Below are positions 1 through 64,000 of a stretch of DNA of 64,000 nucleotides, in pieces (position 1 is the stretch's first letter; every line of letters begins with the position of its first letter). Origin of the DNA: Phycisphaerae bacterium. GTDB lineage: Bacteria > Planctomycetota > Phycisphaerae > UBA1845. Position numbers and translations under genes: made by a program. Under the pieces are notes generated by a model. The model was not told the DNA's origin. It ran no database searches and saw only the letters and a program-made list of their open reading frames with translations. Location: NCBI GenBank assembly GCA_028289375.1, contig JANQQK010000032.1, forward strand, positions 1 to 64,000, given 5' to 3'.

Positions 1-245
1 CGCCAACACCCAGCTCCGCCTCGGACGTACCGGACAAGCCATCGCCAACTACCGCCGCGCCCTCAAGATCAACCCCGACCAAGCCCAATCCCATTTCGCC
101 ACCGCCGCACAACACTTCCAATCCCTCATCAACGACGGACACGCCAACGCCCCACTCCACTACAACCTCGCCAACACCCAGCTCCGCCTCGGACGTACCG
201 GACAAGCCATCGCCAACTACCGCCGCGCCCTCAAGATCAACCCCG
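1..245 (+). repeat. 168-bp in-frame direct repeat in TPR gene
   Basis: Bases 1-77 and 169-245 are identical, which gives a 168-bp (56-codon) repeat unit of which only the first copy and the start of the second are seen. The unit keeps the reading frame and may extend to the left of the window. Confidence 0.9.
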
Positions 246-733
246 CCGACGAACGCACCAAAGCCAACCTCAACTTCGCCCGAACACTCACCCGCGACCG
301 CTTCGAAACCACCGGCACCCAAGCCATCAAACAAACCCTATTCTTCTGGCACTACGAAACACCCGCCAGCACCCGACTCACCATCGCCATCGTCCTCTAC
401 ACACTCTTCTGGCTCATCCTCATCACCCGGAACTTCCTCCCCAAGCTCCGCATCACTTGGCCCGCCGCCATCACCGGCGCCCTCGCCCTCGCCCTCACCA
501 TCTCTCTCTCCATCTCCATTCCCAACCAGAACCGCCTCACCCACGGCGTCATCACCGCAAACGAAGTCATCGTCCGCAAAGGCAATGGCCAATCCTACGC
601 CCCCAAGTTCGACCAACCCCTCCACGAAGGCGTCGAGTTCGCCCTCATCGAACAACGCGACAACTGGGTCCAGATCCAACTCCCCGACAACAACACCGGC
701 TGGATCCAAACCAAAGACACCGAGCTCTTCTAG
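2..733 (+). CDS. TPR/SH3 membrane protein, BatE-like (5' end cut off by window)
   Basis: The reading frame is open from the first bases to a TAG stop, so only the C-terminal 243 residues are visible. It begins with tetratricopeptide-like helices (LGRTGQAIANYRRAL, twice), then has two hydrophobic segments (around ASTRLTIAIVLYTLFW and ITGALALALTISLS) and ends in a bacterial SH3-like domain closing with GWIQTKDTELF. This TPR, membrane, SH3 order is that of BatE-type proteins found with MoxR/Bat operons, whose exact role is unsettled. A 77-bp block is repeated perfectly 168 bp apart, so the TPR region looks freshly duplicated. The neighbouring Bat genes, if any, lie outside the window, so the family name is an inference. 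Confidence 0.75.
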   Translation, partial: ANTQLRLGRTGQAIANYRRALKINPDQAQSHFATAAQHFQSLINDGHANAPLHYNLANTQLRLGRTGQAIANYRRALKINPADERTKANLNFARTLTRDRFETTGTQAIKQTLFFWHYETPASTRLTIAIVLYTLFWLILITRNFLPKLRITWPAAITGALALALTISLSISIPNQNRLTHGVITANEVIVRKGNGQSYAPKFDQPLHEGVEFALIEQRDNWVQIQLPDNNTGWIQTKDTELF

Positions 734-744
734 GCCTCGATCCC

Positions 745-1389
745 TTGATCCCTCAACCCTGTAATCCCATCACCGCCGGCCTCCTCGTCGGCGGTCACTC
801 CACACGCATGCAACGCGACAAACTCCTCCTCACCCACAACAACAGAACCTTCATCGAACACGTCCACAACGTCGCGACACAACTCACCAACAACATCCTC
901 CTTCTGGGCCATCACCCCAACCTCCCGCCCGCACTCCGCAACCTCCCCCAACACCCCGACGCCCCCCCCAACAAAGGCCCCATCTCCGCCTTGAACGCAC
1001 TACTCCAAAACGCCCACACAGATTGGACCCTCCTACTCGCCTGCGACCTCCCCTTACTCACCGCCGAAACCATCAACATCCTGATTAGCGCCACCAATCC
1101 CAACAATCTCATCACCGTCTTCTCTTCCCCTTCGTCCCTCAGCCCCTCCGTCCCTTCGTCCCTTCCCTCAATCCCTCGATCCCTTGATCCCTCGCTCCCT
1201 CTCCTCCACCCAGCCACCGCCCTCTACCACAAATCCCTCCTCCCCAAAGTCCAGTCCGCTATCGCCACCAACGAACTCTCACTCACCAGGCTCATCCGCA
1301 ACAACCCCCACACCGCCATCCCCACCACCCCGCACATCGACCGCTCCCTCACCAACATCAACACCCCCGAAGACTTACAACACCTCTAG
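745..1389 (+). CDS. mobA: Molybdenum cofactor guanylyltransferase (MobA-like)
   Basis: The product would transfer GMP from GTP to molybdopterin in the cytoplasm. The nucleotide-binding signature is near the N terminus (AGLLVGGHSTRMQRDK, about residues 11-26) and the metal-binding segment LLLACDLPLL follows; both are typical of MobA, and about 214 residues is a normal length. The frame stays open far upstream, but upstream residues are an arginine-rich shadow of the TPR gene, so I chose the TTG just after that gene's stop; no clear ribosome site is seen. Residues around 125-152 (Ser/Pro/Leu-rich) are encoded by a family C simple-repeat array, an insertion with no counterpart in MobA. Whether the protein is still active is open. 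Confidence 0.7.
   Translation: MIPQPCNPITAGLLVGGHSTRMQRDKLLLTHNNRTFIEHVHNVATQLTNNILLLGHHPNLPPALRNLPQHPDAPPNKGPISALNALLQNAHTDWTLLLACDLPLLTAETINILISATNPNNLITVFSSPSSLSPSVPSSLPSIPRSLDPSLPLLHPATALYHKSLLPKVQSAIATNELSLTRLIRNNPHTAIPTTPHIDRSLTNINTPEDLQHL
1126..1207 (+). repeat. Family C simple repeat (CCCT-type heptamers) inside mobA
   Basis: The stretch is a run of units of the form TCCCTTCG/TCCCTCAA/TCCCTTGA, the complement of the GGGA-type units at 19038-19078. It lies in frame within mobA. A short version (CGATCCCTTGATCCCTCA) is at 738-755, just before the chosen mobA start. Confidence 0.8.
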
Positions 1390-1396
1390 TCTCTAT

Positions 1397-1450
1397 CGGG
1401 CGGCCCATCGCTTTCCCGGCGCGCCGGGATTGGGGGAGTCGAATCGACAA
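1397..1450 (+). repeat. Family B dispersed box, GGCGCGCC core
   Basis: The left arm is GGGCGGCCCA, the core palindrome is TCCCGGCGCGCCGGGA and the right arm is GGGGGAGTCGAATCGACA. The same arms recur at 3244, 12227, 56989 and 57585. It lies between mobA and the next gene. Confidence 0.85.
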
Positions 1451-1488
1451 CTCAGCATGGCCAACTGGTTGACCACGCCTCAACACAA

Positions 1489-1517
1489 TTGAACCATGAT
1501 CGCTGATTCGCTACCCT
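1489..1517 (+). promoter_or_regulatory. Possible promoter for the 1556 gene
   Basis: TTGAAC at 1489-1494 and TACCCT at 1512-1517 are separated by 17 bases. The match to sigma-70 consensus is only moderate. Confidence 0.25.
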
Positions 1518-1555
1518 ATTTCGCAGAGGAAACACGCGACTTCAGGAGGTAAGCC

Positions 1556-3226
1556 ATGTCCCCACGCCTCGCCACCATCCTGCTCGCCACCATCCTGCTC
1601 GCCACCATCACAACCGCATCCTTCGCCGGCGAATCCCAATGGAACCGCCGCATCGAACGTGTCGGTTTCGATATCGACGAAGATGCCAATACATACAATC
1701 TCCTCGTCGAATGGCGCATCGAACTCCCCCAACGCACCGACACAATCCTTGACCTGTCCATAGACGCCTCCCTCGACGTCGCCGGCACCCCCGCCGCCAT
1801 CGAAAACATCAACGTGATCGTCCTCCCGAACCCGACCCAGTCCACCTGCACCGAAGACTGCGGCCCCCCCTGCAACCAGATTGAAGTCGATGGCCAACTC
1901 TTCGACATGCATTGTGATCCCGCTAGTTGCGACTGCATCTCCCCAACATTCACCACCGCGATGCAGCTCAACGTCATCCCCGAACTTGAGGACGAAGTCA
2001 TCGTCATCTTCGATCACACCGACACCGCACTCGAAGACGAGGACAAGTCCGACGACCGAGGATCATTCAACGAATTCGCCTACGTCCGCGCCGTCAAAAA
2101 CATCGCCTTCCAGCCATCCCCCACCGACCCCGACAAAACCGACCTCATCATCCACTGGTTCGTCCGCGTCAACGACGTCACCAGCCTGCCCATCAACCTC
2201 GACACCATCGCCACCGTCGACGGATTGCCCCAATTCGCCGTCCATTCGCTCACCCTCAACGGCTTCCCGGGTTCAACACTCTACGAGAGTTGCAGCTCGT
2301 GCGAAGACGATCGCTGTGGCCGCATATACATCGACAGCGTGCGCGAACCATTGTTTTGCAAATGGGAATACCAAGCCTGCGCCACCCGAACCTTCACCAC
2401 CATTGTCCCCGACCTTGACCTCGCGCCCGTGCAGGACATCCGCATTCGCCTGCGCGCCTTCGACAACGCCATCCCCGACCTCAACGATTCGCAGAACGTC
2501 GGCGACGTCACCTACGGCGGATGGAACCGAAGCCGCCTCAACATCTCCGCACAAAACGCCGAACCACTCTTCGGCCCCGGCGGAGGTCCAGCCAATTACC
2601 CCGGCGTCACCATCAGTGCCGAGTTCAACGCACGCTGGCGTTTCGAATTCACCGGCGAAAGCGACTTCCCCGTCGACATTGGCACAACCGTCGAACCGCT
2701 TATCAACTGTGAACCCCAAATCGGCAACTGCAACGACTGCTGCGGATCAGGCTGCCAATGCTTCCCCACCCAGGGCGTCTTCGACACCACCACCCCCGAC
2801 ATCCGCTGGCGACTTTCCCCGTTCAACGGCGACTGTGAAAACGTCTTTCAACCATGCGGCTCGTTCAACATCAATGGCCTTCACAGAAGCCTGCACTGCG
2901 CAAGTCCCGGCGGCGCGTGCGTTACTGAACCCTTCAATTTCCATTTCAACGCTGCCGTCCGCACCGGCGACGTCGTCGACGCCAGGCTCGTCCCGACCGT
3001 CACCGGCGCAGAAGACCCCGAAACGTCCGACAACAACGGCAACGTGTACATCATCGCCGACCAGGACCAGGACCTCGCCCCCGACCTGATCGACGAATGC
3101 CCCGATACGCCACTCGGCATCACCATCAACGAAAAAGGCCGCCCCATAGGCGACCTCAACAACGACTGCAACGTCTCCCTCACCGACTTCGCCATCTTCC
3201 AGGCCAACCAAACCGGCCCCCGATAA
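1556..3226 (+). CDS. Secreted protein with C-terminal calcium-repeat/dockerin-like segment
   Basis: A signal peptide opens the protein (hydrophobic run to about residue 24, ending SFAGES), with a tandem 15-bp duplication (ILLAT twice) inside it. The start is fixed by AGGAGG seven bases before ATG. The 556-residue body is cysteine-rich (several CxxC and CC pairs) and has repeated beta-rich stretches with a DxA-type rhythm; I recognise no enzyme family. The last 55 residues contain acidic calcium-binding motifs (DQDQDLAPDLIDECPDT, as in thrombospondin type 3 repeats) and then DLNNDCNVSLTDFAIFQ, resembling one half of a type I dockerin. It is probably a cell-surface or extracellular protein. Function is unknown. 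Confidence 0.85.
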   Translation: MSPRLATILLATILLATITTASFAGESQWNRRIERVGFDIDEDANTYNLLVEWRIELPQRTDTILDLSIDASLDVAGTPAAIENINVIVLPNPTQSTCTEDCGPPCNQIEVDGQLFDMHCDPASCDCISPTFTTAMQLNVIPELEDEVIVIFDHTDTALEDEDKSDDRGSFNEFAYVRAVKNIAFQPSPTDPDKTDLIIHWFVRVNDVTSLPINLDTIATVDGLPQFAVHSLTLNGFPGSTLYESCSSCEDDRCGRIYIDSVREPLFCKWEYQACATRTFTTIVPDLDLAPVQDIRIRLRAFDNAIPDLNDSQNVGDVTYGGWNRSRLNISAQNAEPLFGPGGGPANYPGVTISAEFNARWRFEFTGESDFPVDIGTTVEPLINCEPQIGNCNDCCGSGCQCFPTQGVFDTTTPDIRWRLSPFNGDCENVFQPCGSFNINGLHRSLHCASPGGACVTEPFNFHFNAAVRTGDVVDARLVPTVTGAEDPETSDNNGNVYIIADQDQDLAPDLIDECPDTPLGITINEKGRPIGDLNNDCNVSLTDFAIFQANQTGPR

Positions 3227-3243
3227 ACCAACCCCGCACTACT

Positions 3244-3324
3244 GGGTGGCCCATTCCCGGCGCGCCGGGATTGGGGTAGTCGAATCGACAGGGTGGCTCG
3301 TCGCCCTGGCAGTGCGGGAGTCAA
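3244..3324 (+). repeat. Family B box followed by a partial second copy
   Basis: Bases 3244-3290 hold the complete box with core CCCGGCGCGCCGGGA and right arm GTCGAATCGACA. Immediately after it, 3291-3324 repeats the left arm (GGGTGGC) and a right arm of the type GTGCGGGAGTC but lacks the palindromic core. The gap between the two convergent genes is otherwise empty. Confidence 0.8.
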
Positions 3325-3402
3325 ACCTGCCCCGACGTCGAGCTTCGTCCGCAAGTGCGAAGTGATCCAGTCAAACGTGTGCCCCACCATATCACATTTC
3401 CG

Positions 3403-4080
3403 CTAGTTCTTGTCGCGCGACTTGCCGATCTCCAGATCCATCTTCGCCGAGATGCTCTGGGCACCGATAATAGGGAACGCACACTGCTTGTTTGTCAAAC
3501 CCAGATCACGGCACTCAACAGCGATCGCCTTGAATGTCCTATGCCTGCCACCACAAATTCTCTCAAAAGACGGCGAACAATCTGACGGTCTCAGGCTGAT
3601 CACGCGCACCGGTTCTCCACACCCCTTGATCGAGCTGTTCGCGCGCACCACCACGTCCAACCGGTCCATGATGTATATCGTCACCTTCCAAGGGCCTTGG
3701 CCGATCTCATCCGGCAACATCGACGCATCAATCGCCAACTCCGCCGACCCCTTCGCCGAGATCCGCTTCACCATCTTCATGCCGTACATCAGTTCCGAAG
3801 TGAGAACGCTTTCTTGCAGCGAGTCGCGGTCCTCCTCCCCGGGTTCGATGGTGACGACAAGCAAACCATCCTCCAGTTGCCCGTCCCACTTCACAGACAA
3901 CGTGCCCTGATTGTTCACTTCGGCGTACCCCAGCCCCAGCATCTCCATGGACCCACGCGACCCCGGCGTCGCGCCGTCCGGTCGCCCCTCCTCACCCCAT
4001 GCAACACCAGCCAGAACAACCAGCGCCGCGAACGCAAAAGAGCCACAGCCGTTCTGTCGCAGATTCATCCGAGAGATCAT
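3403..4080 (-). CDS. Exported protein of unknown function
   Basis: The 225-residue product starts with a signal peptide (hydrophobic run FAFAALVVLAGVAWG). AGGAGG lies eight bases before the ATG, so this start is preferred over a second ATG four codons later. The mature part has no catalytic motif that I recognise and holds four or more cysteines in its C-terminal half (CGEPV, DCSPS, RICGG, ECRD), suggesting disulfides outside the cytoplasm. It is on the same strand as, and just beyond, the last gene of the phage cassette. Whether it belongs to that cassette or is an ordinary host gene cannot be decided here. Confidence 0.75.
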   Translation of the reverse strand: MISRMNLRQNGCGSFAFAALVVLAGVAWGEEGRPDGATPGSRGSMEMLGLGYAEVNNQGTLSVKWDGQLEDGLLVVTIEPGEEDRDSLQESVLTSELMYGMKMVKRISAKGSAELAIDASMLPDEIGQGPWKVTIYIMDRLDVVVRANSSIKGCGEPVRVISLRPSDCSPSFERICGGRHRTFKAIAVECRDLGLTNKQCAFPIIGAQSISAKMDLEIGKSRDKN

Positions 4081-4249
4081 GATCCCAACCTCCTATGCAC
4101 ACCAAGGCCATCGTCGCTTGAAGTAGACCATGCACCGGAATCATCATAATACAAATGTCCGACAGGTCACGACCAGCCGGACGAATGCAACATCAAAACC
4201 CAATTGTCATTGAACAATTCCGCGCCCTACGCCATGCATCACGTCTCCA

Positions 4250-4615
4250 TCACCCCAGCACCGCCGCCAACAACGCCCCACGCGTCGGCGTCAGCAGCAC
4301 GAAATCCCCAACCGCGTAATCCCCAACCACGCGGTTCGGCGTCGGATACGCCACCGCCGTCGGCTTCGCCGCGTCAACCGCCACCGGCGGAACACCGTCA
4401 AACACCTGCGGCTGACACACAAGATGCGCCCCATACGTCGCGTCCGACGTGACCACCGCCGTCACCTTCCCCACCGTCTGCACCGCCGCACCAACGCGGC
4501 CTGGATCACGCGTCGCCATCGACGCCGAATCATCCGTCACCTGCAGCGACGACCGATACGCCTCCAGCAACCGCGCCTGATCCGCCCGCAACTCTGCCAA
4601 CGATCGAATCGCCAT
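4250..4615 (-). CDS. Phage cassette protein, unknown (last gene)
   Basis: This 121-residue protein is the final gene of the phage cassette, read from right to left. The N-terminal third is a charged helix (LAELRADQARLLEAYRSS) and the rest is beta-rich with little charge. It starts ten bases after the stop of the preceding fibre-like gene, so the two are cotranscribed. No family is recognised; a tail-fibre accessory or attachment subunit would fit its position. Confidence 0.65.
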   Translation of the reverse strand: MAIRSLAELRADQARLLEAYRSSLQVTDDSASMATRDPGRVGAAVQTVGKVTAVVTSDATYGAHLVCQPQVFDGVPPVAVDAAKPTAVAYPTPNRVVGDYAVGDFVLLTPTRGALLAAVLG

Positions 4616-4624
4616 GACCCACCC

Positions 4625-5326
4625 CTACTCCTCGTCCAGACACACAAGCCCAACCGCATCCACCGCCGACGGCGCCTCCGCATCCGCCACGCCGAGCGCC
4701 GTCAACACATTCTCATCCGTCACGCCCTCCGCCGTCACCGCGCGCACCCCCCACCGCATCCGCAACCCATGCGAAAACGCCACCGACGTAAACGCGTAAT
4801 GCACGCGACCGCGCCTGTAGGTGGTGCCCCCGATTGGAAACGCGAAATTGACATTGCCGGTTCCGCTGTCGTGATAGATCAGAAACCCGATTGGCCGCTC
4901 CTCGGCAAAACGATCATCCATCACCCACGACACGACAAACCGACCACCGGCGACAGCCTTCACGTCCACCGACATCGGCGATGGTGGCCTCGGCCCGACC
5001 AGATCGCCGCCCGCAGAGAACTCTGCCAATATCGGCGACGACGACGCACTCTCCACGCCACCACCACCCACCGATCGCAGTTCATAGTCATACGTGGTAT
5101 TGGCCGCATGCGGTCGCCACGAAAAATTCGACACGCCCGTCGCGTTCGCCCCTGCCGCCCCGACCGGCTGATCCGATCCCGTGCGATACAGGTTGTACCC
5201 GCCAGCCACACGCGGAAACGACCAGCCCAGCGTGGCCGACACACCGTTGGCGATCCCGCGCGGTGTGTACCCGCGGTGAATCGGGTCATAGTGCGTCAGC
5301 CACTTGCTCAACAATTCCGATGCCAT
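4625..5326 (-). CDS. Phage tail-tip/fibre protein with fibronectin III-like domains
   Basis: The 233-residue product contains two beta-sandwich-like segments with the usual fibronectin type III marks (ATLGWSFPRVAGGYNLYR and FVVSWVMDDRF...IGFLIYHDSGTG). Such domains are common on tail tips and fibres and are thought to touch cell surfaces. It sits twelve bases downstream of the 342-residue fibre-like gene. The assignment to the tail tip comes from domain type and position, not from a recognised family. Confidence 0.65.
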   Translation of the reverse strand: MASELLSKWLTHYDPIHRGYTPRGIANGVSATLGWSFPRVAGGYNLYRTGSDQPVGAAGANATGVSNFSWRPHAANTTYDYELRSVGGGGVESASSSPILAEFSAGGDLVGPRPPSPMSVDVKAVAGGRFVVSWVMDDRFAEERPIGFLIYHDSGTGNVNFAFPIGGTTYRRGRVHYAFTSVAFSHGLRMRWGVRAVTAEGVTDENVLTALGVADAEAPSAVDAVGLVCLDEE

Positions 5327-5338
5327 ACCGTGACACTC

Positions 5339-6367
5339 CTAACTCGGGTCCACCACGATCTGATCATCACCGCCATCGCTCGGTGTCAACGTCCGCAACA
5401 CGGTCGTCCCGTCATCGTCGAATACCTCATCGACGCCGGTTGATACCGTATGGCGACGCTTGTTCGCCAGCATCGCCTTCGCAAGCCGTAATTCCGCCCC
5501 CAGCGAGCCAGCCGACTGATGATCGGACACCGGCTCATCGAGCACCGCGTCGGCAATCTCAGCCGCCGACGCACCACCGCCTCCGCCACCACCTCCGGCA
5601 TCGCGAATCGCCTGCAGCGAATCGGTCGTCCGCGAATAGGTAGCCGACCCGTCATCGAGCATCTGCCCGATCACCGAACCGTCCGCCACATCCGTCGACA
5701 GCGTGGCTGCGTTCTTCACGAGCTTGTCGAGGTTCACGTCCGCAAGCGCCTGATCGACCTGCGCATTCACACCGGCCGACGATATGTCATTCAAATCGTC
5801 GAACGTATTCTTCGTACCCGAAATCGAGTACCCGCTCTTGTCGTTGTTCGTCCCGACGCTCACCAGACCAGTCGTCGGCGTGATGGCCAGATCGTCGAAA
5901 TTCGCCGGCACGGCAGACGCAGCCAATCGGCTCGCCACCGACGCATCCAGATTCGCGATGTTCGCCTGCACGTTGTCCGCCGCCGTCGGCGACCCGCTGA
6001 TCCGCACCGCATCAACCTCGAGCTGATCCGTCCCAGTCACCAGGCTGTCGAACACCTGCTGCGGCAACACCATGAAGTCCTCCCACATCGGCAGAAACCC
6101 ATCATCATCGCGCAACGTCACGCGGAAGATCCCCGTCGTGTTCGTATCCGACGTCGTCAGGTTCAACTCCCAATACCCGTCCGCAATGTGCGTGAAGTGG
6201 TTGTTGCCCGACGCTGCCAGCGTCAGCCCCGTCCGCGCGTCGCCCTTGATCACAGCCGCCGTGATGCCGCCCAGCGTCGCCGCCGTCACCGGCGTCACGC
6301 CGTCCGTCTTATCAACCAGCGGACCGACAACAACATCAAGCGCCGTGCTCTGTCTCAGAAATCTCAT
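5339..6367 (-). CDS. Phage tail fibre/baseplate-like protein
   Basis: The 342-residue protein starts with a beta-rich domain (residues 1-110, with the DGYWELNLTTSDTNT segment seen in phage receptor-binding proteins), continues with a long low-complexity helical stretch rich in Asp, Ala and Asn, and has a run of nine glycines around residue 260 followed by EIADAVLDEPVSDH. The polyglycine hinge before a C-terminal helix suits an elongated fibre. The adjacent LamG protein ends one base away, which indicates one transcript. Confidence 0.65.
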   Translation of the reverse strand: MRFLRQSTALDVVVGPLVDKTDGVTPVTAATLGGITAAVIKGDARTGLTLAASGNNHFTHIADGYWELNLTTSDTNTTGIFRVTLRDDDGFLPMWEDFMVLPQQVFDSLVTGTDQLEVDAVRISGSPTAADNVQANIANLDASVASRLAASAVPANFDDLAITPTTGLVSVGTNNDKSGYSISGTKNTFDDLNDISSAGVNAQVDQALADVNLDKLVKNAATLSTDVADGSVIGQMLDDGSATYSRTTDSLQAIRDAGGGGGGGGASAAEIADAVLDEPVSDHQSAGSLGAELRLAKAMLANKRRHTVSTGVDEVFDDDGTTVLRTLTPSDGGDDQIVVDPS

Positions 6368-7135
6368 CTAACCAGCCCTCCGGCTTCTGTAGTATCTCAT
6401 GATGATCGGAACCGACGGCCCACCCGGCGGCGACGATCCCACCTGCCGACTCCACCACCCATCCGCACCAAACGCAGGACCAAGCGGAACGTGGTCCGCA
6501 TGCGTGGCCACGTTGAATCCCGTCAGCGTTCCGTTGAACCCGTGCCCCGACAGATCGGCCAGCGACGTCGTCGTGAAATAGTTGGCTGCCAGCACGCAGC
6601 CGCTCATCACCCGAGGCCTCATCCACCAAGCCGTCATCTCGCCGATCGACAAGACGCGATCGAACAGCGCGATCGCCCCGATCAACCCGCGCAGCGACCG
6701 ATCCGAGTTTGACCGATTGCCCGCATACGCCGCGTTGAGCGCATCGGTATAGAACGCGCCCGATCCGTCATTCGCCGACGCGTAGCTCGCCTCGCTCGGC
6801 GGTGACGACAGGCTGCCCGTGTAGATGTGCGCGATGTTGCTCGACAGGTTCAGGTCCATCGTGAAAGCGACGAACTGCCACGAGCCCGCCGACACGGTCG
6901 TCGATGTCGTGTAGTCCAGCGCCGACGACAGTCGACTCTTGAACAAACGCAATCGCCCTGAAGAATCCGTCACGCGAAAGAACGGTTTGTCGCTGAACTT
7001 CGACCAGATGTAGCGATTGCTGCCCAGCGACGACGGCTTGATCCATGCCACAAACGTCTGCCGGATCAGGTTATCAATCGCCGGGCCGTCGCCATGCATC
7101 ACGCCGGCGTCAACAGTTGCAAAGTTGAGTGCCAT
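6368..7135 (-). CDS. LamG/concanavalin A-like domain protein of the phage cassette
   Basis: The 255-residue protein shows the LamG-like jelly-roll pattern: TFVAWIKPSSLGSNRYIWSK, then SAGSWQFVAFTMD, then LRGLIGAIALFDRVLSIGEM. Domains of this kind bind carbohydrates or serve as receptor-binding tips. Its start overlaps the stop of the preceding gene by one base. It is a plausible adhesin of the particle. Confidence 0.8.
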   Translation of the reverse strand: MALNFATVDAGVMHGDGPAIDNLIRQTFVAWIKPSSLGSNRYIWSKFSDKPFFRVTDSSGRLRLFKSRLSSALDYTTSTTVSAGSWQFVAFTMDLNLSSNIAHIYTGSLSSPPSEASYASANDGSGAFYTDALNAAYAGNRSNSDRSLRGLIGAIALFDRVLSIGEMTAWWMRPRVMSGCVLAANYFTTTSLADLSGHGFNGTLTGFNVATHADHVPLGPAFGADGWWSRQVGSSPPGGPSVPIIMRYYRSRRAG

Positions 7136-7653
7136 TATGTGTCGCTGTATTCAAAGAGGACCGCGAGAACCAAGGCCTTGTCGGCCACGTCATCATCATT
7201 CGGCGATGACTCTGCCCCATCCCGCGCCAAACCGAACAACACCGAATCCCCCGCGGCAACCGACGAGATCGCCATTGTCGCCTCCATCCGCTCGAATGCC
7301 GCACTTGGCGGCCCAGCGTTCACGGCAGCAGCAACCACCGCAGCCAGCTGATCGAGCGACTCTGTGTCACTGCCGCCAACACCGCTGACTTCCAGCTCGA
7401 AGCGAAACCGATTGCCCACTGTCGTCGGCGACGTGTACACAACCACGATCTTGCCCGAACCGGCGAAATCCTGCGGCACCTCGAAACTGCCGTAACACAT
7501 CCGACGACCGGATGGATCGTCGAACACCATCACGAGGTGGTCATACAGCCCATTCGAGCTTTCAATCGAAAACGGCTCGAACCACACCTCGCCACTGTCA
7601 TCGGGCTTGGTCATCGCCCCAAGAATCGGAATCCGATGCGTTGCCATGATCAA
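7135..7653 (-). CDS. Phage cassette protein, unknown
   Basis: The product has 172 residues. The N-terminal half is beta-rich (GEVWFEPFSIESSNGLYDHLVMVF) and the C-terminal half is alanine-rich with possible helices. Its ATG overlaps the TGA of the 83-residue gene upstream as ATGA, a mark of translational coupling; an in-frame ATG two codons later is an alternative. No family is recognised. Position between the tail and fibre genes suggests a tail-tip part. Confidence 0.65.
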   Translation of the reverse strand: MIMATHRIPILGAMTKPDDSGEVWFEPFSIESSNGLYDHLVMVFDDPSGRRMCYGSFEVPQDFAGSGKIVVVYTSPTTVGNRFRFELEVSGVGGSDTESLDQLAAVVAAAVNAGPPSAAFERMEATMAISSVAAGDSVLFGLARDGAESSPNDDDVADKALVLAVLFEYSDT

Positions 7654-7901
7654 ACCCCCTCCCGTGCAAACTTCTGCAACATCCAGTACGCCACCAGCGC
7701 TTTCTTCTGCGCACCGGTGAACGAATGCGGGCTCGTCGCCGTATCAATGGCCGACACGAGCGACGATCGATTCGCCTCGAACCAATTCTCGGTTGCCTGA
7801 ACCGCCGCATTGATCTGTGGTTTGGTCCAGGTCACGTTGCCGACTGACGTGCGAACACGCCGCCGCAATTCCGCCAACTCTTCTGCAGACAACACTGCCA
7901 T
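7650..7901 (-). CDS. Small phage cassette protein
   Basis: This 83-residue, largely helical protein starts MAVLSAEELAELRRRV and ends YWMLQKFAREGV. It is of the right size for a head-tail or tail accessory factor but matches no family I know. It is coupled to the next gene by an ATGA overlap. Confidence 0.65.
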   Translation of the reverse strand: MAVLSAEELAELRRRVRTSVGNVTWTKPQINAAVQATENWFEANRSSLVSAIDTATSPHSFTGAQKKALVAYWMLQKFAREGV

Positions 7902-7913
7902 GGTCTTTCCCTC

Positions 7914-8768
7914 CTACGATCCAATGGTGACGGCTGCCAGACCATTCAGTACGATCGTCAGGTCTGCGCCCGCCGTCGATGATCCGACCTGCTCGATTTC
8001 AAACGTGACAACACTGCCAGCCGAGACGGATGCATTCTTCGTGGCTGATGTGTCCTGATTCTGGCCCGACGAAATGGAAACCATCTCACCTTGATTGGCG
8101 AAGATGGATGCACCGTTGATGCGGACGTCGACGATCAGGCTGGCACCCACCGGCGCCGTCCCCGCCTGTCCAATTGCACTCACGAGCGTGAAATCGAACG
8201 GCGCCGGCCATTCCACGCTCGCCGCCCCCGTCGTCAGATTCCCCGAGATGTGCACCGACGGCGTGATCGGCACAGTGTTGGCCGACGCACCTACCGGCGA
8301 TACGTCGAACAGCACTGCAGGCCGCTCGTCGACAACCGTCATCACGCCCGACGCCGCCGTGACGGTGGCCAATGGCAGAAACGACGTCAGATCCGCAGGA
8401 AACGCAGCCTGCACCTGCAGTGTGTTGCTCGCGTCGACGTAGACCACGCGCGTGCTGTCATCGGGAATTGCCTGATTGACCGCGCCGTCGAAGCACTTGC
8501 GCACGCCGCCAAGCGTGTACCGAATCGGATACACGCCGACCGTCAACGCGCCGTCCTGTACGACCATGCCTTCGCGCATCGCCGCCAGGATCGTGTTCTG
8601 CCGCTGCTGGCGACGGTTGTATTGCACTTCATACGTCGGCGTGCTGTTCGGGCCGACGCCCTTCGCGATGTAGGGCAAACCGGTTGGCGTATCGACGCCA
8701 CCATCGAGCGTCAACACGCTCGCATCGGACGGAAAAACCTCGTCGGGATAAGTGAAACTGCCGGACAT
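7914..8768 (-). CDS. Phage tail/baseplate-like protein, unknown
   Basis: The 284-residue product begins MSGSFTYPDEVFPSD. The frame stays open upstream of this ATG, but those residues overlap the preceding gene and are arginine-rich, and an AAAGAGAG ribosome site precedes the ATG used here. The C-terminal 120 residues are a likely beta-sandwich (FDFTLVSAIGQAGTAPVGASLIVDVRINGASIF), a pattern shared by carbohydrate-binding tail modules. No named family can be given. Confidence 0.65.
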   Translation of the reverse strand: MSGSFTYPDEVFPSDASVLTLDGGVDTPTGLPYIAKGVGPNSTPTYEVQYNRRQQRQNTILAAMREGMVVQDGALTVGVYPIRYTLGGVRKCFDGAVNQAIPDDSTRVVYVDASNTLQVQAAFPADLTSFLPLATVTAASGVMTVVDERPAVLFDVSPVGASANTVPITPSVHISGNLTTGAASVEWPAPFDFTLVSAIGQAGTAPVGASLIVDVRINGASIFANQGEMVSISSGQNQDTSATKNASVSAGSVVTFEIEQVGSSTAGADLTIVLNGLAAVTIGS

Positions 8769-8787
8769 GATGCTCTCTTTCTGATCG

Positions 8788-9276
8788 CTATTTGCCGCTG
8801 ATCGGTTGGAAGCGGCTGGGTTCGAATGAAAACGTGATTTGATCGGTGACGGCGTTGTAACTGTTGCGCGCAAGACATTGGGGAACCGTTGGCGCGCTGT
8901 TGATCGTGATGGCCGCGACGGTCGGCGACGACGTGTTGCCCGCCGCATCACGCATGACCACGGCGTGCTGAAACCGACCGAACACGTAGGCAGGCGTGTC
9001 GTAGATGACGTCAAGCGCCGGTTGCAGATGATCACTGGCCACGTGCCCGGCATCGACGTGGCCATCCCCACAGGCGCCATCCAGATGCCGCAGTGTCAAA
9101 TGACCATCCCGCACGTGGCCGGACCGCGGCGACGCTTCAGGCCAGAGCGCGATCGGCCTCGGCGACAGTGGATGATCGTAGTCGATTGTGCCGGTTCCGA
9201 GATCGCCGAAGACCTCGAACGATGCATCGCCGTTGAACGCGCGCGTTCGTTGGACCTTGACCCGTACCCGTCGCAT
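8788..9276 (-). CDS. Phage tail protein with GHV/DGH repeats
   Basis: The 162-residue product has a short histidine-rich repetitive centre (SGHVRDGHLTLRHLDGA, DGHVDAGHVASDHL, about residues 52-86) between a beta-rich N terminus and a fibronectin-like C terminus (VMRDAAGNTSSPTVAAI). Its ATG overlaps the stop of the 700-residue hub-like gene by one base. Histidine repeats of this type could bind metal in a tail spike, but that is inference. Confidence 0.65.
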   Translation of the reverse strand: MRRVRVKVQRTRAFNGDASFEVFGDLGTGTIDYDHPLSPRPIALWPEASPRSGHVRDGHLTLRHLDGACGDGHVDAGHVASDHLQPALDVIYDTPAYVFGRFQHAVVMRDAAGNTSSPTVAAITINSAPTVPQCLARNSYNAVTDQITFSFEPSRFQPISGK

Positions 9277-11378
9277 CAGACCATTCCCCCGTCATCGTGC
9301 ATCAGCGTCAGCTCCGTTTCGTATCGCCCATCGCCGACGCGAATGCGCTTGCCGATCACGACCGGTCCGTTCAACACGCCGTCGCGACGCGTCACCAGCG
9401 ACACACCGCGTCCGCGAACCTGTTCGATTTCGTCGCCGATGTTGAACCGCGTGCCGACCCATGGCACCGTCGGCGCCACAATGACACGTCGATCCTGCAG
9501 TCGCTCAACGAGTGATCGGCCGAAACGGTTCATCGCCGCCGAGTCGTCCGCACCCGCGCTGACGCCGGGATTGATCATCGCCAAGGCGTTGGTTGTGCCG
9601 TCACCTGTGATGAACCGATACGTGCCGCGACGATCGATGATCTCGGTGGTCATGAGCGAGATCGGCGTGTTCGCGTCGTTGGCACGCACTTCGCCCACAA
9701 GACGATCGTCGCCGGCGAAGACCGCCGTCACCCGGACGCGCATCACCTGATCGATAATCGCGAACCATAGGTTCTGTTCGGCCGGATCAACACCGGGCGG
9801 CGTCACCCCTGTCGGGTTGTCGACGTCGAGCAGAATGCCGGTCGGATCGCGCAGAATGCGAACGTTGCCGCCGGCGCGATGCCAGCTCACGCCACTGTCG
9901 AAACTCAACTCGACCAGCACGCCAAAACGTGCGCCGTCGGCTGTCTCGGTGATCGTCGGTTCAAACGGTCGCAGTCGACGCGTCCACTGACCGGCACGCA
10001 CGACCTCGTTGTCAGCCACGGTCGCGAAATCAAACGGCTGATAGTTTTCGAACGGTGCATTGCGGTTGTACGTTGCCCCGTCGAAGCGGCCATCCTCGTT
10101 GAGCACCCATCGACGTGCGACGAATCGGTTGTCGGCGAACGCGGCGCCATCAGCGTGGTAGTTCGCAAACCACGCACTCAGCGACGCCTTCTCGCCCAGC
10201 ACGGCCGCCTGCGACGGTGTCAACGCGAGCGCCTTGGCCGACGTTCGATTCGCCGGCAAAACGTTGTCCAGGTCGGCGGTCGGCAGCCAACCGGGCACCA
10301 GCGGCACGGTCATCTCGTACCGTTTCACATCGCCGAGCACGATCGGCGCGTTCACGATCCGAGCGTCATCCCAGCGGATCACAGCCTCTGCCACTTCGTT
10401 CGCCCGAAACACGTCGGACGCCGTCAGGCCAGAAGTGTCAAAGCGTGGCACACCGTCGGTGTGCGTTCCGCCGCGCACCAGGTGAAGCGAGCGTGTCGTT
10501 CCATCGCCGGCAGCCCATATGCGAAATGCCGACTGCACAACATCACCCGCCCCGGATGTATCCACCGTCACGTGAATTTCTGCATCGGCGGCCAGTAATG
10601 AAAACGCCTCCACCAGGTTCGTGGCTTCACAGTTCAGCGCGTCACACGTCTCGGCCAACCGCGACGCCAATCGCGGCGATGCATCCGGATCGGCAAACAC
10701 GTTGCCGATCCCCACCGGCCCCGACGGCAGCGCATGAAACCAGACCAGATACCGCAACGCATCGCCATGCGTCCACGACACCGCCGACGGATCGTCATCA
10801 TGCGTGAAGATCGGAACGCTGACCGTCGCGCCGTCGCGCGTCGTCACCGTCAAGGGCGTGGCTGCCCGATTCGGTCGACCATCCAGATTGAACACGCATG
10901 GCAGCGCCGCGACATGCACACTCGCCGACGCATGGTCACTCGGTTGCGACGACAGCCCATCCTCGATGGCTGCATTCCGCATCTGTCGCCCATAGATCCA
11001 ACTCGACCGATCGCGCGACAGCCGTTCGTACACATGGGTGGCCGTAAACCCGAACGATTCGTCCGCCCGCCCGGGACCGCCATGCCATTGCGCTTCCTGA
11101 ATCGGCGGATAACCTTCGAACAACACGTCACCCTCCGCGCGGTTCAACCGCACAGCCACGCGAAGATCAGGCCGATAGCGTGAACGCGCGGCGGCGGTGT
11201 CGAACCCGTTGTCGAGTTGTACGTCGAATCGCGCCGTTGAGATGTCCGCATCGCTGCGCATCGATACGTCGGAGACGCGCAGTCGTTCATCCGCCGCGAA
11301 CACGCCCGAGCCCGGCGAGGTTTCGAGCATGCCGATCAGTGCGGTCGCCTGTCTGGATCTGCCAATCTGAGCTTTCAT
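9276..11378 (-). CDS. Large phage tail hub/tip-like protein
   Basis: At 700 residues this is the largest protein of the cassette. The first 100 residues (VSDVSMRSDADISTARFDVQLDNGF, then VRLNRAEGDVLFEGYPP) have the look of an N-terminal tail-hub domain, in which a ring-forming beta fold is followed by a long beta-rich body. The C-terminal part (IGDEIEQVRGRGVSLVTRR...VGDGRYETELTLM) also fits hub proteins. No lysozyme or peptidase motif was found. It lies where a tail hub is expected, after the gp37-like gene. No tape measure gene sits before it. Confidence 0.65.
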   Translation of the reverse strand: MKAQIGRSRQATALIGMLETSPGSGVFAADERLRVSDVSMRSDADISTARFDVQLDNGFDTAAARSRYRPDLRVAVRLNRAEGDVLFEGYPPIQEAQWHGGPGRADESFGFTATHVYERLSRDRSSWIYGRQMRNAAIEDGLSSQPSDHASASVHVAALPCVFNLDGRPNRAATPLTVTTRDGATVSVPIFTHDDDPSAVSWTHGDALRYLVWFHALPSGPVGIGNVFADPDASPRLASRLAETCDALNCEATNLVEAFSLLAADAEIHVTVDTSGAGDVVQSAFRIWAAGDGTTRSLHLVRGGTHTDGVPRFDTSGLTASDVFRANEVAEAVIRWDDARIVNAPIVLGDVKRYEMTVPLVPGWLPTADLDNVLPANRTSAKALALTPSQAAVLGEKASLSAWFANYHADGAAFADNRFVARRWVLNEDGRFDGATYNRNAPFENYQPFDFATVADNEVVRAGQWTRRLRPFEPTITETADGARFGVLVELSFDSGVSWHRAGGNVRILRDPTGILLDVDNPTGVTPPGVDPAEQNLWFAIIDQVMRVRVTAVFAGDDRLVGEVRANDANTPISLMTTEIIDRRGTYRFITGDGTTNALAMINPGVSAGADDSAAMNRFGRSLVERLQDRRVIVAPTVPWVGTRFNIGDEIEQVRGRGVSLVTRRDGVLNGPVVIGKRIRVGDGRYETELTLMHDDGGMV

Positions 11379-11386
11379 GATGGACC

Positions 11387-12205
11387 CTACGGATTCAATT
11401 GGACAAAACGAAGTTCAAACGACTGCAGCGCTTGGCCCGTGACGGGATGTCGCTTCCGCGGGCCGACGCGTTGAAAACGCTCGCAAACGCAGTCCGCAAA
11501 TGTTCGGCCCCACGCATCGGTCATGGTGTACTCAGCCGCGTCGATCACGGCGCTTTCGATCGTCGTTTCCACGGTGTTCATCGCCGCATCGTCTGCAGCG
11601 CGAAGCTGGCCGGTCCAATCGATGGTGCGACCGCGCAGACCTAGCTCGTGTCGAAACTCGCCCGCAATGCCGGGAAATCCGAACGCGACACGCTCGCCAA
11701 CAAGATCGCCCACAACCACGTTCACGATGCTGTCGTTGCCGGCCAACGCGACTCCGTTGAACGTCGGTGGCGTCAGCTCAGCCACGCGATCGATCAGGTA
11801 TCGCTGCTCAAAGACGGCATGCGTGCCGTCCGCATCGACGATCTGTTCATCGAGCAGCAAGAGCTTGCGATCCGTATCGATCAACGCACCGTCAAGCGCG
11901 CTGGTGACCTTGTCGAGCAAGTCAAAACCAACCGATCCGACCTGCGCGTCGCCGCGATTCTCTTCCGCCGCGATCAGGATCGTGAGCCTGGGCACACCAG
12001 CGACGGCGTCTGTAACGTCGGCGCGAAGCCGACCCGCATAGATCACCAGCGCGGCCGGCGACACATGCCGCCGGACTTGTGCAACGCCGGCCCTGCGGTC
12101 AGGGTCGGGGAAACTCAAGACGGTCTTGAAGACCGGCGTGCTTTCAGACGTGATGCCGCTGATCAGCGCGGAGACGCTCGACGTGATGTTGCCCAGTTCG
12201 CTCAC
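11387..12205 (-). CDS. Mu gp37-like (DUF1834-type) head-tail/tail terminator protein
   Basis: The 272-residue product follows the gp36 homologue, as gp37 follows gp36 in phage Mu. The N-terminal 140 residues resemble gp37/tail-terminator proteins (PRLTILIAAEENRGDAQ, then HAVFEQRYLID). The C-terminal 110 residues (GRTIDWTGQLRAADDAAMN and FELRFVQLNP at the end) appear to be a second domain not present in Mu gp37. The start was taken at the ATG before SELGNITSSV. Family assignment leans on gene order. Confidence 0.55.
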   Translation of the reverse strand: MSELGNITSSVSALISGITSESTPVFKTVLSFPDPDRRAGVAQVRRHVSPAALVIYAGRLRADVTDAVAGVPRLTILIAAEENRGDAQVGSVGFDLLDKVTSALDGALIDTDRKLLLLDEQIVDADGTHAVFEQRYLIDRVAELTPPTFNGVALAGNDSIVNVVVGDLVGERVAFGFPGIAGEFRHELGLRGRTIDWTGQLRAADDAAMNTVETTIESAVIDAAEYTMTDAWGRTFADCVCERFQRVGPRKRHPVTGQALQSFELRFVQLNP

Positions 12206-12226
12206 GATCCTTTTCTCCCAGTGGTC

Positions 12227-12265
12227 GGGTGGCCCACCGCTTCAGCGGTGGGGGAGTCGATTCAG
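12227..12265 (+). repeat. Family B box with alternative core, inside the phage cassette
   Basis: The left arm GGGTGGCCCA and right arm GGGGAGTCGATTC match the other family B boxes, but the core is the unrelated palindrome CCACCGCTTCAGCGGTGG. It lies between the gp36 and gp37-like genes. Confidence 0.85.
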
Positions 12266-12299
12266 AGGTGCTGTTCGGCGTGACCCATTTAGAATTGCC

Positions 12300-12743
12300 T
12301 TAGTGGTCCGCCAGCTCGTCGCGCGTGAGAACGCGTTCGTTGCCTGTCGTCATGGCGTTGATGCCGGTGGCTGCGTTGATGTCGATCTCCGCAACGCTCG
12401 GCAGCGAGACGTCACCCTTGGCCACCCTTTGCAACCAGACGACGGCGGCGGTGCGCTTAACCACGACGTCATCGGGAATCTCGCGACGTCGCGCGTGCAG
12501 TCGATACTCGACCAGATCGAGCGTGATGCTCTTGAGCAGCGGTGAGACGTTGAGATGCGTCGTCAGATCGATCGGCACCGCGTAGCGCCGCGCGAGGTAA
12601 CTGTCGACCTCGGCCTGCGCCCCGTCACGTGCTTCCGCGACGACGTTCGCATCGGCTGTCCCACTGCCCGTGTCGTCGGACAGTTGCACGTAGCGCGCCG
12701 TGCCGAGACGCAGTTCGATATCGTTGTTGGTGATGTAGCTCAT
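12300..12743 (-). CDS. Mu gp36-like head-tail adaptor (DUF1320)
   Basis: The 147-residue protein has the pattern of the Mu gp36 family: an N-terminal YITNNDIELRLGTARYVQLSDD, a central AQAEVDSYLARRYAVPI helix and a C-terminal helix pair. Proteins of this family join the portal to the tail. It overlaps the 3' end of the secreted protein gene by four bases (12740-12743), so an inserted gene upstream is now coupled to it. A gpFII-type connector is the alternative description. Confidence 0.85.
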   Translation of the reverse strand: MSYITNNDIELRLGTARYVQLSDDTGSGTADANVVAEARDGAQAEVDSYLARRYAVPIDLTTHLNVSPLLKSITLDLVEYRLHARRREIPDDVVVKRTAAVVWLQRVAKGDVSLPSVAEIDINAATGINAMTTGNERVLTRDELADH

Positions 12744-13462
12744 CGCTGGTCCTTGGGTTTGTGGGGTGTGGGTTGAAAGGGTGTGGTTGGGATGACCTTT
12801 GCGGCCACGGCGCCGGATGAATTCCCCTTCAGCTCGTAGGCGTACTGAGCCACGATGGTCATCATCATTCTGTTGTCCCTGAGTCCTCCCGGACAGTGAT
12901 TCACAAAGACGCGCGTTTCGATGGTGTCATTGTTGCGGTCTTCACGTGAGAGACGGTTCAGGGTCAGCATGGCGGAGTCGCCACCGAGCATCGTGGCTGA
13001 CATAGCCGTGAAACTCTCCTCCGGCAGGCGTGTGATCAGGGAACGGCTATAAATCCATCCCTTGTCCTCGAATATGTCTTCGTCGCCCCTGCCGAACAGC
13101 ATTCTGTATTCAATATGGGTTTTCTCGCGATTCCATGACGCGACGGCCAGGCACATGTACGCGAGTCTGCGACGGGTGTTTTCCTTCCAGGATTCGGGTG
13201 GATAGTTGTATCCGCCGCCCGCAATACCAATGACTTCGCCAATGGCACCATCGAATTCGAGTGTGAATGACTTGGATTCCTCACCTTTTTGGTATGCACC
13301 GGCGATGCCATTCTTGCCATTGCGGGCATTGAAATTCCACGTGGCGTCGCCGATGGTGAGTTCGACGCCGGTGGGCAAGGGCGGTTGCCATGCGTGGCAT
13401 GCGGCGGTGATGACCAGCAGTGAGAGCACAGGGGCAACCTGCCAATTGAGACGGTTCAACAT
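12740..13462 (-). CDS. Secreted protein embedded in the phage cassette (cargo/moron-like)
   Basis: The 240-residue product has an N-terminal signal sequence (LNRLNWQVAPVLSLLVITAACHA) and a mature part unlike any phage structural protein. I chose this ATG because GGAG lies seven bases upstream; an in-frame ATG at 13504 would add 14 residues. A TATATT box at 13516-13521 suggests the gene has its own promoter. It stands between the capsid and gp36 genes, where Mu-type phages carry none like it. Its style (secreted, beta-rich, no recognised family) matches host genes such as the one at 3403-4080. A moron gene or a host insertion are both possible. Confidence 0.7.
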   Translation of the reverse strand: MLNRLNWQVAPVLSLLVITAACHAWQPPLPTGVELTIGDATWNFNARNGKNGIAGAYQKGEESKSFTLEFDGAIGEVIGIAGGGYNYPPESWKENTRRRLAYMCLAVASWNREKTHIEYRMLFGRGDEDIFEDKGWIYSRSLITRLPEESFTAMSATMLGGDSAMLTLNRLSREDRNNDTIETRVFVNHCPGGLRDNRMMMTIVAQYAYELKGNSSGAVAAKVIPTTPFQPTPHKPKDQR

Positions 13463-13572
13463 GAGCGTTCTCCGAGATGTTGGTTTTCGATTTGAGACAT
13501 TCATTGTTGATTCCCAATATACGACAGGTCGCCCCCTGCTCTCTCGCCAGATCCCCCCTCGTTACCCGTGAA

Positions 13573-14490
13573 TTACACCGTGAAGTCGGTGCGGATGGCG
13601 AACTGCCAATAGCCGTAGGCCATGCTGTAGCGGGCGCGGACGCCGTAGAGGAACTTCTCGCGCTTGAATCCGTCCTCGCTGTCTTCGGTGAGGGCACCGA
13701 ACTCGACCGGTTCGCGGTCCTGGAAAATGAAGGGTCGGACGACGCCGTCGGTCTTGAGCAGGTACCACGTCGAGGCGTCGGTCAGGTGCGGCATCGTCAC
13801 GACGCGGGCCGCTCCGCTGAGCACATTCGATGTGCTGTCGACAACGGAGGCGTTGATCGATTCGAGCGCGGTGAAGTACATCGTTGGGGGCACGACGCAG
13901 GTGAGGCCTGTTGCGCCGATCATCATCGGTTCGCCCTTGTCATCCTTGAAGGCGAGCATCTGGCCAATGGCCTGCTTGAGGGCGTTCTTGAATTCCGTCG
14001 TTGTCGGATTGTCCGCGTCAGCTGCGGTGGCGGTCAGGTCGTTGTCCTGGTTGCCGCTGTTGCCGGAGACGTGGGCATCGTTGAAAAAGGTGACGCCGTC
14101 GTAGCTGTTGAAACCCGTGCTGCCGCCATTGATGAGCAGTTGGGCCAGCAGGTAGTCCTTATGCGTGGCGGCTTGTTGGGCCATCTCGCCGATGCGGATG
14201 CGGATCTGGCCGGTTTGGTCATCGGCGATTTCATCGCGGTCGACTTCGATGGTGGCTTCGTATTTGAGGTTCTCGACCGAGTAGGATTCGGTGCGCATGC
14301 CCATGGCCAATCGGCCGTTGCCCCATTCGCGCATGCGTGGGACGGTGCCAAGCCAGCGATAGGTTTCGCTGTCGGAGGTGCTGGGGATGCGTGTGGCGAG
14401 ATCGGTATAGAGGTTCGGGGCGTTTTCGAAGCGGTTGAGGAATTCGCTTCTTAGGCCTTTGGTTAAGAGTCCTGTATTGATGATGGCCAT
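13573..14490 (-). CDS. Mu gpT-like major capsid protein
   Basis: The 305-residue product matches the Mu-type major head subunit gpT. Recognisable parts are AIINTGLLTKGLRSEFLNRF at the N terminus, RMREWGNGR at about residues 52-60, DDQTGQIRIRIGEMA, the surface loop with YDGVTFFNDAHVSGNSGNQ, and the C-terminal YGVRARYSMAYGYWQFA. Family length is about 300 residues, so the gene looks intact. Capsid proteins of this family form icosahedral shells with the HK97-like fold. It is the strongest evidence for a Mu-type head. Confidence 0.95.
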   Translation of the reverse strand: MAIINTGLLTKGLRSEFLNRFENAPNLYTDLATRIPSTSDSETYRWLGTVPRMREWGNGRLAMGMRTESYSVENLKYEATIEVDRDEIADDQTGQIRIRIGEMAQQAATHKDYLLAQLLINGGSTGFNSYDGVTFFNDAHVSGNSGNQDNDLTATAADADNPTTTEFKNALKQAIGQMLAFKDDKGEPMMIGATGLTCVVPPTMYFTALESINASVVDSTSNVLSGAARVVTMPHLTDASTWYLLKTDGVVRPFIFQDREPVEFGALTEDSEDGFKREKFLYGVRARYSMAYGYWQFAIRTDFTV

Positions 14491-14558
14491 GTGTGGTTGT
14501 CTCCTTGTGGAAGTGGTGTTGCCTGATGCTGGCTTGATGTCTGGAAGCGTTGTGTTTT

Positions 14559-14590
14559 CTTCCCGTCACCCAGAAGGGGTGACGTAACAG
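14559..14590 (+). repeat. Family A palindrome, diverged copy
   Basis: The sequence runs TTCCCGTCACCC-AGAA-GGGGTGACG and then AACAG in place of CTACAG. It lies between the decoration and capsid genes of the phage cassette. Confidence 0.85.
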
Positions 14591-14619
14591 AATCGGGTTT
14601 TGGGTTGGGCCTTTCTTTC

Positions 14620-14671
14620 TTGATCCCTCGATCCCTAGGCCTGTCCCGGCGCGCCGGGATCCCTTGATCCC
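14620..14671 (-). repeat. Family C array with GGCGCGCC core, inverted relative to 19064-19111
   Basis: Read on the minus strand it gives GGGATCAAGGGATCCCGG, then CGCGCCGGGACAGGCCTAGG, then GATCGAGGGATCAAG. The same central 35 bases occur in the opposite orientation at 19078-19112. Confidence 0.8.
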
Positions 14672-14675
14672 TTTC

Positions 14676-15119
14676 CTACGTTGCGTCGGCGTCGGCGATA
14701 CCGTGCAGGCGGACGATGCAGGTGGTGCCGCTGATGTGGGCTTGGATGCGGCCGACGAAGACGTTCTGGCCACTGGAGTCGGTGAGCAGCAGCGTGTCAT
14801 CTGCGACGGCGTAGACCTTGTCGCCGACGCGCGTGATGGTGGCGCTGGCGACGGGGTGTTCGAAGTCGCCCTTGGTGAAGACGCGGACGGAAATGTCGCC
14901 GTTGGACCCGCCGGTGTTGTCCGCCTCTTCGTAGGCGATGCCGACAAAGAAGTTGGTGGTGCCTGCGCTGGCGCCGGCGACGAATGGTTTGGCGTAGCCG
15001 GTGGACTCTTCTATGACGACGAAGGCGCCTTTGTAGATGACGGCATCGGCTTTGACGGGGTAGCTGCGAAGTTCCTGATCGACGTAGTGGTCGACGTCAC
15101 GGTTTGCGGACAGGGCCAT
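14676..15119 (-). CDS. Phage capsid decoration/cement protein
   Basis: The 147-residue product lies between protease and capsid genes. It has an N-terminal segment shared by small head proteins of this position (SANRDVDHYVDQELRSYPVKADAVIYKGAFVVI) and a compact beta domain with VGDKVYAVADDTLLLT and VFVGRIQAHI. This is the pattern of DUF2190-like capsid cement proteins. The neighbouring protease gene ends three bases upstream of its start codon. Confidence 0.75.
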   Translation of the reverse strand: MALSANRDVDHYVDQELRSYPVKADAVIYKGAFVVIEESTGYAKPFVAGASAGTTNFFVGIAYEEADNTGGSNGDISVRVFTKGDFEHPVASATITRVGDKVYAVADDTLLLTDSSGQNVFVGRIQAHISGTTCIVRLHGIADADAT

Positions 15120-15122
15120 GGG

Positions 15123-16103
15123 TTAGTTTCCTTTCTTCTCGTTGAATTCGTTGATGGCGCAGGCGACGTAGGCCTGTTCGGATGTGAGCCCCATGAGCAT
15201 GGGGTTTGATCGGAATTCGGCGCGGGCGCGGGAAGCGATCGCGTTGGATGGGGCGCCGGTTGAGGCGGATGGCGCGGTCGTTTTGCCGCGGGTGATGATG
15301 GTCGGAGACGTCGCTATCCAGCGGTCGAAGAGATCGGCGTCGGACATGGCCAATTCGATGGCGATGTCGCGTTGGGCTTCGGTGAGTTGGCCATTGATGA
15401 CGGCGGCTTGGACCTTGTCGTTTGCGTTCTTCTTTTTGGATTCGGTTTCAAAACGGTCGAGGCAGTGCTTGGCGGTGATGAGGATGGTTTCGTCATCGGC
15501 GGATTCGTCGAGGCCTAGTTGATCGCGCAGGGCGACGAGGGCGTCGGTCGGGGCGTTGAGGTTGGTGACCTGTACGCGGTTGACGATGGGTTCGGCGTTG
15601 ACGATGGCGGGCTTGTTGGTGAGGGCGACCGAGTGGAGCGCGATGAGCTTCTGGTCTTCCTTGCGGACGACAGCCACCGGTGAGAGATAGCGGTATTGCT
15701 TGCTGGCGAGCAGTTCGCGGGCGGGATCGGTCCATTCGACGACGGCGAACAGGCCTTTGCCTGGCTGGGACTCGATGCGTTTGATCCAACCTGCGGCGGG
15801 GGCTTGGCCATTGGGTGAGGCGTAGGTGCCGCCGAGGGTTTGGTGTTCGTAGTCGATGGGCAGGTCGGTGCCGTGTGATTCGAATTGTTGTGTGACGAGG
15901 AGGGCGGATTCGTCGTCGACGGTGAATTGGCCGTTGACGGATTCGACGCCGCCCCACGGTGCGATGCGGACGCGGGTGGGAATGTCGGTGTTGGGCAGGC
16001 GGGCCGCGTCGAGTGGGGTGAGGCGGTGGCCTGCGGGGGTTGTGGGTGGTGTTTGGGTCATGGCGGGTGTCTCCGTTTGGGTGATTTGTTTGTTGGTTGT
16101 CAT
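15123..16103 (-). CDS. Mu gpI-like prohead protease with scaffold domain
   Basis: The 326-residue product matches the Mu protease I family. The catalytic region includes IDYEHQT (about residues 83-89) and GWIKRIE...YRYLSPVAV. The C-terminal third is helical and charged (SKKKNANDKVQAAVINGQLTEAQRDIA), as expected for the scaffold made from the 3' part of gene I in Mu. The protease would mature the prohead by cleaving scaffold. An ATG at 16103 is used; the sequence just after it (TQTETPAMTQTPPTTPAG) is low complexity, so the start could be the internal ATG. Confidence 0.9.
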   Translation of the reverse strand: MTTNKQITQTETPAMTQTPPTTPAGHRLTPLDAARLPNTDIPTRVRIAPWGGVESVNGQFTVDDESALLVTQQFESHGTDLPIDYEHQTLGGTYASPNGQAPAAGWIKRIESQPGKGLFAVVEWTDPARELLASKQYRYLSPVAVVRKEDQKLIALHSVALTNKPAIVNAEPIVNRVQVTNLNAPTDALVALRDQLGLDESADDETILITAKHCLDRFETESKKKNANDKVQAAVINGQLTEAQRDIAIELAMSDADLFDRWIATSPTIITRGKTTAPSASTGAPSNAIASRARAEFRSNPMLMGLTSEQAYVACAINEFNEKKGN

Positions 16104-16112
16104 TGGTTGGTT

Positions 16113-16143
16113 TTCCCGTCACCCACGAGGGGTGACGCTACAG
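16113..16143 (+). repeat. Family A palindrome between protease and portal genes
   Basis: TTCCCGTCACCC-ACGA-GGGGTGACGCTACAG. It fills half of the 63-base gap between two phage genes. Confidence 0.9.
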
Positions 16144-16166
16144 AAGAGGTGTGGTGCGACAAATGG

Positions 16167-17453
16167 TTAACGTGATGCGTTGCCGGTGAGGGTGTCCTGG
16201 GTTGTGGTGGCGCGGGGGAGGCCTAGCTGATCGTGTGCCCAGTCGGCGGGAATTTGGGCGCCGAGTTCGTTGACGGCGGTGGCGATGAGGTCGGCCAATG
16301 GTTGTGCGGTTCGGGCGCGGTTGACCTTGCGCGTGAAGTTGGGGACAGGGGCATCGGGGCCGAAGCGGAAAAGGATGAGCGGGGTGAGGATGTCGCGCTT
16401 GATCGTGTTGGCTTCCTTGCGGATGTCGTCGGTGAGGATGTCCTGGCGGACCTGTTCGTGGACGGTGGTGGCGGAGAGGGAGCCCTTGGCGCCGGTGGTA
16501 TCGGTGGTGAGGGTTTGGCCTAGCCAGGCTTTGGAGATTTCGCGATTGAGAAAATCGAGGAGTCGTTCGTAGGGTGGTCCTGCGTTTCCGCGGTTGGCTT
16601 CGACGATTTGGAGATCGACGGCGCGGGAGAAGATGCCGGCTGCGTTAGCGCCGAGGGATTCGAGCATGTGGAGCATTTCGCGTTTTTCCTCGGGCGTGGC
16701 GGATGGCTCGTATCGGGCGATGCGGACGGGCATGCCGAAGGTTTCGGCGAAGATCATCCAGTCTTTGAGGGCGAGATTCTTGGCGAGGTAGGCCATTGCG
16801 GTGACGCGGAGGAGTCCGCCGCGGGTGGCGTGGCCTGTGGTGCAGTGCGGGGTGTGGAGGATGAATTTGTTGGGGGCGAGGTCGATGCCGTCGAAGCGGG
16901 CGTCGTCGGTGAGGATGCGCGGTTGGTCGGTGTCGTCGAAGACGATGCGGGTGAAGTCGACCGGCACGGTTTCGGAGAGAACGAGGCGGTCGCCCTTTTG
17001 GGTCCAGACGAGTTCGGCGATGGCGATGTTGCGACCGGTGGCGAGGGCGAGGTGTTGGAGAGTGTCGTCGAAGCCGGACGTGCGGGAGAGGATGTTGCGT
17101 GCGTGGTTGGCGGTGGCCATGGCGAGGTCGCGGTTTTCGGCGCGCGGGTCGGGGGTGATGGTCCAGTCGAGTCCGGTGAGGGCGAGTCGGCGTGTGTTGG
17201 CGACGGCGTAAAGGTGCGGGTCTTTTTCTTCCATCTCTTCGTAGAGCTGCATGGCGGCGGCGGGGTGGCCTGCGTCGGCTTCGCGGAGGATGGCGAAGAG
17301 TCTGGATGGGGTGAGGTTACTGGATGGGTAGTCGCGCCAGGTGTCTTCGGGGCGGGTGGTGAGAAGTTGGCCTGTGGATGGGCGGGTTGTGGAGCGCGGG
17401 GTGCGGAGGGCGTTGATGATGCGCCTGGTGGTGTTGATGAGGGTGGTGGTCAT
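16167..17453 (-). CDS. Mu gp29-like portal protein (DUF935)
   Basis: The 428-residue product fits the DUF935 portal family. Marks are SRLFAILREADAGHPAAAMQLYEEMEEKDPHL near residue 50, LTGLDWTITPD, FDGIDLAPNKFILHTPH, LKDWMIFAETFGMPVRIARYEP and KAWLGQTLTTDTTG. The frame is open for 450 more codons upstream, but that part is an arginine-rich shadow of the terminase gene; the ATG before TTTLINTTRR starts the family-like sequence. The next gene in Mu, the minor head protein gpF, is missing, because the protease starts 63 bases away. Confidence 0.93.
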   Translation of the reverse strand: MTTTLINTTRRIINALRTPRSTTRPSTGQLLTTRPEDTWRDYPSSNLTPSRLFAILREADAGHPAAAMQLYEEMEEKDPHLYAVANTRRLALTGLDWTITPDPRAENRDLAMATANHARNILSRTSGFDDTLQHLALATGRNIAIAELVWTQKGDRLVLSETVPVDFTRIVFDDTDQPRILTDDARFDGIDLAPNKFILHTPHCTTGHATRGGLLRVTAMAYLAKNLALKDWMIFAETFGMPVRIARYEPSATPEEKREMLHMLESLGANAAGIFSRAVDLQIVEANRGNAGPPYERLLDFLNREISKAWLGQTLTTDTTGAKGSLSATTVHEQVRQDILTDDIRKEANTIKRDILTPLILFRFGPDAPVPNFTRKVNRARTAQPLADLIATAVNELGAQIPADWAHDQLGLPRATTTQDTLTGNASR

Positions 17454-17508
17454 GGGGGGGATTCCTGTATTGCGCGGGGTTTGGTTGGGGTATTGGCAGT
17501 TGTTGGTG

Positions 17509-17539
17509 TTCCCGTCACCCACAAGGGGTGACGCTACAG
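17509..17539 (+). repeat. Family A palindrome between portal and terminase genes
   Basis: TTCCCGTCACCC-ACAA-GGGGTGACGCTACAG, in the 116-base gap between the portal start and the terminase stop. Confidence 0.9.
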
Positions 17540-17569
17540 AAGGCGGGGTTGTCGGGTGTCTTGCCATGG

Positions 17570-18880
17570 TTACCAGGTTCCGGTGTTGGCGAAGGCGAGG
17601 GGTTTGATGGTGAGGTGCTGGGGATTTGTGTTGGTGAAGTTTTGGGCGGCGGCGCTGGTGGCGAGGGCGGCGGCCCAGAAGCGGTCGGCGTGGCCTGTTT
17701 GGGATCGCTGTGCGTCGAAGCGGGCGAGACCTGTGGTGGTGATGGTGCGTCGGAGGCTGTGAAAGTCGTTGCGGATGTCGGGGTCGACGGGGATGCGGAT
17801 GGAGCGGTTTTCGAAGTGGATGCGCAGCTTGTTGGCGAGCTCGTTCTTGATGGTGTTGGTGAAGGTGACGGGGGTAACGCGGTGTTGGCCTGCTCGGTCG
17901 ACGAGTGATTCGGCGAGTTGCATGCCGATGCCGCCGGCGTCGATGGCGAGGCGGTGGACGTGTTTGTTGTCGAGGAGGCTCGCCAGCAGATCGAACTGGT
18001 TCTGGAAGGTTTCGTTCTGACGTTCGTAGACGGCGCGGGTGATGAGGTGGTCGTATTCGCGCTGGATGATCCAGATGACGGTGAGGTCGCGTTTGCGGCC
18101 TACGTCGACGCCGATGCAGAGGTTTTCGAATTCGTTGAGCGTGGTGATGTCGGGGGTTTTGTCGAGGGTGGGGTCCTGGCAGGTGGTGATCATGTCGTGG
18201 GTGAGGAAGGCGGTGGATTCGTCGAGGAATTCGCAGTTGAATTCCTGGCGGTAGAGTTCGTCGTCGCCCATGGAAGCGCGGATGTCGTCGGCGTTGATGT
18301 TGAGGCATTGGGCGATGGCGTCGTCGAGGGTGACGACGGACTTTTCGAAGCGGTCGTTCTGGGAGAGGTCGTAGAAGACGTTGTTTTTGCCTTTGGGGGT
18401 TGATGCGACGTCGAGTTCGCCGTTTCCGCGGAGAAGGGTCGGGAAAATGGCGGCCCAGATGTCGCGGTCGTGGGCGTGCATGGCGAACTCGTCGAGGAAG
18501 ACGTCGCCGGTGAAGCCTCGTACGGTTTCGGGGTTTGCGGGCAGGCCAATGATGCGGACGCCGTTGGGCAGTTCGATTTCGAGCTGGTTGTACTTCGTGC
18601 CTTTGAGGATGGGGTTGTTGTCGAAGGTGGTGGCGATTTCGAGGGCCTGGCAGTGCATGCGTGCCTTTTGCATGAGTTCTTTGGATTGGCGTTCGCTTGC
18701 ACTGAGGAAGATCTGGTTTCGGCGACGCTTGATGCCACGGATGACGCGGCGGAGGGACTTGGTGAAGGACTTGCCGGTTTGTCTTGCCCAGCATGACCAG
18801 CGGAAGCGGGCGTTGGACTCGATGTCTTCGCGTTGGAAGTCGAGGAGGGGAATGACGGGTTTGGGTTTGGCGTGGACCAC
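17570..18880 (-). CDS. Phage terminase large subunit, Mu gp28-like
   Basis: The 436-residue protein packages DNA into the prohead. The ATPase domain has a Walker A-like ARQTGKS (residues 32-38) and Walker B VFLDEF (127-132). The nuclease domain has GVDVGRKRD (257-265), the acidic IDAGGIG (312-318) and a late HADRFWAAAL, the usual RNase H-like triad positions. All key residues are present, so the protein may be active. No small terminase gene precedes it: only a 226-base gap separates it from the zinc-ribbon gene cluster. Confidence 0.93.
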   Translation of the reverse strand: MVHAKPKPVIPLLDFQREDIESNARFRWSCWARQTGKSFTKSLRRVIRGIKRRRNQIFLSASERQSKELMQKARMHCQALEIATTFDNNPILKGTKYNQLEIELPNGVRIIGLPANPETVRGFTGDVFLDEFAMHAHDRDIWAAIFPTLLRGNGELDVASTPKGKNNVFYDLSQNDRFEKSVVTLDDAIAQCLNINADDIRASMGDDELYRQEFNCEFLDESTAFLTHDMITTCQDPTLDKTPDITTLNEFENLCIGVDVGRKRDLTVIWIIQREYDHLITRAVYERQNETFQNQFDLLASLLDNKHVHRLAIDAGGIGMQLAESLVDRAGQHRVTPVTFTNTIKNELANKLRIHFENRSIRIPVDPDIRNDFHSLRRTITTTGLARFDAQRSQTGHADRFWAAALATSAAAQNFTNTNPQHLTIKPLAFANTGTW

Positions 18881-19106
18881 GTGGGTCTCCTTGGCTTGGC
18901 GGGTCCTTCCCGCGTCACCCTAAAGAACGTGATGGGTGATCGAAGGAAAAATTTTTGTTTGATCAGGGGTGTACGGGGGCTGGGAGTGGGATTTTATGGG
19001 ACGTGCCACCCGTCGGGGGGGAGTGGCTGGTATTGCGAGGGACTGAGGGACGGAGGGACTAAGGGACTGAGGGGGGATCGAGGGATCCCGGCGCGCCGGG
19101 ACAGGC
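18881..19106. other. Gap upstream of the terminase gene
   Basis: No gene is seen. Bases 18907-18936 may be a decayed family A copy (CCCGCGTCACCC and GTGATGGGTGA). An A/T-rich stretch at 18941-18963 could hold the cassette promoter, but no convincing pair of boxes is visible. The right end holds a family C array. Confidence 0.5.
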
Positions 19107-19112
19107 CTAGGG
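19036..19112 (+). repeat. Family C GGGA-type array with GGCGCGCC core
   Basis: Units such as GAGGGACT, GAGGGACG and TAAGGGACT are followed by ATCCCGGCGCGCCGGGA and CAGGCCTAGGGATCGAG. The 3' end overlaps the last codons of the zinc-ribbon gene that stops at 19107. Confidence 0.85.
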
Positions 19113-19955
19113 ATCGAGTGGGACGAAGGGTTGGCCGCATTCGGGGCAGCGGGGGGTTGAGAGGTGGGTCAGGGGATAGGCGCAATGGGGGCATCTGGTG
19201 GGGTCGGGTTCGAGGGTGGATCGCTTGCAAAGAAGGATTGCGCACAGGGTTCTTGTGGCTGAGGCGTTTGAGCGGATCTGTAGTTCGCGGAAGGTGGCGT
19301 AGGCGATGAGAATGGTGCCGATGAGTGCGGCAGGCGCACCGGCATTGGCCGTCTTTGTGATGAGAAGAAACGCATATGCTGTTGCGAGGAAGAGCATCGC
19401 GACGGTGCGGAGGTAGGGTTCGCCCTGTCGGCTTCTCCAGAAGAACTTCACTGTCCACAAGACGGTCCAGGAGAATAGAAGACAGCCGGCGATGAGGATC
19501 GCAGCGCCTGTGGCGGATTTTCTTGCGGATGAAAACAGCGGCACCGCTTGTAGCAGGCCGACGAGTATCAGCGTGGAGATGATGAGCATTGGTATGGCGG
19601 CGGCGAATTTGGGGTGCATGTCATACAGTTTGGCGCTTTCGCGATGCAAGTCTGTATCGGGGAGGGCGATGGTGTAGCCGATGAAGATCAGAAATCCAAG
19701 CATGGCTGGTAGAACGAGCATGACGATCAGTGCGACGAAGCCGACGATTGCGGGTCGCATTGTGATGTAGGGCTTTATGGTGCTTGTGAAGAAGGCGTCG
19801 GCGGGGTGGCCTGCGGCGAGGTGCCACAGGGCTGGGATGGCGATCGAGCCCATCAGGAGCAGAGCGCCGAAGATTTGCATACGACGCAGGCTTCGGCGTT
19901 GTCGTAGCATGGGTGTGCCGACAATGAATTGTTGCTCGGGATTGGTTTGTTGCAT
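19107..19955 (-). CDS. Zinc-ribbon membrane protein (C-terminal ribbon), paralogue 1
   Basis: The 282-residue product has about six membrane segments (for instance FGALLLMGSIAIPALWHL and GFVALIVMLVLPAMLGFLIFIG). It ends in a four-cysteine ribbon, RCPHCAYPLTHLSTPRCPECGQP. The ribbon would face the cytoplasm if the number of spans is even. The ATG begins one base after the stop of the gene upstream, so translation is probably coupled. Function is unknown. The same C-terminal ribbon appears in the three genes to its right, which together form one cluster. Confidence 0.8.
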   Translation of the reverse strand: MQQTNPEQQFIVGTPMLRQRRSLRRMQIFGALLLMGSIAIPALWHLAAGHPADAFFTSTIKPYITMRPAIVGFVALIVMLVLPAMLGFLIFIGYTIALPDTDLHRESAKLYDMHPKFAAAIPMLIISTLILVGLLQAVPLFSSARKSATGAAILIAGCLLFSWTVLWTVKFFWRSRQGEPYLRTVAMLFLATAYAFLLITKTANAGAPAALIGTILIAYATFRELQIRSNASATRTLCAILLCKRSTLEPDPTRCPHCAYPLTHLSTPRCPECGQPFVPLDP

Positions 19956-19956
19956 T

Positions 19957-20784
19957 TCATGGGATTGTACATGGTTGCCCGCATTCGGGGCAGCGCGGGG
20001 TTTTGAGGTGAGCGACGGTGTAGCCGCAGTAGGAGCATTTGGTGGGGTCGTTGTCGATGAACTTTGGGTTGGCGGTGAGGAGTTGGTAGAGGGTTTTGGG
20101 GATGGTTGCGCGGGTACGGGCGCGGATTTCGTTGAAGGTGCCGATGGCGATGAGTGATGCGCCCAATGCGGCGACGTGTCTTCCGACCAACGCATTCGAG
20201 ATACCGACGAGTCGCTCCACGAGTTCAAGAGCGAAGTAAATCGCCACTGCGAATTTGGCGCATTGCAGGAATCTTCTGCCTTTGCAGACGAAGATGATTG
20301 AATAACCCGCTGTGACGAGGAATACGAAGCACCACGTCCACTCGAATAGTCCCATGTCCGGCGCATGGGTGGCTACAAATGTTGACCACAAGTAACCAGT
20401 GTCGAGGATTGCGGGTATTGACAGTGACACGCATACGGCGCTCGCCGTTGTCAGGGACGCTTGCGGATTTCGAATCCTGATGATGAGTGGTATGGCTACC
20501 AGCGCGCCGAACACATATTGGGCAACGCCTCCGCAATAGAGATGGATGAGACTGGGCCAGTTGATCGGTGGACCCAGTGGTCTTTCCAGCACGGCCAAGT
20601 CGGTTCTCCATCCCGAGCCAATGGGCCAGGCGGGCAGGAAGAGGGCGGTGGCGAGAAGGAGTCCGCCGATGAGTTGCAGCCACCATGCGCGGCTTAGGGC
20701 TGTATTGGGGGCGATTGTATCAACCCGATGTGATTCGGTGATGTGCGTCTTGCCGGATGGTGTTTTTGGGTTGGGTTGTGGCAT
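19957..20784 (-). CDS. Zinc-ribbon membrane protein (C-terminal ribbon), paralogue 2
   Basis: The 275-residue product has about six hydrophobic segments (LQLIGGLLLATALFLPAW, YVFGALVAIPLII and others) and a C-terminal ribbon KCSYCGYTVAHLKTPRCPECGQPCTIP. It begins just left of a family A repeat copy, and its stop is one base from the next gene. The overall layout matches the neighbour although the membrane part has diverged almost beyond recognition. No function can be given. Confidence 0.8.
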   Translation of the reverse strand: MPQPNPKTPSGKTHITESHRVDTIAPNTALSRAWWLQLIGGLLLATALFLPAWPIGSGWRTDLAVLERPLGPPINWPSLIHLYCGGVAQYVFGALVAIPLIIRIRNPQASLTTASAVCVSLSIPAILDTGYLWSTFVATHAPDMGLFEWTWCFVFLVTAGYSIIFVCKGRRFLQCAKFAVAIYFALELVERLVGISNALVGRHVAALGASLIAIGTFNEIRARTRATIPKTLYQLLTANPKFIDNDPTKCSYCGYTVAHLKTPRCPECGQPCTIP

Positions 20785-20790
20785 CGGGGC

Positions 20791-20821
20791 TTCCCGTCAC
20801 CCACAAGGGGTGACGCTACAG
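20791..20821 (+). repeat. Family A palindrome forming the stop codon of the 20816 gene
   Basis: TTCCCGTCACCC-ACAA-GGGGTGACGCTACAG. The TAG stop of the minus-strand gene ending at 20816 is read from the CTACAG arm. Confidence 0.95.
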
Positions 20822-21271
20822 GGGTTCGGTTGGGATTGTACATGGTTGGCCGCATTCGGGGCATGTTTGGGATTCGTTGCCGGTGAGGTTGTAGCCGCAG
20901 GCGGTGCAGGTTGGGCGGTTGAGGCTGTTGATGAGGCGGCGGACTTCGGTTTCGAGGTCGGAGTTGTGGTATCGTCGGCTGACACGCCCGAAGACGTGGA
21001 ACGATGCTACCACGACTGCGGCTGCGATGGTTGCCCACATCCAGCCGCGGAGTGCGAAGATCATCGGGATAGCGCCGAGCGCGAAAAAGAACAGCAAGAT
21101 TGCGATGTCACTGATCCAGGAGAAGGTAGGGCTTGTGCAGTAGATGCGCTGGCTTGCGTGCTGGAGAATTCCCTGTCGACTTTCGGGTGGGAGGCGTTTG
21201 AGTTCGGGGAGGCGTCGGACGAGGAAGCGATCGAACAATTTGTTGATGAAGTCATCGAGGATCATGGTCAT
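20816..21271 (-). CDS. Zinc-ribbon membrane protein (C-terminal ribbon), paralogue 3
   Basis: The product of about 151 residues has two membrane helices (ISDIAILLFFFALGAIPMI and GWMWATIAAAVVVASFHV), a short charged linker (EVRRLINSLNRP) and a ribbon TCTACGYNLTGNESQTCPECGQP. It ends PTEPL directly in a family A repeat. Two ATGs, at 21271 and 21265, are possible starts; codons further upstream look non-coding. It resembles the next gene strongly at its C terminus, including the stop codon. Confidence 0.75.
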   Translation of the reverse strand: MTMILDDFINKLFDRFLVRRLPELKRLPPESRQGILQHASQRIYCTSPTFSWISDIAILLFFFALGAIPMIFALRGWMWATIAAAVVVASFHVFGRVSRRYHNSDLETEVRRLINSLNRPTCTACGYNLTGNESQTCPECGQPCTIPTEPL

Positions 21272-21390
21272 TCTGTGATCGATGGGTGTTCTGATTGATT
21301 CTATGGAAATGTTGTGCAGCAGGGCAACGGTGTTCGGCGGGGAGGTGGCGAACAGCCTCGCCAATCGGGTTGCTCGCCGTTGATTGGGCC

Positions 21391-21421
21391 TTCCCGTCAC
21401 CCACAAGGGGTGACGCTACAG
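21391..21421 (+). repeat. Family A palindrome forming the stop codon of the 21416 gene
   Basis: This copy is identical to the one at 20791-20821, and the similarity continues into the coding sequence on its right (GGGGTTCGGTTGGGA), so the two gene ends are duplicates. Confidence 0.95.
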
Positions 21422-21820
21422 GGGTTCGGTTGGGACTGTACAGGGTTGGCCGCATTCGGGGCATTGGTCTGATTCGTTGCCGGTGAGGTCGTAGGCGCAT
21501 TCGAGGCAGGTGGGATGCCCGAGTTCGTTCATGAGTCGCCGGACTTCACGACGAATGCGGGACTGGAGTATTCGTCTGCCGATTAAGAAGCCGGTGGCTG
21601 AAAGAAAGGGGAACAAAACGAGTATCGTGTTTCTGGTGAAATTGGTGGGATACAATTCGAGCATCACCCACGTCGACAATATGAAAACTGCGATTGCGAG
21701 GAGCGCGAGGAGCTGCGGCCGATACCGTGACGCACGAAAGGCATTGACCACAGCCGTCTCATAGACGCCCGGGGCGATCTTGCGAGAAAGTCGATTGAGC
21801 TCAGGATATCCTCCGAGCAT
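21416..21820 (-). CDS. Zinc-ribbon membrane protein (C-terminal ribbon), paralogue 4
   Basis: The 134-residue product has two membrane helices (LLALLAIAVFILSTWVML and LVLFPFLSATGFLIG) followed by REVRRLMNELGHPTCLECAY and a CPECGQP ribbon. The C-terminal 45 residues closely match the gene to its left. The promoter would lie in the 21821-22033 gap shared with aspS, which is divergent. Confidence 0.8.
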   Translation of the reverse strand: MLGGYPELNRLSRKIAPGVYETAVVNAFRASRYRPQLLALLAIAVFILSTWVMLELYPTNFTRNTILVLFPFLSATGFLIGRRILQSRIRREVRRLMNELGHPTCLECAYDLTGNESDQCPECGQPCTVPTEPL

Positions 21821-22033
21821 AGGGGGAGTCTGCCATTAACCGCTGGGAAAAGGGTATGACAGATCATGTCGGGCGCCCAGCGAGCAGCGGAAGCTGGGTA
21901 TCGATCGTGATGGAGCGTCCCATAAGTTGGTGCGATTGCGTTAGACGGGTTTTGGGCGTAGAAAACGCCTCTGTTCCGGGGTGATTTGAGCGTGTGATGG
22001 CTCGGTGGTGGGCCTGTGAAGGAGGCTTGAGCG

Positions 22034-23854
22034 GTGGCGGTTGAGTTCAACAAGCGGACGCATCGGTGTGCGAGTTTGCGGAAAGAGGATGTCGGGTCGA
22101 CGGTGACGTTGGCTGGCTGGGTGAATTCGTATCGCGATCATGGCGGGATGGTGTTCATCGATCTTCGTGATCACGAGGGGATCACGCAGTGCAAGTTCAA
22201 CCCGCAGACGGATCCGAAGGCGCATGAGATCGCGCGGGCGCTGCGCAACGAGGATGTGATCGCCATTCGTGGGGACGTGGCGACGCGCGGTGAGAACATC
22301 AACCCGAAGCTGCCGACGGGGGAAATCGAGGTCGAGATTCGCGAGGTCGATCTGCTGGCGAAGAGTGAGCCGCCGCCGTTCGAGGTGTCGGATCACGTGG
22401 AGGCCAGCGAGGAGTTGCGACTCAAGTATCGTTATCTGGATCTGCGTCGTCCGAAGATGCAGCGGATTCTGCGGACGCGGGCGAAGCTGGCCAAGACGAT
22501 TCGCGACTTCTTCGATGATGAGAGCTTTGTCGAGATCGAGACGCCTTGTCTGACGAAGTCGACGCCCGAAGGTGCGCGCGACTACCTGGTGCCGTCGCGC
22601 GTTCAGGCGGGCAGTTTCTACGCGTTGCCGCAGTCGCCTCAAATCTTCAAGCAGTTGTTCATGATCGCCGGGTTTGATCGGTACGCGCAGATCGTGCGGT
22701 GTTTCCGCGATGAGGACCTGCGGGGGAATCGTCAGCCTGAGTTCACGCAGTTGGATATGGAGATGGCGTTTGTCCGTCGCGATGAGGTGATGGACACGGT
22801 GGATCGGTGCGTGCAGAAGATCTTCAAGAACCTGCTGGACATTGACCTGCCCTTGCCGTTGCCGCGGATGAGCTACTTTGAGGCGATGGATCGGTTCGGG
22901 ATCGATCGGCCTGACACGCGGTTCGGGCTGGAATTGCAGGATATTACGGACATTGCGAAGAAGACGGAGTTTTCGATCTTCCAGAAGGCGATCGAGGCTG
23001 GCGGAATCGTGAAGTGCATCGTGGTTCCCGGTGGTGAGACGCTGACGCGGAAGGTGACGGACGGGTTGGCAGAGGAGATCAAGGGGATTGGCGGCGGGGG
23101 TATGCCGATCACGAAGATCACGGCGAAGGATGGCGGGGTTGAGTGTACGACGGGTGTGGCGAAGTTCATGCAGCCGGTGGTGGATGAGCTGTGTGCAGCC
23201 ACAGGTGCAAAGGCTGGGGATGCGATCGTGTTCATGCCGGGGTCGTACAACGATGTTTGCAAGTACCTGCATTTTCTGCGGACGCGGCTGGCGGAGATCA
23301 CGGATGTGATTCCGAAGGATCGGTGGGACGTGATGTGGGTCGTGGATTTCCCGCTTGTTGAATGGGACGAGGATGAAAAGCGCTGGAACAGCATGCACCA
23401 TCCGTTTACGGCTCCGATGGCGGAAGATGAGCATCTGATGGAGAGTGATCCGGGGAAGGTCCGCAGCGAGGCGTATGATCTGGTGCTCAATGGTGAGGAG
23501 ATGGCGGGGGGCAGTGTTCGTATTCACAAGCGTGAGATTCAGAAGAAGGTGTTTGAGCTTCTGAACATCAGCGAGGAGGAGGCGAAGCTGCGGTTCACGC
23601 ACCTGATGGAGGCGTTGACGTTCGGAGCGCCGCCGCATGGTGGTATTGCGTTCGGTTTGGATCGCTGGGTGATGAAGATCGCGGGCGTGGAGAGCATCCG
23701 CGAGGTGATCGCCTATCCGAAGACGCAGCGGGCGGTGTGTCCGCTGACGGATGCACCGTCACTGGTGGATTCGGAGCAGCTTCACGAGTTGGGCGTCGAT
23801 TTGCGGCCTGAGGTGAAGGCAAAGCTGGACGAGAAGCGGGACGCGTCGGCGTAG
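22034..23854 (+). CDS. aspS: Aspartyl-tRNA synthetase
   Basis: The cytoplasmic enzyme charges tRNA with aspartate. The 606-residue product is bacterial in type: an N-terminal anticodon-binding OB fold (GWVNSYRDHGG, residues 28-38), class II motif 2 (CFRDEDLRGNRQPEFTQLD, about 222-240), a GAD insertion, and motif 3 (FGLDRWVMKIAG, about 540-551). AAGGAGG lies nine bases before the GTG used as start. His at position 36 matches the residue found in non-discriminating enzymes such as that of Pseudomonas aeruginosa, whereas discriminating enzymes have Leu there; so it may also charge tRNA-Asn. It ends ten bases from the convergent gene. Confidence 0.97.
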   Translation: MAVEFNKRTHRCASLRKEDVGSTVTLAGWVNSYRDHGGMVFIDLRDHEGITQCKFNPQTDPKAHEIARALRNEDVIAIRGDVATRGENINPKLPTGEIEVEIREVDLLAKSEPPPFEVSDHVEASEELRLKYRYLDLRRPKMQRILRTRAKLAKTIRDFFDDESFVEIETPCLTKSTPEGARDYLVPSRVQAGSFYALPQSPQIFKQLFMIAGFDRYAQIVRCFRDEDLRGNRQPEFTQLDMEMAFVRRDEVMDTVDRCVQKIFKNLLDIDLPLPLPRMSYFEAMDRFGIDRPDTRFGLELQDITDIAKKTEFSIFQKAIEAGGIVKCIVVPGGETLTRKVTDGLAEEIKGIGGGGMPITKITAKDGGVECTTGVAKFMQPVVDELCAATGAKAGDAIVFMPGSYNDVCKYLHFLRTRLAEITDVIPKDRWDVMWVVDFPLVEWDEDEKRWNSMHHPFTAPMAEDEHLMESDPGKVRSEAYDLVLNGEEMAGGSVRIHKREIQKKVFELLNISEEEAKLRFTHLMEALTFGAPPHGGIAFGLDRWVMKIAGVESIREVIAYPKTQRAVCPLTDAPSLVDSEQLHELGVDLRPEVKAKLDEKRDASA

Positions 23855-23864
23855 GGGATTCGGG

Positions 23865-24617
23865 TTACAGCAGGATGATGGCTGCGGTGATGACGGCGGC
23901 GATGGCGAGGAAGACCGCGATCGTTGTAATGACGCCTTTGGTTGCGCTTTGTACTGCATTGTCGAGGTTCGCGTCCTTGATGGCGTTTGCGAGGGCTTTG
24001 ATCATTTCGAGTTGGCGTGGGGTTGGTTTGGCGACGGGTGGAGCGACGCGTTGCTCGATCGAGGTCGCGAGTTGGGGGTTCTCGTTGAGCAGGGCAACGA
24101 GGTCGTTGTAGTCGGCGCGGCGTTTTTGGGGGTCTCGCGGCCAATCACTTCGCTGGGTGCGTAGTTTGCTGTAGGCGATATCTTCGATGGCAGCGACGGG
24201 GACTTCTCCGATGTCTGGGATGGTGGTCGTGGTGGTGTTGTTCAGGTCTGCGAATCCTGTGGTGTCGAAGATGATGTCGAGTCTTGCGCCGTGATGGTGT
24301 CGTATGCGGCGGATGGGAAGGTCTGTCTCTTCGGATTCGTCTTGAAACCCGAATTCTGCGGCGCGGGCGAGGAAGGCATCGGCGGCTGATGCGTCGACGA
24401 CGAAATCGATGTCTTCGGTGGAGCGGTGCTCGGTGAGGTAGACGGCGACGGCGTGGGCACCGAAGAGTGCGAAGGGGGCGTTGATTGCGCGCAGGAGGGA
24501 TACGGCGTCGCGCATGGCGTCTTTGAGTCGGTAGGGATCGTCGCGATGCAGGTTCATGACGCTCTCGCCGAGATCGAGGTAGGTGGACAGGCGAAGAGAT
24601 GCTGTGGCGGCGGACAT
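23865..24617 (-). CDS. Nucleotidyltransferase-fold protein with C-terminal membrane anchor
   Basis: The 250-residue protein shows the minimal nucleotidyltransferase pattern: FALFGAHAVAVYL (residues 49-61), then STEDIDFVVDAS with the acidic pair DxD, and a third acidic position in GARLDIIFDT. This places it near AbiEii-like or DUF6036-like proteins, which may be toxins or metabolic enzymes. A helical region follows (PRQLEMIKALANAIKD) and the last 22 residues form one membrane helix (ITTIAVFLAIAAVITAAIILL). No antitoxin-like partner lies beside it. A role cannot be assigned. Confidence 0.75.
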   Translation of the reverse strand: MSAATASLRLSTYLDLGESVMNLHRDDPYRLKDAMRDAVSLLRAINAPFALFGAHAVAVYLTEHRSTEDIDFVVDASAADAFLARAAEFGFQDESEETDLPIRRIRHHHGARLDIIFDTTGFADLNNTTTTTIPDIGEVPVAAIEDIAYSKLRTQRSDWPRDPQKRRADYNDLVALLNENPQLATSIEQRVAPPVAKPTPRQLEMIKALANAIKDANLDNAVQSATKGVITTIAVFLAIAAVITAAIILL

Positions 24618-24688
24618 GGGCCAACCTCGTTACGCGGTTTCCGGACAGTTTCTGATTTTAGGGTGTTGGGTGATCGAATTCGAGCGGA

Positions 24689-25336
24689 TTATGGATCGCC
24701 GCGGGCGGGGATGACGTCGAGTTCGACCTGGAAGCGGTTGACGCCGACGTCGGCGAATTCGAGGCGGGCGTTGATGATGGATCCGCAGTTGAAGTCGACG
24801 CCGAGCAGTGCTTCGAACCCGCCGGCGAATCCTTCGTTCGGGATGGCGGCGGCGGGCGAGGTGAGGGCTGCGTCGGAGAATCCGACGCCGTCGAGCAATG
24901 CGGGTTCGTCGATGAGCGGTGCGAGCGCGCCGGGATTGGTGGCGACGAGGCTGATGAGTGATCGGCTGCCGACGGAGAAGACGCGGGCGCAGGGGAGGGT
25001 GACCAGTCCGCTGGAGGCGTTTGCTTCGAGGGTGGCGGAGCTGTTGATGCCCTGAATCTGGGTGTCGGGGCTGTATTGGAAGAAGATGGGGCTGGTGCGT
25101 TCGTCGGTGTTGTCGAAGACGCCGGTGGTGAAGATGGCGCGGAACGGGGTGTTGTTTTCAAAGTTGACGCTGAAGGTGCCGCGAAGACCGGAGCCCAGTG
25201 GGGCGCCGGCGGTGCCGCCGCTTCCCGGAGCGCCAAACGTGGCGGTCTGGTTGAGGAAGGTCTCGACGTTGCAGCCAACGAGGACGGCTGCGGCGATGGT
25301 GGCGACGAATGTGAGGGCGGTCTTGCTTCGGATCAT
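24689..25336 (-). CDS. Lipoprotein of unknown function
   Basis: The product has 215 residues when started at the ATG before IRSKTALTFVATIAAAVLVGC; the VLVGC lipobox marks a lipid-anchored, exported protein. The mature part is beta-rich and contains GSGLRGTFSVNFENNTPFRAIF and LPCARVFSVGS. An upstream ATG at 25375 would add 13 residues. I see no enzymatic motif. It lies 63 bases from the alternate GlmU-like gene and may be in one transcript with it. Confidence 0.75.
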   Translation of the reverse strand: MIRSKTALTFVATIAAAVLVGCNVETFLNQTATFGAPGSGGTAGAPLGSGLRGTFSVNFENNTPFRAIFTTGVFDNTDERTSPIFFQYSPDTQIQGINSSATLEANASSGLVTLPCARVFSVGSRSLISLVATNPGALAPLIDEPALLDGVGFSDAALTSPAAAIPNEGFAGGFEALLGVDFNCGSIINARLEFADVGVNRFQVELDVIPARGDP

Positions 25337-25399
25337 TTGGGGCGTCCGTGGTTTCCTACCGAGTGAGATCGGCATGGGTTGTGTCGAAGCTTGAACGGA

Positions 25400-26698
25400 T
25401 CATCTCATGGGGTCGACGGTCTGGGGGACTGGTAGTGCTTCGGCGGCGGTTTCCCACGAGGTGTGGTGTGGGAAGGTGTCCGGCTCGAAGTACGCGACGA
25501 TCTGGGGCAGTTTTTGGAAGAGCTGACGCTCGGCGTCGGTGAGGGCGCGATTGCGTCTTCTCATCACGATGTCGACGGTTTTGACGAGGCGGTCGGCGTC
25601 GCCCTCTTCGACGCTTCCGTCGGTCATCCACGTGAAGGAGCGGACGAAACGCGGCAGCAAAGAGCTGCGAGCGACGTTGGCGGCGAAGCCGATCACGGTG
25701 CCGGTGCCGATGGTCTGGCCGATGCCGGTCTTCACATGGTCGGCGATGGCTGCACCGAAGAAGGTCTCGTTGGAATCGACGTCGGTGCCATTGACTGGCA
25801 CGCGGACGGAGCCGTAGGTGTTCTTGAGGTCGGAGTTGATCGTGCCGGCGCCGAGGTTGACCCATTCGCCGATGATCGAATGTCCGAGGAACCCGTGATG
25901 CTGTTTGTTGGCGTAGCCCTGGAAGAGACAGGCGTCGATTTCGCCGCCGATTTTGCAGACGGGGCCTATCGACGTGCCTCCATGAATTCTCGTGTGCGGG
26001 TTGATTATGCTGTTGGGGCCGATGTGTGCCGGTCCCTCGATGATGCTGTGGGCTTGGATCTTTGCGCCCTGGTCGATGGTGATGGGTCCGGATGAGGCGT
26101 CGAGGACGACGTAGGGTCCGACGGTTGCGGATTCATCAATGGCGATGAGGGCTTCATCAATGAGCACGGCGGTGGGATGCACCTGGCCATTCGCGCCGAT
26201 GACGTGATCCAGTGTGTCGGTTTCGAGGAAGCGCGCGCTGTTGCTGACGATATCCCACGGATATTCGATCATGTGTCCGTCGACCTGTTCGTGCGGTGCG
26301 AGGGCGACGAGGTCGGCCCAGCTCGAGCGGTCGAGGAAATCACCCTGATGAAGTTTCGATGCGAGTTTCTCGTCGCATACGACGTAGGCGATGTTGTTGC
26401 CGCAGGTGCCGACGAATGGTGCGGTGGCTGGTTCGACCGGCGCATCGGGAAGCCAGCGCATGTTGACGAAGATGTCACCAGGCTGGGCGTCTTCATTGAT
26501 GGGGATGCCGAGGCGTTCCTCGGTCACGGGTGCGATCCAGTCGCGAGTCCACGCGCCTGCAACGGGTTGGGACCAGTCGCGTTGCGCGCGCTGGATGAGG
26601 TTGAACCGACCGCACTGCAATTCGCCTATGGATCTCCAATAGACGGTGGGCAGCAGGTTGGCGAATCCGGCGTCTTCGAATAGGACGATTCTGGTCAT
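25400..26698 (-). CDS. Alternate GlmU-type sugar-1-phosphate acyl-/nucleotidyltransferase-like protein
   Basis: The 432-residue product begins MTRIVLFEDAGFANLLPTVY and ends with a left-handed beta-helix of hexapeptide repeats (HPTAVLIDEALIAIDESATVGPYVVL, IDQGAKIQAHSII, HIGPNSIINPHTRI). This is the layout of the 'alternate bacterial GlmU' family, presumed to make UDP-N-acetylglucosamine from glucosamine-1-phosphate. The frame is open for 41 codons upstream, but the ATG used here begins the family-like sequence. TATAAT lies ten bases before it, so the mRNA may have almost no leader. The pathway role is inferred from the family. Confidence 0.8.
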   Translation of the reverse strand: MTRIVLFEDAGFANLLPTVYWRSIGELQCGRFNLIQRAQRDWSQPVAGAWTRDWIAPVTEERLGIPINEDAQPGDIFVNMRWLPDAPVEPATAPFVGTCGNNIAYVVCDEKLASKLHQGDFLDRSSWADLVALAPHEQVDGHMIEYPWDIVSNSARFLETDTLDHVIGANGQVHPTAVLIDEALIAIDESATVGPYVVLDASSGPITIDQGAKIQAHSIIEGPAHIGPNSIINPHTRIHGGTSIGPVCKIGGEIDACLFQGYANKQHHGFLGHSIIGEWVNLGAGTINSDLKNTYGSVRVPVNGTDVDSNETFFGAAIADHVKTGIGQTIGTGTVIGFAANVARSSLLPRFVRSFTWMTDGSVEEGDADRLVKTVDIVMRRRNRALTDAERQLFQKLPQIVAYFEPDTFPHHTSWETAAEALPVPQTVDPMR

Positions 26699-26707
26699 AA
26701 CGCTGAT

Positions 26708-26713
26708 ATTATA
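26708..26713 (-). promoter_or_regulatory. TATAAT box just upstream of the alternate GlmU-like gene
   Basis: On the minus strand TATAAT is followed nine bases later by the start codon. No convincing -35 box is seen, and no Shine-Dalgarno sequence fits between. A leaderless or very short leader is suggested. Confidence 0.4.
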
Positions 26714-26783
26714 ACGGCGAAAAAGCGTCCGGTCTTGCTTGGAGGGGGCGAGTCGTGTGTGAAAAGGTCGTGGGAAAGAGAAA

Positions 26784-26809
26784 GGGCCTGCCGACAGACG
26801 GACAGGCCC
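26784..26809 (-). terminator. Hairpin ending the RNA candidate
   Basis: On the minus strand GGGCCTG pairs with CAGGCCC around a twelve-base loop and is followed by TTTCTCTTT, which fits an intrinsic terminator for minus-strand transcription. Confidence 0.55.
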
Positions 26810-27016
26810 AAAAGGGTCCAACGATGAACCGCGGATGCCGGTGGGAGGAAATCGCCAGAACCCTAAGCATAACGTGGGCGGCCGCTCGAGCGCGCTGACT
26901 TCCCGTCATGCGGGCTTGCCATTGCTGCATCGAATTCGCGGCCTCCGCTAGGATTCCGCATCGGTTCGGGACAATTAGGCTCCCTGCCAAACACCGTAGT
27001 CACGACGTTGGACTAC
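26784..27016 (-). ncRNA. Rod-shaped structured RNA candidate (6S-like architecture)
   Basis: This is the core of a 490-base stretch without a gene. Nested pairings, given as plus-strand positions, are 26816-26819 with 26969-26972, 26826-26830 with 26963-26967, 26831-26835 with 26955-26959, 26859-26868 with 26947-26955 (nine pairs, one bulge), 26880-26885 with 26938-26943, 26886-26889 with 26930-26933, and a closing hairpin 26902-26914. A separate hairpin (GUAGUC/GACUAC, 26996-27016) is at the 5' end. TATAGT at 27022-27027 would start transcription at about 27015, and a terminator-like hairpin lies at the 3' end. A long unbranched rod with an asymmetric bulge resembles 6S RNA, but I cannot match its sequence. 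Confidence 0.5.
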
Positions 27017-27021
27017 CTCTA

Positions 27022-27027
27022 ACTATA
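27022..27027 (-). promoter_or_regulatory. TATAGT -10 box of the RNA candidate
   Basis: The minus-strand TATAGT lies six bases before the first hairpin of the RNA candidate. No good -35 box is seen 16-18 bases further upstream. Confidence 0.35.
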
Positions 27028-27122
27028 GCATCGTCGTGCGGTGTGGGGAGACTCAAATCCGCGAAGAATCGCGAAATCGCCGTAACCCCAACAGAACCCT
27101 GACGATGTCGTGTGTGAGACCG

Positions 27123-27158
27123 AAAAAAAGGGCGATCCCCCCGAAGGAAGACCGCCCT
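27123..27158 (-). terminator. Intrinsic terminator of the 1,176-residue lipoprotein gene
   Basis: On the minus strand AGGGCGGTCTTCC pairs with GGGGGATCGCCCT (some G-U pairs) around a TTCG tetraloop and is followed by seven T. It starts 32 bases after the stop codon. Confidence 0.9.
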
Positions 27159-27190
27159 GACGGCTAAGAGTCACGTATCGTGTGACGTTG

Positions 27191-30100
27191 TTACTGTTGC
27201 TCTGACACAACCAGTGCGCGGTTTTCAAAGCCTTTCATCAGCAGGACGAACGGGTCGCCGACCGGTGCGACGAACAGGTGCGCGTCGATCAGCATGCGCT
27301 GTTTCGGCAGTGGTCCCAGTCCGTCGACGTCGATGTTCGCATCGACATTGAACACTTGGTCCATGACGAGGTTGATCATGGCGATGGCGCTGAAGATGTC
27401 GAGCGGCGTTTCCCCCGTGAAGCCTTGCGTGCCATTGAAAAACTCCGGCGGTACGAAGGCGGTCAGCAGGTTGATGGCGGTGTTGGGCCGGCCGAACTTG
27501 AAGGCGTTCAGTCGCGGCAGGTAGTTGCGCTCGACGAGCGTGACACCATCAAGCGTCCGCGGTGTCTGCGATTCGAAGTTGACGTTCTCGAACAGCACAG
27601 CCTCGCCGTTGTCGGCGCGGCGGTAGTAGAGTCGGATGTCGGTCGATCGCCAGTCGCTTGGATCAAACAGCGTCGGACGGAACGGCGCTGTCGGCTCGCT
27701 GTCGTCCTGCATGCCGTTGCCGTTGATGTCGTCGAAGTACGGGTCGCCCGCGGGGTCATACTGTTCGTTGGGGACCTCGGTACCGAAGACGCGGTTGAAA
27801 CGGTCGCGGCGGATCTGCAGGCCGATGATGTCGTTGACGGAGATGATGATGAAGTTCGGATCGAATCCGTCGAAGTTGATGTCGTCATCGTCGATCTCGA
27901 AATCGTCCTCAAAGTCGTCGAAGTCATCGAACCCATCATCCGGGAAGTCGTCAAAACCGTCGTCGACCTGAGCAGGATCGCTGCCGTCGTCGATCACCAT
28001 ATCACCTGGTGGTGGTGGCATGTCGCCGGGCATCTGGCCGGGCATGTCATCCAGCGGTGGCAGCACGTCGTCCGGCGGCGGCGGGAATTCCTCTTCAAAT
28101 GGCGGGAACTCATCGTCGAACGGTGGGAATTCCTCGTCAAACGGCGGGAATTCGTCGTCGAACGGTGGGAACTCGTCATCGATCGGCGGGAAGAACTCGT
28201 CCGGAGGGATGTCCATGAGGAAGTCGTCGACGAACTCGTCGAAGCGCTCGAAATCGTCAAACGCGTCTTCCTCGAAGTTGTTGAAGAAGTCCTCGAAGCG
28301 TTCCGGACGTTCCGGCGGAGCCATGAAGAAGTCAGCCGGGTCTTCAACACTTGCTTCGCGACCGGTCTTCTCGTTGAACAGTCCGAACAGGCCTGTCTCT
28401 TCCGACCCGGGTTGGAACGTCAGCAGGTAGCGTCCGTTGGGGTTGACGATGCCCTGACCGGTGCTCATGTCGTAGTCGATGCGCACCGGCTCGCCGTTGG
28501 GCGTGAAGGCGAGGACAAACAGTTGCTGGTGAGGTCCGCCCTGTCCGGGGATCTCCTGTGTGACAGGGCCATCCTGCGGCATGTCCATGGGCATGTCGTT
28601 TGGCGGCCTGTTGTCGCCCGGTGGCAGGTCCATGGGGCGATCGTTGGGGAACATGTCGCCCGGTTCCATGAACGGGTCGTCCTGCGGGAAGTCGAACGGC
28701 TCGTCGATCGGCGGATCGAACTGGTCGAACGTCTCGTCGAAGAACGGATCGGGCGGGAGCATCTCGAACGGTTCGGGGATGAACTCGCTGCGGATGACCG
28801 TGACCTGCGTGCCCGGGTAGAAGGCGCCGCTCTCGGAGACGAAGTCGACGAACGATTGGCCGTTGATCGGCAGGAAGAACTGCTCGTCGTTCATGTTGAG
28901 GCGGACGGGGCCTCGCGGTCCGTGAAGGAAGCGTCCGGTCTCGCGAACGATGAACTCGACGATGCCGCGCTGGTCGGTGCCCGGTGTGAATCCGAGGAAG
29001 AAGGCGCCATTGCCTGATGCGTCGTATTCGACCGATTGCGGTTTGCCATCGGGCGTGAAGTTGATGTTGACGGTGACCGGCTCGATGCCATTTGAGTCTG
29101 ACGGGAACTGGGCGAGGCCCGTCGTGTCGTCATCGGGATCGATGGCGAACGGATCGCCGTCTGCCACAACGAAGAAGGCCGAGTCGCCCGATCGGCTGAA
29201 GGGCAGGTGGGCCTGTGCATTGCGGATGCGTTCGGAGAGTTCACCGATGCCTTCGATGCGGTTGTCGACGATGTTGCCGAAGAGCCGTTCGAAGGTCGGT
29301 GGAATCGTGTCATTGAGGGCGTCGTTGATGAGTCGACGCAGTTGGGCTTCCTGTTGCTCGAACGCCTCGGGGGAGAGTTCGCCGAAACCCTGATCGAAGA
29401 ACTCGAAGAAGATGCGCTCGAGGTTGATGGCTTTGCCTTCGCCGTTTGCGGTCTCGAAGACGTTGAGCGGCGGGCCTGGGAAGTTGGGGTCGAAGATGAA
29501 GTAAGTCAGGCGGGCGCCGAGACCGTCTTCGGTGCTCGTGAGCAGGTCGTAGAGATCGTTGATCGTGATGCGGCGATTTTCGACCTGCAGTTGTGCCATG
29601 GTGAGCAGCAAGTAGTCGTGCAACACGGGGAGGTCGGGCGTGTTGATGTCGTCTTCGTCGAGGACTTCCTCGTCCTGTTCGACGAAGTTTCGGTCCGGTT
29701 CGCTGTTCTCGACGAAGTAGACCGTGATGTTCTGACCAAACTCGCTGGCTTCGAACTGCTCGAGGTCGGGGTCGTTCTCGATGAACGGTTCCTCGAATTC
29801 GTTTCCTTCGGCGAAGAGATCGTCGAGCGAGATTGTTTGGACACCATCAAGGTCTGCGAGGCTGGAGAGGTCGAGACCTTGCGGCTGATCGGCGATGGGG
29901 AAGCCGGCGCGGAGGAAGACTCTGGCGGCGGCGATGGCGACGGCGTTGATGTCGTCGGCGGTGGCGAGGTCGAGGTTTCCTTCGACGACGCGCATGCCGG
30001 TGCGTGCGTTCTCGGGGATGAAGGAGTCGAACAGCTCCGCCAATTCGTCGGGCGTGAGCGCGGCGATGTCGGCCAGGGTCAGTTCCTGATCAATGCCCGA

Positions 30101-30721
30101 TTCTTCGAACAGGTGTGTGTAGGCGGATACGATGCGTGCGACGACGGTCGCGGGACTGATGGGCAGATTGTTGGCGGTGATGCCTTTCTCCTCCATCAGT
30201 TCGCGAAGCTTGGCGAGGACGATGGTGGTTAGTGGGTCGACCTCGACGCCATCCAACTCGCCGATCGTGCCGTTGTCGTCAGCGGGAATCTGGACGCAGC
30301 TTTCGATGTCGCAGTCGCCGTCCTTGCCGATGTCGCCGCAGACGGTGAAATCGGTGCCGACGGGCAGATTCTGCGCGTTGAAGTTGCCGTCACCATCGAC
30401 GGGGACCTCGAGAATCGGTTGGCCATTGGGGTCCATCAGATCATTGCCTGCGACGTCCTTGAAGCGGACGCAGGTATTGTTCGGGTCGAATTCGGGCGGC
30501 AGGGTCTGGGCGGCGGCTGATGATGTCAGCGACGTGCGGGTCGAGGCGGTGGTGAGGATCTTGCCGCTGACCGCGCCTTCGAAGCTTAGGGCGTTTTCGG
30601 TGACCGAGTCGCCGGTGTCGGTGGGAACGGTCGGGCAGCCGGTGATGGTGATGGCGGCTGCCACGGCGAGCAACGTCGCCACGCGTTTGAGTAGGAATGT
30701 TTGCATACGTCTTTCTGTCAT
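27191..30721 (-). CDS. Large acidic lipoprotein with repetitive Pro/Phe/Asp region
   Basis: The 1,176-residue product starts at the ATG preceded by GGAG at eight bases and carries a lipobox (AAAITITGC). The N-terminal third has a helical domain (LTLADIAALTPDELAELFDSF). Two similar beta segments are seen (FTPDGKPQSVEYDASGNG...FIVRETGR and FTPNGEPVRIDYDMSTGQG...FNEKTGR), suggesting an internal duplication. Between about residues 840 and 950 is a very acidic region with heptads such as DEFPPFD in tandem, then FDDF repeats. Near the C terminus a calcium-loop-like DINGNGMQDDSEP is followed by a final domain. It is likely surface-exposed. Family and function are unknown. Confidence 0.85.
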   Translation of the reverse strand: MTERRMQTFLLKRVATLLAVAAAITITGCPTVPTDTGDSVTENALSFEGAVSGKILTTASTRTSLTSSAAAQTLPPEFDPNNTCVRFKDVAGNDLMDPNGQPILEVPVDGDGNFNAQNLPVGTDFTVCGDIGKDGDCDIESCVQIPADDNGTIGELDGVEVDPLTTIVLAKLRELMEEKGITANNLPISPATVVARIVSAYTHLFEESGIDQELTLADIAALTPDELAELFDSFIPENARTGMRVVEGNLDLATADDINAVAIAAARVFLRAGFPIADQPQGLDLSSLADLDGVQTISLDDLFAEGNEFEEPFIENDPDLEQFEASEFGQNITVYFVENSEPDRNFVEQDEEVLDEDDINTPDLPVLHDYLLLTMAQLQVENRRITINDLYDLLTSTEDGLGARLTYFIFDPNFPGPPLNVFETANGEGKAINLERIFFEFFDQGFGELSPEAFEQQEAQLRRLINDALNDTIPPTFERLFGNIVDNRIEGIGELSERIRNAQAHLPFSRSGDSAFFVVADGDPFAIDPDDDTTGLAQFPSDSNGIEPVTVNINFTPDGKPQSVEYDASGNGAFFLGFTPGTDQRGIVEFIVRETGRFLHGPRGPVRLNMNDEQFFLPINGQSFVDFVSESGAFYPGTQVTVIRSEFIPEPFEMLPPDPFFDETFDQFDPPIDEPFDFPQDDPFMEPGDMFPNDRPMDLPPGDNRPPNDMPMDMPQDGPVTQEIPGQGGPHQQLFVLAFTPNGEPVRIDYDMSTGQGIVNPNGRYLLTFQPGSEETGLFGLFNEKTGREASVEDPADFFMAPPERPERFEDFFNNFEEDAFDDFERFDEFVDDFLMDIPPDEFFPPIDDEFPPFDDEFPPFDEEFPPFDDEFPPFEEEFPPPPDDVLPPLDDMPGQMPGDMPPPPGDMVIDDGSDPAQVDDGFDDFPDDGFDDFDDFEDDFEIDDDDINFDGFDPNFIIISVNDIIGLQIRRDRFNRVFGTEVPNEQYDPAGDPYFDDINGNGMQDDSEPTAPFRPTLFDPSDWRSTDIRLYYRRADNGEAVLFENVNFESQTPRTLDGVTLVERNYLPRLNAFKFGRPNTAINLLTAFVPPEFFNGTQGFTGETPLDIFSAIAMINLVMDQVFNVDANIDVDGLGPLPKQRMLIDAHLFVAPVGDPFVLLMKGFENRALVVSEQQ
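28077..28199 (-). repeat. 21-bp coding minisatellite (DEFPPF[D/E] heptads)
   Basis: About six tandem 21-bp units encode the heptad D/E-E-F-P-P-F/P-D/E in the acidic lipoprotein. Units differ mostly at third codon positions. Confidence 0.85.
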
Positions 30722-30988
30722 TGGGCTGTCTCCGACGTGTCTGTTTTCATCCCGCCGACGCGTCCGCGCCGAGCGACCACGTGCGTGGCGGGCAATCCTG
30801 CAGAGGTTGATTGGTCCGTGCATGCGCGCGGCCCATCTGTGCGTGTCTATCGAAAGCTGGTCCTGTAACCTTGAAGAAATGCATTGCCGCTTGAGTGGGT
30901 TTTCGGCAATGGTGTTCCGGGAGTTGCCGCGGTGTGCAACCGGCCTAGAGTGGATGCGGTAGCAGTACTGGAAAGCGAGGTTCGGGTG

Positions 30989-32068
30989 ATGCATACGGGT
31001 GGCGATCTCAGGACGTGGTTGTTGGGCATGTTATCGGGCGAGGCGTCGGATTTGCACCTGGTTGCGGGTTATCGGCCTATGGTGCGGCGACATGGTCAGT
31101 TGGGCCCGGTGGCGGATGAGGTGCTGAGTGGTGAGGCGATCGGATCGTCGCTGACAGCGCTTCTGGCGGAGCATTTGCCGGGGGTCACGCTGGATGACCG
31201 CGACATGGACTGCTCGCTGGCGATTCGGGAGGCGGATGCGACCCATCGGTTTCGCCTGAATGTGTTTCGGTCGGCGGGCGAATGGGGTGCCTGCTTTCGC
31301 GCGATTCCGGAGGATGTGCCGAGTTTTGAATGGATGGGTTTTTCCGACGCGCTCGTCCAGAAGCTGGTGACGCTGCGGAACGGGTTGGTGATCATCACCG
31401 GCATTACGGGATCGGGAAAGACGACGACGCTGGCGGGATTGATCGAGTGGATCAATCAGCATGAACAGCGACGGATCGTGACGATCGAGCAGCCGGTGGA
31501 GTACGTGTTCAAGGCCAATGGTTCGTCGATGGTGTCGCAGCGTGAGGTGGGGACGGATGTGGCGTCGTTTTACGATGGGCTGGTGCATGGGTTGCGGCAG
31601 GATCCGGACGTGATGCTGATCGGTGAGATTCGCGATCCGGAGACGGCGCGGATGGCGTTGAGTGCGGCGGAGACGGGTCACTTGATCTTCACGACGTTGC
31701 ACACGCAGGATGCGAAGGGGGCGATCACGCGGTTGGTGGATTTCTTTCCGCGTGATGCGCAGGACGATGTGCGGACGCAACTGAGCTTGTCCTTGCGGAG
31801 TGTCGTGTGTCAGCATCTGTTGCCAGCGGCGGCGGAGGGCGAACGGCGGGCGCTGGCGACGGAAGTATTGCACGTCACGCATGGTGTGCGGTCGGCCATT
31901 CGTCAGGGCAAGGTTGAGAACATCGACACGGCGATTCAGACGGGGCGGAAGGACGGCATGCATTCGCTGGACGAGTCGCTTGCGAAACTTGCGAAGGCGG
32001 GGCGCATCGGTTGGGAGACGGCAGAGAAGTTTGCGGCCGACGTGCACGGGCTGCGGCATTACGTGTAA
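30989..32068 (+). CDS. pilT: PilT-type retraction ATPase
   Basis: The 359-residue cytoplasmic ATPase drives type IV pilus retraction. Visible motifs are Walker A GITGSGKTTT (about residues 138-147), the Asp box region RRIVTIEQPVEYVF, Walker B LIGEIRDPETARMAL, the His box GHLIFTTLHT and the C-terminal AIRQGK, which corresponds to the AIRNLIRE-type segment of PilT. Length agrees with PilT. The ATG at 30989 with GAGG nine bases upstream is preferred to earlier in-frame codons. No other pilus gene is adjacent, so a general secretion ATPase role cannot be excluded. Confidence 0.88.
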   Translation: MHTGGDLRTWLLGMLSGEASDLHLVAGYRPMVRRHGQLGPVADEVLSGEAIGSSLTALLAEHLPGVTLDDRDMDCSLAIREADATHRFRLNVFRSAGEWGACFRAIPEDVPSFEWMGFSDALVQKLVTLRNGLVIITGITGSGKTTTLAGLIEWINQHEQRRIVTIEQPVEYVFKANGSSMVSQREVGTDVASFYDGLVHGLRQDPDVMLIGEIRDPETARMALSAAETGHLIFTTLHTQDAKGAITRLVDFFPRDAQDDVRTQLSLSLRSVVCQHLLPAAAEGERRALATEVLHVTHGVRSAIRQGKVENIDTAIQTGRKDGMHSLDESLAKLAKAGRIGWETAEKFAADVHGLRHYV

Positions 32069-32413
32069 GAACGTCGCTCGTTTTTTTTCTCGCGCGCGTT
32101 GTGGTGTGCAAATGCATACGCAGGGTCATCCCGCATGCTGCGTTGGGGCCTGTCACCGACGCTTCAATGCGATGATTCAATTCTCAACTGATTTTGTGGT
32201 TGGTTCATGAGCGGGAACGGTGACTGTTCGCCGCGCTGATCGGGCTGGCGTGACTTGCGTGGCGACGACTGGGCTTGCTAGGATACGTGCATCGCGGAAC
32301 GCGATCGTACTGATTACCAACGCAGGGGAATGTAGCGAGAGAGAGTCGCCTTATCGGCGTGCTCTCTCTTTTTTTGTCCCTGTCGATCATGTCGAACAAC
32401 AGGAGCGAGCCGG
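32069..32413. other. Intergenic region between pilT and the PEP-CTERM gene
   Basis: The 345-base stretch holds no gene. It has a small perfect hairpin (ATCGCG/CGCGAT at 32290-32304) and, nearer the next gene, a strong terminator hairpin at 32337-32375. Confidence 0.6.
32337..32375 (+). terminator. Intrinsic terminator 38 bases before the PEP-CTERM gene
   Basis: AGAGAGAG and CGCC pair with GGCG and CTCTCTCT and a T-tract of about seven follows. It could end pilT transcription, 270 bases away, or act as an attenuator in the leader of the next gene. Confidence 0.8.
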
Positions 32414-33145
32414 ATGGCCATCTTACGTGCAGGAATGTTTGTGTTGGTGTTCGCAGGGGCGACGCTCGGGCAGATTTCGTTCGTCGAGGATTGGGATACG
32501 ACGCCGACGGTGCCGAACGATCTGCGAGGCTGGTCGTTTGGGTTCGGCGATTCGGTGAATCCGGCTGGCGGTAATCCGGACGGGTATCTGAACGCTGCGG
32601 GGCTGGACACGTTTGCACCATCGCCTTCAACCGATCCGGGACTTGTGAACACGTATGTTGGTGACGTGGATTACGCGGCGTTGGAAGTGACGTCGATCGG
32701 TGTCGATGTGATCGTCAACGCCGTTGGCTTTTCGGCGGCGGAGCGACCGCTGACACTGTTTCTGATCAACGACAACGGATCGCCCAACGATCTCGGCGAT
32801 GACATCGGCGTGTCGTTCACGGGCACGGATTTGATTCCCGAACCGGGTGAAGGCTGGCGATCGTTTGACTTTGATATTCCTTCCACGTCACCGACGCTGC
32901 CGGATGGCTGGGTGCTTCGCGATTTCTCGGGGGCGACGCCGGCGTTCGATTGGCTTGATGTCATTGGTGATGTTGACCGCGTCGAATTTTTCTACGGCGA
33001 TCCGGAGTTCTTTTTCATTTTCCAGGTCTGGGACACGGGCATCGACAATTTTCGATTCAACGCGGCTGTTCCCGAGCCGGCGACGTTTGTCATGCTGGCT
33101 GGTCTTGGCTGTTTCGCATTGACGCGTCGTCGCGGTCAGGGTTGA
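32414..33145 (+). CDS. PEP-CTERM sorted exported protein
   Basis: The 243-residue product has a signal peptide (MFVLVFAGATLGQ) and ends in the PEP-CTERM sorting tail VPEPATFVMLAGLGCFALTRRR: VPEP, one membrane helix and a basic end. Such tails are processed by exosortase, and the proteins are often tied to exopolysaccharide. AGGAG lies eight bases before the ATG. The body is beta-rich and acidic with no named domain. The 3' end overlaps the convergent SGNH gene by ten bases. No exosortase gene is in this window. Confidence 0.9.
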   Translation: MAILRAGMFVLVFAGATLGQISFVEDWDTTPTVPNDLRGWSFGFGDSVNPAGGNPDGYLNAAGLDTFAPSPSTDPGLVNTYVGDVDYAALEVTSIGVDVIVNAVGFSAAERPLTLFLINDNGSPNDLGDDIGVSFTGTDLIPEPGEGWRSFDFDIPSTSPTLPDGWVLRDFSGATPAFDWLDVIGDVDRVEFFYGDPEFFFIFQVWDTGIDNFRFNAAVPEPATFVMLAGLGCFALTRRRGQG

Positions 33146-33894
33146 GCCTGCAGCACATCGCGGAAGTTCTCAGCCACCAATTCGTTGCCTTCATCGCTCA
33201 TGTGGTTGCAATCGTCGTATTGATCGCGATCGGTACCGATGCGCGCGTCGGCTGCGACGTCAACGAGGATCGCACCTGCGTTTTCGGCGGCGGTGCGGAT
33301 GCGTTCGTTGAGCAGGTCGATGTAGGCTTGACCGTTTGCGTACTGCAGTGAGAACTGCAGATTGAGGGGGAGCGTGTCGCACTCGAGCGTGCCGTTGTAG
33401 AGCGGGAAGTAGGTGGCGACGTAGACCGTGAGGTTGCGTTCGCGCGCGCGGGTGATGCCGGTTTCAAGGTCGTCCTGCAGTTGGTCGAACATTTCGTTCA
33501 GTTCGGCGGTGAACTCGTAGTCTTCGTCGAGCGGGCTGTCGGTCAGGAACGAATCGAACTCGCGGATGAAGCGTGTCACGTTGACCCCGCCCTGCCAGTA
33601 GAGCAGCACTTCGGCGTTTGGGTATTGATCGCTTTCGAGCAGTTCGCTGAGTCGCTGACGACCTTCCGCGCTGGTCTCACCGCCGACGCCTTCGTTGCCG
33701 ACGTCGAACCGTGAAATGCCGATCATTTGGGCGAGGAATTCGTGGTAGTTGGTGTCGGCGGGTCCGTTGGTGGCGGAGTCACCAAAGGCGATGTGGGTGA
33801 CGTTTGGTCGTGGGACGGTGATGCTGCTGCATCCCGTGACGGTTGCGAATACTAGACAGACGATCGGTGTCAAAATGCGTTTGGCGGTCTTCAT
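33136..33894 (-). CDS. SGNH/GDSL-type hydrolase lipoprotein
   Basis: The 252-residue product has a lipobox (FATVTGC) and the SGNH blocks: IAFGDSATNG with the nucleophile Ser40, GNEGVGGET for block II, QGGVN for block III, and DCNHMS with the catalytic His near residue 231. It is a probable esterase or acyl hydrolase outside the cytoplasmic membrane. The gene starts 11 bases after the Lon-domain gene stops, so it closes a four-gene minus-strand run that begins with the nucleotide-sugar dehydrogenase. Deacetylation of a surface glycan would fit that context but is inference. Confidence 0.85.
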   Translation of the reverse strand: MKTAKRILTPIVCLVFATVTGCSSITVPRPNVTHIAFGDSATNGPADTNYHEFLAQMIGISRFDVGNEGVGGETSAEGRQRLSELLESDQYPNAEVLLYWQGGVNVTRFIREFDSFLTDSPLDEDYEFTAELNEMFDQLQDDLETGITRARERNLTVYVATYFPLYNGTLECDTLPLNLQFSLQYANGQAYIDLLNERIRTAAENAGAILVDVAADARIGTDRDQYDDCNHMSDEGNELVAENFRDVLQAQP

Positions 33895-33905
33895 GGTGAC
33901 GCATT

Positions 33906-34607
33906 CTAGTTCGGATTAACGGTGGGTGGCCAGTGGGTTTTGCTGTCGCCGCAGTCGGTACTTCCGCCGCCGAGCAAATGCGCGAGGTACTTGGCAAGGA
34001 TTTCGGCGCGGACTTCGAGTTTGCTCTCGTCGAGAATGCGCTGCTTGAGGGCGACGCAGTTGTTGTCAATCAGGTGGAACGCAGCCAAGTCGACCATGGT
34101 GGCGGCGGAGGTTGATTGTGCCTTGATTCGGTCGATGACCTGCGGATCGATGATCCCGCTCTCATGCGCTCGGCACATGAGCATGCGCACTGTGTCGACG
34201 CCCGCGTCCACGTTGGCAAGGAGGTTGGCTGGTTCGGTCGGGATGATACGGAGCACGGCTTGGCGATAGGCGTGCGTGGCGTCTTCGCTGACGATGTGCG
34301 CCCTGGCACGTCCGACAAGAACAATATTGCAGCGGCCATCGGACATGGCTGCGTGTTGCACGACCTGACCGACGCAGACGGCTGGGGCGATGGGGGCGTT
34401 GTTGGTGTCATAAAGATGTTCGTAATCGCCGCTGAGCAGCGCTGTGGCGATGAATCGATCACATTGCGGCCGGCTGACGACGTCGTGGACCATGGCGCGG
34501 TAGCGTGGTTCAAAAACGTGCAGCGGCAGCACCGCACCGGGAAGCATGACACAACCCGGAAGCGGGAACACGGGAATGGGATCGTTCAGTGACGAGAACT
34601 CCGACAT
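33906..34607 (-). CDS. Lon N-terminal (LAN) domain protein
   Basis: The 233-residue protein begins with the pattern of the Lon substrate-binding domain: IPVFPLPGCVMLPGAVLPLHVFEPRYRAMV. It has no ATPase or protease domain, so it is one of the stand-alone LAN-domain proteins whose role is poorly known. It continues with a helical C-terminal half. The frame is open upstream, but the upstream residues are basic and unlike the family, so the ATG at 34607 is used. A 47-base gap separates it from the preceding gene. Confidence 0.85.
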   Translation of the reverse strand: MSEFSSLNDPIPVFPLPGCVMLPGAVLPLHVFEPRYRAMVHDVVSRPQCDRFIATALLSGDYEHLYDTNNAPIAPAVCVGQVVQHAAMSDGRCNIVLVGRARAHIVSEDATHAYRQAVLRIIPTEPANLLANVDAGVDTVRMLMCRAHESGIIDPQVIDRIKAQSTSAATMVDLAAFHLIDNNCVALKQRILDESKLEVRAEILAKYLAHLLGGGSTDCGDSKTHWPPTVNPN

Positions 34608-34654
34608 CAGGTCATTGTAGGAGGGTCGGGGACGTTTTCGCAATGGCGGGCGAA

Positions 34655-36088
34655 TCAGCGGATGGCGTCGGTGCGTCCATCGGTGGCAGAGACGGTGCGG
34701 TGGTGTTTTTGGCCGTGCTTTTGCCACCATTCGCCGATGCGATCAATGGCCACCCGGCGTTGGGCAACCGTCATGCGGGGGTTGTAGCCAAAATCACGTC
34801 CGGTGAGGCGTTGAATATGTTCAGCGGCGATGTCGGGGGGTGCCCAGTTGTATGGCGGTCGGCTGCTTTTTTCGGGCCAATGCACGAGTTGATCGTCGCG
34901 GAAGAGCGCTTCGGCGAAGACGATGGCGGCGAGAGGGTTTTCTGCGTTTTGCACGGCGCTGAGGATGGACTTGGCGACCGTTGACGCGGAGCCTTTCTTC
35001 TTCTGATCGGCTGCGTTCGACTCGGCGGTGTACCGTTCGGCCAGCCATTCGAATTCCTTGCGGCCGCCGAACAGCGCGAGCACGCGCAGATCGTTGATGC
35101 CGGGATCAGCCTCCGATGTCGCCATGCGGTCGTGCATGCGTTCGATGCCGGCGTTGTCGTTCAGTATGGCGAGTCGCCTTGCGACGTCGCGGAGATGATC
35201 GTCGGTGATGTCGCCAGTGTTGAGTAGTTTGTGGAGGTGTTCGACGGCGAGGCCGTCATGGCCGTCGACTGTGAGCAGGTTGATCGCGCGCAACGCCTGG
35301 GGTACGCCGACGCGCTGGAGTGGCCACACACGGGCTTGGATGGGATCGGCGTCCTTGTTCTCGTCCCACCATTCGCGGACGATGGCGATGACGTCGTCAC
35401 GCGTTTCCTTGGGGTTCTGTGCGAAACCATGACGGTGCTGGACCGGGGCGAACTCGGTTCTGGTGATGGCTTCGATCATGGCCATCGCGAAGTCACTGCG
35501 TCTGAGCATCACCGCCCATTGTGTGCCGGAACCTGAAAGATAGGAACGCGTGGCCGTCATGTCGTCGAGCGCGTCGATGAGGGCCGGGATCATTTCGCGT
35601 CCGCGTTGAAAGATGACCACGGCTGGATCGACGTAGGGGTGGAGGGGTTTGTTGGTCATGCGCTCCCAGAAGAGATCTGTCGTTCCGGACATGTACAGGA
35701 GCGGGGCAGTGATCACGCGGCGCTCGGTTGTCACCCTTCCGAGGAAACGCGAGTTGGTGAGCATACCGACGAGTTGCTCGGGCGTCGCATCGATAACGTT
35801 GACACCCTCGGGGGCTTTGTAATCGCGTGCGAGGTGCATCGCATCGAGGTAGTCACGTAGAAATCCGCCATTTTCGAGATGTTTGGCCCGGTCGACCAGC
35901 GGCGTCAACTTTTCGATCAGGTTGACCCATGGTGTGGAGCCGAGTTCGTTGCTCAGCTTGTTCCATTCGCCGCGAATCTGCGCTTCGGCTTTGGTGTTGT
36001 TACGCGGCTGAGCGTGCGCGGAACCGGTGATGGCGACGCAGAGCATCGCAGCCACGATCGCGATGGAGCATGTGCGACGCGGTTTCAG
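34655..36088 (-). CDS. Exported helical-repeat protein of unknown function
   Basis: The product has about 477 residues and opens with a signal peptide (KPRRTCSIAIVAAMLCVAITGSAHA). No ATG precedes the signal sequence; the reading frame suggests a CTG at 36088 overlapping the dehydrogenase stop as CTGA, with AAGG about ten bases upstream. The body is rich in helices and has repeats of the HEAT type (VGVPQALRAINLLTVDGHDGLAVEHLHKLL, TVAKSILSAVQNAENP). It is located in the operon with the nucleotide-sugar dehydrogenase. Function is unknown. Confidence 0.7.
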   Translation of the reverse strand: MKPRRTCSIAIVAAMLCVAITGSAHAQPRNNTKAEAQIRGEWNKLSNELGSTPWVNLIEKLTPLVDRAKHLENGGFLRDYLDAMHLARDYKAPEGVNVIDATPEQLVGMLTNSRFLGRVTTERRVITAPLLYMSGTTDLFWERMTNKPLHPYVDPAVVIFQRGREMIPALIDALDDMTATRSYLSGSGTQWAVMLRRSDFAMAMIEAITRTEFAPVQHRHGFAQNPKETRDDVIAIVREWWDENKDADPIQARVWPLQRVGVPQALRAINLLTVDGHDGLAVEHLHKLLNTGDITDDHLRDVARRLAILNDNAGIERMHDRMATSEADPGINDLRVLALFGGRKEFEWLAERYTAESNAADQKKKGSASTVAKSILSAVQNAENPLAAIVFAEALFRDDQLVHWPEKSSRPPYNWAPPDIAAEHIQRLTGRDFGYNPRMTVAQRRVAIDRIGEWWQKHGQKHHRTVSATDGRTDAIR

Positions 36089-37404
36089 GCTTTGAAGACC
36101 TTGGCTTTGCCGTTCTTGATGGCGCCGGTGGCGTTGCGCGTATCGACGACGAGTTTGGCGTTCTTCACGATCCATGGGTAGTCGTAGTCACTGTGGTCGG
36201 TGGCGATCAGGACGCAATCGTAGCTGCCGACGTTCGCGGCAGTCAGCGGCTTGCTGCTCATGCGCAGATCGTGTTCCCTTTGCTTGGGGGTCCTCTTCAC
36301 GTGCGGATCATTATAGTCGACTTTGGCTCCGGCTGCTTTGAGCTTCTCGATCAGCTCGATCGAGGGCGATTCGCGGATGTCGTCGACGTCCTTCTTGTAG
36401 GCCAACCCGAGGACAAGGATCTTCGAACCGTTGAGCGGTTTTTTGTGGGTGTTGAGGGCTTCTGCCACGCGGCGGATGACGTAATCGGGCATGGCTGTGT
36501 TGATTTCACCGGATAGCTCGATGAACCGGGTGGACATGTCGAACTGCCGTGCACGCCACGTCAGGTAGAACGGATCGATCGGGATGCAGTGCCCCCCGAG
36601 ACCTGGGCCTGGGTAGAACGGCTGGAATCCGAACGGCTTCGTTGAGGCGGCCCGAACGACCTCCCAGACGTCGATGTCCATGCGGTCGAGCAGCATTTTG
36701 AGTTCGTTGATCAGGGCGATGTTGACGCCGCGATAGACGTTCTCAAGGATTTTGCAGCACTCTGCGACGTCGCAACTCGTGACGGGGACAGTCTTTGTGA
36801 TCGCGGCGCCGTACAGTTCGGTGGCGGCTTTGAGGCTTTTCTTGCCGAGTCCGCCGACGACCTTGGGGATCGTCTCGGTCGTGAAATCGGTGCGCCCTGG
36901 ATCCTCGCGCTCAGGGGAGTAGGCGAGGTAGAAGTCGCGTTCTGCCTTGAGACCGCTGGTTTCGAGGATGGGCTGGACGAGTTCACGCGTGGTGCCTGGA
37001 TACGTGGTGCTTTCGAGGACGATGAGCTGGTCTTTCTGAAGCACGCCGGCGAGCATTTCGGATGTGCTTTCGACGTAGCTCATGTCCGGGTCGCGCATTT
37101 TGGTGAGCGGGGTCGGCACGCAGATGAGGATGGCGTGACACTTCTTGAGGTCCTTGGCCTGGGTGGTGGCGGAGAACTGGCCCTTCTTGACAAGGTCTTT
37201 GATCAGTGAGGATGGAATATGTTTGATGTAGCTCTTGCCTGCGTTGAGGGCGTCGACTTTCTTGGGGTCGACATCCAGGCCCAGGACTTTGAACCCGGCG
37301 CTGCAGAAGGTGCGTGCGAGGGGCAGTCCGACGTACCCCATCCCGATGATCCCGACGATGGCTTTGCGATTCTTGACTGCGGTGGTGAAATCCTGAAGGC
37401 TCAA
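36085..37404 (-). CDS. Nucleotide-sugar dehydrogenase, UDP-GlcNAc 6-dehydrogenase (WbpA) type
   Basis: The 439-residue cytoplasmic enzyme oxidises the C6 hydroxyl of a UDP-sugar with NAD. The NAD fold has GIIGMGYVGLPLA (residues 18-30). The catalytic cysteine lies in GPGLGGHCIPIDPFYL (about residue 272). The C-terminal UDP-binding part has LGLAYKKDVDDIRESPS. These sequences favour the UDP-N-acetylglucosamine/galactosamine branch over UDP-glucose dehydrogenase. It starts an operon of four genes and is divergent from a DegT-family aminotransferase, so both may serve one amino-sugar uronic acid pathway. Confidence 0.92.
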   Translation of the reverse strand: MSLQDFTTAVKNRKAIVGIIGMGYVGLPLARTFCSAGFKVLGLDVDPKKVDALNAGKSYIKHIPSSLIKDLVKKGQFSATTQAKDLKKCHAILICVPTPLTKMRDPDMSYVESTSEMLAGVLQKDQLIVLESTTYPGTTRELVQPILETSGLKAERDFYLAYSPEREDPGRTDFTTETIPKVVGGLGKKSLKAATELYGAAITKTVPVTSCDVAECCKILENVYRGVNIALINELKMLLDRMDIDVWEVVRAASTKPFGFQPFYPGPGLGGHCIPIDPFYLTWRARQFDMSTRFIELSGEINTAMPDYVIRRVAEALNTHKKPLNGSKILVLGLAYKKDVDDIRESPSIELIEKLKAAGAKVDYNDPHVKRTPKQREHDLRMSSKPLTAANVGSYDCVLIATDHSDYDYPWIVKNAKLVVDTRNATGAIKNGKAKVFKA

Positions 37405-37682
37405 AGCTCTGTCTCCTGGTGCGGGTGTTTCGCGCCGGCTGATACATCCTTGCGTGTCACGTAACCGTTTATCGGCACATTACCTACCATTTTGCAACGT
37501 CGCCAAGGGGCGATAACATCGTCCCGCACGGACCGATGACTGGCAAGAGCGCGACGCTGCGACGTCCGAACTCTCGCTGGGTATTTAACGAATGTGTCGG
37601 CCAACGGTTCGCTGGACGAAAGATGAAACATCGGTCCGACCTGGGACGGAGAGGTTGGACGGTTGGGGGTAATCACGCACAC

Positions 37683-38810
37683 ATGACGACAAACGTATCT
37701 GACATTCCGCTGGCGCGACCGGACATCACCGAGGAGGAAATCGACGCGGTGGTGGCCGTTCTGCGAACGCCAAACCTGTCGCTGGGGCCCAAGCTGGGGG
37801 AATTCGAGCAGGCGATGGCGGAGGCGTGCCAGACGGATCACGCCATTGCGGTGTGCAGCGGGACGGCTGCTTTGCATCTGATCGTGCGGTCAATGGGAAT
37901 CGGTCCCGGGGACGAGGTGATCACCACGCCGTTTTCGTTCGTGGCATCGACCAATTGCATGCTGTTCGAGGGGGCGACGCCGGTCTTTGCAGATGTCGAT
38001 CCGGAGACGTGGAACATCGACCCTGCTGCGATTGAGGCGGCGGTGACCGACAGGACGAAGGCGATCTTGCCGGTCGATGTGTTCGGTCAGCCGACGGACT
38101 ACGACGCCATCGATGCGATCGCCGGGAAGCACGGCCTGCGGGTGATTGAGGATTCGTGCGAGGCGCTGGGGAGCACGTGGCGTGGTCGGCCTGCTGGTGG
38201 CCTTGGCGATGCGGGGGTGTTTGGGTTTTATCCCAATAAGCAGATCACGACCGGTGAGGGCGGCATGATCGTGACGAGCGATGAGGCGCTCGCGCGGATG
38301 TGTCGCTCGCTGCGGAATCAGGGGCGTGACACGCATGGCGGCTGGTTGAGTCATCCGCGGATGGGGTACAACTACCGATTGTCGGACATCAACTGTGCGC
38401 TCGGGGCGGTGCAGGTGTCGCGGTTGGATGAGATCGTGAAGACGCGTCGTGCGGTGGCGGAATGGTACCGGACGGAGTTGGCTGATGAGACGCGTCTGTC
38501 GATGCAGCGTGTGCTCGAACCGGCGTTCGTGAGTTGGTTTGTGTTCGTGGTGCGTCTTGATGATCGCTATTCGCGCGAAGACCGCGACAACATCCTGCGG
38601 CAGCTTCGCGATCAGGGGATTGGCTGCAGCAACTACTTCGTGCCGATCCACCTTCAGCCCTACATGGTCGAGCAGTTTGGCTTCAAGGAGGGCGACTTCC
38701 CGGTGTGTGAGTCGTTGGCCGACCGGACGATTGCCCTTCCCTTCCACAAGGAAATGACGCCCGAGAGCGTCAAACGCGTTTGCGATTCCCTTCGCGAGCT
38801 TCTTGCGTGA
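37683..38810 (+). CDS. DegT/DnrJ/EryC1-family sugar aminotransferase
   Basis: The 375-residue PLP enzyme probably transfers an amino group to a keto-sugar nucleotide. Marks of the family are SGTAALHL, GDEVITTPFSFVAS, VIEDSCEALGS, the Schiff-base lysine in YPNKQITTGEGGM (about residue 185) and MGYNYRLSDINCALG. The ATG at 37683 is chosen because the frame upstream lacks family residues. It shares a 278-base divergent gap with the nucleotide-sugar dehydrogenase, which suggests a WbpE-like step in making a diamino or aminouronic sugar. Confidence 0.92.
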   Translation: MTTNVSDIPLARPDITEEEIDAVVAVLRTPNLSLGPKLGEFEQAMAEACQTDHAIAVCSGTAALHLIVRSMGIGPGDEVITTPFSFVASTNCMLFEGATPVFADVDPETWNIDPAAIEAAVTDRTKAILPVDVFGQPTDYDAIDAIAGKHGLRVIEDSCEALGSTWRGRPAGGLGDAGVFGFYPNKQITTGEGGMIVTSDEALARMCRSLRNQGRDTHGGWLSHPRMGYNYRLSDINCALGAVQVSRLDEIVKTRRAVAEWYRTELADETRLSMQRVLEPAFVSWFVFVVRLDDRYSREDRDNILRQLRDQGIGCSNYFVPIHLQPYMVEQFGFKEGDFPVCESLADRTIALPFHKEMTPESVKRVCDSLRELLA

Positions 38811-38935
38811 TTGTTGGTGTCGTTGCTTTCGCCCACGGTTGGCACGGGTTTGGTGCGGTGTTAGTTTATCTCCGTGTGATCCTGCGAACATAGGTCGTGG
38901 CGCTGCGCCACTGAGCATATGAGGAGTTCGGAAGC

Positions 38936-39232
38936 ATGACCCGATTTGTGGTACTCATCAATTTCTCGGAAACGGGTTTCAGCAACATTGCGAAGTCACC
39001 TTCGCGTGCGGAGCAATTCCGTGCAGCCGCTGAAAAGGAAGGCGCGAAGATCGAATCGGTCTTGTGGACCGTGGGGCCTTATGACGGCGTCTTCGTGATC
39101 AGTGCCCCGGATGAAAAGACGGCGGCGGCGCTGGTGCTCAGGCTCAGGCGTGACGGCTTCGTTCGGACGACGATGTTGCGGGCGTTTGATGCCGATGAGT
39201 TTGGTGAGGTGCTTGCCGGCGTTTCCACGTAA
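38936..39232 (+). CDS. GYD-domain protein
   Basis: The 98-residue protein matches the small GYD-domain family: MTRFVVLINFSETGF at the N terminus, VLWTVGPYDGVFVISAPDEKTAAAL in the middle. The ferredoxin-like fold resembles AsnC-type ligand-binding modules; function is unknown. GAGGAG lies about ten bases before the ATG. It stands alone between the aminotransferase and the convergent PTS gene. Confidence 0.85.
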   Translation: MTRFVVLINFSETGFSNIAKSPSRAEQFRAAAEKEGAKIESVLWTVGPYDGVFVISAPDEKTAAALVLRLRRDGFVRTTMLRAFDADEFGEVLAGVST

Positions 39233-39325
39233 CGCCTGCACTCCCCATTGTTGAATCACTGCGTCCGATCGCTGCGCAACCGTGCACGCGACCCCTGAAT
39301 TCGGCGGTGTTCACCGCTGAGTGCG

Positions 39326-39778
39326 TTATTCGTGGTTTTGAATGACCTGCCAGAGTTCGTCCGACGTCCTGGCGCGGGCCATGGCCGTGCGGAATTCGTC
39401 CATCAACATCAGTCGTGAAATGCGGGCGAGCGCCTGAATGTGGGGGCCGGTCTGGTCGGGGGGGCTGGCGAGCAGGACGATGATTTCGACCGGGTTGCCG
39501 TCCTTGGAGTCGAAGTCCATCGGCGTGGCGGGTTTGCCCATGGCCATCACGAGCTTCTTGCACCCGTTGGACTTGCCGTGCGGGACAGCCAAGCCATGGC
39601 CGATGCCGGTCGAAGCGGTTTTCTCGCGTTGAATGATGGCCTTGAGGACGTGGTCGCGATCGGCGAGTTGCCCTGACGATTCGAGCAGGTCGACGAGTTC
39701 GGTGATGGCCGACTCCTTGTCGCCCGCGTTCATCGGCACGCAGACACATCGTTGGTCAAGAATCGTGGTGAGCTTCAT
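39326..39778 (-). CDS. PTS EIIA domain protein, PtsN/fructose type
   Basis: The 150-residue cytoplasmic protein is a phosphotransferase IIA domain. The active site is GIGHGLAVPHG with the phosphorylated histidine at about residue 67, and ILLASPPDQTGPHIQALARISRLM is the usual conserved second part. Most Planctomycetota lack sugar PTS permeases, so a regulatory role like that of PtsN is likelier than transport. No HPr or EI gene is nearby. Confidence 0.88.
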   Translation of the reverse strand: MKLTTILDQRCVCVPMNAGDKESAITELVDLLESSGQLADRDHVLKAIIQREKTASTGIGHGLAVPHGKSNGCKKLVMAMGKPATPMDFDSKDGNPVEIIVLLASPPDQTGPHIQALARISRLMLMDEFRTAMARARTSDELWQVIQNHE

Positions 39779-39872
39779 GAGTCGAAACCTGCCGTCCGGC
39801 CTTTGGACGAGCCATCAGTGTATCGTTGCGGGCGGGGGAATCAACGAGGGTTTCGACACGGATGGCGGCACA

Positions 39873-39909
39873 ACGAAAAGCCACCCGACACGCAGCGTGC
39901 CGGGTGGCT
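39873..39909 (-). terminator. Intrinsic terminator of the 39946 lipoprotein gene
   Basis: On the minus strand AGCCACCCG pairs with CGGGTGGCT around a GC-rich loop and is followed by TTTTCGTT, 37 bases after the stop codon. Confidence 0.9.
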
Positions 39910-39945
39910 GATTGAACCGTTGAGCCTGCGACCGTGGGCCGCGTG

Positions 39946-40512
39946 TTACTGATCGCGCACGTCGATGTCGGCGGTGGGCTGACCGGTACGCTCGTCCAGC
40001 TCGGCGATGACCTCGATGAGCTTGTCGCACTCGAAGAATGCGTCGGCTCGGCCTCCAACGCTGGAGGCGGTGAATGTCTGAGCGAATACCGACTGTGTGC
40101 CGCCGAAGATGGAGGCGAGCACCTCGACGGTCGCATCAACACGATCCGGGCAGGTGGCTTCGATGGCGAGTTCAAAGGGGCCTAGCTCTTCGTTGGCGGT
40201 ATCGGTGCAGGTTTCACCGCCGGCGTAGATGCGGTCGATGGTGATTGCGATGTTAATGCCGATGAAGTCTGGGATGTCCTGGCCGAGGAGTGTGGCGGCC
40301 TGATCTCGTGTGATGGTGTTGGCGACGCGAATGGCGATGTTGCCGTCGCGCGCACTGCCACCGCAGGCGTCGAGTTCGAGAAAGCCGTCACCGTCGGTGT
40401 CGTCGGCTGTTTCGTCGAGGTTGTCGATCGTGCCGACCGGCATCGGGGGCATGCAACCGATCGCGGTCCAGGCGAATGCACAGGCGAACAGGGACAACAA
40501 ACGCATCTTCAT
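39946..40512 (-). CDS. Lipoprotein of unknown function
   Basis: The 188-residue product has a signal sequence with the lipobox WTAIGC, then an acidic calcium-loop-like segment (DETADDTDGDGFLELD). GGAG lies eight bases before the ATG chosen; codons before it are not signal-like. The mature part has four cysteines and a beta-rich pattern. No family is recognised. Confidence 0.8.
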   Translation of the reverse strand: MKMRLLSLFACAFAWTAIGCMPPMPVGTIDNLDETADDTDGDGFLELDACGGSARDGNIAIRVANTITRDQAATLLGQDIPDFIGINIAITIDRIYAGGETCTDTANEELGPFELAIEATCPDRVDATVEVLASIFGGTQSVFAQTFTASSVGGRADAFFECDKLIEVIAELDERTGQPTADIDVRDQ

Positions 40513-40682
40513 GGTGAGGGCTCCGTTTTCATCTGGTTGTGTGGCTGATGATCGTCCACGCTGCGCACCCCCGCAACGAATGATGACGATGCTCGGCAGC
40601 GAGCTGCATTGGTAGGTATCGGCCAACCACGCTGGTCGACTATGGTTTCATAAAATTCGCCAAGGTCTGGGTCAACCGGAAA

Positions 40683-42410
40683 TTATGGGACTTTCCTTGT
40701 GAGGCGCTCAATTGCAGCGCGGGCGACGGGGTCGTCGGGGTTGGCTTGCAGTGAGAGTTGATAGTGGTGGCGGGCATTTTCGGGCTTGCCGCTGTTTTCG
40801 AGGGCGACGGCGAGGTTGAAGTGGAGGTTGGGGTCGTTGGGGCGCGATTCAAGTGCCACACGATAGTGCGGAACGGCGTCGGCGAAGCGTCCGGTTTGGG
40901 CGAGGGCCTGGGCGAGAAACTGGCGCAGTCGCGGGGCGGTGGGGTTCAGTTCGACGGCGCGGGTGAAATGGGGGATGGCGTCGGGGAGGCGGTTCTCGAG
41001 AGCGAGGGCGACGCCGAGGTTGCCGAGTTGGGCGGCGTGGAGTTCGGACTCGGGGTTGATCTTCATGTTGGCGGGGATGGCGACGGCGATGGCGGCGAGT
41101 AGCGCGGGTGCGAGGCGGTTCCAGGGTTGGGTGCGGACGTGGTCGATCATGGCGATGAGTCCGCCGCCGGCGAAGATGGCCAGGATCGGGACGAGCAGGA
41201 AGCGGTAGCGGGCCATCAGGAAGAAGACGGCGATGGCGGCGGTCATCACGATGAGCATCGCGTAGAAAATGGCGAGTTGTCGGCGTTGTGGCCAAGTAAG
41301 GACGATACCGATGGCGGCGAGTGGCAGGAGCAGGCCGAGGTGACTGAAGATGGCGAGTGGTCCGAGCAGCCATGATGCGTTGCAGAATAGTTCGTAGCTT
41401 TCGGTGTCGGGGATTTCGTAGTGGTTGAAGGTGAGGGCGAGTTTGTAGGCGAGGAGTTTGAGCCAGTCGACGGGTTGCTGGCGGATGTAGGTGAGCGATC
41501 GGTCGAGCCAGTGATTTGATACTTCGCGCGGGGTGAGCTTGCGGCCGGCGGCTTGCTCGGCCAACGCGGTGGCGTCGGTGCGTTCGAATTCGGGTGTTTC
41601 GCGACCTGGGATCATGGGGTCGTAACGCCCTGATGCACCGTCGTGGTTGCCGATGTAGAAGTTGGGTCCGAGTTGGAAGGTGGTGATGGCGAGTTCGCCG
41701 CCGACGCGGTGGTTGTGGAGGGCGGCGGGTGCGACGGCGATGGTGAAGCCGGCGATGAGCAGTGCGGGTGCGGCGATGCGTTGTGCGACGTTGGTGCGTC
41801 GCGCGTGGATGACGGACCAGATCGCGAAGATGGGGACGAGGGCGAGGGCGTTTTCTCGGGTGAGGGCGAGCAAGCCCGTCGCGATTCCGAGGAGTCCCCA
41901 TTTCCAGCGGCTCTGCTCTTGGATGAGTGATGACGTGATGGCGATGACGACCGCGAAGAGAAAGAAGCCGACGGCGGTTTTCTGCAGGATGCCGTCGAAG
42001 TAGATGGCCGGTGCGTAGAGGGCAAGGATCAGTCCTGTTGCCATTCCGGCGCGACGGTTGATCAGCTGCATGGCCGACCATGCGAGGAGCGTGCAGGCGA
42101 CCGACGACAACGCGCATTGGATGATGCGGACAGCCATCGTGGTGTCAGAAATGCACCGGTAGATCGTTGCCAGGAAGTATGGGTAGAGCGGGGCTTGGTA
42201 GAACGTTTCGTTCCAACCCCAATTGTTGGCGACGAGGGTGCGTGCCCACTTGTCGTATGTGGCGGCGTCTCCGACGAGATGGGTGACGAGAATGAAGTCG
42301 CGAACCGTGGCGATGTAGATGAGTCGTACCACGAGGGCGACGGTGAAGATGATCAGCAACGCGGGCAAGTGACTTGGCTTGGCCGTTGGATTGGGCGGCG
42401 GATGGCTCAC
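40683..42410 (-). CDS. Polytopic glycosyltransferase-like membrane protein with C-terminal TPRs
   Basis: The 575-residue product has about ten membrane helices in the style of ArnT/PMT-type (GT-C) glycosyltransferases. Its first loop has GDAATYDKWARTLV and a following FYQAPLYPYFLA, the acidic and aromatic positions conserved in that superfamily. The last 125 residues are three TPR units (LGVALALENRLPDAIPHFTRAVELNP and two more). I start it at GTG 42410, which overlaps the TGA of the zinc-ribbon gene as GTGA. It would move a lipid-linked sugar onto a target at the outer face of the membrane. Substrate is unknown. Confidence 0.8.
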   Translation of the reverse strand: MSHPPPNPTAKPSHLPALLIIFTVALVVRLIYIATVRDFILVTHLVGDAATYDKWARTLVANNWGWNETFYQAPLYPYFLATIYRCISDTTMAVRIIQCALSSVACTLLAWSAMQLINRRAGMATGLILALYAPAIYFDGILQKTAVGFFLFAVVIAITSSLIQEQSRWKWGLLGIATGLLALTRENALALVPIFAIWSVIHARRTNVAQRIAAPALLIAGFTIAVAPAALHNHRVGGELAITTFQLGPNFYIGNHDGASGRYDPMIPGRETPEFERTDATALAEQAAGRKLTPREVSNHWLDRSLTYIRQQPVDWLKLLAYKLALTFNHYEIPDTESYELFCNASWLLGPLAIFSHLGLLLPLAAIGIVLTWPQRRQLAIFYAMLIVMTAAIAVFFLMARYRFLLVPILAIFAGGGLIAMIDHVRTQPWNRLAPALLAAIAVAIPANMKINPESELHAAQLGNLGVALALENRLPDAIPHFTRAVELNPTAPRLRQFLAQALAQTGRFADAVPHYRVALESRPNDPNLHFNLAVALENSGKPENARHHYQLSLQANPDDPVARAAIERLTRKVP

Positions 42411-42601
42411 CGGGTCGGTGGGTCGGGCGGGCCGAAGAGGTCTTCGCAGCTTTCGACGTAGCCGCAGTTTTCGCAGAGGCGTTTGCAGTGTCGCGCGGTG
42501 AGGACGGCTGACCCGCAGAGCGGGCATGTGAGGTCGTTGGCTGGTGGTGCGGTGTTATTGGTCGCGGGCGAATTGGACTGTTCAGGCGGTGGTGTCTGCA
42601 T
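42407..42601 (-). CDS. Small zinc-ribbon protein
   Basis: The 64-residue product has one four-cysteine ribbon (CPLCGSAVLTARHCKRLCENCG) and a flexible proline-rich N terminus. The ATG at 42601 is used; it overlaps the MaoC stop by 20 bases and the next gene by four, so it is held within a coupled operon. Function is unknown. Confidence 0.75.
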   Translation of the reverse strand: MQTPPPEQSNSPATNNTAPPANDLTCPLCGSAVLTARHCKRLCENCGYVESCEDLFGPPDPPTR

Positions 42602-43055
42602 CGGGTGCTCCAATGATCTTGGTTTCGGCGGGCGGGATGACGACGGCGTTGCCGATGGCGACGTCTTTTCCGTGCTGATTGACGCAGGCGACCATGAGGC
42701 GGACGCGCTTGTCGTTGATGATTTCGGTCACTTGGCCTGTGGCGGTGATGGTGTCGTCGAAGTAGACCGGCTTGAGGAAGCGAATGTGCAATTCGACGAA
42801 GATGGTGCCGAGGCCGGGAAGCTCGCTGGCAAGGACAGTTGAGATGATGCCGGCGGTCAGGATGCCGTGGGCGATGCGGTCCTTGAAGACGGATTGCTTC
42901 GCATAGTCTTCGTCGATGTGCAGTGGATTGTGGTCACCGGAGGCGTCGGCGAAGGCGAAGACGTCTTTCTCGGTGATGACTTTTGCGAAACGGCCGGTGT
43001 CGCCGACCTGCAGGGTTTTGCGTGTCTTCGGGATTGGCCAAACGGTTTCGCCCAT
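42582..43055 (-). CDS. MaoC-like (R)-specific enoyl-CoA hydratase (PhaJ type)
   Basis: The 157-residue hot-dog-fold protein has the hydratase motif FADASGDHNPLHIDEDYA with catalytic Asp37 and His42. It would hydrate an enoyl-CoA to an (R)-3-hydroxyacyl-CoA. It starts seven bases after the transporter-like gene stops and overlaps the small zinc-ribbon gene. Its partner pathway, such as polyhydroxyalkanoate supply, is not shown by the neighbours. Confidence 0.9.
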   Translation of the reverse strand: MGETVWPIPKTRKTLQVGDTGRFAKVITEKDVFAFADASGDHNPLHIDEDYAKQSVFKDRIAHGILTAGIISTVLASELPGLGTIFVELHIRFLKPVYFDDTITATGQVTEIINDKRVRLMVACVNQHGKDVAIGNAVVIPPAETKIIGAPDADTTA

Positions 43056-43061
43056 GGTGTA

Positions 43062-43775
43062 TCACAGTCCAATCTGAATGGCAGCGCCGCAAGCGGCCAA
43101 TGCGAAACCCGCCGTAGCGTGGGCATAGCGTTCGAGTGATGGAAAAGACCATCGCGACAGGCCGGCGAGAGTGCCCATGACGACGGCGGTCATGGTGAGG
43201 ATGGTCACGACGGCGAAGACGAACGTTACAAGAACCAGGCCGGGCCAGCTGAGTTTGGCTGCGGGCACCATCAGTAGCGGAATGAGCGGTTCGCATGGTC
43301 CGAAGACGAAGATGGTGAACAGCACCCATGGGGTCATGGAGCGTGCGGTGTCGTTATGCGCGTGGGCATGGTCGCCGTGGTGGTCGTGTTCGTGGCAGTG
43401 GACGGTGCCGTCGTCGTGGCTGTGCCAGTGGGTGTGTGGTTTGTTGCGGATGGCGCGGCGGATGCCCCAGAGCATGTAGGCGACGCCGAAACCAAGCAGC
43501 AGCCAGCCGGCCAGCTCGCCGCGGGCTGACTCGAACCATGTGGCGTTCTCGAGTGTGACGCTGGCGAGCGCGATGACGGCGATGCCGATGAGCACCGAGC
43601 TGAGCACGTGGCCGAAACCGCACGCGATCGTGACGGCCAGTGTCTTCGCCAACGACCATCGCCCTGCTCGGGCCATGGCGATAAAGGGCACGTAGTGATC
43701 CGGCCCGGCGATCGTGTGGACGAAGCCGATGGCGGCGGCGGTTGCAATCAGTGCTGTGATGGTGGTGTCGTTCAT
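43062..43775 (-). CDS. NicO/UreH-like membrane transporter with His-rich loop
   Basis: The 237-residue protein has six hydrophobic segments and the signature GFVHTIAGPDHYVPFIAMAR near its N terminus, as in nickel/cobalt efflux (RcnA/NicO) and UreH-type proteins. A cytoplasmic or periplasmic loop holds about 12 histidines (HTHWHSHDD, CHEHDHHGDHAHAH), which suggests metal binding. It is the first gene of a four-gene minus-strand operon. Metal transport is inferred from the family and loop. Confidence 0.85.
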   Translation of the reverse strand: MNDTTITALIATAAAIGFVHTIAGPDHYVPFIAMARAGRWSLAKTLAVTIACGFGHVLSSVLIGIAVIALASVTLENATWFESARGELAGWLLLGFGVAYMLWGIRRAIRNKPHTHWHSHDDGTVHCHEHDHHGDHAHAHNDTARSMTPWVLFTIFVFGPCEPLIPLLMVPAAKLSWPGLVLVTFVFAVVTILTMTAVVMGTLAGLSRWSFPSLERYAHATAGFALAACGAAIQIGL

Positions 43776-43911
43776 GTGTGATACCGCGTTACTTCTTTCT
43801 GCCTGTGCATGATACGTCAGTCGGATGCGTTCGTGAAGCGGATTGGGGTCGCCGTTGAGTGTGCTGCGGCAAGAAGTGTGCGCGATATTGGGGCAGATCG
43901 CCGTATCTCGG

Positions 43912-43941
43912 CTTGACATGCGAATTGATGATCTGGAATAA
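43912..43941 (+). promoter_or_regulatory. Sigma-70-type promoter of the 43985 microprotein gene
   Basis: TTGACA (43912-43917) and AATAAT (43936-43941) are 18 bases apart. Transcription would begin near 43948, giving a 5' leader of about 37 bases. Confidence 0.7.
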
Positions 43942-43984
43942 TCCTTCAGGCTTCCGACACATCTATCATAGGCCGGAGAACGAT

Positions 43985-44095
43985 ATGGAGAGGATTGGCG
44001 GACTCGTTGCGGGGGTGTGGCTTGTGGTGTGCTTGCACGCGGCCATCGCGATTGCATCGTCCAATACGTACAGGTACATCATTTTCAGGCGGTGA
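43985..44095 (+). CDS. 36-residue membrane microprotein
   Basis: The product starts MERIGGLVAGVWLVVCLHAA and ends YRYIIFRR: one membrane helix with a basic tail. GGAG lies six bases before the ATG, a good promoter lies upstream, and its TGA overlaps the ATG of the next gene (TGATG). These three signals together suggest a real gene that feeds translation into the next one. Function is unknown. Confidence 0.65.
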   Translation: MERIGGLVAGVWLVVCLHAAIAIASSNTYRYIIFRR

Positions 44096-44946
44096 TGCGA
44101 ATGAACTGGCGTGTGTTGCTCATGAGGATGGCGATCGGATTGGCTGGTGTCGGTTTTGTGGTCGGCGGCGTCTACGTGTATCGCATGATTCAGTCATATC
44201 AGATATTGCAGGTCCGAGAGGAAGCTGATCCGTTGCGTGAGTTTCAGCGGACGCTGCCGCTGGTTGCGCGTGGCGAGTTGACGAATCCGAAGGAGCTTGC
44301 GGATTTTGAGGAGCTCGTGGCGAATGATGCTGGCATTCGTGCGTGGATGGTGGAGCGGTTTCCGGTCGAAAGGTACGCCGAGCAATTCACGATGATGGCG
44401 CTGGTGTCGCGTCTTGCCGACCGGGGGCAGACTTTCCGCGAATTCGCGGCCTTGCTCGACCACGCGATGCGCAACGACGCGGTTGCCGGGGCCGCTTGCA
44501 AGACGCTGATCCATTACGACATTCCGCAACGCAAAGAACTGATCGCGAAGTACATTGATGTGCCGAATGGCTCGAAGAAGCGGTTTATGACACAAATCGC
44601 GACGCGGACCTATCTCGACATATACGGAGCCCATGGTATTGAGGAGTCCGTCGAACGGCACCTAGCCAGCAATGCCGTGGGCTTTCGTTTTGCATTCGCT
44701 GGATTGGTGGCGTTGCATGCGGATGGTAGGTTGGCGGCGAATGCGATGGACATTTTCATTGGCATGTACGATGGTGGATTCCGCAATTGTGTGGCGGTTC
44801 TCTCGGTCTTCGAGAAGTTCAACCGACACGGGTTCTGCGGGGACTTGCGCGTTTTGGAAGTGGCACATCAACAGTCAACGGCAAGCTGCAAGCCCGAGCA
44901 CCTCGAAAGCGTGATCGCTTACATTGAACGGTGCGGCGATGGCTGA
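44095..44946 (+). CDS. Membrane-anchored helical protein of unknown function
   Basis: The 283-residue product has one N-terminal membrane helix (MAIGLAGVGFVVGGVYVYRM) and a long helical domain (ELADFEELVANDAGIRAWMV, GIEESVERHLASNAVGFRF). AGG lies five bases before the first ATG; a second ATG two codons later is possible. It overlaps the following zinc-ribbon gene by eight bases. It may act with that protein. No family is recognised. Confidence 0.75.
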   Translation: MRMNWRVLLMRMAIGLAGVGFVVGGVYVYRMIQSYQILQVREEADPLREFQRTLPLVARGELTNPKELADFEELVANDAGIRAWMVERFPVERYAEQFTMMALVSRLADRGQTFREFAALLDHAMRNDAVAGAACKTLIHYDIPQRKELIAKYIDVPNGSKKRFMTQIATRTYLDIYGAHGIEESVERHLASNAVGFRFAFAGLVALHADGRLAANAMDIFIGMYDGGFRNCVAVLSVFEKFNRHGFCGDLRVLEVAHQQSTASCKPEHLESVIAYIERCGDG

Positions 44947-45895
44947 AATCGCGGCATCGCCGCCGGACTGGTCGCACGTGCACTTTGACGTTCATTGTGC
45001 GCGGTGTGGGGAGGATCTGTTCGGGCGGGCGGAGGCGGTCTGTCCGACCTGTGATCTGGCGTTCGACTGGGACGAGGCGGTGCCGCTGGAGGCGTTGCGG
45101 TGTGGAACATGCGATTATCCGCTGTATCGGCTGACGCAGGAGCGGTGTCCGGAATGTGGTGAGGCGTTTGCGTGGGACGACGTTGTCACGAATTATCGCC
45201 AGCGCGACAAGCGCGTGTTTGAGTATCGGTGGCGGGAGCAACCGGTGCGGTCGTGGTGGGCGAGTTGGCGGGCGGCGGTGAGGCCGGAGACATTTTGGAC
45301 GCGGGCGAAGCTGTATGATCCGACGCCGGTTGGGGCGCTTGTTGGCTTGGTGATTTCGACAACGGTGCTGTCGATCGCGCTTACCTCGTGTTTTATGTTG
45401 CTTTGTTACTGTGTCTTCGCCGCAGTGTCTGACGCATGGTCCTTCTACTTGCGGTTCTCTGTTGCGACTGTGTCGCGAATTGTTTTCGAGTCAACATGGC
45501 GACTTGGTGCCTTGGAAACTGTGGCTCTGGCGTCCATGATGCTCTATCGGCAGTCTATGCAGCGAGGCCGGTTGCGTAATGGGCACATCGTGCGCATTTG
45601 GGCATACTCGGTCGGACTGCTCGTTCCGGTGTACGTGTTCGTTGGACAGATGGTTTTGTTCGCGGCTGGCTTCGTTGGGCGCCAATTTGCACTGCCAAAT
45701 CTATGGTCATCCACGCTGGCGCAGGCCGTGCCGGTTGCGTTGTTTGGTGTGTGCGCTGTTCATGTCGCATGGAGCGTGCGATGCGGGTTTGGAGACTACC
45801 TCAAAATGCCGCATGCGTGGGGTGTGGCGATTGCGACGGTCGTGATGACGTGTCTGGCGACGGTCATGGTCTTTGTCCTGCACGTGTGGTTCTGA
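44939..45895 (+). CDS. Zinc-ribbon membrane protein (N-terminal double ribbon), paralogue 5
   Basis: The 318-residue product begins with two linked ribbons: CARCGEDLFGRAEAVCPTCDL and CGTCDYPLYRLTQERCPECG. After a basic linker come about five membrane segments. Two further genes at 50763 and 51851 share the same plan and much of the N-terminal sequence (PPDWSxVHF, CARCGxDLFGR). The ribbons are at the opposite end from those in the 19-22 kb cluster. Function is unknown, but the fixed CPECG motif is the same in all. Confidence 0.82.
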   Translation: MAEIAASPPDWSHVHFDVHCARCGEDLFGRAEAVCPTCDLAFDWDEAVPLEALRCGTCDYPLYRLTQERCPECGEAFAWDDVVTNYRQRDKRVFEYRWREQPVRSWWASWRAAVRPETFWTRAKLYDPTPVGALVGLVISTTVLSIALTSCFMLLCYCVFAAVSDAWSFYLRFSVATVSRIVFESTWRLGALETVALASMMLYRQSMQRGRLRNGHIVRIWAYSVGLLVPVYVFVGQMVLFAAGFVGRQFALPNLWSSTLAQAVPVALFGVCAVHVAWSVRCGFGDYLKMPHAWGVAIATVVMTCLATVMVFVLHVWF

Positions 45896-45968
45896 ATCGG
45901 CATCGGTGGCGGGGTTTGCCGGCTGCTCACTACGATATACGAAAGTTGGATTCAGGATGGAGCAAGCC

Positions 45969-46889
45969 ATGACGACAGCAAATTGGCCGGTGTTGCCCGG
46001 CGCGGAATGGGCGGGGACGTATTCGACGGTGCACATGTGGACGCAGATGGTCGGCAAGATCCGCACGGTGCAGATGCCGTGGACCAATCATGGGTGGCAC
46101 ACGACGCTGTACGTGACACCGCAGGGATTGACGACGCTGGCGATGCCGCACGGCGGGCGGTCGTTCCAGATCGATTTCAACTTTGTCCAGCACCGGCTCG
46201 ACATCTCCGCCAGCGACGGCGGGTCGCAATCCTTTGATCTGTCAGCCATGTCGGTCAAGGACTTTCATGGCAAGCTGATGAGCGCGCTCGACAGCATGGA
46301 CCTGGCCGTCGCCATTCATGGTCGGCCCAATGAAGTGGACCCCAATCCGCCCTTCGCCGAAGACACCGAACACGCGTCGTATGACGCCGATGCAATGGCC
46401 CGCATTCATCAGTCGTTTGTGCACGCCGATCGCGTGATGAAACAATTCCGAGCCGGATTCCGGGGCAAGTGCAGCCCGGTGCACTTCTTCTGGGGCAGTT
46501 TCGACATGGCCGTCACCCGTTTCTCAGGTCGAACGGCGCCACAACATCCTGGCGGATTCCCGAACATGCCCGATTGGATCACGCGGGAGGCCTACTCGCA
46601 CGACGTATCAAGCTGCGGATTCTGGCCTGGCAATGGTGAGCAGAACGCCTTCTTCTACGCCTACGCCTACCCGACGCCTGATGGGTTCTCCGGTCAGCCT
46701 GTTCGCCCCGCAGCTGGAACGTACAGCCAGGATCTCGGCGAATTCGTGCTGCCCTATTCGGCCGTTCAGCAATCGGCGACGCCCGATGAGGATCTGCTGG
46801 CGTTCTTCCAGAGCACCTACGAAGCCGCCGCGAGCACGGCGAACTGGGACCGTGATGCGTTGGAATGGCAAGGCCCGGAGCGGGGTTAG
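45969..46889 (+). CDS. DUF5996-type protein
   Basis: The 306-residue cytoplasmic protein is of the family with PWTNHGWHTTLYVTPQGL, RSFQIDFNFVQHRLDI, and a conserved HFFWGSFDMAVTRFSGR. The ATG at 45969 has GGAG six bases upstream and is preferred to one four codons earlier. Full length is usual for the family (about 300). Function has not been defined to my knowledge. Confidence 0.85.
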   Translation: MTTANWPVLPGAEWAGTYSTVHMWTQMVGKIRTVQMPWTNHGWHTTLYVTPQGLTTLAMPHGGRSFQIDFNFVQHRLDISASDGGSQSFDLSAMSVKDFHGKLMSALDSMDLAVAIHGRPNEVDPNPPFAEDTEHASYDADAMARIHQSFVHADRVMKQFRAGFRGKCSPVHFFWGSFDMAVTRFSGRTAPQHPGGFPNMPDWITREAYSHDVSSCGFWPGNGEQNAFFYAYAYPTPDGFSGQPVRPAAGTYSQDLGEFVLPYSAVQQSATPDEDLLAFFQSTYEAAASTANWDRDALEWQGPERG

Positions 46890-46950
46890 CTCTCTTCTGT
46901 CAAAGTCATTAAACTGGACTATCCAGAATCACAGTTCAGCCAGCATTCCA

Positions 46951-47715
46951 ATGAGGTGGATAGTGCAGATTTTCAGACATACTTGGCCTGCGACGGCACT
47001 GTTTGTGTCACTTGCGATTGTGGTGGTCGCAAGTGGTGAGCCGACCGAGAAGGATCTTGGCTCAGGAGCGGCGATTGATGCAAATACGTTCAAGGACCCG
47101 CGCGAGATTCTCGTTCCTGGAACGCACGATGTTGATGTTATGGAACTAACGGCACCCTTGCGCACTCGCGTGTTGCTGGCGAGGTTCAAGGCAGCAATGC
47201 AGGCGAACCCGGATTGGTGGTCGAAGTACGTCGAGGAGCACGCTGAGGAAAGGCCGCTGCCTTACCATCCCAACTTTGGGCTCACCAAGGCGGAATACGA
47301 TGAGATCGGGAAGGGCGAGAATGGCCTAACCGCTGAGAAACGAGCCGACGCGAAGCTGACGATCATGGAGAAGCGTCCCGGTGTCCTTGTGCTCAACGGC
47401 AACGGCGATCTGCCTGACTTGCTGGGTGTTGAGATCGATTTGAACAAGGACTTGGTGCGAACGCGCTACGGAGATTTGACTGAACGATCCGAGACAAACG
47501 CGTCAGAAAGCACGGCACTTGGCGCTTGGAAGGGTGTGGGCTGGAAGCTCAACAGCGTTGATCTTGAGAAAATGACCGGCGCGATCGCGAAGTTCCATGT
47601 GGGTAGGGTCACGGCTTCAGGTCGCAACGTCATCTATTATGACGTTAAGGAGCTCACACCAGACGGCAGAAAACGGTTGACCAATATTCTTCTCTTCGAC
47701 GTTTCTCGGAAGTGA
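46951..47715 (+). CDS. Exported protein of unknown function
   Basis: The 254-residue product starts with an uncleaved or cleaved signal helix (TWPATALFVSLAIVVVASGEP). The mature part is hydrophilic (LTKAEYDEIGKGENGLTAEK, LGVEIDLNKDLVRTRYGDL). Base composition here is a little lower in GC than the neighbours. It stands alone between a plus-strand gene and the convergent DUF2723 gene. No family is recognised. Confidence 0.7.
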   Translation: MRWIVQIFRHTWPATALFVSLAIVVVASGEPTEKDLGSGAAIDANTFKDPREILVPGTHDVDVMELTAPLRTRVLLARFKAAMQANPDWWSKYVEEHAEERPLPYHPNFGLTKAEYDEIGKGENGLTAEKRADAKLTIMEKRPGVLVLNGNGDLPDLLGVEIDLNKDLVRTRYGDLTERSETNASESTALGAWKGVGWKLNSVDLEKMTGAIAKFHVGRVTASGRNVIYYDVKELTPDGRKRLTNILLFDVSRK

Positions 47716-47729
47716 TTGCTGCAGATTGA

Positions 47730-49304
47730 TCATTTTGGAGTCGTCGGCAGCAGCATTTCGTAGAATGACTCAAATTTCTTTGTCTCGCCGGCGTATTGGT
47801 GACCGGGGTTGATTAGGGAGAAAACGCGGCCCTTGGCACCACGCACGAAGTCGACGGTCCAGCGACCCGTGTCCAACTCGATGTCAATGTCGTCTCGGCC
47901 CGAATTGATCTGCGTCATGACCAGTGGGCCCATGTGATGCGAATCAGTCAGGATCGTGGCGTCCTGCGGCATGGCGTCGAAGTCGACTGTCGCGAGATAC
48001 TCCGAGGCGTCGAAGTGTCTCTCCACCATGATCAGTGACGCCTCAGCCGGAAGCCATACGCAGAACGCGACAACCGTCACCACACCAATATTCCAAACAG
48101 CTCTGGAACTGATCGCCAGCACGCGCGTCAGGCCCATCCCCATCAGCCACGCGAGCGGGAAGAGCAAATTTGGCAGCATGGTGGTATGGCTGATGACCCA
48201 GATAAGCAGAATCGGAACGAGACCGCCAGGAATCATCAAGAGCACAAAGGTCGCCACCTCGCGGTTGCGTCGCCACAGCTCCACCGCACCGATGCCGATC
48301 ACCGCGAATGCGACGGCCATGATCGGCCAATACTGCCACCCGAGCTCGTAGATCAGCCATCGCATCTGACTCGTCATCGTGTCCAATGTCGGCTCGAACA
48401 TGTAGTCGAACTGCTTGGCTGACACGAGCCATATCAGCCGATCAACCTTGTCGGACGTGGTCGTATTGGTGACGGGGTAGTCGTCGGGAAAACCGGGGTG
48501 CGCGACGTCGAGATAATTGTAGGCGACGTCGGGTACGTCGCGGACCCACAGGCTGCCCAGGGTGAACGCGATGCAGGCGACGCCGATGCCGAACATGATC
48601 AACACGCGGCGGATGTAGTGCGACGACCAGTATGCCCGCCCTTTTGACGAAAAGATCATCGCCGCGAGGAAGGAGGCCGACATCGCCAGGGTCGGTCCGC
48701 GGCTCGCGACGAGGTAGAAGAACATCGTGACCGCCAGCCAGAACTTCCAATGGCCACACTCGGGCGGATCGTGAAGCCAGCTCAGGAACGACCATATCGA
48801 CCCGACGAGCAGGATGATGCACGTGGCGTAGGTTTCCGGCGTCATGGTCAGGTGCCAGTATTGATCGTCCACCAGAAAGAGCAGGCTCGCGATGGCGGCG
48901 GCGACCGGGTTTGCGCCGGTTCGCAACATGAGCAGCATCAGCATGCCGACGATGGCCAGTCCGAACGTCGCGTTCACGCCACTGACGACGAAATCGGCCC
49001 TGAAAAAGGGCATCGCCAATACGAATGCACGCAGAATCGAGATGACCCCCGCCTGGCCTGGCGGATGTCCGACCGCGCCAAGGGCGACGGTAATCTGCAC
49101 TTCGCCGGGGTCGCCGTAGCAGGGTGCCCAGATGACACGTGCGTAGACGAGTTTCGCTGCGATCAGAATGGTTGCGATCAACATGAGTTGGCCGAACGTG
49201 TCTAGACGCTGCCATTGGCCGCGGGATTCGGTGTTGGCGTCTGATGCGTCGTGCGGTTCGGATGAAGCGTGGGCCGCCGGGTCTGCCGGTGCGGTGTTAC
49301 TCAT
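47730..49304 (-). CDS. DUF2723-type polytopic membrane protein (O-mannosyltransferase-like)
   Basis: The 524-residue product has ten or more membrane segments. The first extracytoplasmic loop has YGDPGEVQITVALGAVGHPPGQ, the Asp/Glu and glycine-rich pattern of the DUF2723 (PMT-like) family, in which glycosyl transfer is presumed. Its ATG lies within the last codons of xseB (eight-base overlap, ATGAGTAA), so the two are co-translated. Pairing of a nuclease subunit with a glycosyltransferase-like protein has no clear functional meaning. Confidence 0.85.
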   Translation of the reverse strand: MSNTAPADPAAHASSEPHDASDANTESRGQWQRLDTFGQLMLIATILIAAKLVYARVIWAPCYGDPGEVQITVALGAVGHPPGQAGVISILRAFVLAMPFFRADFVVSGVNATFGLAIVGMLMLLMLRTGANPVAAAIASLLFLVDDQYWHLTMTPETYATCIILLVGSIWSFLSWLHDPPECGHWKFWLAVTMFFYLVASRGPTLAMSASFLAAMIFSSKGRAYWSSHYIRRVLIMFGIGVACIAFTLGSLWVRDVPDVAYNYLDVAHPGFPDDYPVTNTTTSDKVDRLIWLVSAKQFDYMFEPTLDTMTSQMRWLIYELGWQYWPIMAVAFAVIGIGAVELWRRNREVATFVLLMIPGGLVPILLIWVISHTTMLPNLLFPLAWLMGMGLTRVLAISSRAVWNIGVVTVVAFCVWLPAEASLIMVERHFDASEYLATVDFDAMPQDATILTDSHHMGPLVMTQINSGRDDIDIELDTGRWTVDFVRGAKGRVFSLINPGHQYAGETKKFESFYEMLLPTTPK

Positions 49305-49545
49305 CGGCGGAGGCATCCAAATCCGGGGCGGGCTGGGCCGACAGTGTGCCGTCATCAGTGGCGGAGAGCTTGGCGATGCGCTGTTCGGCTTTGTCGAGCA
49401 TTGCACGGCAACGCTTGACGAGCTTCATGCCCTGTTCGTACTTGGCGATCGACTCTTCGAGGCCGATCTCGGCGCGCTCGATCTCCTCGGTGATCTGTTC
49501 GAGGCTTCTGAGGGCTTCTTCGAATGTCGGTTGCTTTTCGGCCAT
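49297..49545 (-). CDS. xseB: Exodeoxyribonuclease VII small subunit
   Basis: The 82-residue helical protein has the XseB signature: TFEEALRSLEQITEEIERAEIGLEESIAKYEQGMKL, written here as two helices joined at GLEE. It binds the large XseA subunit, which is not in this window. Length is normal for the family. Downstream it overlaps the DUF2723-type gene. Confidence 0.95.
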   Translation of the reverse strand: MAEKQPTFEEALRSLEQITEEIERAEIGLEESIAKYEQGMKLVKRCRAMLDKAEQRIAKLSATDDGTLSAQPAPDLDASADE

Positions 49546-49672
49546 CTCGTGCCCGGAGAATAGCGTCGACCCGCTCTATTCGTCCAGACGGTCGCGCGAT
49601 GAAATGGCCATGCATGCCACGACATCACTCCCTACGCGCGTATGCCGACATTCCTGATTACCGCCACGCGCG

Positions 49673-50275
49673 TCATTGAGAGGGCGAAAGTTCCGAATCA
49701 CCAAGGCCCACACACGTACAAAACGCGATACTTGGATAGTCGCTGTCTGCGACCATAACACAGGTCCTACCAAGTGCGCAACTTCCAGTGCACCTGAGCG
49801 AGCCATCAGGTCTCATGGCCACGCGGCATGCGGTGAAACTCGGACTCTCGAGGTCCGGGTCAATGCAGATCGGATCACAATTGCAGCCAAATACCAGACC
49901 ACGATCCCCAGGAGGGTCAAAAGATAGTGGCTGGCAACCAAAGCATCGGTTGCCAGCCGACCCACACAGCACCACAACGGACCGCGGGCCGAAGATCGTA
50001 TTCGGAAGGGGGAACCTTTGAATCGGAATGGCATTGGCAATGTCCGACTGGCGAAGACCATCAACATAGTTGACAGAGTCATTCCACTGTTGATCCGTCA
50101 TCGCTATGCCCCAGAACTGGTCTGGAAACTCGCCTCGACGCGCCAGCTCCTTTGCTTCGATGACAATCAATTCATTGCCGTTTGGCTGTTTGACTGTCCA
50201 TGTTTGACACCCGGCCAGCATCATTAGCGGCAACGCGGTTGCGATAAGACTGGGTTTGCGAGTCGCGAGAAACAT
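49673..50275 (-). CDS. Cysteine-rich lipoprotein
   Basis: The 200-residue product has a lipobox (MMLAGC). The ATG at 50275 has AAGGGA seven bases upstream and is preferred to one five codons earlier. The C-terminal half has eleven or more cysteines (GNRCFGCQPL, FGCNCDPICIDPD, CTGSCALGRTC), indicating an oxidised, disulfide-bonded export product. No enzymatic motif is seen. Confidence 0.75.
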   Translation of the reverse strand: MFLATRKPSLIATALPLMMLAGCQTWTVKQPNGNELIVIEAKELARRGEFPDQFWGIAMTDQQWNDSVNYVDGLRQSDIANAIPIQRFPLPNTIFGPRSVVVLCGSAGNRCFGCQPLSFDPPGDRGLVFGCNCDPICIDPDLESPSFTACRVAMRPDGSLRCTGSCALGRTCVMVADSDYPSIAFCTCVGLGDSELSPSQ

Positions 50276-50762
50276 GATGGTCCCTTTCATTGTCAGCGTG
50301 ATACGCAGAATGATGAAGGAATACGATAGGCGCCCATCGCATTATCATTCTTTCATATCCGGAAAATGCCATTGTCAAATAGACTATGATCACTTGAGAT
50401 TGATTCAATAGGAGCCTGGATGAAAAAGCAACAGTACTGCAAGTGTGCGAGGCCTGTATCGCGGCGCGATCATTTTCCCAGCTCGCCTATTCTCGCAATC
50501 GGCAGGCGCAATTTGTGCTGAAGCGCTATGCGAAAGACTACTCGACTCGATTGGTCCTTGCCTAAATTGCCAATTCGTGAGCTCAGGCATGATGCATGGA
50601 CTTGTGTTTGGCGCGGTTGCGGAGACGGAATATCAGCCTGGTGGGGCTATCGTCTGGCTCACGTGCATGCGTCCCCCTTGCCTGCCATTGGCCACCGTGG
50701 GGCACGCGACGATGATCATGGCATACTGATTCGGGCAGTTCCTTGTCGAGCGCGGGAGAGTT
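50276..50762. other. Gene-free stretch of 487 bases
   Basis: Open frames exist on both strands, but none has a ribosome site, a start codon of good context or a recognisable product. Nothing else is seen except moderately A/T-rich DNA at 50330-50420, which could hold divergent promoters. Confidence 0.5.
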
Positions 50763-51728
50763 ATGCTTCTGCGGATGAAGAGTCCGTCACTGCCGCCTGA
50801 CTGGTCCAAGGTGCACTTCCCTGTCGAATGTGCCCGCTGTGGCCACGACCTCTTTGGCCGCGACGAACCGACCTGCCCCGCCTGCCAGCTCGAGTTCGAC
50901 TGGTCCGACGCCGTTCCGCTCGATCAACTCAAGTGCAACGAGTGCGGTTACGCACTGATGGGCCTGACCGAACAACGATGTCCCGAATGTGGTGCAGCTT
51001 TCACTTGGGAGGATGCGGTTGCCAACCACCGTCGCAGGGCCGCCCCGTTATTTGAGAACCGTTGGCGGGAAGCGTTCCTGCGTTCATGGTTTACGAGCCT
51101 CTGGTGGGCCGTGCGACCGCATCGACTGTGGCGAGACGTCTCCGTCCGGGACACGCCGTCGATGGCGCCATTGTTCATCATGGTCGCGGTTTCATTGCTC
51201 GCGATGTGCTTATTGGTCAGTGGTCAGCTAATCTGCCAGTGGTCGTTCACCTCGTGGACGCGGGGCATCATCGTGCCGGAATACTGGGCGCAGATTCTGA
51301 CGCGCGCTTTCAGCCATGGCGCCCAAGTAGCGATTTATGCCGGCTTTTGGGAATGCCTCGTACTGTTGCTCATGCTGCCGCACGGCCAGTTCATTCAGCC
51401 GGTTTCGCCGAGGAAGGCACATATTGTCCGCATCTGGGCCTACTCTGTTTGCATGTACGGCAACATATGTTTCGCGATCGTCTCTGTCCTGATGGAGACG
51501 ATTAATGGCATGCAGCATCTGCTCGGCATTTCGCAGGATGCCCAGTACGCGGCATCGGTCGCCGTTCTTATAACCTGGGCGATATCTTATTCATTGGTGC
51601 CCTTCGGCATGCACAGAGGGTTCCGACAATATCTGAGAGTCAGCTACAGTTGGGCAATCGCGCTGGCGACGCTGTTTCTGTCGTTCGTTGTGTTTAGCGC
51701 CATCATGGGACTGATATCCCGTCTGTAG
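50763..51728 (+). CDS. Zinc-ribbon membrane protein (N-terminal double ribbon), paralogue 6
   Basis: The 321-residue product has two linked ribbons (CARCGHDLFGRDEPTCPAC and CNECGYALMGLTEQRCPECG) and then about five membrane segments. GGGAGAG lies four bases before the ATG. The first 75 codons are almost identical in DNA to those of the next gene, while the membrane parts have diverged. The ribbon could bind a nucleic acid, a partner protein or only zinc; nothing in the sequence decides. Confidence 0.82.
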   Translation: MLLRMKSPSLPPDWSKVHFPVECARCGHDLFGRDEPTCPACQLEFDWSDAVPLDQLKCNECGYALMGLTEQRCPECGAAFTWEDAVANHRRRAAPLFENRWREAFLRSWFTSLWWAVRPHRLWRDVSVRDTPSMAPLFIMVAVSLLAMCLLVSGQLICQWSFTSWTRGIIVPEYWAQILTRAFSHGAQVAIYAGFWECLVLLLMLPHGQFIQPVSPRKAHIVRIWAYSVCMYGNICFAIVSVLMETINGMQHLLGISQDAQYAASVAVLITWAISYSLVPFGMHRGFRQYLRVSYSWAIALATLFLSFVVFSAIMGLISRL

Positions 51729-51850
51729 ACGAAGCGGCAAGTAGGCTTCTACGCCGGCATACGCTGCCAATGCGGGGGGAATGACGGCCCGGACTGTTCG
51801 TGGTGCATCGATCATAGCCATGAGTAGTTCTGATCGGCTATTCTACTCAC

Positions 51851-52837
51851 ATGAGCAGCTCGTCATCGCCGCCTGACTGGTCCAAGGTGCACTTCCCTGT
51901 CGAATGCGCGCGCTGTGGCCACGACCTCTTTGGCCGCGACGAACCGACCTGCCCCGCCTGCAACCTCGAATTCGACTGGTCCGACGCCGTTCCGCTCGAT
52001 CAACTCAAGTGCAACGAGTGCGGTTACGCACTGATGGGCCTGACCGAACCGCGCTGTCCTGAATGTGGCACGGCATTCTCGTGGACGGAAGTGGTCGAGG
52101 CCCTCACTCGCCATGGGGATCGACCTAAGATTCGCCGCCGGTTACCCCACACTTTTTCTCACATGTTCAAAGTCTGGTTCTCCGCGGTTCGGCCGGAGCG
52201 ATTCTGGAAGACATTGAAGACGCATGACCAGCAGTCAGTCGCCGTGCTCATTCGCGGTGCTGTCGGCGCCCTTCTCTTTGTCCTCGCGATCGACTTTGTG
52301 TATGCCGTGGTTGAAGATATGGTCGTGAATAGGCATAAGTTGACGCGTAGATCCTACCCAATCATCAGCTTCATCATGCTGTTGTGTGAGGGAATCGAAA
52401 ATACGGCGTACGCATGGGAACGAGCATGGGCTGGTTTTTGGCTGGCTGTCTGGGAGGGGGCAGCGCTCATTGCGATGCTCATGTATCGTCAATCCATCAG
52501 GCAGATTCAACTCAAGTCCCAACACATCGTAACGGTATGGGCGTACAGTGTTGGCCTGCTTGGGCCGACCTATCTCCTGGCGTTTTACATACTGCTTTCG
52601 CTGAGCGACTTTTTCGCCCCCATCCCGAGAGGTCCTACCATCGGAACGCCACGCGCTGTCTTGATGTCAGGCGTTGCAACAACCCTGTTATGCGCGCTGT
52701 TCATTGCTCATGCACTGTGGAGCATCCGATGTGGATGCGGCCATTATCTGAAAATCAGGCATGGATTCGGCGTTGCGCTCGCGACGTTCGCTGTCGCCAG
52801 CGTCGCAACATCCGTTATCTACGTCAGGCTCTGGTAG
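51851..52837 (+). CDS. Zinc-ribbon membrane protein (N-terminal double ribbon), paralogue 7
   Basis: The 328-residue product starts SSSSPPDWSKVHFPVECARC and has the same two ribbons as its neighbour and about five membrane segments (GAVGALLFVLAIDFVYAVV and others). A 122-base gap separates the two genes. Sequence identity drops sharply after residue 85. It is a tandem duplicate or has been corrected by gene conversion. Confidence 0.82.
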   Translation: MSSSSSPPDWSKVHFPVECARCGHDLFGRDEPTCPACNLEFDWSDAVPLDQLKCNECGYALMGLTEPRCPECGTAFSWTEVVEALTRHGDRPKIRRRLPHTFSHMFKVWFSAVRPERFWKTLKTHDQQSVAVLIRGAVGALLFVLAIDFVYAVVEDMVVNRHKLTRRSYPIISFIMLLCEGIENTAYAWERAWAGFWLAVWEGAALIAMLMYRQSIRQIQLKSQHIVTVWAYSVGLLGPTYLLAFYILLSLSDFFAPIPRGPTIGTPRAVLMSGVATTLLCALFIAHALWSIRCGCGHYLKIRHGFGVALATFAVASVATSVIYVRLW

Positions 52838-52843
52838 AATCGA

Positions 52844-53098
52844 CTAATTGTTCGTGCTGGCTGGGGTGTCACTCTTGAGTTCTACCTGCGCAATCTCGGC
52901 GTTTTCGATCTCGGTGCGGGGGATGCGGCGGACTTTGTTGGTCTTGACGTCGACGATGTAGATCTCGTCGTTCAACTCGACGACTTGTTGGTGCTGTGGC
53001 TTGGCGCTGTAGGTGCCTTTGTTGCCGACGGCGACGACGCAGCCGATGTGGGAAAGGGCGATGGCGGTGACGGCCAACAGGGTAACGAAGCGTGTCAT
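52844..53098 (-). CDS. Small lipoprotein
   Basis: The 84-residue product has a lipobox (LSHIGC) and a short beta-rich mature part (VVELNDEIYIVDVKTNKVRRI). AGGAGG lies eight bases before the ATG. It converges on the zinc-ribbon gene with a gap of six bases. Function is unknown. Confidence 0.8.
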   Translation of the reverse strand: MTRFVTLLAVTAIALSHIGCVVAVGNKGTYSAKPQHQQVVELNDEIYIVDVKTNKVRRIPRTEIENAEIAQVELKSDTPASTNN

Positions 53099-53249
53099 AA
53101 CAGGTTCCTCCTCTGGGTCGGACAATATCCGACAAATTCAAACTTCCTCCGTTTCAATCGCGGCGCCTCCAGCCGCAGCATTGCTTACAACCGAACAGAC
53201 AATACCCATTCGCCTTCGTTAGAAAAATATTGATTTCATCTGTGCGCAA

Positions 53250-53282
53250 GAGAAAAGGCACCACGCCTGAACGTGGTGCCTT
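53250..53282 (-). terminator. Intrinsic terminator of the M3 peptidase gene
   Basis: On the minus strand AAGGCACCACG pairs with CGTGGTGCC around a six-base loop and is followed by TTTTCTCTT. It lies 31 bases after the peptidase stop; the plus strand also reads as a hairpin but has a weaker T-tract. Confidence 0.88.
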
Positions 53283-53312
53283 GTGATTTTTCATCACGGG
53301 ATATCCGGTACG

Positions 53313-55325
53313 CTACGAAGCCGGTTTCGCGCGACTCTCAAGCCACTTGCCATACGCATCGAAGCGGTAAGGCCGACCGAGAAACTGCTTCACAAGATTG
53401 GCGGCGTCGTCGATGCCGCCGGACGACAGGATCGCACGGCGATAACGCATGGCTGTCTCTTCGTGGAAGAAGCCGTTCTTCTCGAACTCGCTGAACATGT
53501 CCTTGGCGATCACGAGCGACCACATGTACGTGTAGTAGATGGCCGAGTAGCCGTTGAGGTGGCCAAACGAGCAGTGCATGTAGGTGTCGGGAACGTAATC
53601 ATAGGGAGCGTACTTTGCCGTCAATTCCTGCATGAGGTCGGTGGAGGTAAAGGTGACCGGATCGCGGTTGTGGAAGTTGAGCGACATGGACGCGTAGAAC
53701 ATCTGCTGACGCACCCAGGTGGCTTTGCCGAAATCGCTGGCCGCTTTCATCTTGGCGACCATGCTGGCTGGAATGGGCTCGTCGGTTTCGTGATGCTTGG
53801 CGAACATCTGCAGCACCTCCGGATTCCAGCACCATTCCTCGAGCATCTGCGACGGGGCTTCCACAAAATCCCACTCCGTGCTGATGCCGCTGATGCCGAT
53901 CCAATCGTGGTGGCCGGCGAAGATGGCGTGCAGAAGGTGGCCGAACTCGTGGAAGAAGGTGACGGCGTCGCCGTGTTCCATCAACGCGGGTCCTGATGTC
54001 GCCTTCGGGTCGGGGAAGTTGCAGACGAGGGCATTGATCGGAATCTGCTTGCCCTTGATGCCGGTCTGATACGTGAAGCAGGCAGCGTGCTTGTACTTGC
54101 CATCACGCGGATGCAAGTCGAGCAGGAAGCGGCCGAGCAGTTTGTCGCCGTCGTACAGATCGTAGCAGGTGACGTCCTCGTGCCAGAGTTTGACGTTATT
54201 GACCTGTTCGTAGCGAACCTTGAACAGTCGGCCGGTGACGTCGAGCAGCCCTTGACGGACGCGGCCAAACTCGAAGTAGGGACGGGCTTCCTGCGAGCTG
54301 AAGCTGAACTTTTCGCCCTTCAGCTTCTCGGCGAAGTAGCCTGATTCGTAGTCGTGGATCTTGTCGGCGGACGGGTCGAACTTCCGCTTGTAGGCGACGA
54401 GTTCGGCGATGTCTTTTTTCGACGGTGCCAGCGCCAGCTCGGCGATGCGGTTGATGAATTCGTCGACGGCTTCGTCGCTGCCGATCATCTTGTCTTCGGT
54501 GATGTACTCGGCCCAGTTGTTGTAGCCGAGGGTGGTGGCCAATTCATGGCGCTTCATGGTGAGCTTGCCGAAGGTCTCGAGATTGTTGGGGAAGCCGCGC
54601 TTGCGGTAGACCTCGTAGAGGCGGCGGCGGGCTTCGGTGGAATCGGCATACTTCATGAAGGGGACGGCATCGGGGTAGTTGGTGGTGATGGTGATCTTGC
54701 CGTCGTCGCCGGGGGCGTGGTCGCGGATGTAGTCATCGGGCAGGCCTGCGAGGTCGCTGGGGCTGTCGAGTTTGATGTGGCGAACGTCCTCGGCGATGTT
54801 GCGACTGAAGGTCTGTCCGAGTTTGACGATGTCGTCCTGAAGCTGTTTGACGCGGGCGCGGGTCTTGTCGTCGCGATCGACGCCGGCGCGGCGGAAGTCG
54901 CGGAGGTTCTTGAAGACGATGCGCCTGGTTTCGACGTCGGCGCCTGAGACGTCGACGGACTTGACGGCTTCGTAGAGATCGCGGTTGAGGCTGAGGGCGG
55001 TGGAGAACTTGGCCACTTCCTGCATGCCGGCGTCGGCGGCGTCGCGGACGGACTTTTCGGGGTGGACCGCGCCAAGCAGCGAGGCTTTGCTGGAGGCGTT
55101 GTCGAGGTGGATGCTCATCTCGTTCATGGGCATCAGGGTGTTGCTGATGTTTCGCTGGCCTTCGACGGCGAGGATCTGGTCGAGCAGGGTCTGGGCGGCG
55201 GCGAGATGGTTGTCGATCTCGCGCTTCATCTCGTCGGCGGTGCGGTTGAAGTTGGACTCGACGGCGAGGGCGGGGGTGGCGATCAGGATCGCAACGAGGC
55301 ACGCGGTTTTCAGTCGGCAGGTCAT
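53313..55325 (-). CDS. Exported M3-family metallopeptidase (oligopeptidase)
   Basis: The 670-residue product has a signal peptide (KTACLVAILIATPALAVES) and the M3 zinc site HEFGHLLHAIF (about residues 456-466), with a downstream glutamate in FVEAPSQMLEEWCW as the third ligand. The family cleaves short peptides and is usually cytoplasmic; export is less common. It has its own terminator and a free upstream region, so it is a single-gene unit. Confidence 0.92.
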   Translation of the reverse strand: MTCRLKTACLVAILIATPALAVESNFNRTADEMKREIDNHLAAAQTLLDQILAVEGQRNISNTLMPMNEMSIHLDNASSKASLLGAVHPEKSVRDAADAGMQEVAKFSTALSLNRDLYEAVKSVDVSGADVETRRIVFKNLRDFRRAGVDRDDKTRARVKQLQDDIVKLGQTFSRNIAEDVRHIKLDSPSDLAGLPDDYIRDHAPGDDGKITITTNYPDAVPFMKYADSTEARRRLYEVYRKRGFPNNLETFGKLTMKRHELATTLGYNNWAEYITEDKMIGSDEAVDEFINRIAELALAPSKKDIAELVAYKRKFDPSADKIHDYESGYFAEKLKGEKFSFSSQEARPYFEFGRVRQGLLDVTGRLFKVRYEQVNNVKLWHEDVTCYDLYDGDKLLGRFLLDLHPRDGKYKHAACFTYQTGIKGKQIPINALVCNFPDPKATSGPALMEHGDAVTFFHEFGHLLHAIFAGHHDWIGISGISTEWDFVEAPSQMLEEWCWNPEVLQMFAKHHETDEPIPASMVAKMKAASDFGKATWVRQQMFYASMSLNFHNRDPVTFTSTDLMQELTAKYAPYDYVPDTYMHCSFGHLNGYSAIYYTYMWSLVIAKDMFSEFEKNGFFHEETAMRYRRAILSSGGIDDAANLVKQFLGRPYRFDAYGKWLESRAKPAS

Positions 55326-55439
55326 GGTACTTTCCGTTTGCTTGAGGTTGTTGGCCGTCGCTTGGTGTGGCGACGTGGTCCGTGCGTCGGACCATTGGAA
55401 AGTGTAGCAAACGATGGTGATTCGGTTAAGGCGGGCTGA

Positions 55440-55958
55440 CTATGCCTCGCGCCAGCCCGACTTGGCCCAGGGGATGTTGGGGTCTCCGGTTTGGCGCAGT
55501 TTCAGGGAGAGTTGGGCTGCGTGGTGCTGGAGATGTCGGATTGTGTGTAGGTGCATTTCGGTGCGCGAGAATGGCAGATGGGCGAACGGGGCGTCGGCCA
55601 CGAGCGACTCGGCTGTCTCGTCGGCAATGGTTTGGGCGGCTTTGGCGCGGCAGTGGGCGAGGTATTGGGTGATGAACTCCATTTCGTAGGTGAGGACGGG
55701 GATGCGGTCTTCGAATTCCTCGTAGTCGCGGAAGATGTCGGCGTTTTCGACGTGGAAGGGTTGGGCCTTTTGCGTTTCGATTCTGCCGTTGAGGAACATG
55801 TCGGTGTTGATGAGTGCGTGGAAGGCGGCTTGGCAGAATTTGTGGTTGGCGACGGGTTGGTGCCATTGGTCGGTCGGGCATTCATTGACGGGGAAGCTGA
55901 GTGCGCAGAGGGCGGCTTCGTATTGGTTGGCGAGCAGTTGTTTGATGGTGTCGTGCAT
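55440..55958 (-). CDS. DinB-like four-helix protein
   Basis: The 172-residue protein has the DinB/YfiT bundle pattern with metal-site histidines spaced as in the family: a first in FHALINTDMF and a pair in TIRHLQHHAAQL. DinB-like proteins act as metal-dependent thiol transferases in some bacteria. It follows a divergent peptidase promoter by about 115 bases. The exact role is unknown. Confidence 0.8.
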   Translation of the reverse strand: MHDTIKQLLANQYEAALCALSFPVNECPTDQWHQPVANHKFCQAAFHALINTDMFLNGRIETQKAQPFHVENADIFRDYEEFEDRIPVLTYEMEFITQYLAHCRAKAAQTIADETAESLVADAPFAHLPFSRTEMHLHTIRHLQHHAAQLSLKLRQTGDPNIPWAKSGWREA

Positions 55959-56281
55959 GTCGTGTGCTCCGGTTGATGTCCGTTGCGGGTCCCCGTGACC
56001 GCAGGAGTAGGATAGATTAGGATTTTGTTTGGGTCAAGTGGTTTTTGGTATGCGTGGTGGTGGGATTGGCCGAAGTGCTGGCTCGGCCGTTGGTTGGGCC
56101 GGCCTCAATTTCTCTCGATACTCGTTCGTCAGGAATCGATGTCGTGATTCTCGGATTGAATGGAATGATCAAGTTCTTTGGGCTTGACGGTTCTCACATG
56201 GAAGACGAGTGCGCAACGCTTCTTGTTGATGGTGATACAATGCGTTGAGTGCAATGAAGTCAGTTGTTTAGAGGTGATCGC
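55959..56281. other. Gene-free stretch of 323 bases
   Basis: No coding region, repeat or clear promoter was seen between the divergent DinB-like and lipoprotein genes. Confidence 0.5.
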
Positions 56282-56935
56282 ATGGTTTGGCGATTGGTAC
56301 TCGTTGGAATGGTGTTGGCGACCGTTGTCGGGTGCGAGGGAATGCCTGATGCGCAGGGGATTCGGCGGTTTCGGGCGAAGGTGGATCGCATCACGCCGGA
56401 GGGGACGGTTGTGTTGCAATCGGGGCAGGAGGTGCCGCTCGCCGGTGTGCGGATGCGCGGGGTGGATGAGACTCAGGAGCCGGAACTGATCAATGTGATC
56501 AATGAGATCGTCGTTCGTCGCAGTCGGCGTGTGCTGGTGGAGCATCATGAGGAGATGGACACGGCTGTCGTGTTGTACACCCAGGGGGTCTACCACATGC
56601 CGCAGTATTGGCTTCCGGTGACGATGATGAATCGTGTATTGAAGCCGACGACGACAGGAACGGTGAACGAGTTGGTCTTGGTGATGGCGGCGGCGACGTA
56701 TGACCCGGCGCTGGGGGTAATGTCGGACGAGTCGGCCGAGCGATGCAGACGGGCGGCTGAGAAGGCGGAGTTGGCGATGTGGGAGCGGTATCGGTATCGG
56801 CCGCTTAACGAGTATGTTGATGGTGACGGGCAGCTGTACACCGACGTGCATGGCTATCGGGCGCGAATTGCGACTGGGGATGTGGCAGAGCGGGATGCAT
56901 GTCTTGCGAAAAGTGCGTTGAGGGCGCGTGAGTAA
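56282..56935 (+). CDS. Lipoprotein with nuclease-like beta-barrel segment
   Basis: The 217-residue product has a lipobox (ATVVGC). GAGG lies seven bases before the ATG used. Residues about 30-55 (VDRITPEGTVVLQSGQEVPLAGVRMRG) resemble the start of a staphylococcal nuclease-type barrel, but the catalytic arginines and acidic residues cannot be placed, so activity is doubtful. The C-terminal half is helical. Function is unknown. Confidence 0.75.
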   Translation: MVWRLVLVGMVLATVVGCEGMPDAQGIRRFRAKVDRITPEGTVVLQSGQEVPLAGVRMRGVDETQEPELINVINEIVVRRSRRVLVEHHEEMDTAVVLYTQGVYHMPQYWLPVTMMNRVLKPTTTGTVNELVLVMAAATYDPALGVMSDESAERCRRAAEKAELAMWERYRYRPLNEYVDGDGQLYTDVHGYRARIATGDVAERDACLAKSALRARE

Positions 56936-56988
56936 TCACGATCATTGTTGTGCGATGGTGTTGTGCGCCAACAGAGATCGGCTCGCCT

Positions 56989-57060
56989 CGGAATCGACTC
57001 CCCCACCGCTGAAGTCGGTGGGCCACCGGGTGTCAGGTCCTCCCGGCGTGTCGGGATTGA
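56989..57060 (-). repeat. Family B box carrying both core types
   Basis: Read on the plus strand it gives GAATCGACTCCCCCACCG, then CTGAAGTCGGTGGGCCACC. A second palindrome CCCGGCGTGTCGGGA follows at 57042-57056. So a copy with the CCACCGC-type core lies next to a copy of the GGCGCGCC-type core. Confidence 0.8.
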
Positions 57061-57066
57061 CGTGAC

Positions 57067-57483
57067 CTACGGTTTTTTCTTTGCGGTCGTCTTCTTTGTT
57101 TTCTTGGTGGTGGACTTCTTCTTTGCTTTCTTGGCGGCGGGTTTCTTTTTGCCTGACGCTCGACTCAGTTCGTAGCTTTCGGTGAGCCATTTTTGCCAGA
57201 GCTTCTTGGGCATGGGTTTTTCGGCGGTGAAGCGGGCGGTGACCCATGAACCCGAACCGATCTGGTAGTTGTCGGGTTCCTTGTCGGCGAGCTTCTTGGC
57301 GTCGGGGATGGAGGCGTTGAGTTTGAACATGGCTTTGTAGCGGCCGCCCTGCTCGCCAATGTAGAGGAAGGCGACCTTGCCGGTTTTGAAGGAGCTTTGG
57401 GTGCAGGCGGTGCCTTCGTCGACTTCGGCGTATTGGCTGGCCTTGAGGCGGATGGGCTCGGTGGGGTCTTTGGGGGTTGGCAT
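57067..57483 (-). CDS. YjbR/MmcQ-like protein with lysine-rich C-terminal tail
   Basis: The 138-residue product has a YjbR-like core (CTQSSFKTGKVAFLYIGEQGGRYKAMFKL) and a tail of about 30 residues of Lys, Ala, Thr and Pro only (KKKPAAKKAKKKSTTKK). The tail resembles histone H1-like or HU-type extensions that bind DNA without sequence preference. AAAGGTGA precedes the ATG. Codons further upstream read through repeats and are not counted. Confidence 0.85.
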   Translation of the reverse strand: MPTPKDPTEPIRLKASQYAEVDEGTACTQSSFKTGKVAFLYIGEQGGRYKAMFKLNASIPDAKKLADKEPDNYQIGSGSWVTARFTAEKPMPKKLWQKWLTESYELSRASGKKKPAAKKAKKKSTTKKTKKTTAKKKP

Positions 57484-57584
57484 GATTGGGGTCACCTTTG
57501 GTTGATTGTGATGGGCGAGCTTATTCGCTTGGGGGGGATGGCTCAACGGAAAGCGGGTTTGCGGTCTTGGGTTGGCGGATCGGC

Positions 57585-57640
57585 CGATTCGACTCCCGCA
57601 CTCCCGGCGCGCCGGGAAAGACGTTGGGCCACCCTGCCAC
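57585..57640 (-). repeat. Family B box, GGCGCGCC core
   Basis: Read on the minus strand: GGCAGGGTGGCCCAACG, the core TCCCGGCGCGCCGGGA, and GTGCGGGAGTCGAATCG. It lies between the YjbR-like gene and the aminopeptidase stop. Confidence 0.85.
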
Positions 57641-57667
57641 AAGGCGCCCTGACGCACTCTGCTGTGG

Positions 57668-58873
57668 TTAGCGCTTCTCGTCACCCACGAGGGGTGACGC
57701 TACAGAAGAGGGGGAGGGTATCGTTGGTTTGCAGCAGGGTTGGCGGGTTTCGAGGGCGGAGGGGAACCTCTTGGCGACGGGGGTCGATTCGGGGTCGTCG
57801 ATGTAGTCGCGGAGGAAGGCTTTGGGGTCGGGTGCGACGGCGGCGGATTGGTAGACGGCGATGGCGGTGGGCCAATGGCTGCCGGCGGCGGTGAAGACGT
57901 CGGCGAAGAGGTCGAGGTCGAGGTTGTAGCGGAAGTTGCCGAGCATCCAGGCGTTGTTGGTGGGCAGGTTCTGAACCCAGTCGTAATTCTCGGGGTAGTT
58001 CATCCGTTGTTGCACGTTGGCGGCGAAGTCGTCGCGGGCGGATTGGAACATCTCTTCGCGGCCTGCGATTTTGGCGGCGGATGATTCGTTTGAGTTGTAA
58101 TAGTCGATCAGTTCGTTCTGGAAGTTGAAGATGAATTCGACGTAGCGATCGCTGTCCTGGTTGCGGGCGATGGCGAAGTCAATGGCGTCGGTATTGTCTG
58201 GATGGCGATCGCGGATGTATTGCACCGCGCCCATCCGGCCCACGAACGTGGCGAGCGATTCGTTAAAGTCGGTGTCGCTTGGTCGGTAGACGGTGTTGTG
58301 CAGCAGTTCGTGGATGACGACATCGACGAGGGCGACGTCGTCGCGATTGAGCATGGTCGAGCGGACCGGGTTGGGCAGGAAGTTGAGTGTGCTGTAGGCA
58401 GCCACCTCGTAGGTCCACGTATCGTAGCCTTGCGCAATGAGGTCGGCTTCGTGGTTGGCGGCGAGGTCTGCGTCGAAGAACCCGAGGTATGGAACGGTGC
58501 CGACGACGGGGAAGCTCCAGGTGAGGGCGCGAAGTTGGTCGGCCTGTGAGGCGGAGACGTTGAAGAGCGTGCCGGTTTCGGAGACGTCGACGAAGTGGGT
58601 GAAGCTGTCTCGGGCTTCGAGGTTCATTTCGTTGATGGCGTAGTCGCGGACGTCGAGGATGAGGTTGAGCTTGCGGACCTGGTCATCGGTGAGCGTGCCG
58701 CTGTCGATGGCCGACTCGATCGTGGTCGACTTGAGGATGACGTCGAGCTGGCCGGCAGCCAATGAAGGCAGATAAAGCAGGTCCGGGCCACAGCTTGCGA
58801 CCGCGAGGGTGATGGTCGACAAGGCTGCGGTGATGGGTCGGCGGAACCTTGTTGTGGATATCGTTGATTTCAT
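57668..58873 (-). CDS. Predicted zinc aminopeptidase-like lipoprotein
   Basis: The 401-residue product has a lipobox-like TLAVASC and the zinc motif HELLHNTVY (about residues 187-195), as in the family of predicted aminopeptidases. Conserved family segments also include WTYEVAAYSTLNFLPNPVRSTML and ESLATFVGRMGA. The last 18 residues, ending in VASPLVGDEKR, are translated from a family A repeat. That tail is not part of the family and may be recent. The gene is exported and probably acts at the cell surface. Confidence 0.85.
   Translation of the reverse strand: MKSTISTTRFRRPITAALSTITLAVASCGPDLLYLPSLAAGQLDVILKSTTIESAIDSGTLTDDQVRKLNLILDVRDYAINEMNLEARDSFTHFVDVSETGTLFNVSASQADQLRALTWSFPVVGTVPYLGFFDADLAANHEADLIAQGYDTWTYEVAAYSTLNFLPNPVRSTMLNRDDVALVDVVIHELLHNTVYRPSDTDFNESLATFVGRMGAVQYIRDRHPDNTDAIDFAIARNQDSDRYVEFIFNFQNELIDYYNSNESSAAKIAGREEMFQSARDDFAANVQQRMNYPENYDWVQNLPTNNAWMLGNFRYNLDLDLFADVFTAAGSHWPTAIAVYQSAAVAPDPKAFLRDYIDDPESTPVAKRFPSALETRQPCCKPTIPSPSSVASPLVGDEKR
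57675..57705 (+). repeat. Family A palindrome inside the 3' end of the aminopeptidase-like gene
   Basis: TTCTCGTCACCC-ACGA-GGGGTGACGCTACAG. It is read in frame by the minus-strand gene as the tail residues VASPLVGDEK. Confidence 0.95.
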
Positions 58874-59050
58874 GTCGGTTGGTTTTGTCCTTGGCTGCCC
58901 GCTTTCATTATGGTTGTTCGGCAGGGTCGGGACAATGGTTGTGTTGTCTTTGGGCTGCGTTGCGAATTGAAGGCGGTTGGCGTTATTTTGGACGGCTGGG
59001 CTGGGCGACATTCAGCGTGACTTGCATTGGGGCGACGGGAAGGATGGACG

Positions 59051-61243
59051 ATGGTGATCGATTTGCTGTTGGTGTTGATGGTGCTGTTGGCGGGCGCGGA
59101 TGAGGCGACGCCGACGCCGACTGAAACGGAACCGGTCGTCGCTGCTCCGACGGTCGAGCCATATCGCTATTGGCCACCGACCGAGCGCGAGCGTCAGCAG
59201 GCGTTTGAACTGGGGCTGAACGCGGTGCCGACAGCGTCGAGCGCGCGTGCGTATCACGAGATGATCGCCCAGGAGCCGCATCCCGCCGGTTCGCCGGGGG
59301 ATCTGCGGGCGGCGGATCGGTTGGCGGAGGCGTTTGAGAAGCTGGGTCTGGAGGTCGAGAAGCAGGAGCTGTGGTTGTACCTGGCGACGCCGGTCGAGGC
59401 ATCGTTGGAGATCGTGTCGCCGGAACCGGAGCGGCTGCGGATCAAGGAGAAGATTCTGCCCAAGGATCGCTATTCGGGGCATGCGGATCTGTCGTTCGGG
59501 TGGAACGCGTTCAGCGGCAACGGCGAAGCGACCGGCGAAGTCGTCTATGCGAACTACGGCACGAAGGAGGATTTCGAGCATCTGGCCACGCTGGGCGTTG
59601 ACGTCAAAGGCAAGATTGTGATCGCGCGGTATGGCGGCAACTTCCGCGGGTACAAAGCCAAGTTCGCGGAAGAAGCGGGTGCGATTGGCCTGATCATTTA
59701 CACCGACCCGGCCAACAGTGGGTACGTTCGAGGGTTGATGTATCCGGAGGGCGGGTATGCGAACGAGACGTCAATCCAGCGCGGGTCGATTGAGACGCTG
59801 CCCTATTCGGGCGATCCGCTGACACCGGGCGTGGCTGCGACCAAGGATGCCAAGCGCCTCGATCCGAAGGAAGTGGCATTGCCGACGATTCCGGTGCAGC
59901 CGATCGGCTGGGAATCGGCTGGGCGGATCCTGTCGCAGATGCGTGGCCGACCGGTTCCGCGTGGTTGGCAGGGTGGATTGCCGTTCACCTATCGCGTCGA
60001 CGGCGGCGACGATCTGACCGTGCGGCTGATGGTGAAGCAGAAGCGCGAGTTGACCAAAACGTACAACGTGGTCGGAACGTTGCGCGGTTCGACATTCCCG
60101 GATGAGAAGATTGTTGTCGGGTGTCACCACGACGCGTGGACGTTCGGGGCGGGTGATCCGTTGGCAGGGACGATGGTGCTGTATGAGTCGGCCAAGAGTT
60201 TCGCGACACTGGCCAAGCAGGGGCGACGTCCGAGGCGGTCGATCGTGTTCGCGAACTGGGGGGCGGAGGAGTATGGCATCATGGGGTCGACCGAGTGGAT
60301 CGAAGCCCATGCGGACGACCTGTACGAAAACGCGGTGGCCTACATCAATCTCGATATGGCCGCGATGGGGCCGCACTTCGGGTCGAGTTCGGCCCCGATG
60401 CTCAAGACGGTGATTGCCGAATCGACGCGGGCGGTGCCGCCGGTGGGTGGTCCGACCGAGAACGCGAAGACGGTGCACGATGCGTGGGTGGATCGCAACG
60501 GTGACCCGATGTTGGCTGGTCATCCGCGGTTCGGGCATCTTGGGGGCGGGTCGGATCATGTCGGGTTTCTGTGTCACCTTGCGATTCCGTCGGCCAGTCT
60601 CGGTGGCGGGGGTGCGCGGGGGACGTCTTATCACTCGGCCTACGACAATCTGAACTGGTATTGGAAGGTGGTGGGCGAGTCGTATGAGCCGGCGCTGATG
60701 GTGACGCGGGTGTGCAACGTCGTGCTGGCGCGGTTGGCCAACGGCGCGGTGCTGCCGCTGGATCCGACGCGGTATGCGCCGGATTTCGAGGAGCTATTCG
60801 GGGATCTGATCGCCTACGCCGAGGGGATGGGCCTCGACGTGCAGCCACGCAACCTGTTGAAAGCGTTGAAGGAACTGGATGCGACGGCGACGCGGGTGCA
60901 TGGGCGGTTGATGTCGGCCGTGGAGGCAGGGGCGCTTTCGGACGAGCAGTTGGCGTGCGTGAACAAGCATCTGTTGCAGATGGAGCGGAAGTGGCTGGTG
61001 TTGTCGGGACTGCCGGAGCGGCCCTGGTTTCGGAGCATGTATGCGGCGCCGGATGAGAGTTCGGGGTATGCACCGTGGATGCTGCCGGCGCTGCGGTACG
61101 GGATCGAGCGGAAGCAGGACGCGACGATCTATCAGTCCAAGCTGGTGTATCGCCGGACGTTTGGGTACCTGATGGCCTCGCTGTCGGGGATCGAGGCGTG
61201 TTTGGATGGTGGTGCGTTTGTCGATACGCCGGGACCGCGGTGA
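59051..61243 (+). CDS. M28-family peptidase, glutamate carboxypeptidase II-like
   Basis: The 730-residue product has a hydrophobic N terminus (VIDLLLVLMVLLAGAD, probable signal or anchor), a PA domain (GKIVIARYGGNFRGYKAKF), the zinc peptidase domain and a dimerisation domain. Zinc ligands are visible in CHHDAWTFGAGDPLAGT (His and Asp), GAEEYGIMGSTEW (Glu pair), INLDMA (Asp) and SYHSAYDN (His), as in glutamate carboxypeptidase II. AAGGATG lies near the ATG. It would remove C-terminal acidic residues from peptides outside the cell; exact specificity is not shown. Confidence 0.93.
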   Translation: MVIDLLLVLMVLLAGADEATPTPTETEPVVAAPTVEPYRYWPPTERERQQAFELGLNAVPTASSARAYHEMIAQEPHPAGSPGDLRAADRLAEAFEKLGLEVEKQELWLYLATPVEASLEIVSPEPERLRIKEKILPKDRYSGHADLSFGWNAFSGNGEATGEVVYANYGTKEDFEHLATLGVDVKGKIVIARYGGNFRGYKAKFAEEAGAIGLIIYTDPANSGYVRGLMYPEGGYANETSIQRGSIETLPYSGDPLTPGVAATKDAKRLDPKEVALPTIPVQPIGWESAGRILSQMRGRPVPRGWQGGLPFTYRVDGGDDLTVRLMVKQKRELTKTYNVVGTLRGSTFPDEKIVVGCHHDAWTFGAGDPLAGTMVLYESAKSFATLAKQGRRPRRSIVFANWGAEEYGIMGSTEWIEAHADDLYENAVAYINLDMAAMGPHFGSSSAPMLKTVIAESTRAVPPVGGPTENAKTVHDAWVDRNGDPMLAGHPRFGHLGGGSDHVGFLCHLAIPSASLGGGGARGTSYHSAYDNLNWYWKVVGESYEPALMVTRVCNVVLARLANGAVLPLDPTRYAPDFEELFGDLIAYAEGMGLDVQPRNLLKALKELDATATRVHGRLMSAVEAGALSDEQLACVNKHLLQMERKWLVLSGLPERPWFRSMYAAPDESSGYAPWMLPALRYGIERKQDATIYQSKLVYRRTFGYLMASLSGIEACLDGGAFVDTPGPR

Positions 61244-61265
61244 ATGGGAATAGGCGGGCGATGAT

Positions 61266-62102
61266 GTGACGTATGATGCGGACAATCTCGGCGGCGACGC
61301 GCGTTGTGCGAAGTGTGGATACAGCGTGCGGGGGTTGGTGTCGCCCGTTTGTCCCGAGTGCGGGGCGGAATTGCATGTCGACGGTAGCGTTCTTGTGGCT
61401 GTGCCGTTGGGTTGGGCACGGCTTTGTTGGCACGTCGGACGATGCGCATTGTTTTGGGGTATCGTGTGGGCCGGGTTGATGGGTTTGCTTTGGTGTGCGT
61501 ATCCCGCGCACTACACCGTCAGGAGTTCTATTTCCTTCTGCCCCGATGATCAGTGGCCAATGCAGCATTATTTCTTGAGTGCCTACGGAGTTCGTCTTTC
61601 GCGGCCGTGGATACTGTGTCGTGGAGACGTTGAGTTTACGCGCTTCCTGGTGTTTGGCGCGGACATCAGAAACGCTCTTCCCTGCATGCCAATTTCGATT
61701 CGAAGGGAAGGTGCCGGCGTCGTACTGGCCAATTCCGCACAAGAAGAACCAGTGTCGCCTGACAAACTCCATGAACTCCTGCTGGAGGATCCGCCATGTG
61801 GCGGCGACTATGAGGGAGCGAAGGATCATGTAGCCGCGATTTGGCATACCGTCGCCAATACTCGATTTGCCTTGCCCACCAAATACCTGGACGATTATGA
61901 GGGGAAGGTCGAGCGATCCGATACCGAGCGTCGGGTGCGCCATGTTCAACCTGTGCAGGACTCCGTGGCTGCAAAGTTGATTTCTGCTGCGATGGTGTTG
62001 TTCGTTTCATGGCGATGCACGCTTGTGGCGAAGCGGATCAAGTTCCGGGCGACGTCTTTGGCGGGCCTGCAAACGGATGGAAAACCGTTTCGTGAGACTT
62101 GA
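61266..62102 (+). CDS. Zinc-ribbon membrane protein (N-terminal ribbon), paralogue 8
   Basis: The 278-residue product begins with one ribbon, CAKCGYSVRGLVSPVCPECGAEL, followed by a membrane helix (FWGIVWAGLMGLLWCAYP), a large hydrophilic loop and a last helix near the C terminus. GTG with a weak purine-rich site is used as start. The layout matches the next gene closely. It overlaps that gene by up to 26 bases. Confidence 0.78.
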   Translation: MTYDADNLGGDARCAKCGYSVRGLVSPVCPECGAELHVDGSVLVAVPLGWARLCWHVGRCALFWGIVWAGLMGLLWCAYPAHYTVRSSISFCPDDQWPMQHYFLSAYGVRLSRPWILCRGDVEFTRFLVFGADIRNALPCMPISIRREGAGVVLANSAQEEPVSPDKLHELLLEDPPCGGDYEGAKDHVAAIWHTVANTRFALPTKYLDDYEGKVERSDTERRVRHVQPVQDSVAAKLISAAMVLFVSWRCTLVAKRIKFRATSLAGLQTDGKPFRET

Positions 62103-62913
62103 TGTGGACACCATCAGTGACGACGCCCGCTGCGCTAAGTGTGGCTACAGTCTGCGGGGACTGGTGTCGTCGGTGTGTCCGGAATGCGGGGCTGACTTGG
62201 CGGCGGCGGATGGGGTGGTGTTGTACGGCACGGCGCGGTGGGGCGTGATGGTGTCGCTTTTCTTGTTGTGGACGCTTGTGTTCGCGGTTGCATGTTGGGG
62301 CGCGGTTCGTGCCATGTTGTTGATGCTTCCTGTCAAGTACCAGCATGTGCGACAGGTGCATGTCAACTCGTCAAAGTCCGGCGCACTCTCAGAGTATTTC
62401 TACATCGACTTTCGGCAAGAGGCGACACTGCCACGCATTCTGACGCACCTCGAGCGATCATGGGACCGCGTGGATGTGGTGATCCGAAACCAATTGAACC
62501 ATGCTGTTCCCGCCGCAAAACTGAACCTGTGTGTTGATGATTCGGCGGATGGGTTGGTGCGTTGTACAGATCGCCAGCCTGTGGACAGGGAAGTATTCCT
62601 CAAATGGCTCGCCGACGTCGGGTATGTCCTCGGGAGCGATCGGTCAATCGTGGAAGGGGATGCGGTTTGGAAATGTGTCGAAAGTGCAGCAGGAGATGTT
62701 CGGGCGCAGCACTTGCGGCTGTATTTTAACATCTTCGATCGTGGCTACCCGAAACAGTCGCGTGTGCCGTTAATGCCGAATCAGGATCGGGTGGCGACGG
62801 GTCTGATGATAGCGGTTTTCCTCTATCTGTGGCTGAGGCGATCGGTCCGCGTCGTGCGGCACCATCGGAGTCAGCGGACGTCATTGAGCCTTCCCGTCAC
62901 CGACGAGGGGTGA
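62077..62913 (+). CDS. Zinc-ribbon membrane protein (N-terminal ribbon), paralogue 9
   Basis: The 278-residue product has CAKCGYSLRGLVSSVCPECGADL, one helix (VSLFLLWTLVFAVACWG), a loop and a C-terminal helix (GLMIAVFLYLWLRRS). Two starts are possible: ATG 62077, within the preceding gene, or GTG 62104, one base after its stop and better aligned with the paralogue. The last residues, LPVTDEG and the TGA stop, come from a family A repeat. Confidence 0.78.
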   Translation: MENRFVRLDVDTISDDARCAKCGYSLRGLVSSVCPECGADLAAADGVVLYGTARWGVMVSLFLLWTLVFAVACWGAVRAMLLMLPVKYQHVRQVHVNSSKSGALSEYFYIDFRQEATLPRILTHLERSWDRVDVVIRNQLNHAVPAAKLNLCVDDSADGLVRCTDRQPVDREVFLKWLADVGYVLGSDRSIVEGDAVWKCVESAAGDVRAQHLRLYFNIFDRGYPKQSRVPLMPNQDRVATGLMIAVFLYLWLRRSVRVVRHHRSQRTSLSLPVTDEG

Positions 62914-62921
62914 CGCTACAG
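62891..62921 (+). repeat. Family A palindrome forming the end of the 62077 gene
   Basis: TTCCCGTCACCG-ACGA-GGGGTGACGCTACAG. Its GGGGTGA supplies the last glycine codon and the TGA stop of the plus-strand gene. Confidence 0.95.
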
Positions 62922-62955
62922 AGAGGGCGAGGCCGATGACAGTTGCGAAGCGTTG

Positions 62956-63999
62956 CTACCGTTGCTGGCCCTGCACGCCGATGAGGGCGCGGTAAGGGTC
63001 TTCCTTGGTGGGGGAGGCGTACTTGGCGATGAGGGCGCGGACGCGGGGCTGGACGGGGTCGAGTTCCAGTGAGCGGTGCCAGTGCTCGAGGGCTTCGTCG
63101 TGGAGGTGGCGTTTCTGATCTTCTGAGCCGTTGCGGACGAAGCGGAGCATCTTGATGGCCCCCAAACCGGCGTGGGCTTTGGGCAGTCGCGGGTTGATTG
63201 AGAGCGCGTCGATGTAGGCGTCGGCGGCGCCGTCGTAGTCCTTCATGCGGAACAGGCAGTATCCCATGCCTTCATGGGCGGCGGCCAATTCCGGGTCCAT
63301 CTTGATGGCCTGTGCGAGCGTGACGCGGGCGATCTTCAACCGATCCTGATTCATGTACGTATGGGCGAGGTTGACGAGGACCATGGGCTGATGGTTGTCG
63401 CGTTCGAGGGCGGCTTGGTAGGCGGAGATGGCTTCGTAGTACTTGCCCTGCCCGTCGAGGATGACGCCGAGGTTGACGTAGGCGAAGGGCTGATCGCCGT
63501 CGATTTCGATGGCGTTGTTGAACTGCTCGATCGCGAGCACCGGTTCGTCCATCTGCTGATAGCAGACGCCGAGGCTCAGACGCGTGTCGTAATCCTTGCG
63601 GTTTATTTCGATGGCGGCGAGGTAGGCTTCGACGGCATCGCGGAGGCGCCTGGTGTAGTGGTAGAGCTTGGCGAGGCTGAAGGTGTCATCAAACGAGTAA
63701 GGGTCGGCGTGGACCGCGTTCGCGTAGCTGTCGATGGCCTTGTCGACTTCACCCTGTCGTTTGTAGATGCCGCCGAGCTTGGAATGTGCTTCGGCCAGGG
63801 TTGGATCGAGTCGGGCGGCGGCGGTGAAGGCGGTGATGGCCTCTTCGAGATTTTCTTCGCTGAGGGCCTGGTTGCCGTGGACGAGTTGCCGCTGGGCGTG
63901 GTAGGCGTTGACCTGTCGCTCCATCTCCTGACAGCCTGTGGCAGCCAGCATCGTCGGGATGAGGGCGAGGGCATAGAATGTTGGTCGTGTGCGTCCCAT
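62956..63999 (-). CDS. TPR lipoprotein
   Basis: The 347-residue product has a lipobox (LAATGC) and about eight TPR units from residue 45 to 320 (for instance LEEAITAFTAAARLDPTLAEAH, VDKAIDSYANAVHADP, PVLAIEQFNNAIEIDG). TPR lipoproteins of this kind act as scaffolds in outer-membrane or secretion systems. The ATG is the last codon before the window edge, so the ribosome site is not visible and a longer form cannot be ruled out. Confidence 0.85.
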   Translation of the reverse strand: MGRTRPTFYALALIPTMLAATGCQEMERQVNAYHAQRQLVHGNQALSEENLEEAITAFTAAARLDPTLAEAHSKLGGIYKRQGEVDKAIDSYANAVHADPYSFDDTFSLAKLYHYTRRLRDAVEAYLAAIEINRKDYDTRLSLGVCYQQMDEPVLAIEQFNNAIEIDGDQPFAYVNLGVILDGQGKYYEAISAYQAALERDNHQPMVLVNLAHTYMNQDRLKIARVTLAQAIKMDPELAAAHEGMGYCLFRMKDYDGAADAYIDALSINPRLPKAHAGLGAIKMLRFVRNGSEDQKRHLHDEALEHWHRSLELDPVQPRVRALIAKYASPTKEDPYRALIGVQGQQR

Positions 64000-64000
64000 G

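Follow-up and report, generated by a model that had tools for sequence, protein, structure and literature searches.

A Mu-type head cassette with a collapsed tail in an order of Phycisphaerae: a candidate GTA-like viriform of Planctomycetota

According to their definition as viriforms, gene transfer agents (GTAs) use proteins derived from caudoviricetes, are fully endogenised, often across multiple loci, are inherited mostly vertically and co-diversify with their hosts, have a head too small to package their own genes at all or in full, and package mostly random host DNA, which they deliver to other cells (PMC9662315). Their prevalence is unknown since they are hard to recognise (PMC11841831). 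The genetic basis is known for few groups of GTAs; in the open-access literature we found no report of a planctomycete GTA or of the cassette described here. The cassette is located in a stretch of 64,000 nucleotides from a Phycisphaerae bacterium (the window) and consists of a row of phage genes at positions 4250 to 18880, approximately 14.6 kb; the GTA cluster of Brachyspira (BhGTA) measures 16.3 kb. It resembles the RcGTA-like agents (Rhodogtaviriformidae), BaGTA and BhGTA in its caudoviricete-derived head and neck genes, its single large terminase subunit (TerL), its endogenisation, sometimes at several loci, its vertical inheritance and co-diversification with the hosts, and the lack of replication and integration genes. 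It differs from them in its Mu-type portal and gpT head, in its host phylum, Planctomycetota, in the lack of a tail tube, a tape measure and, within the cluster, an endolysin, in the fusion of the tail terminator to a Dit-like domain, and in being known from its genes alone. We consider it likely that the cassette encodes a vertically inherited, host-owned DNA-packaging particle, most probably GTA-like, with a collapsed tail. Three of the six defining features of GTAs were found in its sequence: origin (caudoviricete-derived proteins recognised by Pfam and PHROGs matches), endogenisation (host genes on both sides and split loci in genomes G343, G361, G278 and G208) and vertical inheritance with co-diversification (congruence with rpoB, a near-universal distribution and shared flanks). 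It is a candidate for a new, independent GTA-like viriform clade that spans an order and has a new tail architecture, not a proven GTA. Within the open-access literature no GTA-like element would have been proposed for Planctomycetota before it, and the phage lineage from which it would stem had a Mu-type head.

With Mu-like phages and prophages (Mushuvirus, the JBD26 type of Pseudomonas and prophages G305:C16, G220:C7 and G136:C200 of the same order) the cassette shares the backbone TerL-portal-protease-cement-gpT-gp36, and thus the portal, protease and gpT head genes typical of such phages; hub, tip and fibre genes are shared with the order's own prophages. The tail, transposition or integration, and lysis genes that lie beside the head genes of Mu-like phages were not found in the cassette or its close flanks. 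Unlike the cassette, the prophages of the order, which are distributed patchily in few genomes, retain gpF, a tail tube and a tape measure and have the Dit-like gene as a separate frame. The nearest portals of cultured phages are approximately 35% identical to that of the cassette. Encapsulins are HK97-type shells recruited by a host without the phage motor; they are not known to keep a portal, terminase or maturation protease. The cassette resembles them in the recruited HK97-type shell but conserves all three of these proteins.

All genes of the cassette are encoded on the minus strand in open frames. A preliminary description, made from the sequence alone, had recognised an intact, single-strand set of terminase, portal, protease, decoration, gpT and gp36 genes, which was confirmed by matches to Pfam and PHROGs profiles. 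The row starts with TerL (436 aa, 17570-18880; Terminase_6N/6C, 1e-16), followed by the Mu-type portal protein (428 aa, 16167-17453; Portal_Mu, E 1.8e-90), the Mu-type head maturation protease gpI (15123-16103; Mu-like_Pro, E 1.2e-51), a head decoration or cement protein (14676-15119; Phage_cement_2, 1.5e-6; phrog_1731, 7e-26), the major capsid protein of the gpT family (13573-14490; Mu-like_gpT, E 1.8e-58) and, beyond an inserted open reading frame (ORF), the head-tail adaptor gp36 (12300-12743; Phage_Mu_Gp36, E 2.2e-25). Next comes a gp37-like gene (11387-12205), the product of which appears to be an in-frame fusion of an N-terminal tail terminator and a C-terminal Dit-like distal tail domain, as judged from an orthologue and from profile matches. 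It directly precedes the gene of a 700-aa baseplate-hub-like protein (9276-11378), homologous to the protein that follows the Dit-like protein in viral contigs and true prophages, and that of a conserved post-hub protein, probably the tail tip (8788-9276), which occupies the same position in relatives and prophages. These three proteins have no direct Pfam or PHROGs match and were named via their relatives, in which synteny and profile matches bore out the gp37-like, hub-like and fibre-like identities proposed earlier.

The remaining genes form the tip and fibre run. It comprises a fibre-like protein with a probable start at 8768 (7914-8768; phrog_27064, 1.8e-6; 33-41% identity in prophages and one viral contig), a small protein (7650-7901) and a fibre-associated protein (7135-7653), both common to the congener only, a concanavalin A-like (laminin G) fibre protein (6368-7135; PF13385, Laminin_G_3, E 7.7e-11), a fibre-like protein with conserved ends that is kept in families f1-f3 and in f28 (5339-6367), a fibre or tip protein kept in f1-f3, f28 and viral contigs (4625-5326) and, as the last cassette gene, a small conserved protein kept in f1-f3 (4250-4615). 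The ORF between gpT and gp36 (12740-13504), probably encoding an exported protein, was considered as a member of the phage set and rejected, as the gap between gpT and gp36 is without it in the congener and in all other relatives fetched. Because it is missing in the congener and has only distant, non-cassette relatives, located elsewhere in six other genomes of the family, it is regarded as a later insertion outside the ancestral cassette.

As the preliminary description had stated, the cassette contains no integrase, transposase, repressor, lysis, tail tube, sheath or tape-measure genes. Nor was a small terminase seen within it or a lysis or regulator gene linked to it. Searches of the whole genome yielded one match each for TerL, portal and gpT and none for gpF and the PF10145 tape measure, the two missing parts sought genome-wide.

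How the tail was lost is suggested by viruses and prophages that retain it. Three IMG/VR contigs (L119, L123, L124) carry in a row a tube-sized protein, a tape-measure-sized protein of 457-865 aa, a Dit-like protein of 131-151 aa and the hub, and the viral contig L009 has a similar row; these viral genes were called tube, tape measure and Dit-like on account of their size and their order, together with a match to a tube profile of PHROGs/Pfam in L010, that is, from sequence rather than structure. The true prophages of G305, G220 and G136 have the backbone of the cassette, but here gp36 is separated from the hub by gpF-like, tube-sized and tape-measure-sized genes. gpF was found in 4 of 15 genomes searched, each of which also has true-prophage genes. 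The C-terminal half of the fused protein matched the viral Dit-like protein ahead of the hub in two contigs (E ~1e-7), and a profile-profile comparison with the viral pre-hub proteins by hhalign gave a probability of 98.5% (E 1.5e-15, 118 columns). True prophages have only this half, as a separate frame of 143-179 aa ahead of the hub, and the full fused form was found in about 29 cassettes of f1-f4 in a genome search. In the f3 orthologue, the N-terminal half gave a match to phrog_490 (2.3e-7) and weak ones to Phage_tail_terminator and Phage_Mu_Gp37, and phrog_490 is likewise matched by the gene that follows gp36 in L009; the comparison of the N-terminal half with three viral terminators by hhalign was not significant. 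Based on the matches of the orthologue and on gene order, the N-terminal half would belong with the tail terminators. PDB profile searches with the hub and the fused protein returned nothing usable, and the predicted structures had a pLDDT of 35 for the fused protein (alignment of only 2 sequences) and 47 for the hub (alignment of only 9 sequences), both too low for use. The prophages keep gpF, and both they and the viral contigs keep tube and tape measure, with the Dit-like gene standing by itself; the cassette has thus lost gpF, tube and tape measure, and the terminator and Dit-like genes flanking the resulting tail gap have become one. In G148, the fused gene (L042, 10549-11382) contains one in-frame TGA.

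The preliminary description had proposed a search for the cassette in related Phycisphaerae genomes, and it proved to be nearly universal in the order. Among 397 genomes drawn across the class (46 of the same family, 52 from the rest of the order and 299 others), the portal was found in 42 of the 46 and 46 of the 52, i.e., in 88/98 genomes of the order, mostly as a single copy; outside the order it was present in 6/299 genomes, with an identity of at most 34%. gpT was detected in 90/110 genomes of the order and in 60 of 65 of high quality. TerL was detected in 77/110 and, within families f1-f3, in 73 of their 77 genomes (f1, 46/47; f2, 16/17; f3, 11/13); the f1 count takes in G136, in which the TerL is that of a prophage and the cassette-type remnant has only 35 residues. 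The same search of 110 genomes found no close TerL in f5. Relatives keep the order TerL-portal-protease-cement-gpT-gp36. A common locus, also anticipated, was found within genera and sets of genera and not across the order. Neither a patchy distribution with many broken copies nor adjoining integration and lysis genes, named beforehand as contrary signs, were observed; a few lineages (genus g3 and G136) do show decay.

Downstream of gp36 the lineages vary. The module found in the window (module A), which has hub and fibres, occurs in f1, f2, f3 and f4 and also in f28, where the hub was undetected, and some f2 cassettes end after the terminator half. In six fetched f1 loci (L044, L047, L048, L049, L051, L052), module B replaces module A after gp36; it consists of proteins of 159-178, 148 and 148 aa and fibre-like genes. 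These loci have no hub and no match to a known family, and hhalign revealed no detectable relation of the module B proteins B11 and B12 to either half of the fused protein. Any hub match was found in 33/110 genomes of the order, part of them from prophages. As most cassettes of the order are without a hub and some in f1 have the unrelated module B, a conserved tip cannot serve for delivery in general; in sister lineages the element would have shrunk further, to capsid, motor and adaptor without a hub. Family f5 keeps portal, protease, gpT and gp36, and Terminase_6C was undetected in 8 of the 13 f5 genomes searched, so packaging there may be lost or changed. In the f5 cassettes L059, L060 and L083, portal and protease are separated by a gene for a GNAT acetyltransferase, and a terminase does not adjoin them.

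Comparison with the host tree argues for vertical descent. Splits shared with the rpoB tree amounted to 11/25 for portal, 9/22 for TerL and 12/25 for gpT, as opposed to a mean of ~0.2 and a maximum of 3 in a shuffled control, and within f1 all four supported portal splits recur in the rpoB tree. In the portal tree f1, f2, f3 and f5 are each monophyletic, and a single branch separates all cassette portals from 29 viral portals (support 69, not strong). Host flank genes are common to three to four genera in each of f1, f2 and f3 and not order-wide. Vertical inheritance of the cassette goes back at least to the ancestor that f1-f4 share and probably to that of the whole order. The dN/dS ratios that the preliminary description had called for indicate purifying selection: in three same-genus pairs they were 0.04-0.27 for nearly all genes, with the exception of gene 4250-4615, at 0.57 in one pair. 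As in the window, all 29-32 relatives examined have open frames without stops for TerL, protease, cement, gpT and gp36. In TerL the Walker A motif RQxGKS, the Walker B residues DE130-131 and the nuclease residues D259, D314 and D399 are kept in at least 95% of 29 relatives. In rpoB, the six f2 genomes that were searched (L108-L113) all carry an insertion of ~220 residues close to model position 391.

In several genomes the cassette genes occupy two or three separate loci, each piece being retained. G343 has TerL and portal on one contig and the genes from protease to fibres deep within another, two cassette parts lie ~21 kb apart in G361, TerL is on a contig of its own in G278, and in G208 TerL and portal are separate from the protease-to-fibres part. 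Split loci in G325 and G367 were given less weight, as these are single sequences with N gaps and rpoB is also split in G367. Genes at separate loci cannot move together as a phage, and their joint packaging into one particle is unlikely.

The preliminary description had favoured a long-resident, maintained cassette over a decaying prophage, and the order-wide presence, the unbroken frames, the signs of purifying selection, the congruence of the trees with the host tree and the flanks shared within families all speak for it; domestication, i.e., a phage remnant owned by the host, is well supported. An ordinary defective prophage in slow decay would account for the many phage functions that are gone and for the broken copies in g3; it is scarcely credible in view of the near-universal occurrence, the open frames, the low dN/dS, the agreement of the trees with the host and the retention of even scattered genes. 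That a functional phage or satellite with replication genes elsewhere repeatedly reinfects the order is very unlikely. It is favoured by the cassette's prophage relatives in the same order (TerL identity 48-51%) and by the gpT proteins of viral contigs (55-62% identity), but the separate loci preclude joint travel, the gene trees track the host, the flanks are common within genera and between some genera, and the best viral portal and the best viral TerL found are only 40% and 26% identical, respectively.

A domesticated, vertically inherited cassette might also serve another purpose, for example as a DNA-filled capsid that does not deliver its content and acts in DNA release, in interference with infecting phages through capsid or terminase parts, or as an altruistic lytic device. 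Many cassettes keep TerL to gp36 without hub and fibres, the tail has collapsed even where the hub is retained, and f5 retains capsid genes mostly with no detectable terminase, all of which suits such a capsid. Yet the window lineage has kept hub, tip and fibres intact, with purifying selection acting on them, which is hard to explain without contact with a cell surface, and we judge a non-delivering capsid possible and on the whole improbable. For the GTA-like particle, we incline slightly towards its strictest form, a host-owned DNA-packaging particle throughout the order in which the tail tube is wholly absent and hub and fibres dock straight on the neck.

The GTA-like particle would have arisen as follows. 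The ancestor was apparently a phage with a Mu-type head and, judged by its relatives, a tail with tube and tape measure; replication, integration, lysis, gpF, tail tube and tape measure would have been lost from it. Fusion of the terminator and Dit-like genes would have placed terminator, hub and fibres directly beneath portal and adaptor; as terminator and Dit-like domain are in one protein, it is proposed that hub and fibres dock directly onto the neck. The host would express the genes, the capsid would be built from gpT with protease and cement protein, and TerL would fill the head (headful) with whatever DNA is present, the proposed lack of packaging specificity following from the absence of a small terminase from the cassette. 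Host functions would release the particles, which would attach via hub and fibres and carry host DNA to kin, as in GTAs. We infer particle production, random DNA packaging and delivery from the gene set. If particles are made, they would provide a route of gene exchange in Planctomycetota and show how little tail a domesticated particle needs. A clear phage comparator is present in these hosts too, and the collapse of the tail through the fusion of two genes is a molecular event open to testing.

The flanks of the cassette resemble ordinary host DNA, with genes for an aspartyl-tRNA synthetase, an AbiEii-like protein, a MobA-like transferase and a sugar nucleotidyl transferase; the window start is the end of contig C74 (75,852 bases). 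Host dispersed repeats had been noted between the cassette genes, and indeed the palindrome GTCACCC...GGGTGAC occurs in cassette spacers at 14560, 16113 and 17509 and outside the cassette at 20791, 21391, 57679 and 62891. A second dispersed palindromic repeat, GGGATCCCGGCGCGCCGGGATCCC, is found at 1414, 3255, 14644, 19086 and 57602; both are REP-like. A MobA-like transferase gene lies just beyond the cassette in two genera (window 457-1389; L048 13075-13674), which may be left over from a locus that they shared or be due to chance. Upstream of the cassette, at 19957-21820, three adjacent membrane-protein genes encode a similar terminal CxxC...CPECGQPC motif resembling a zinc ribbon.
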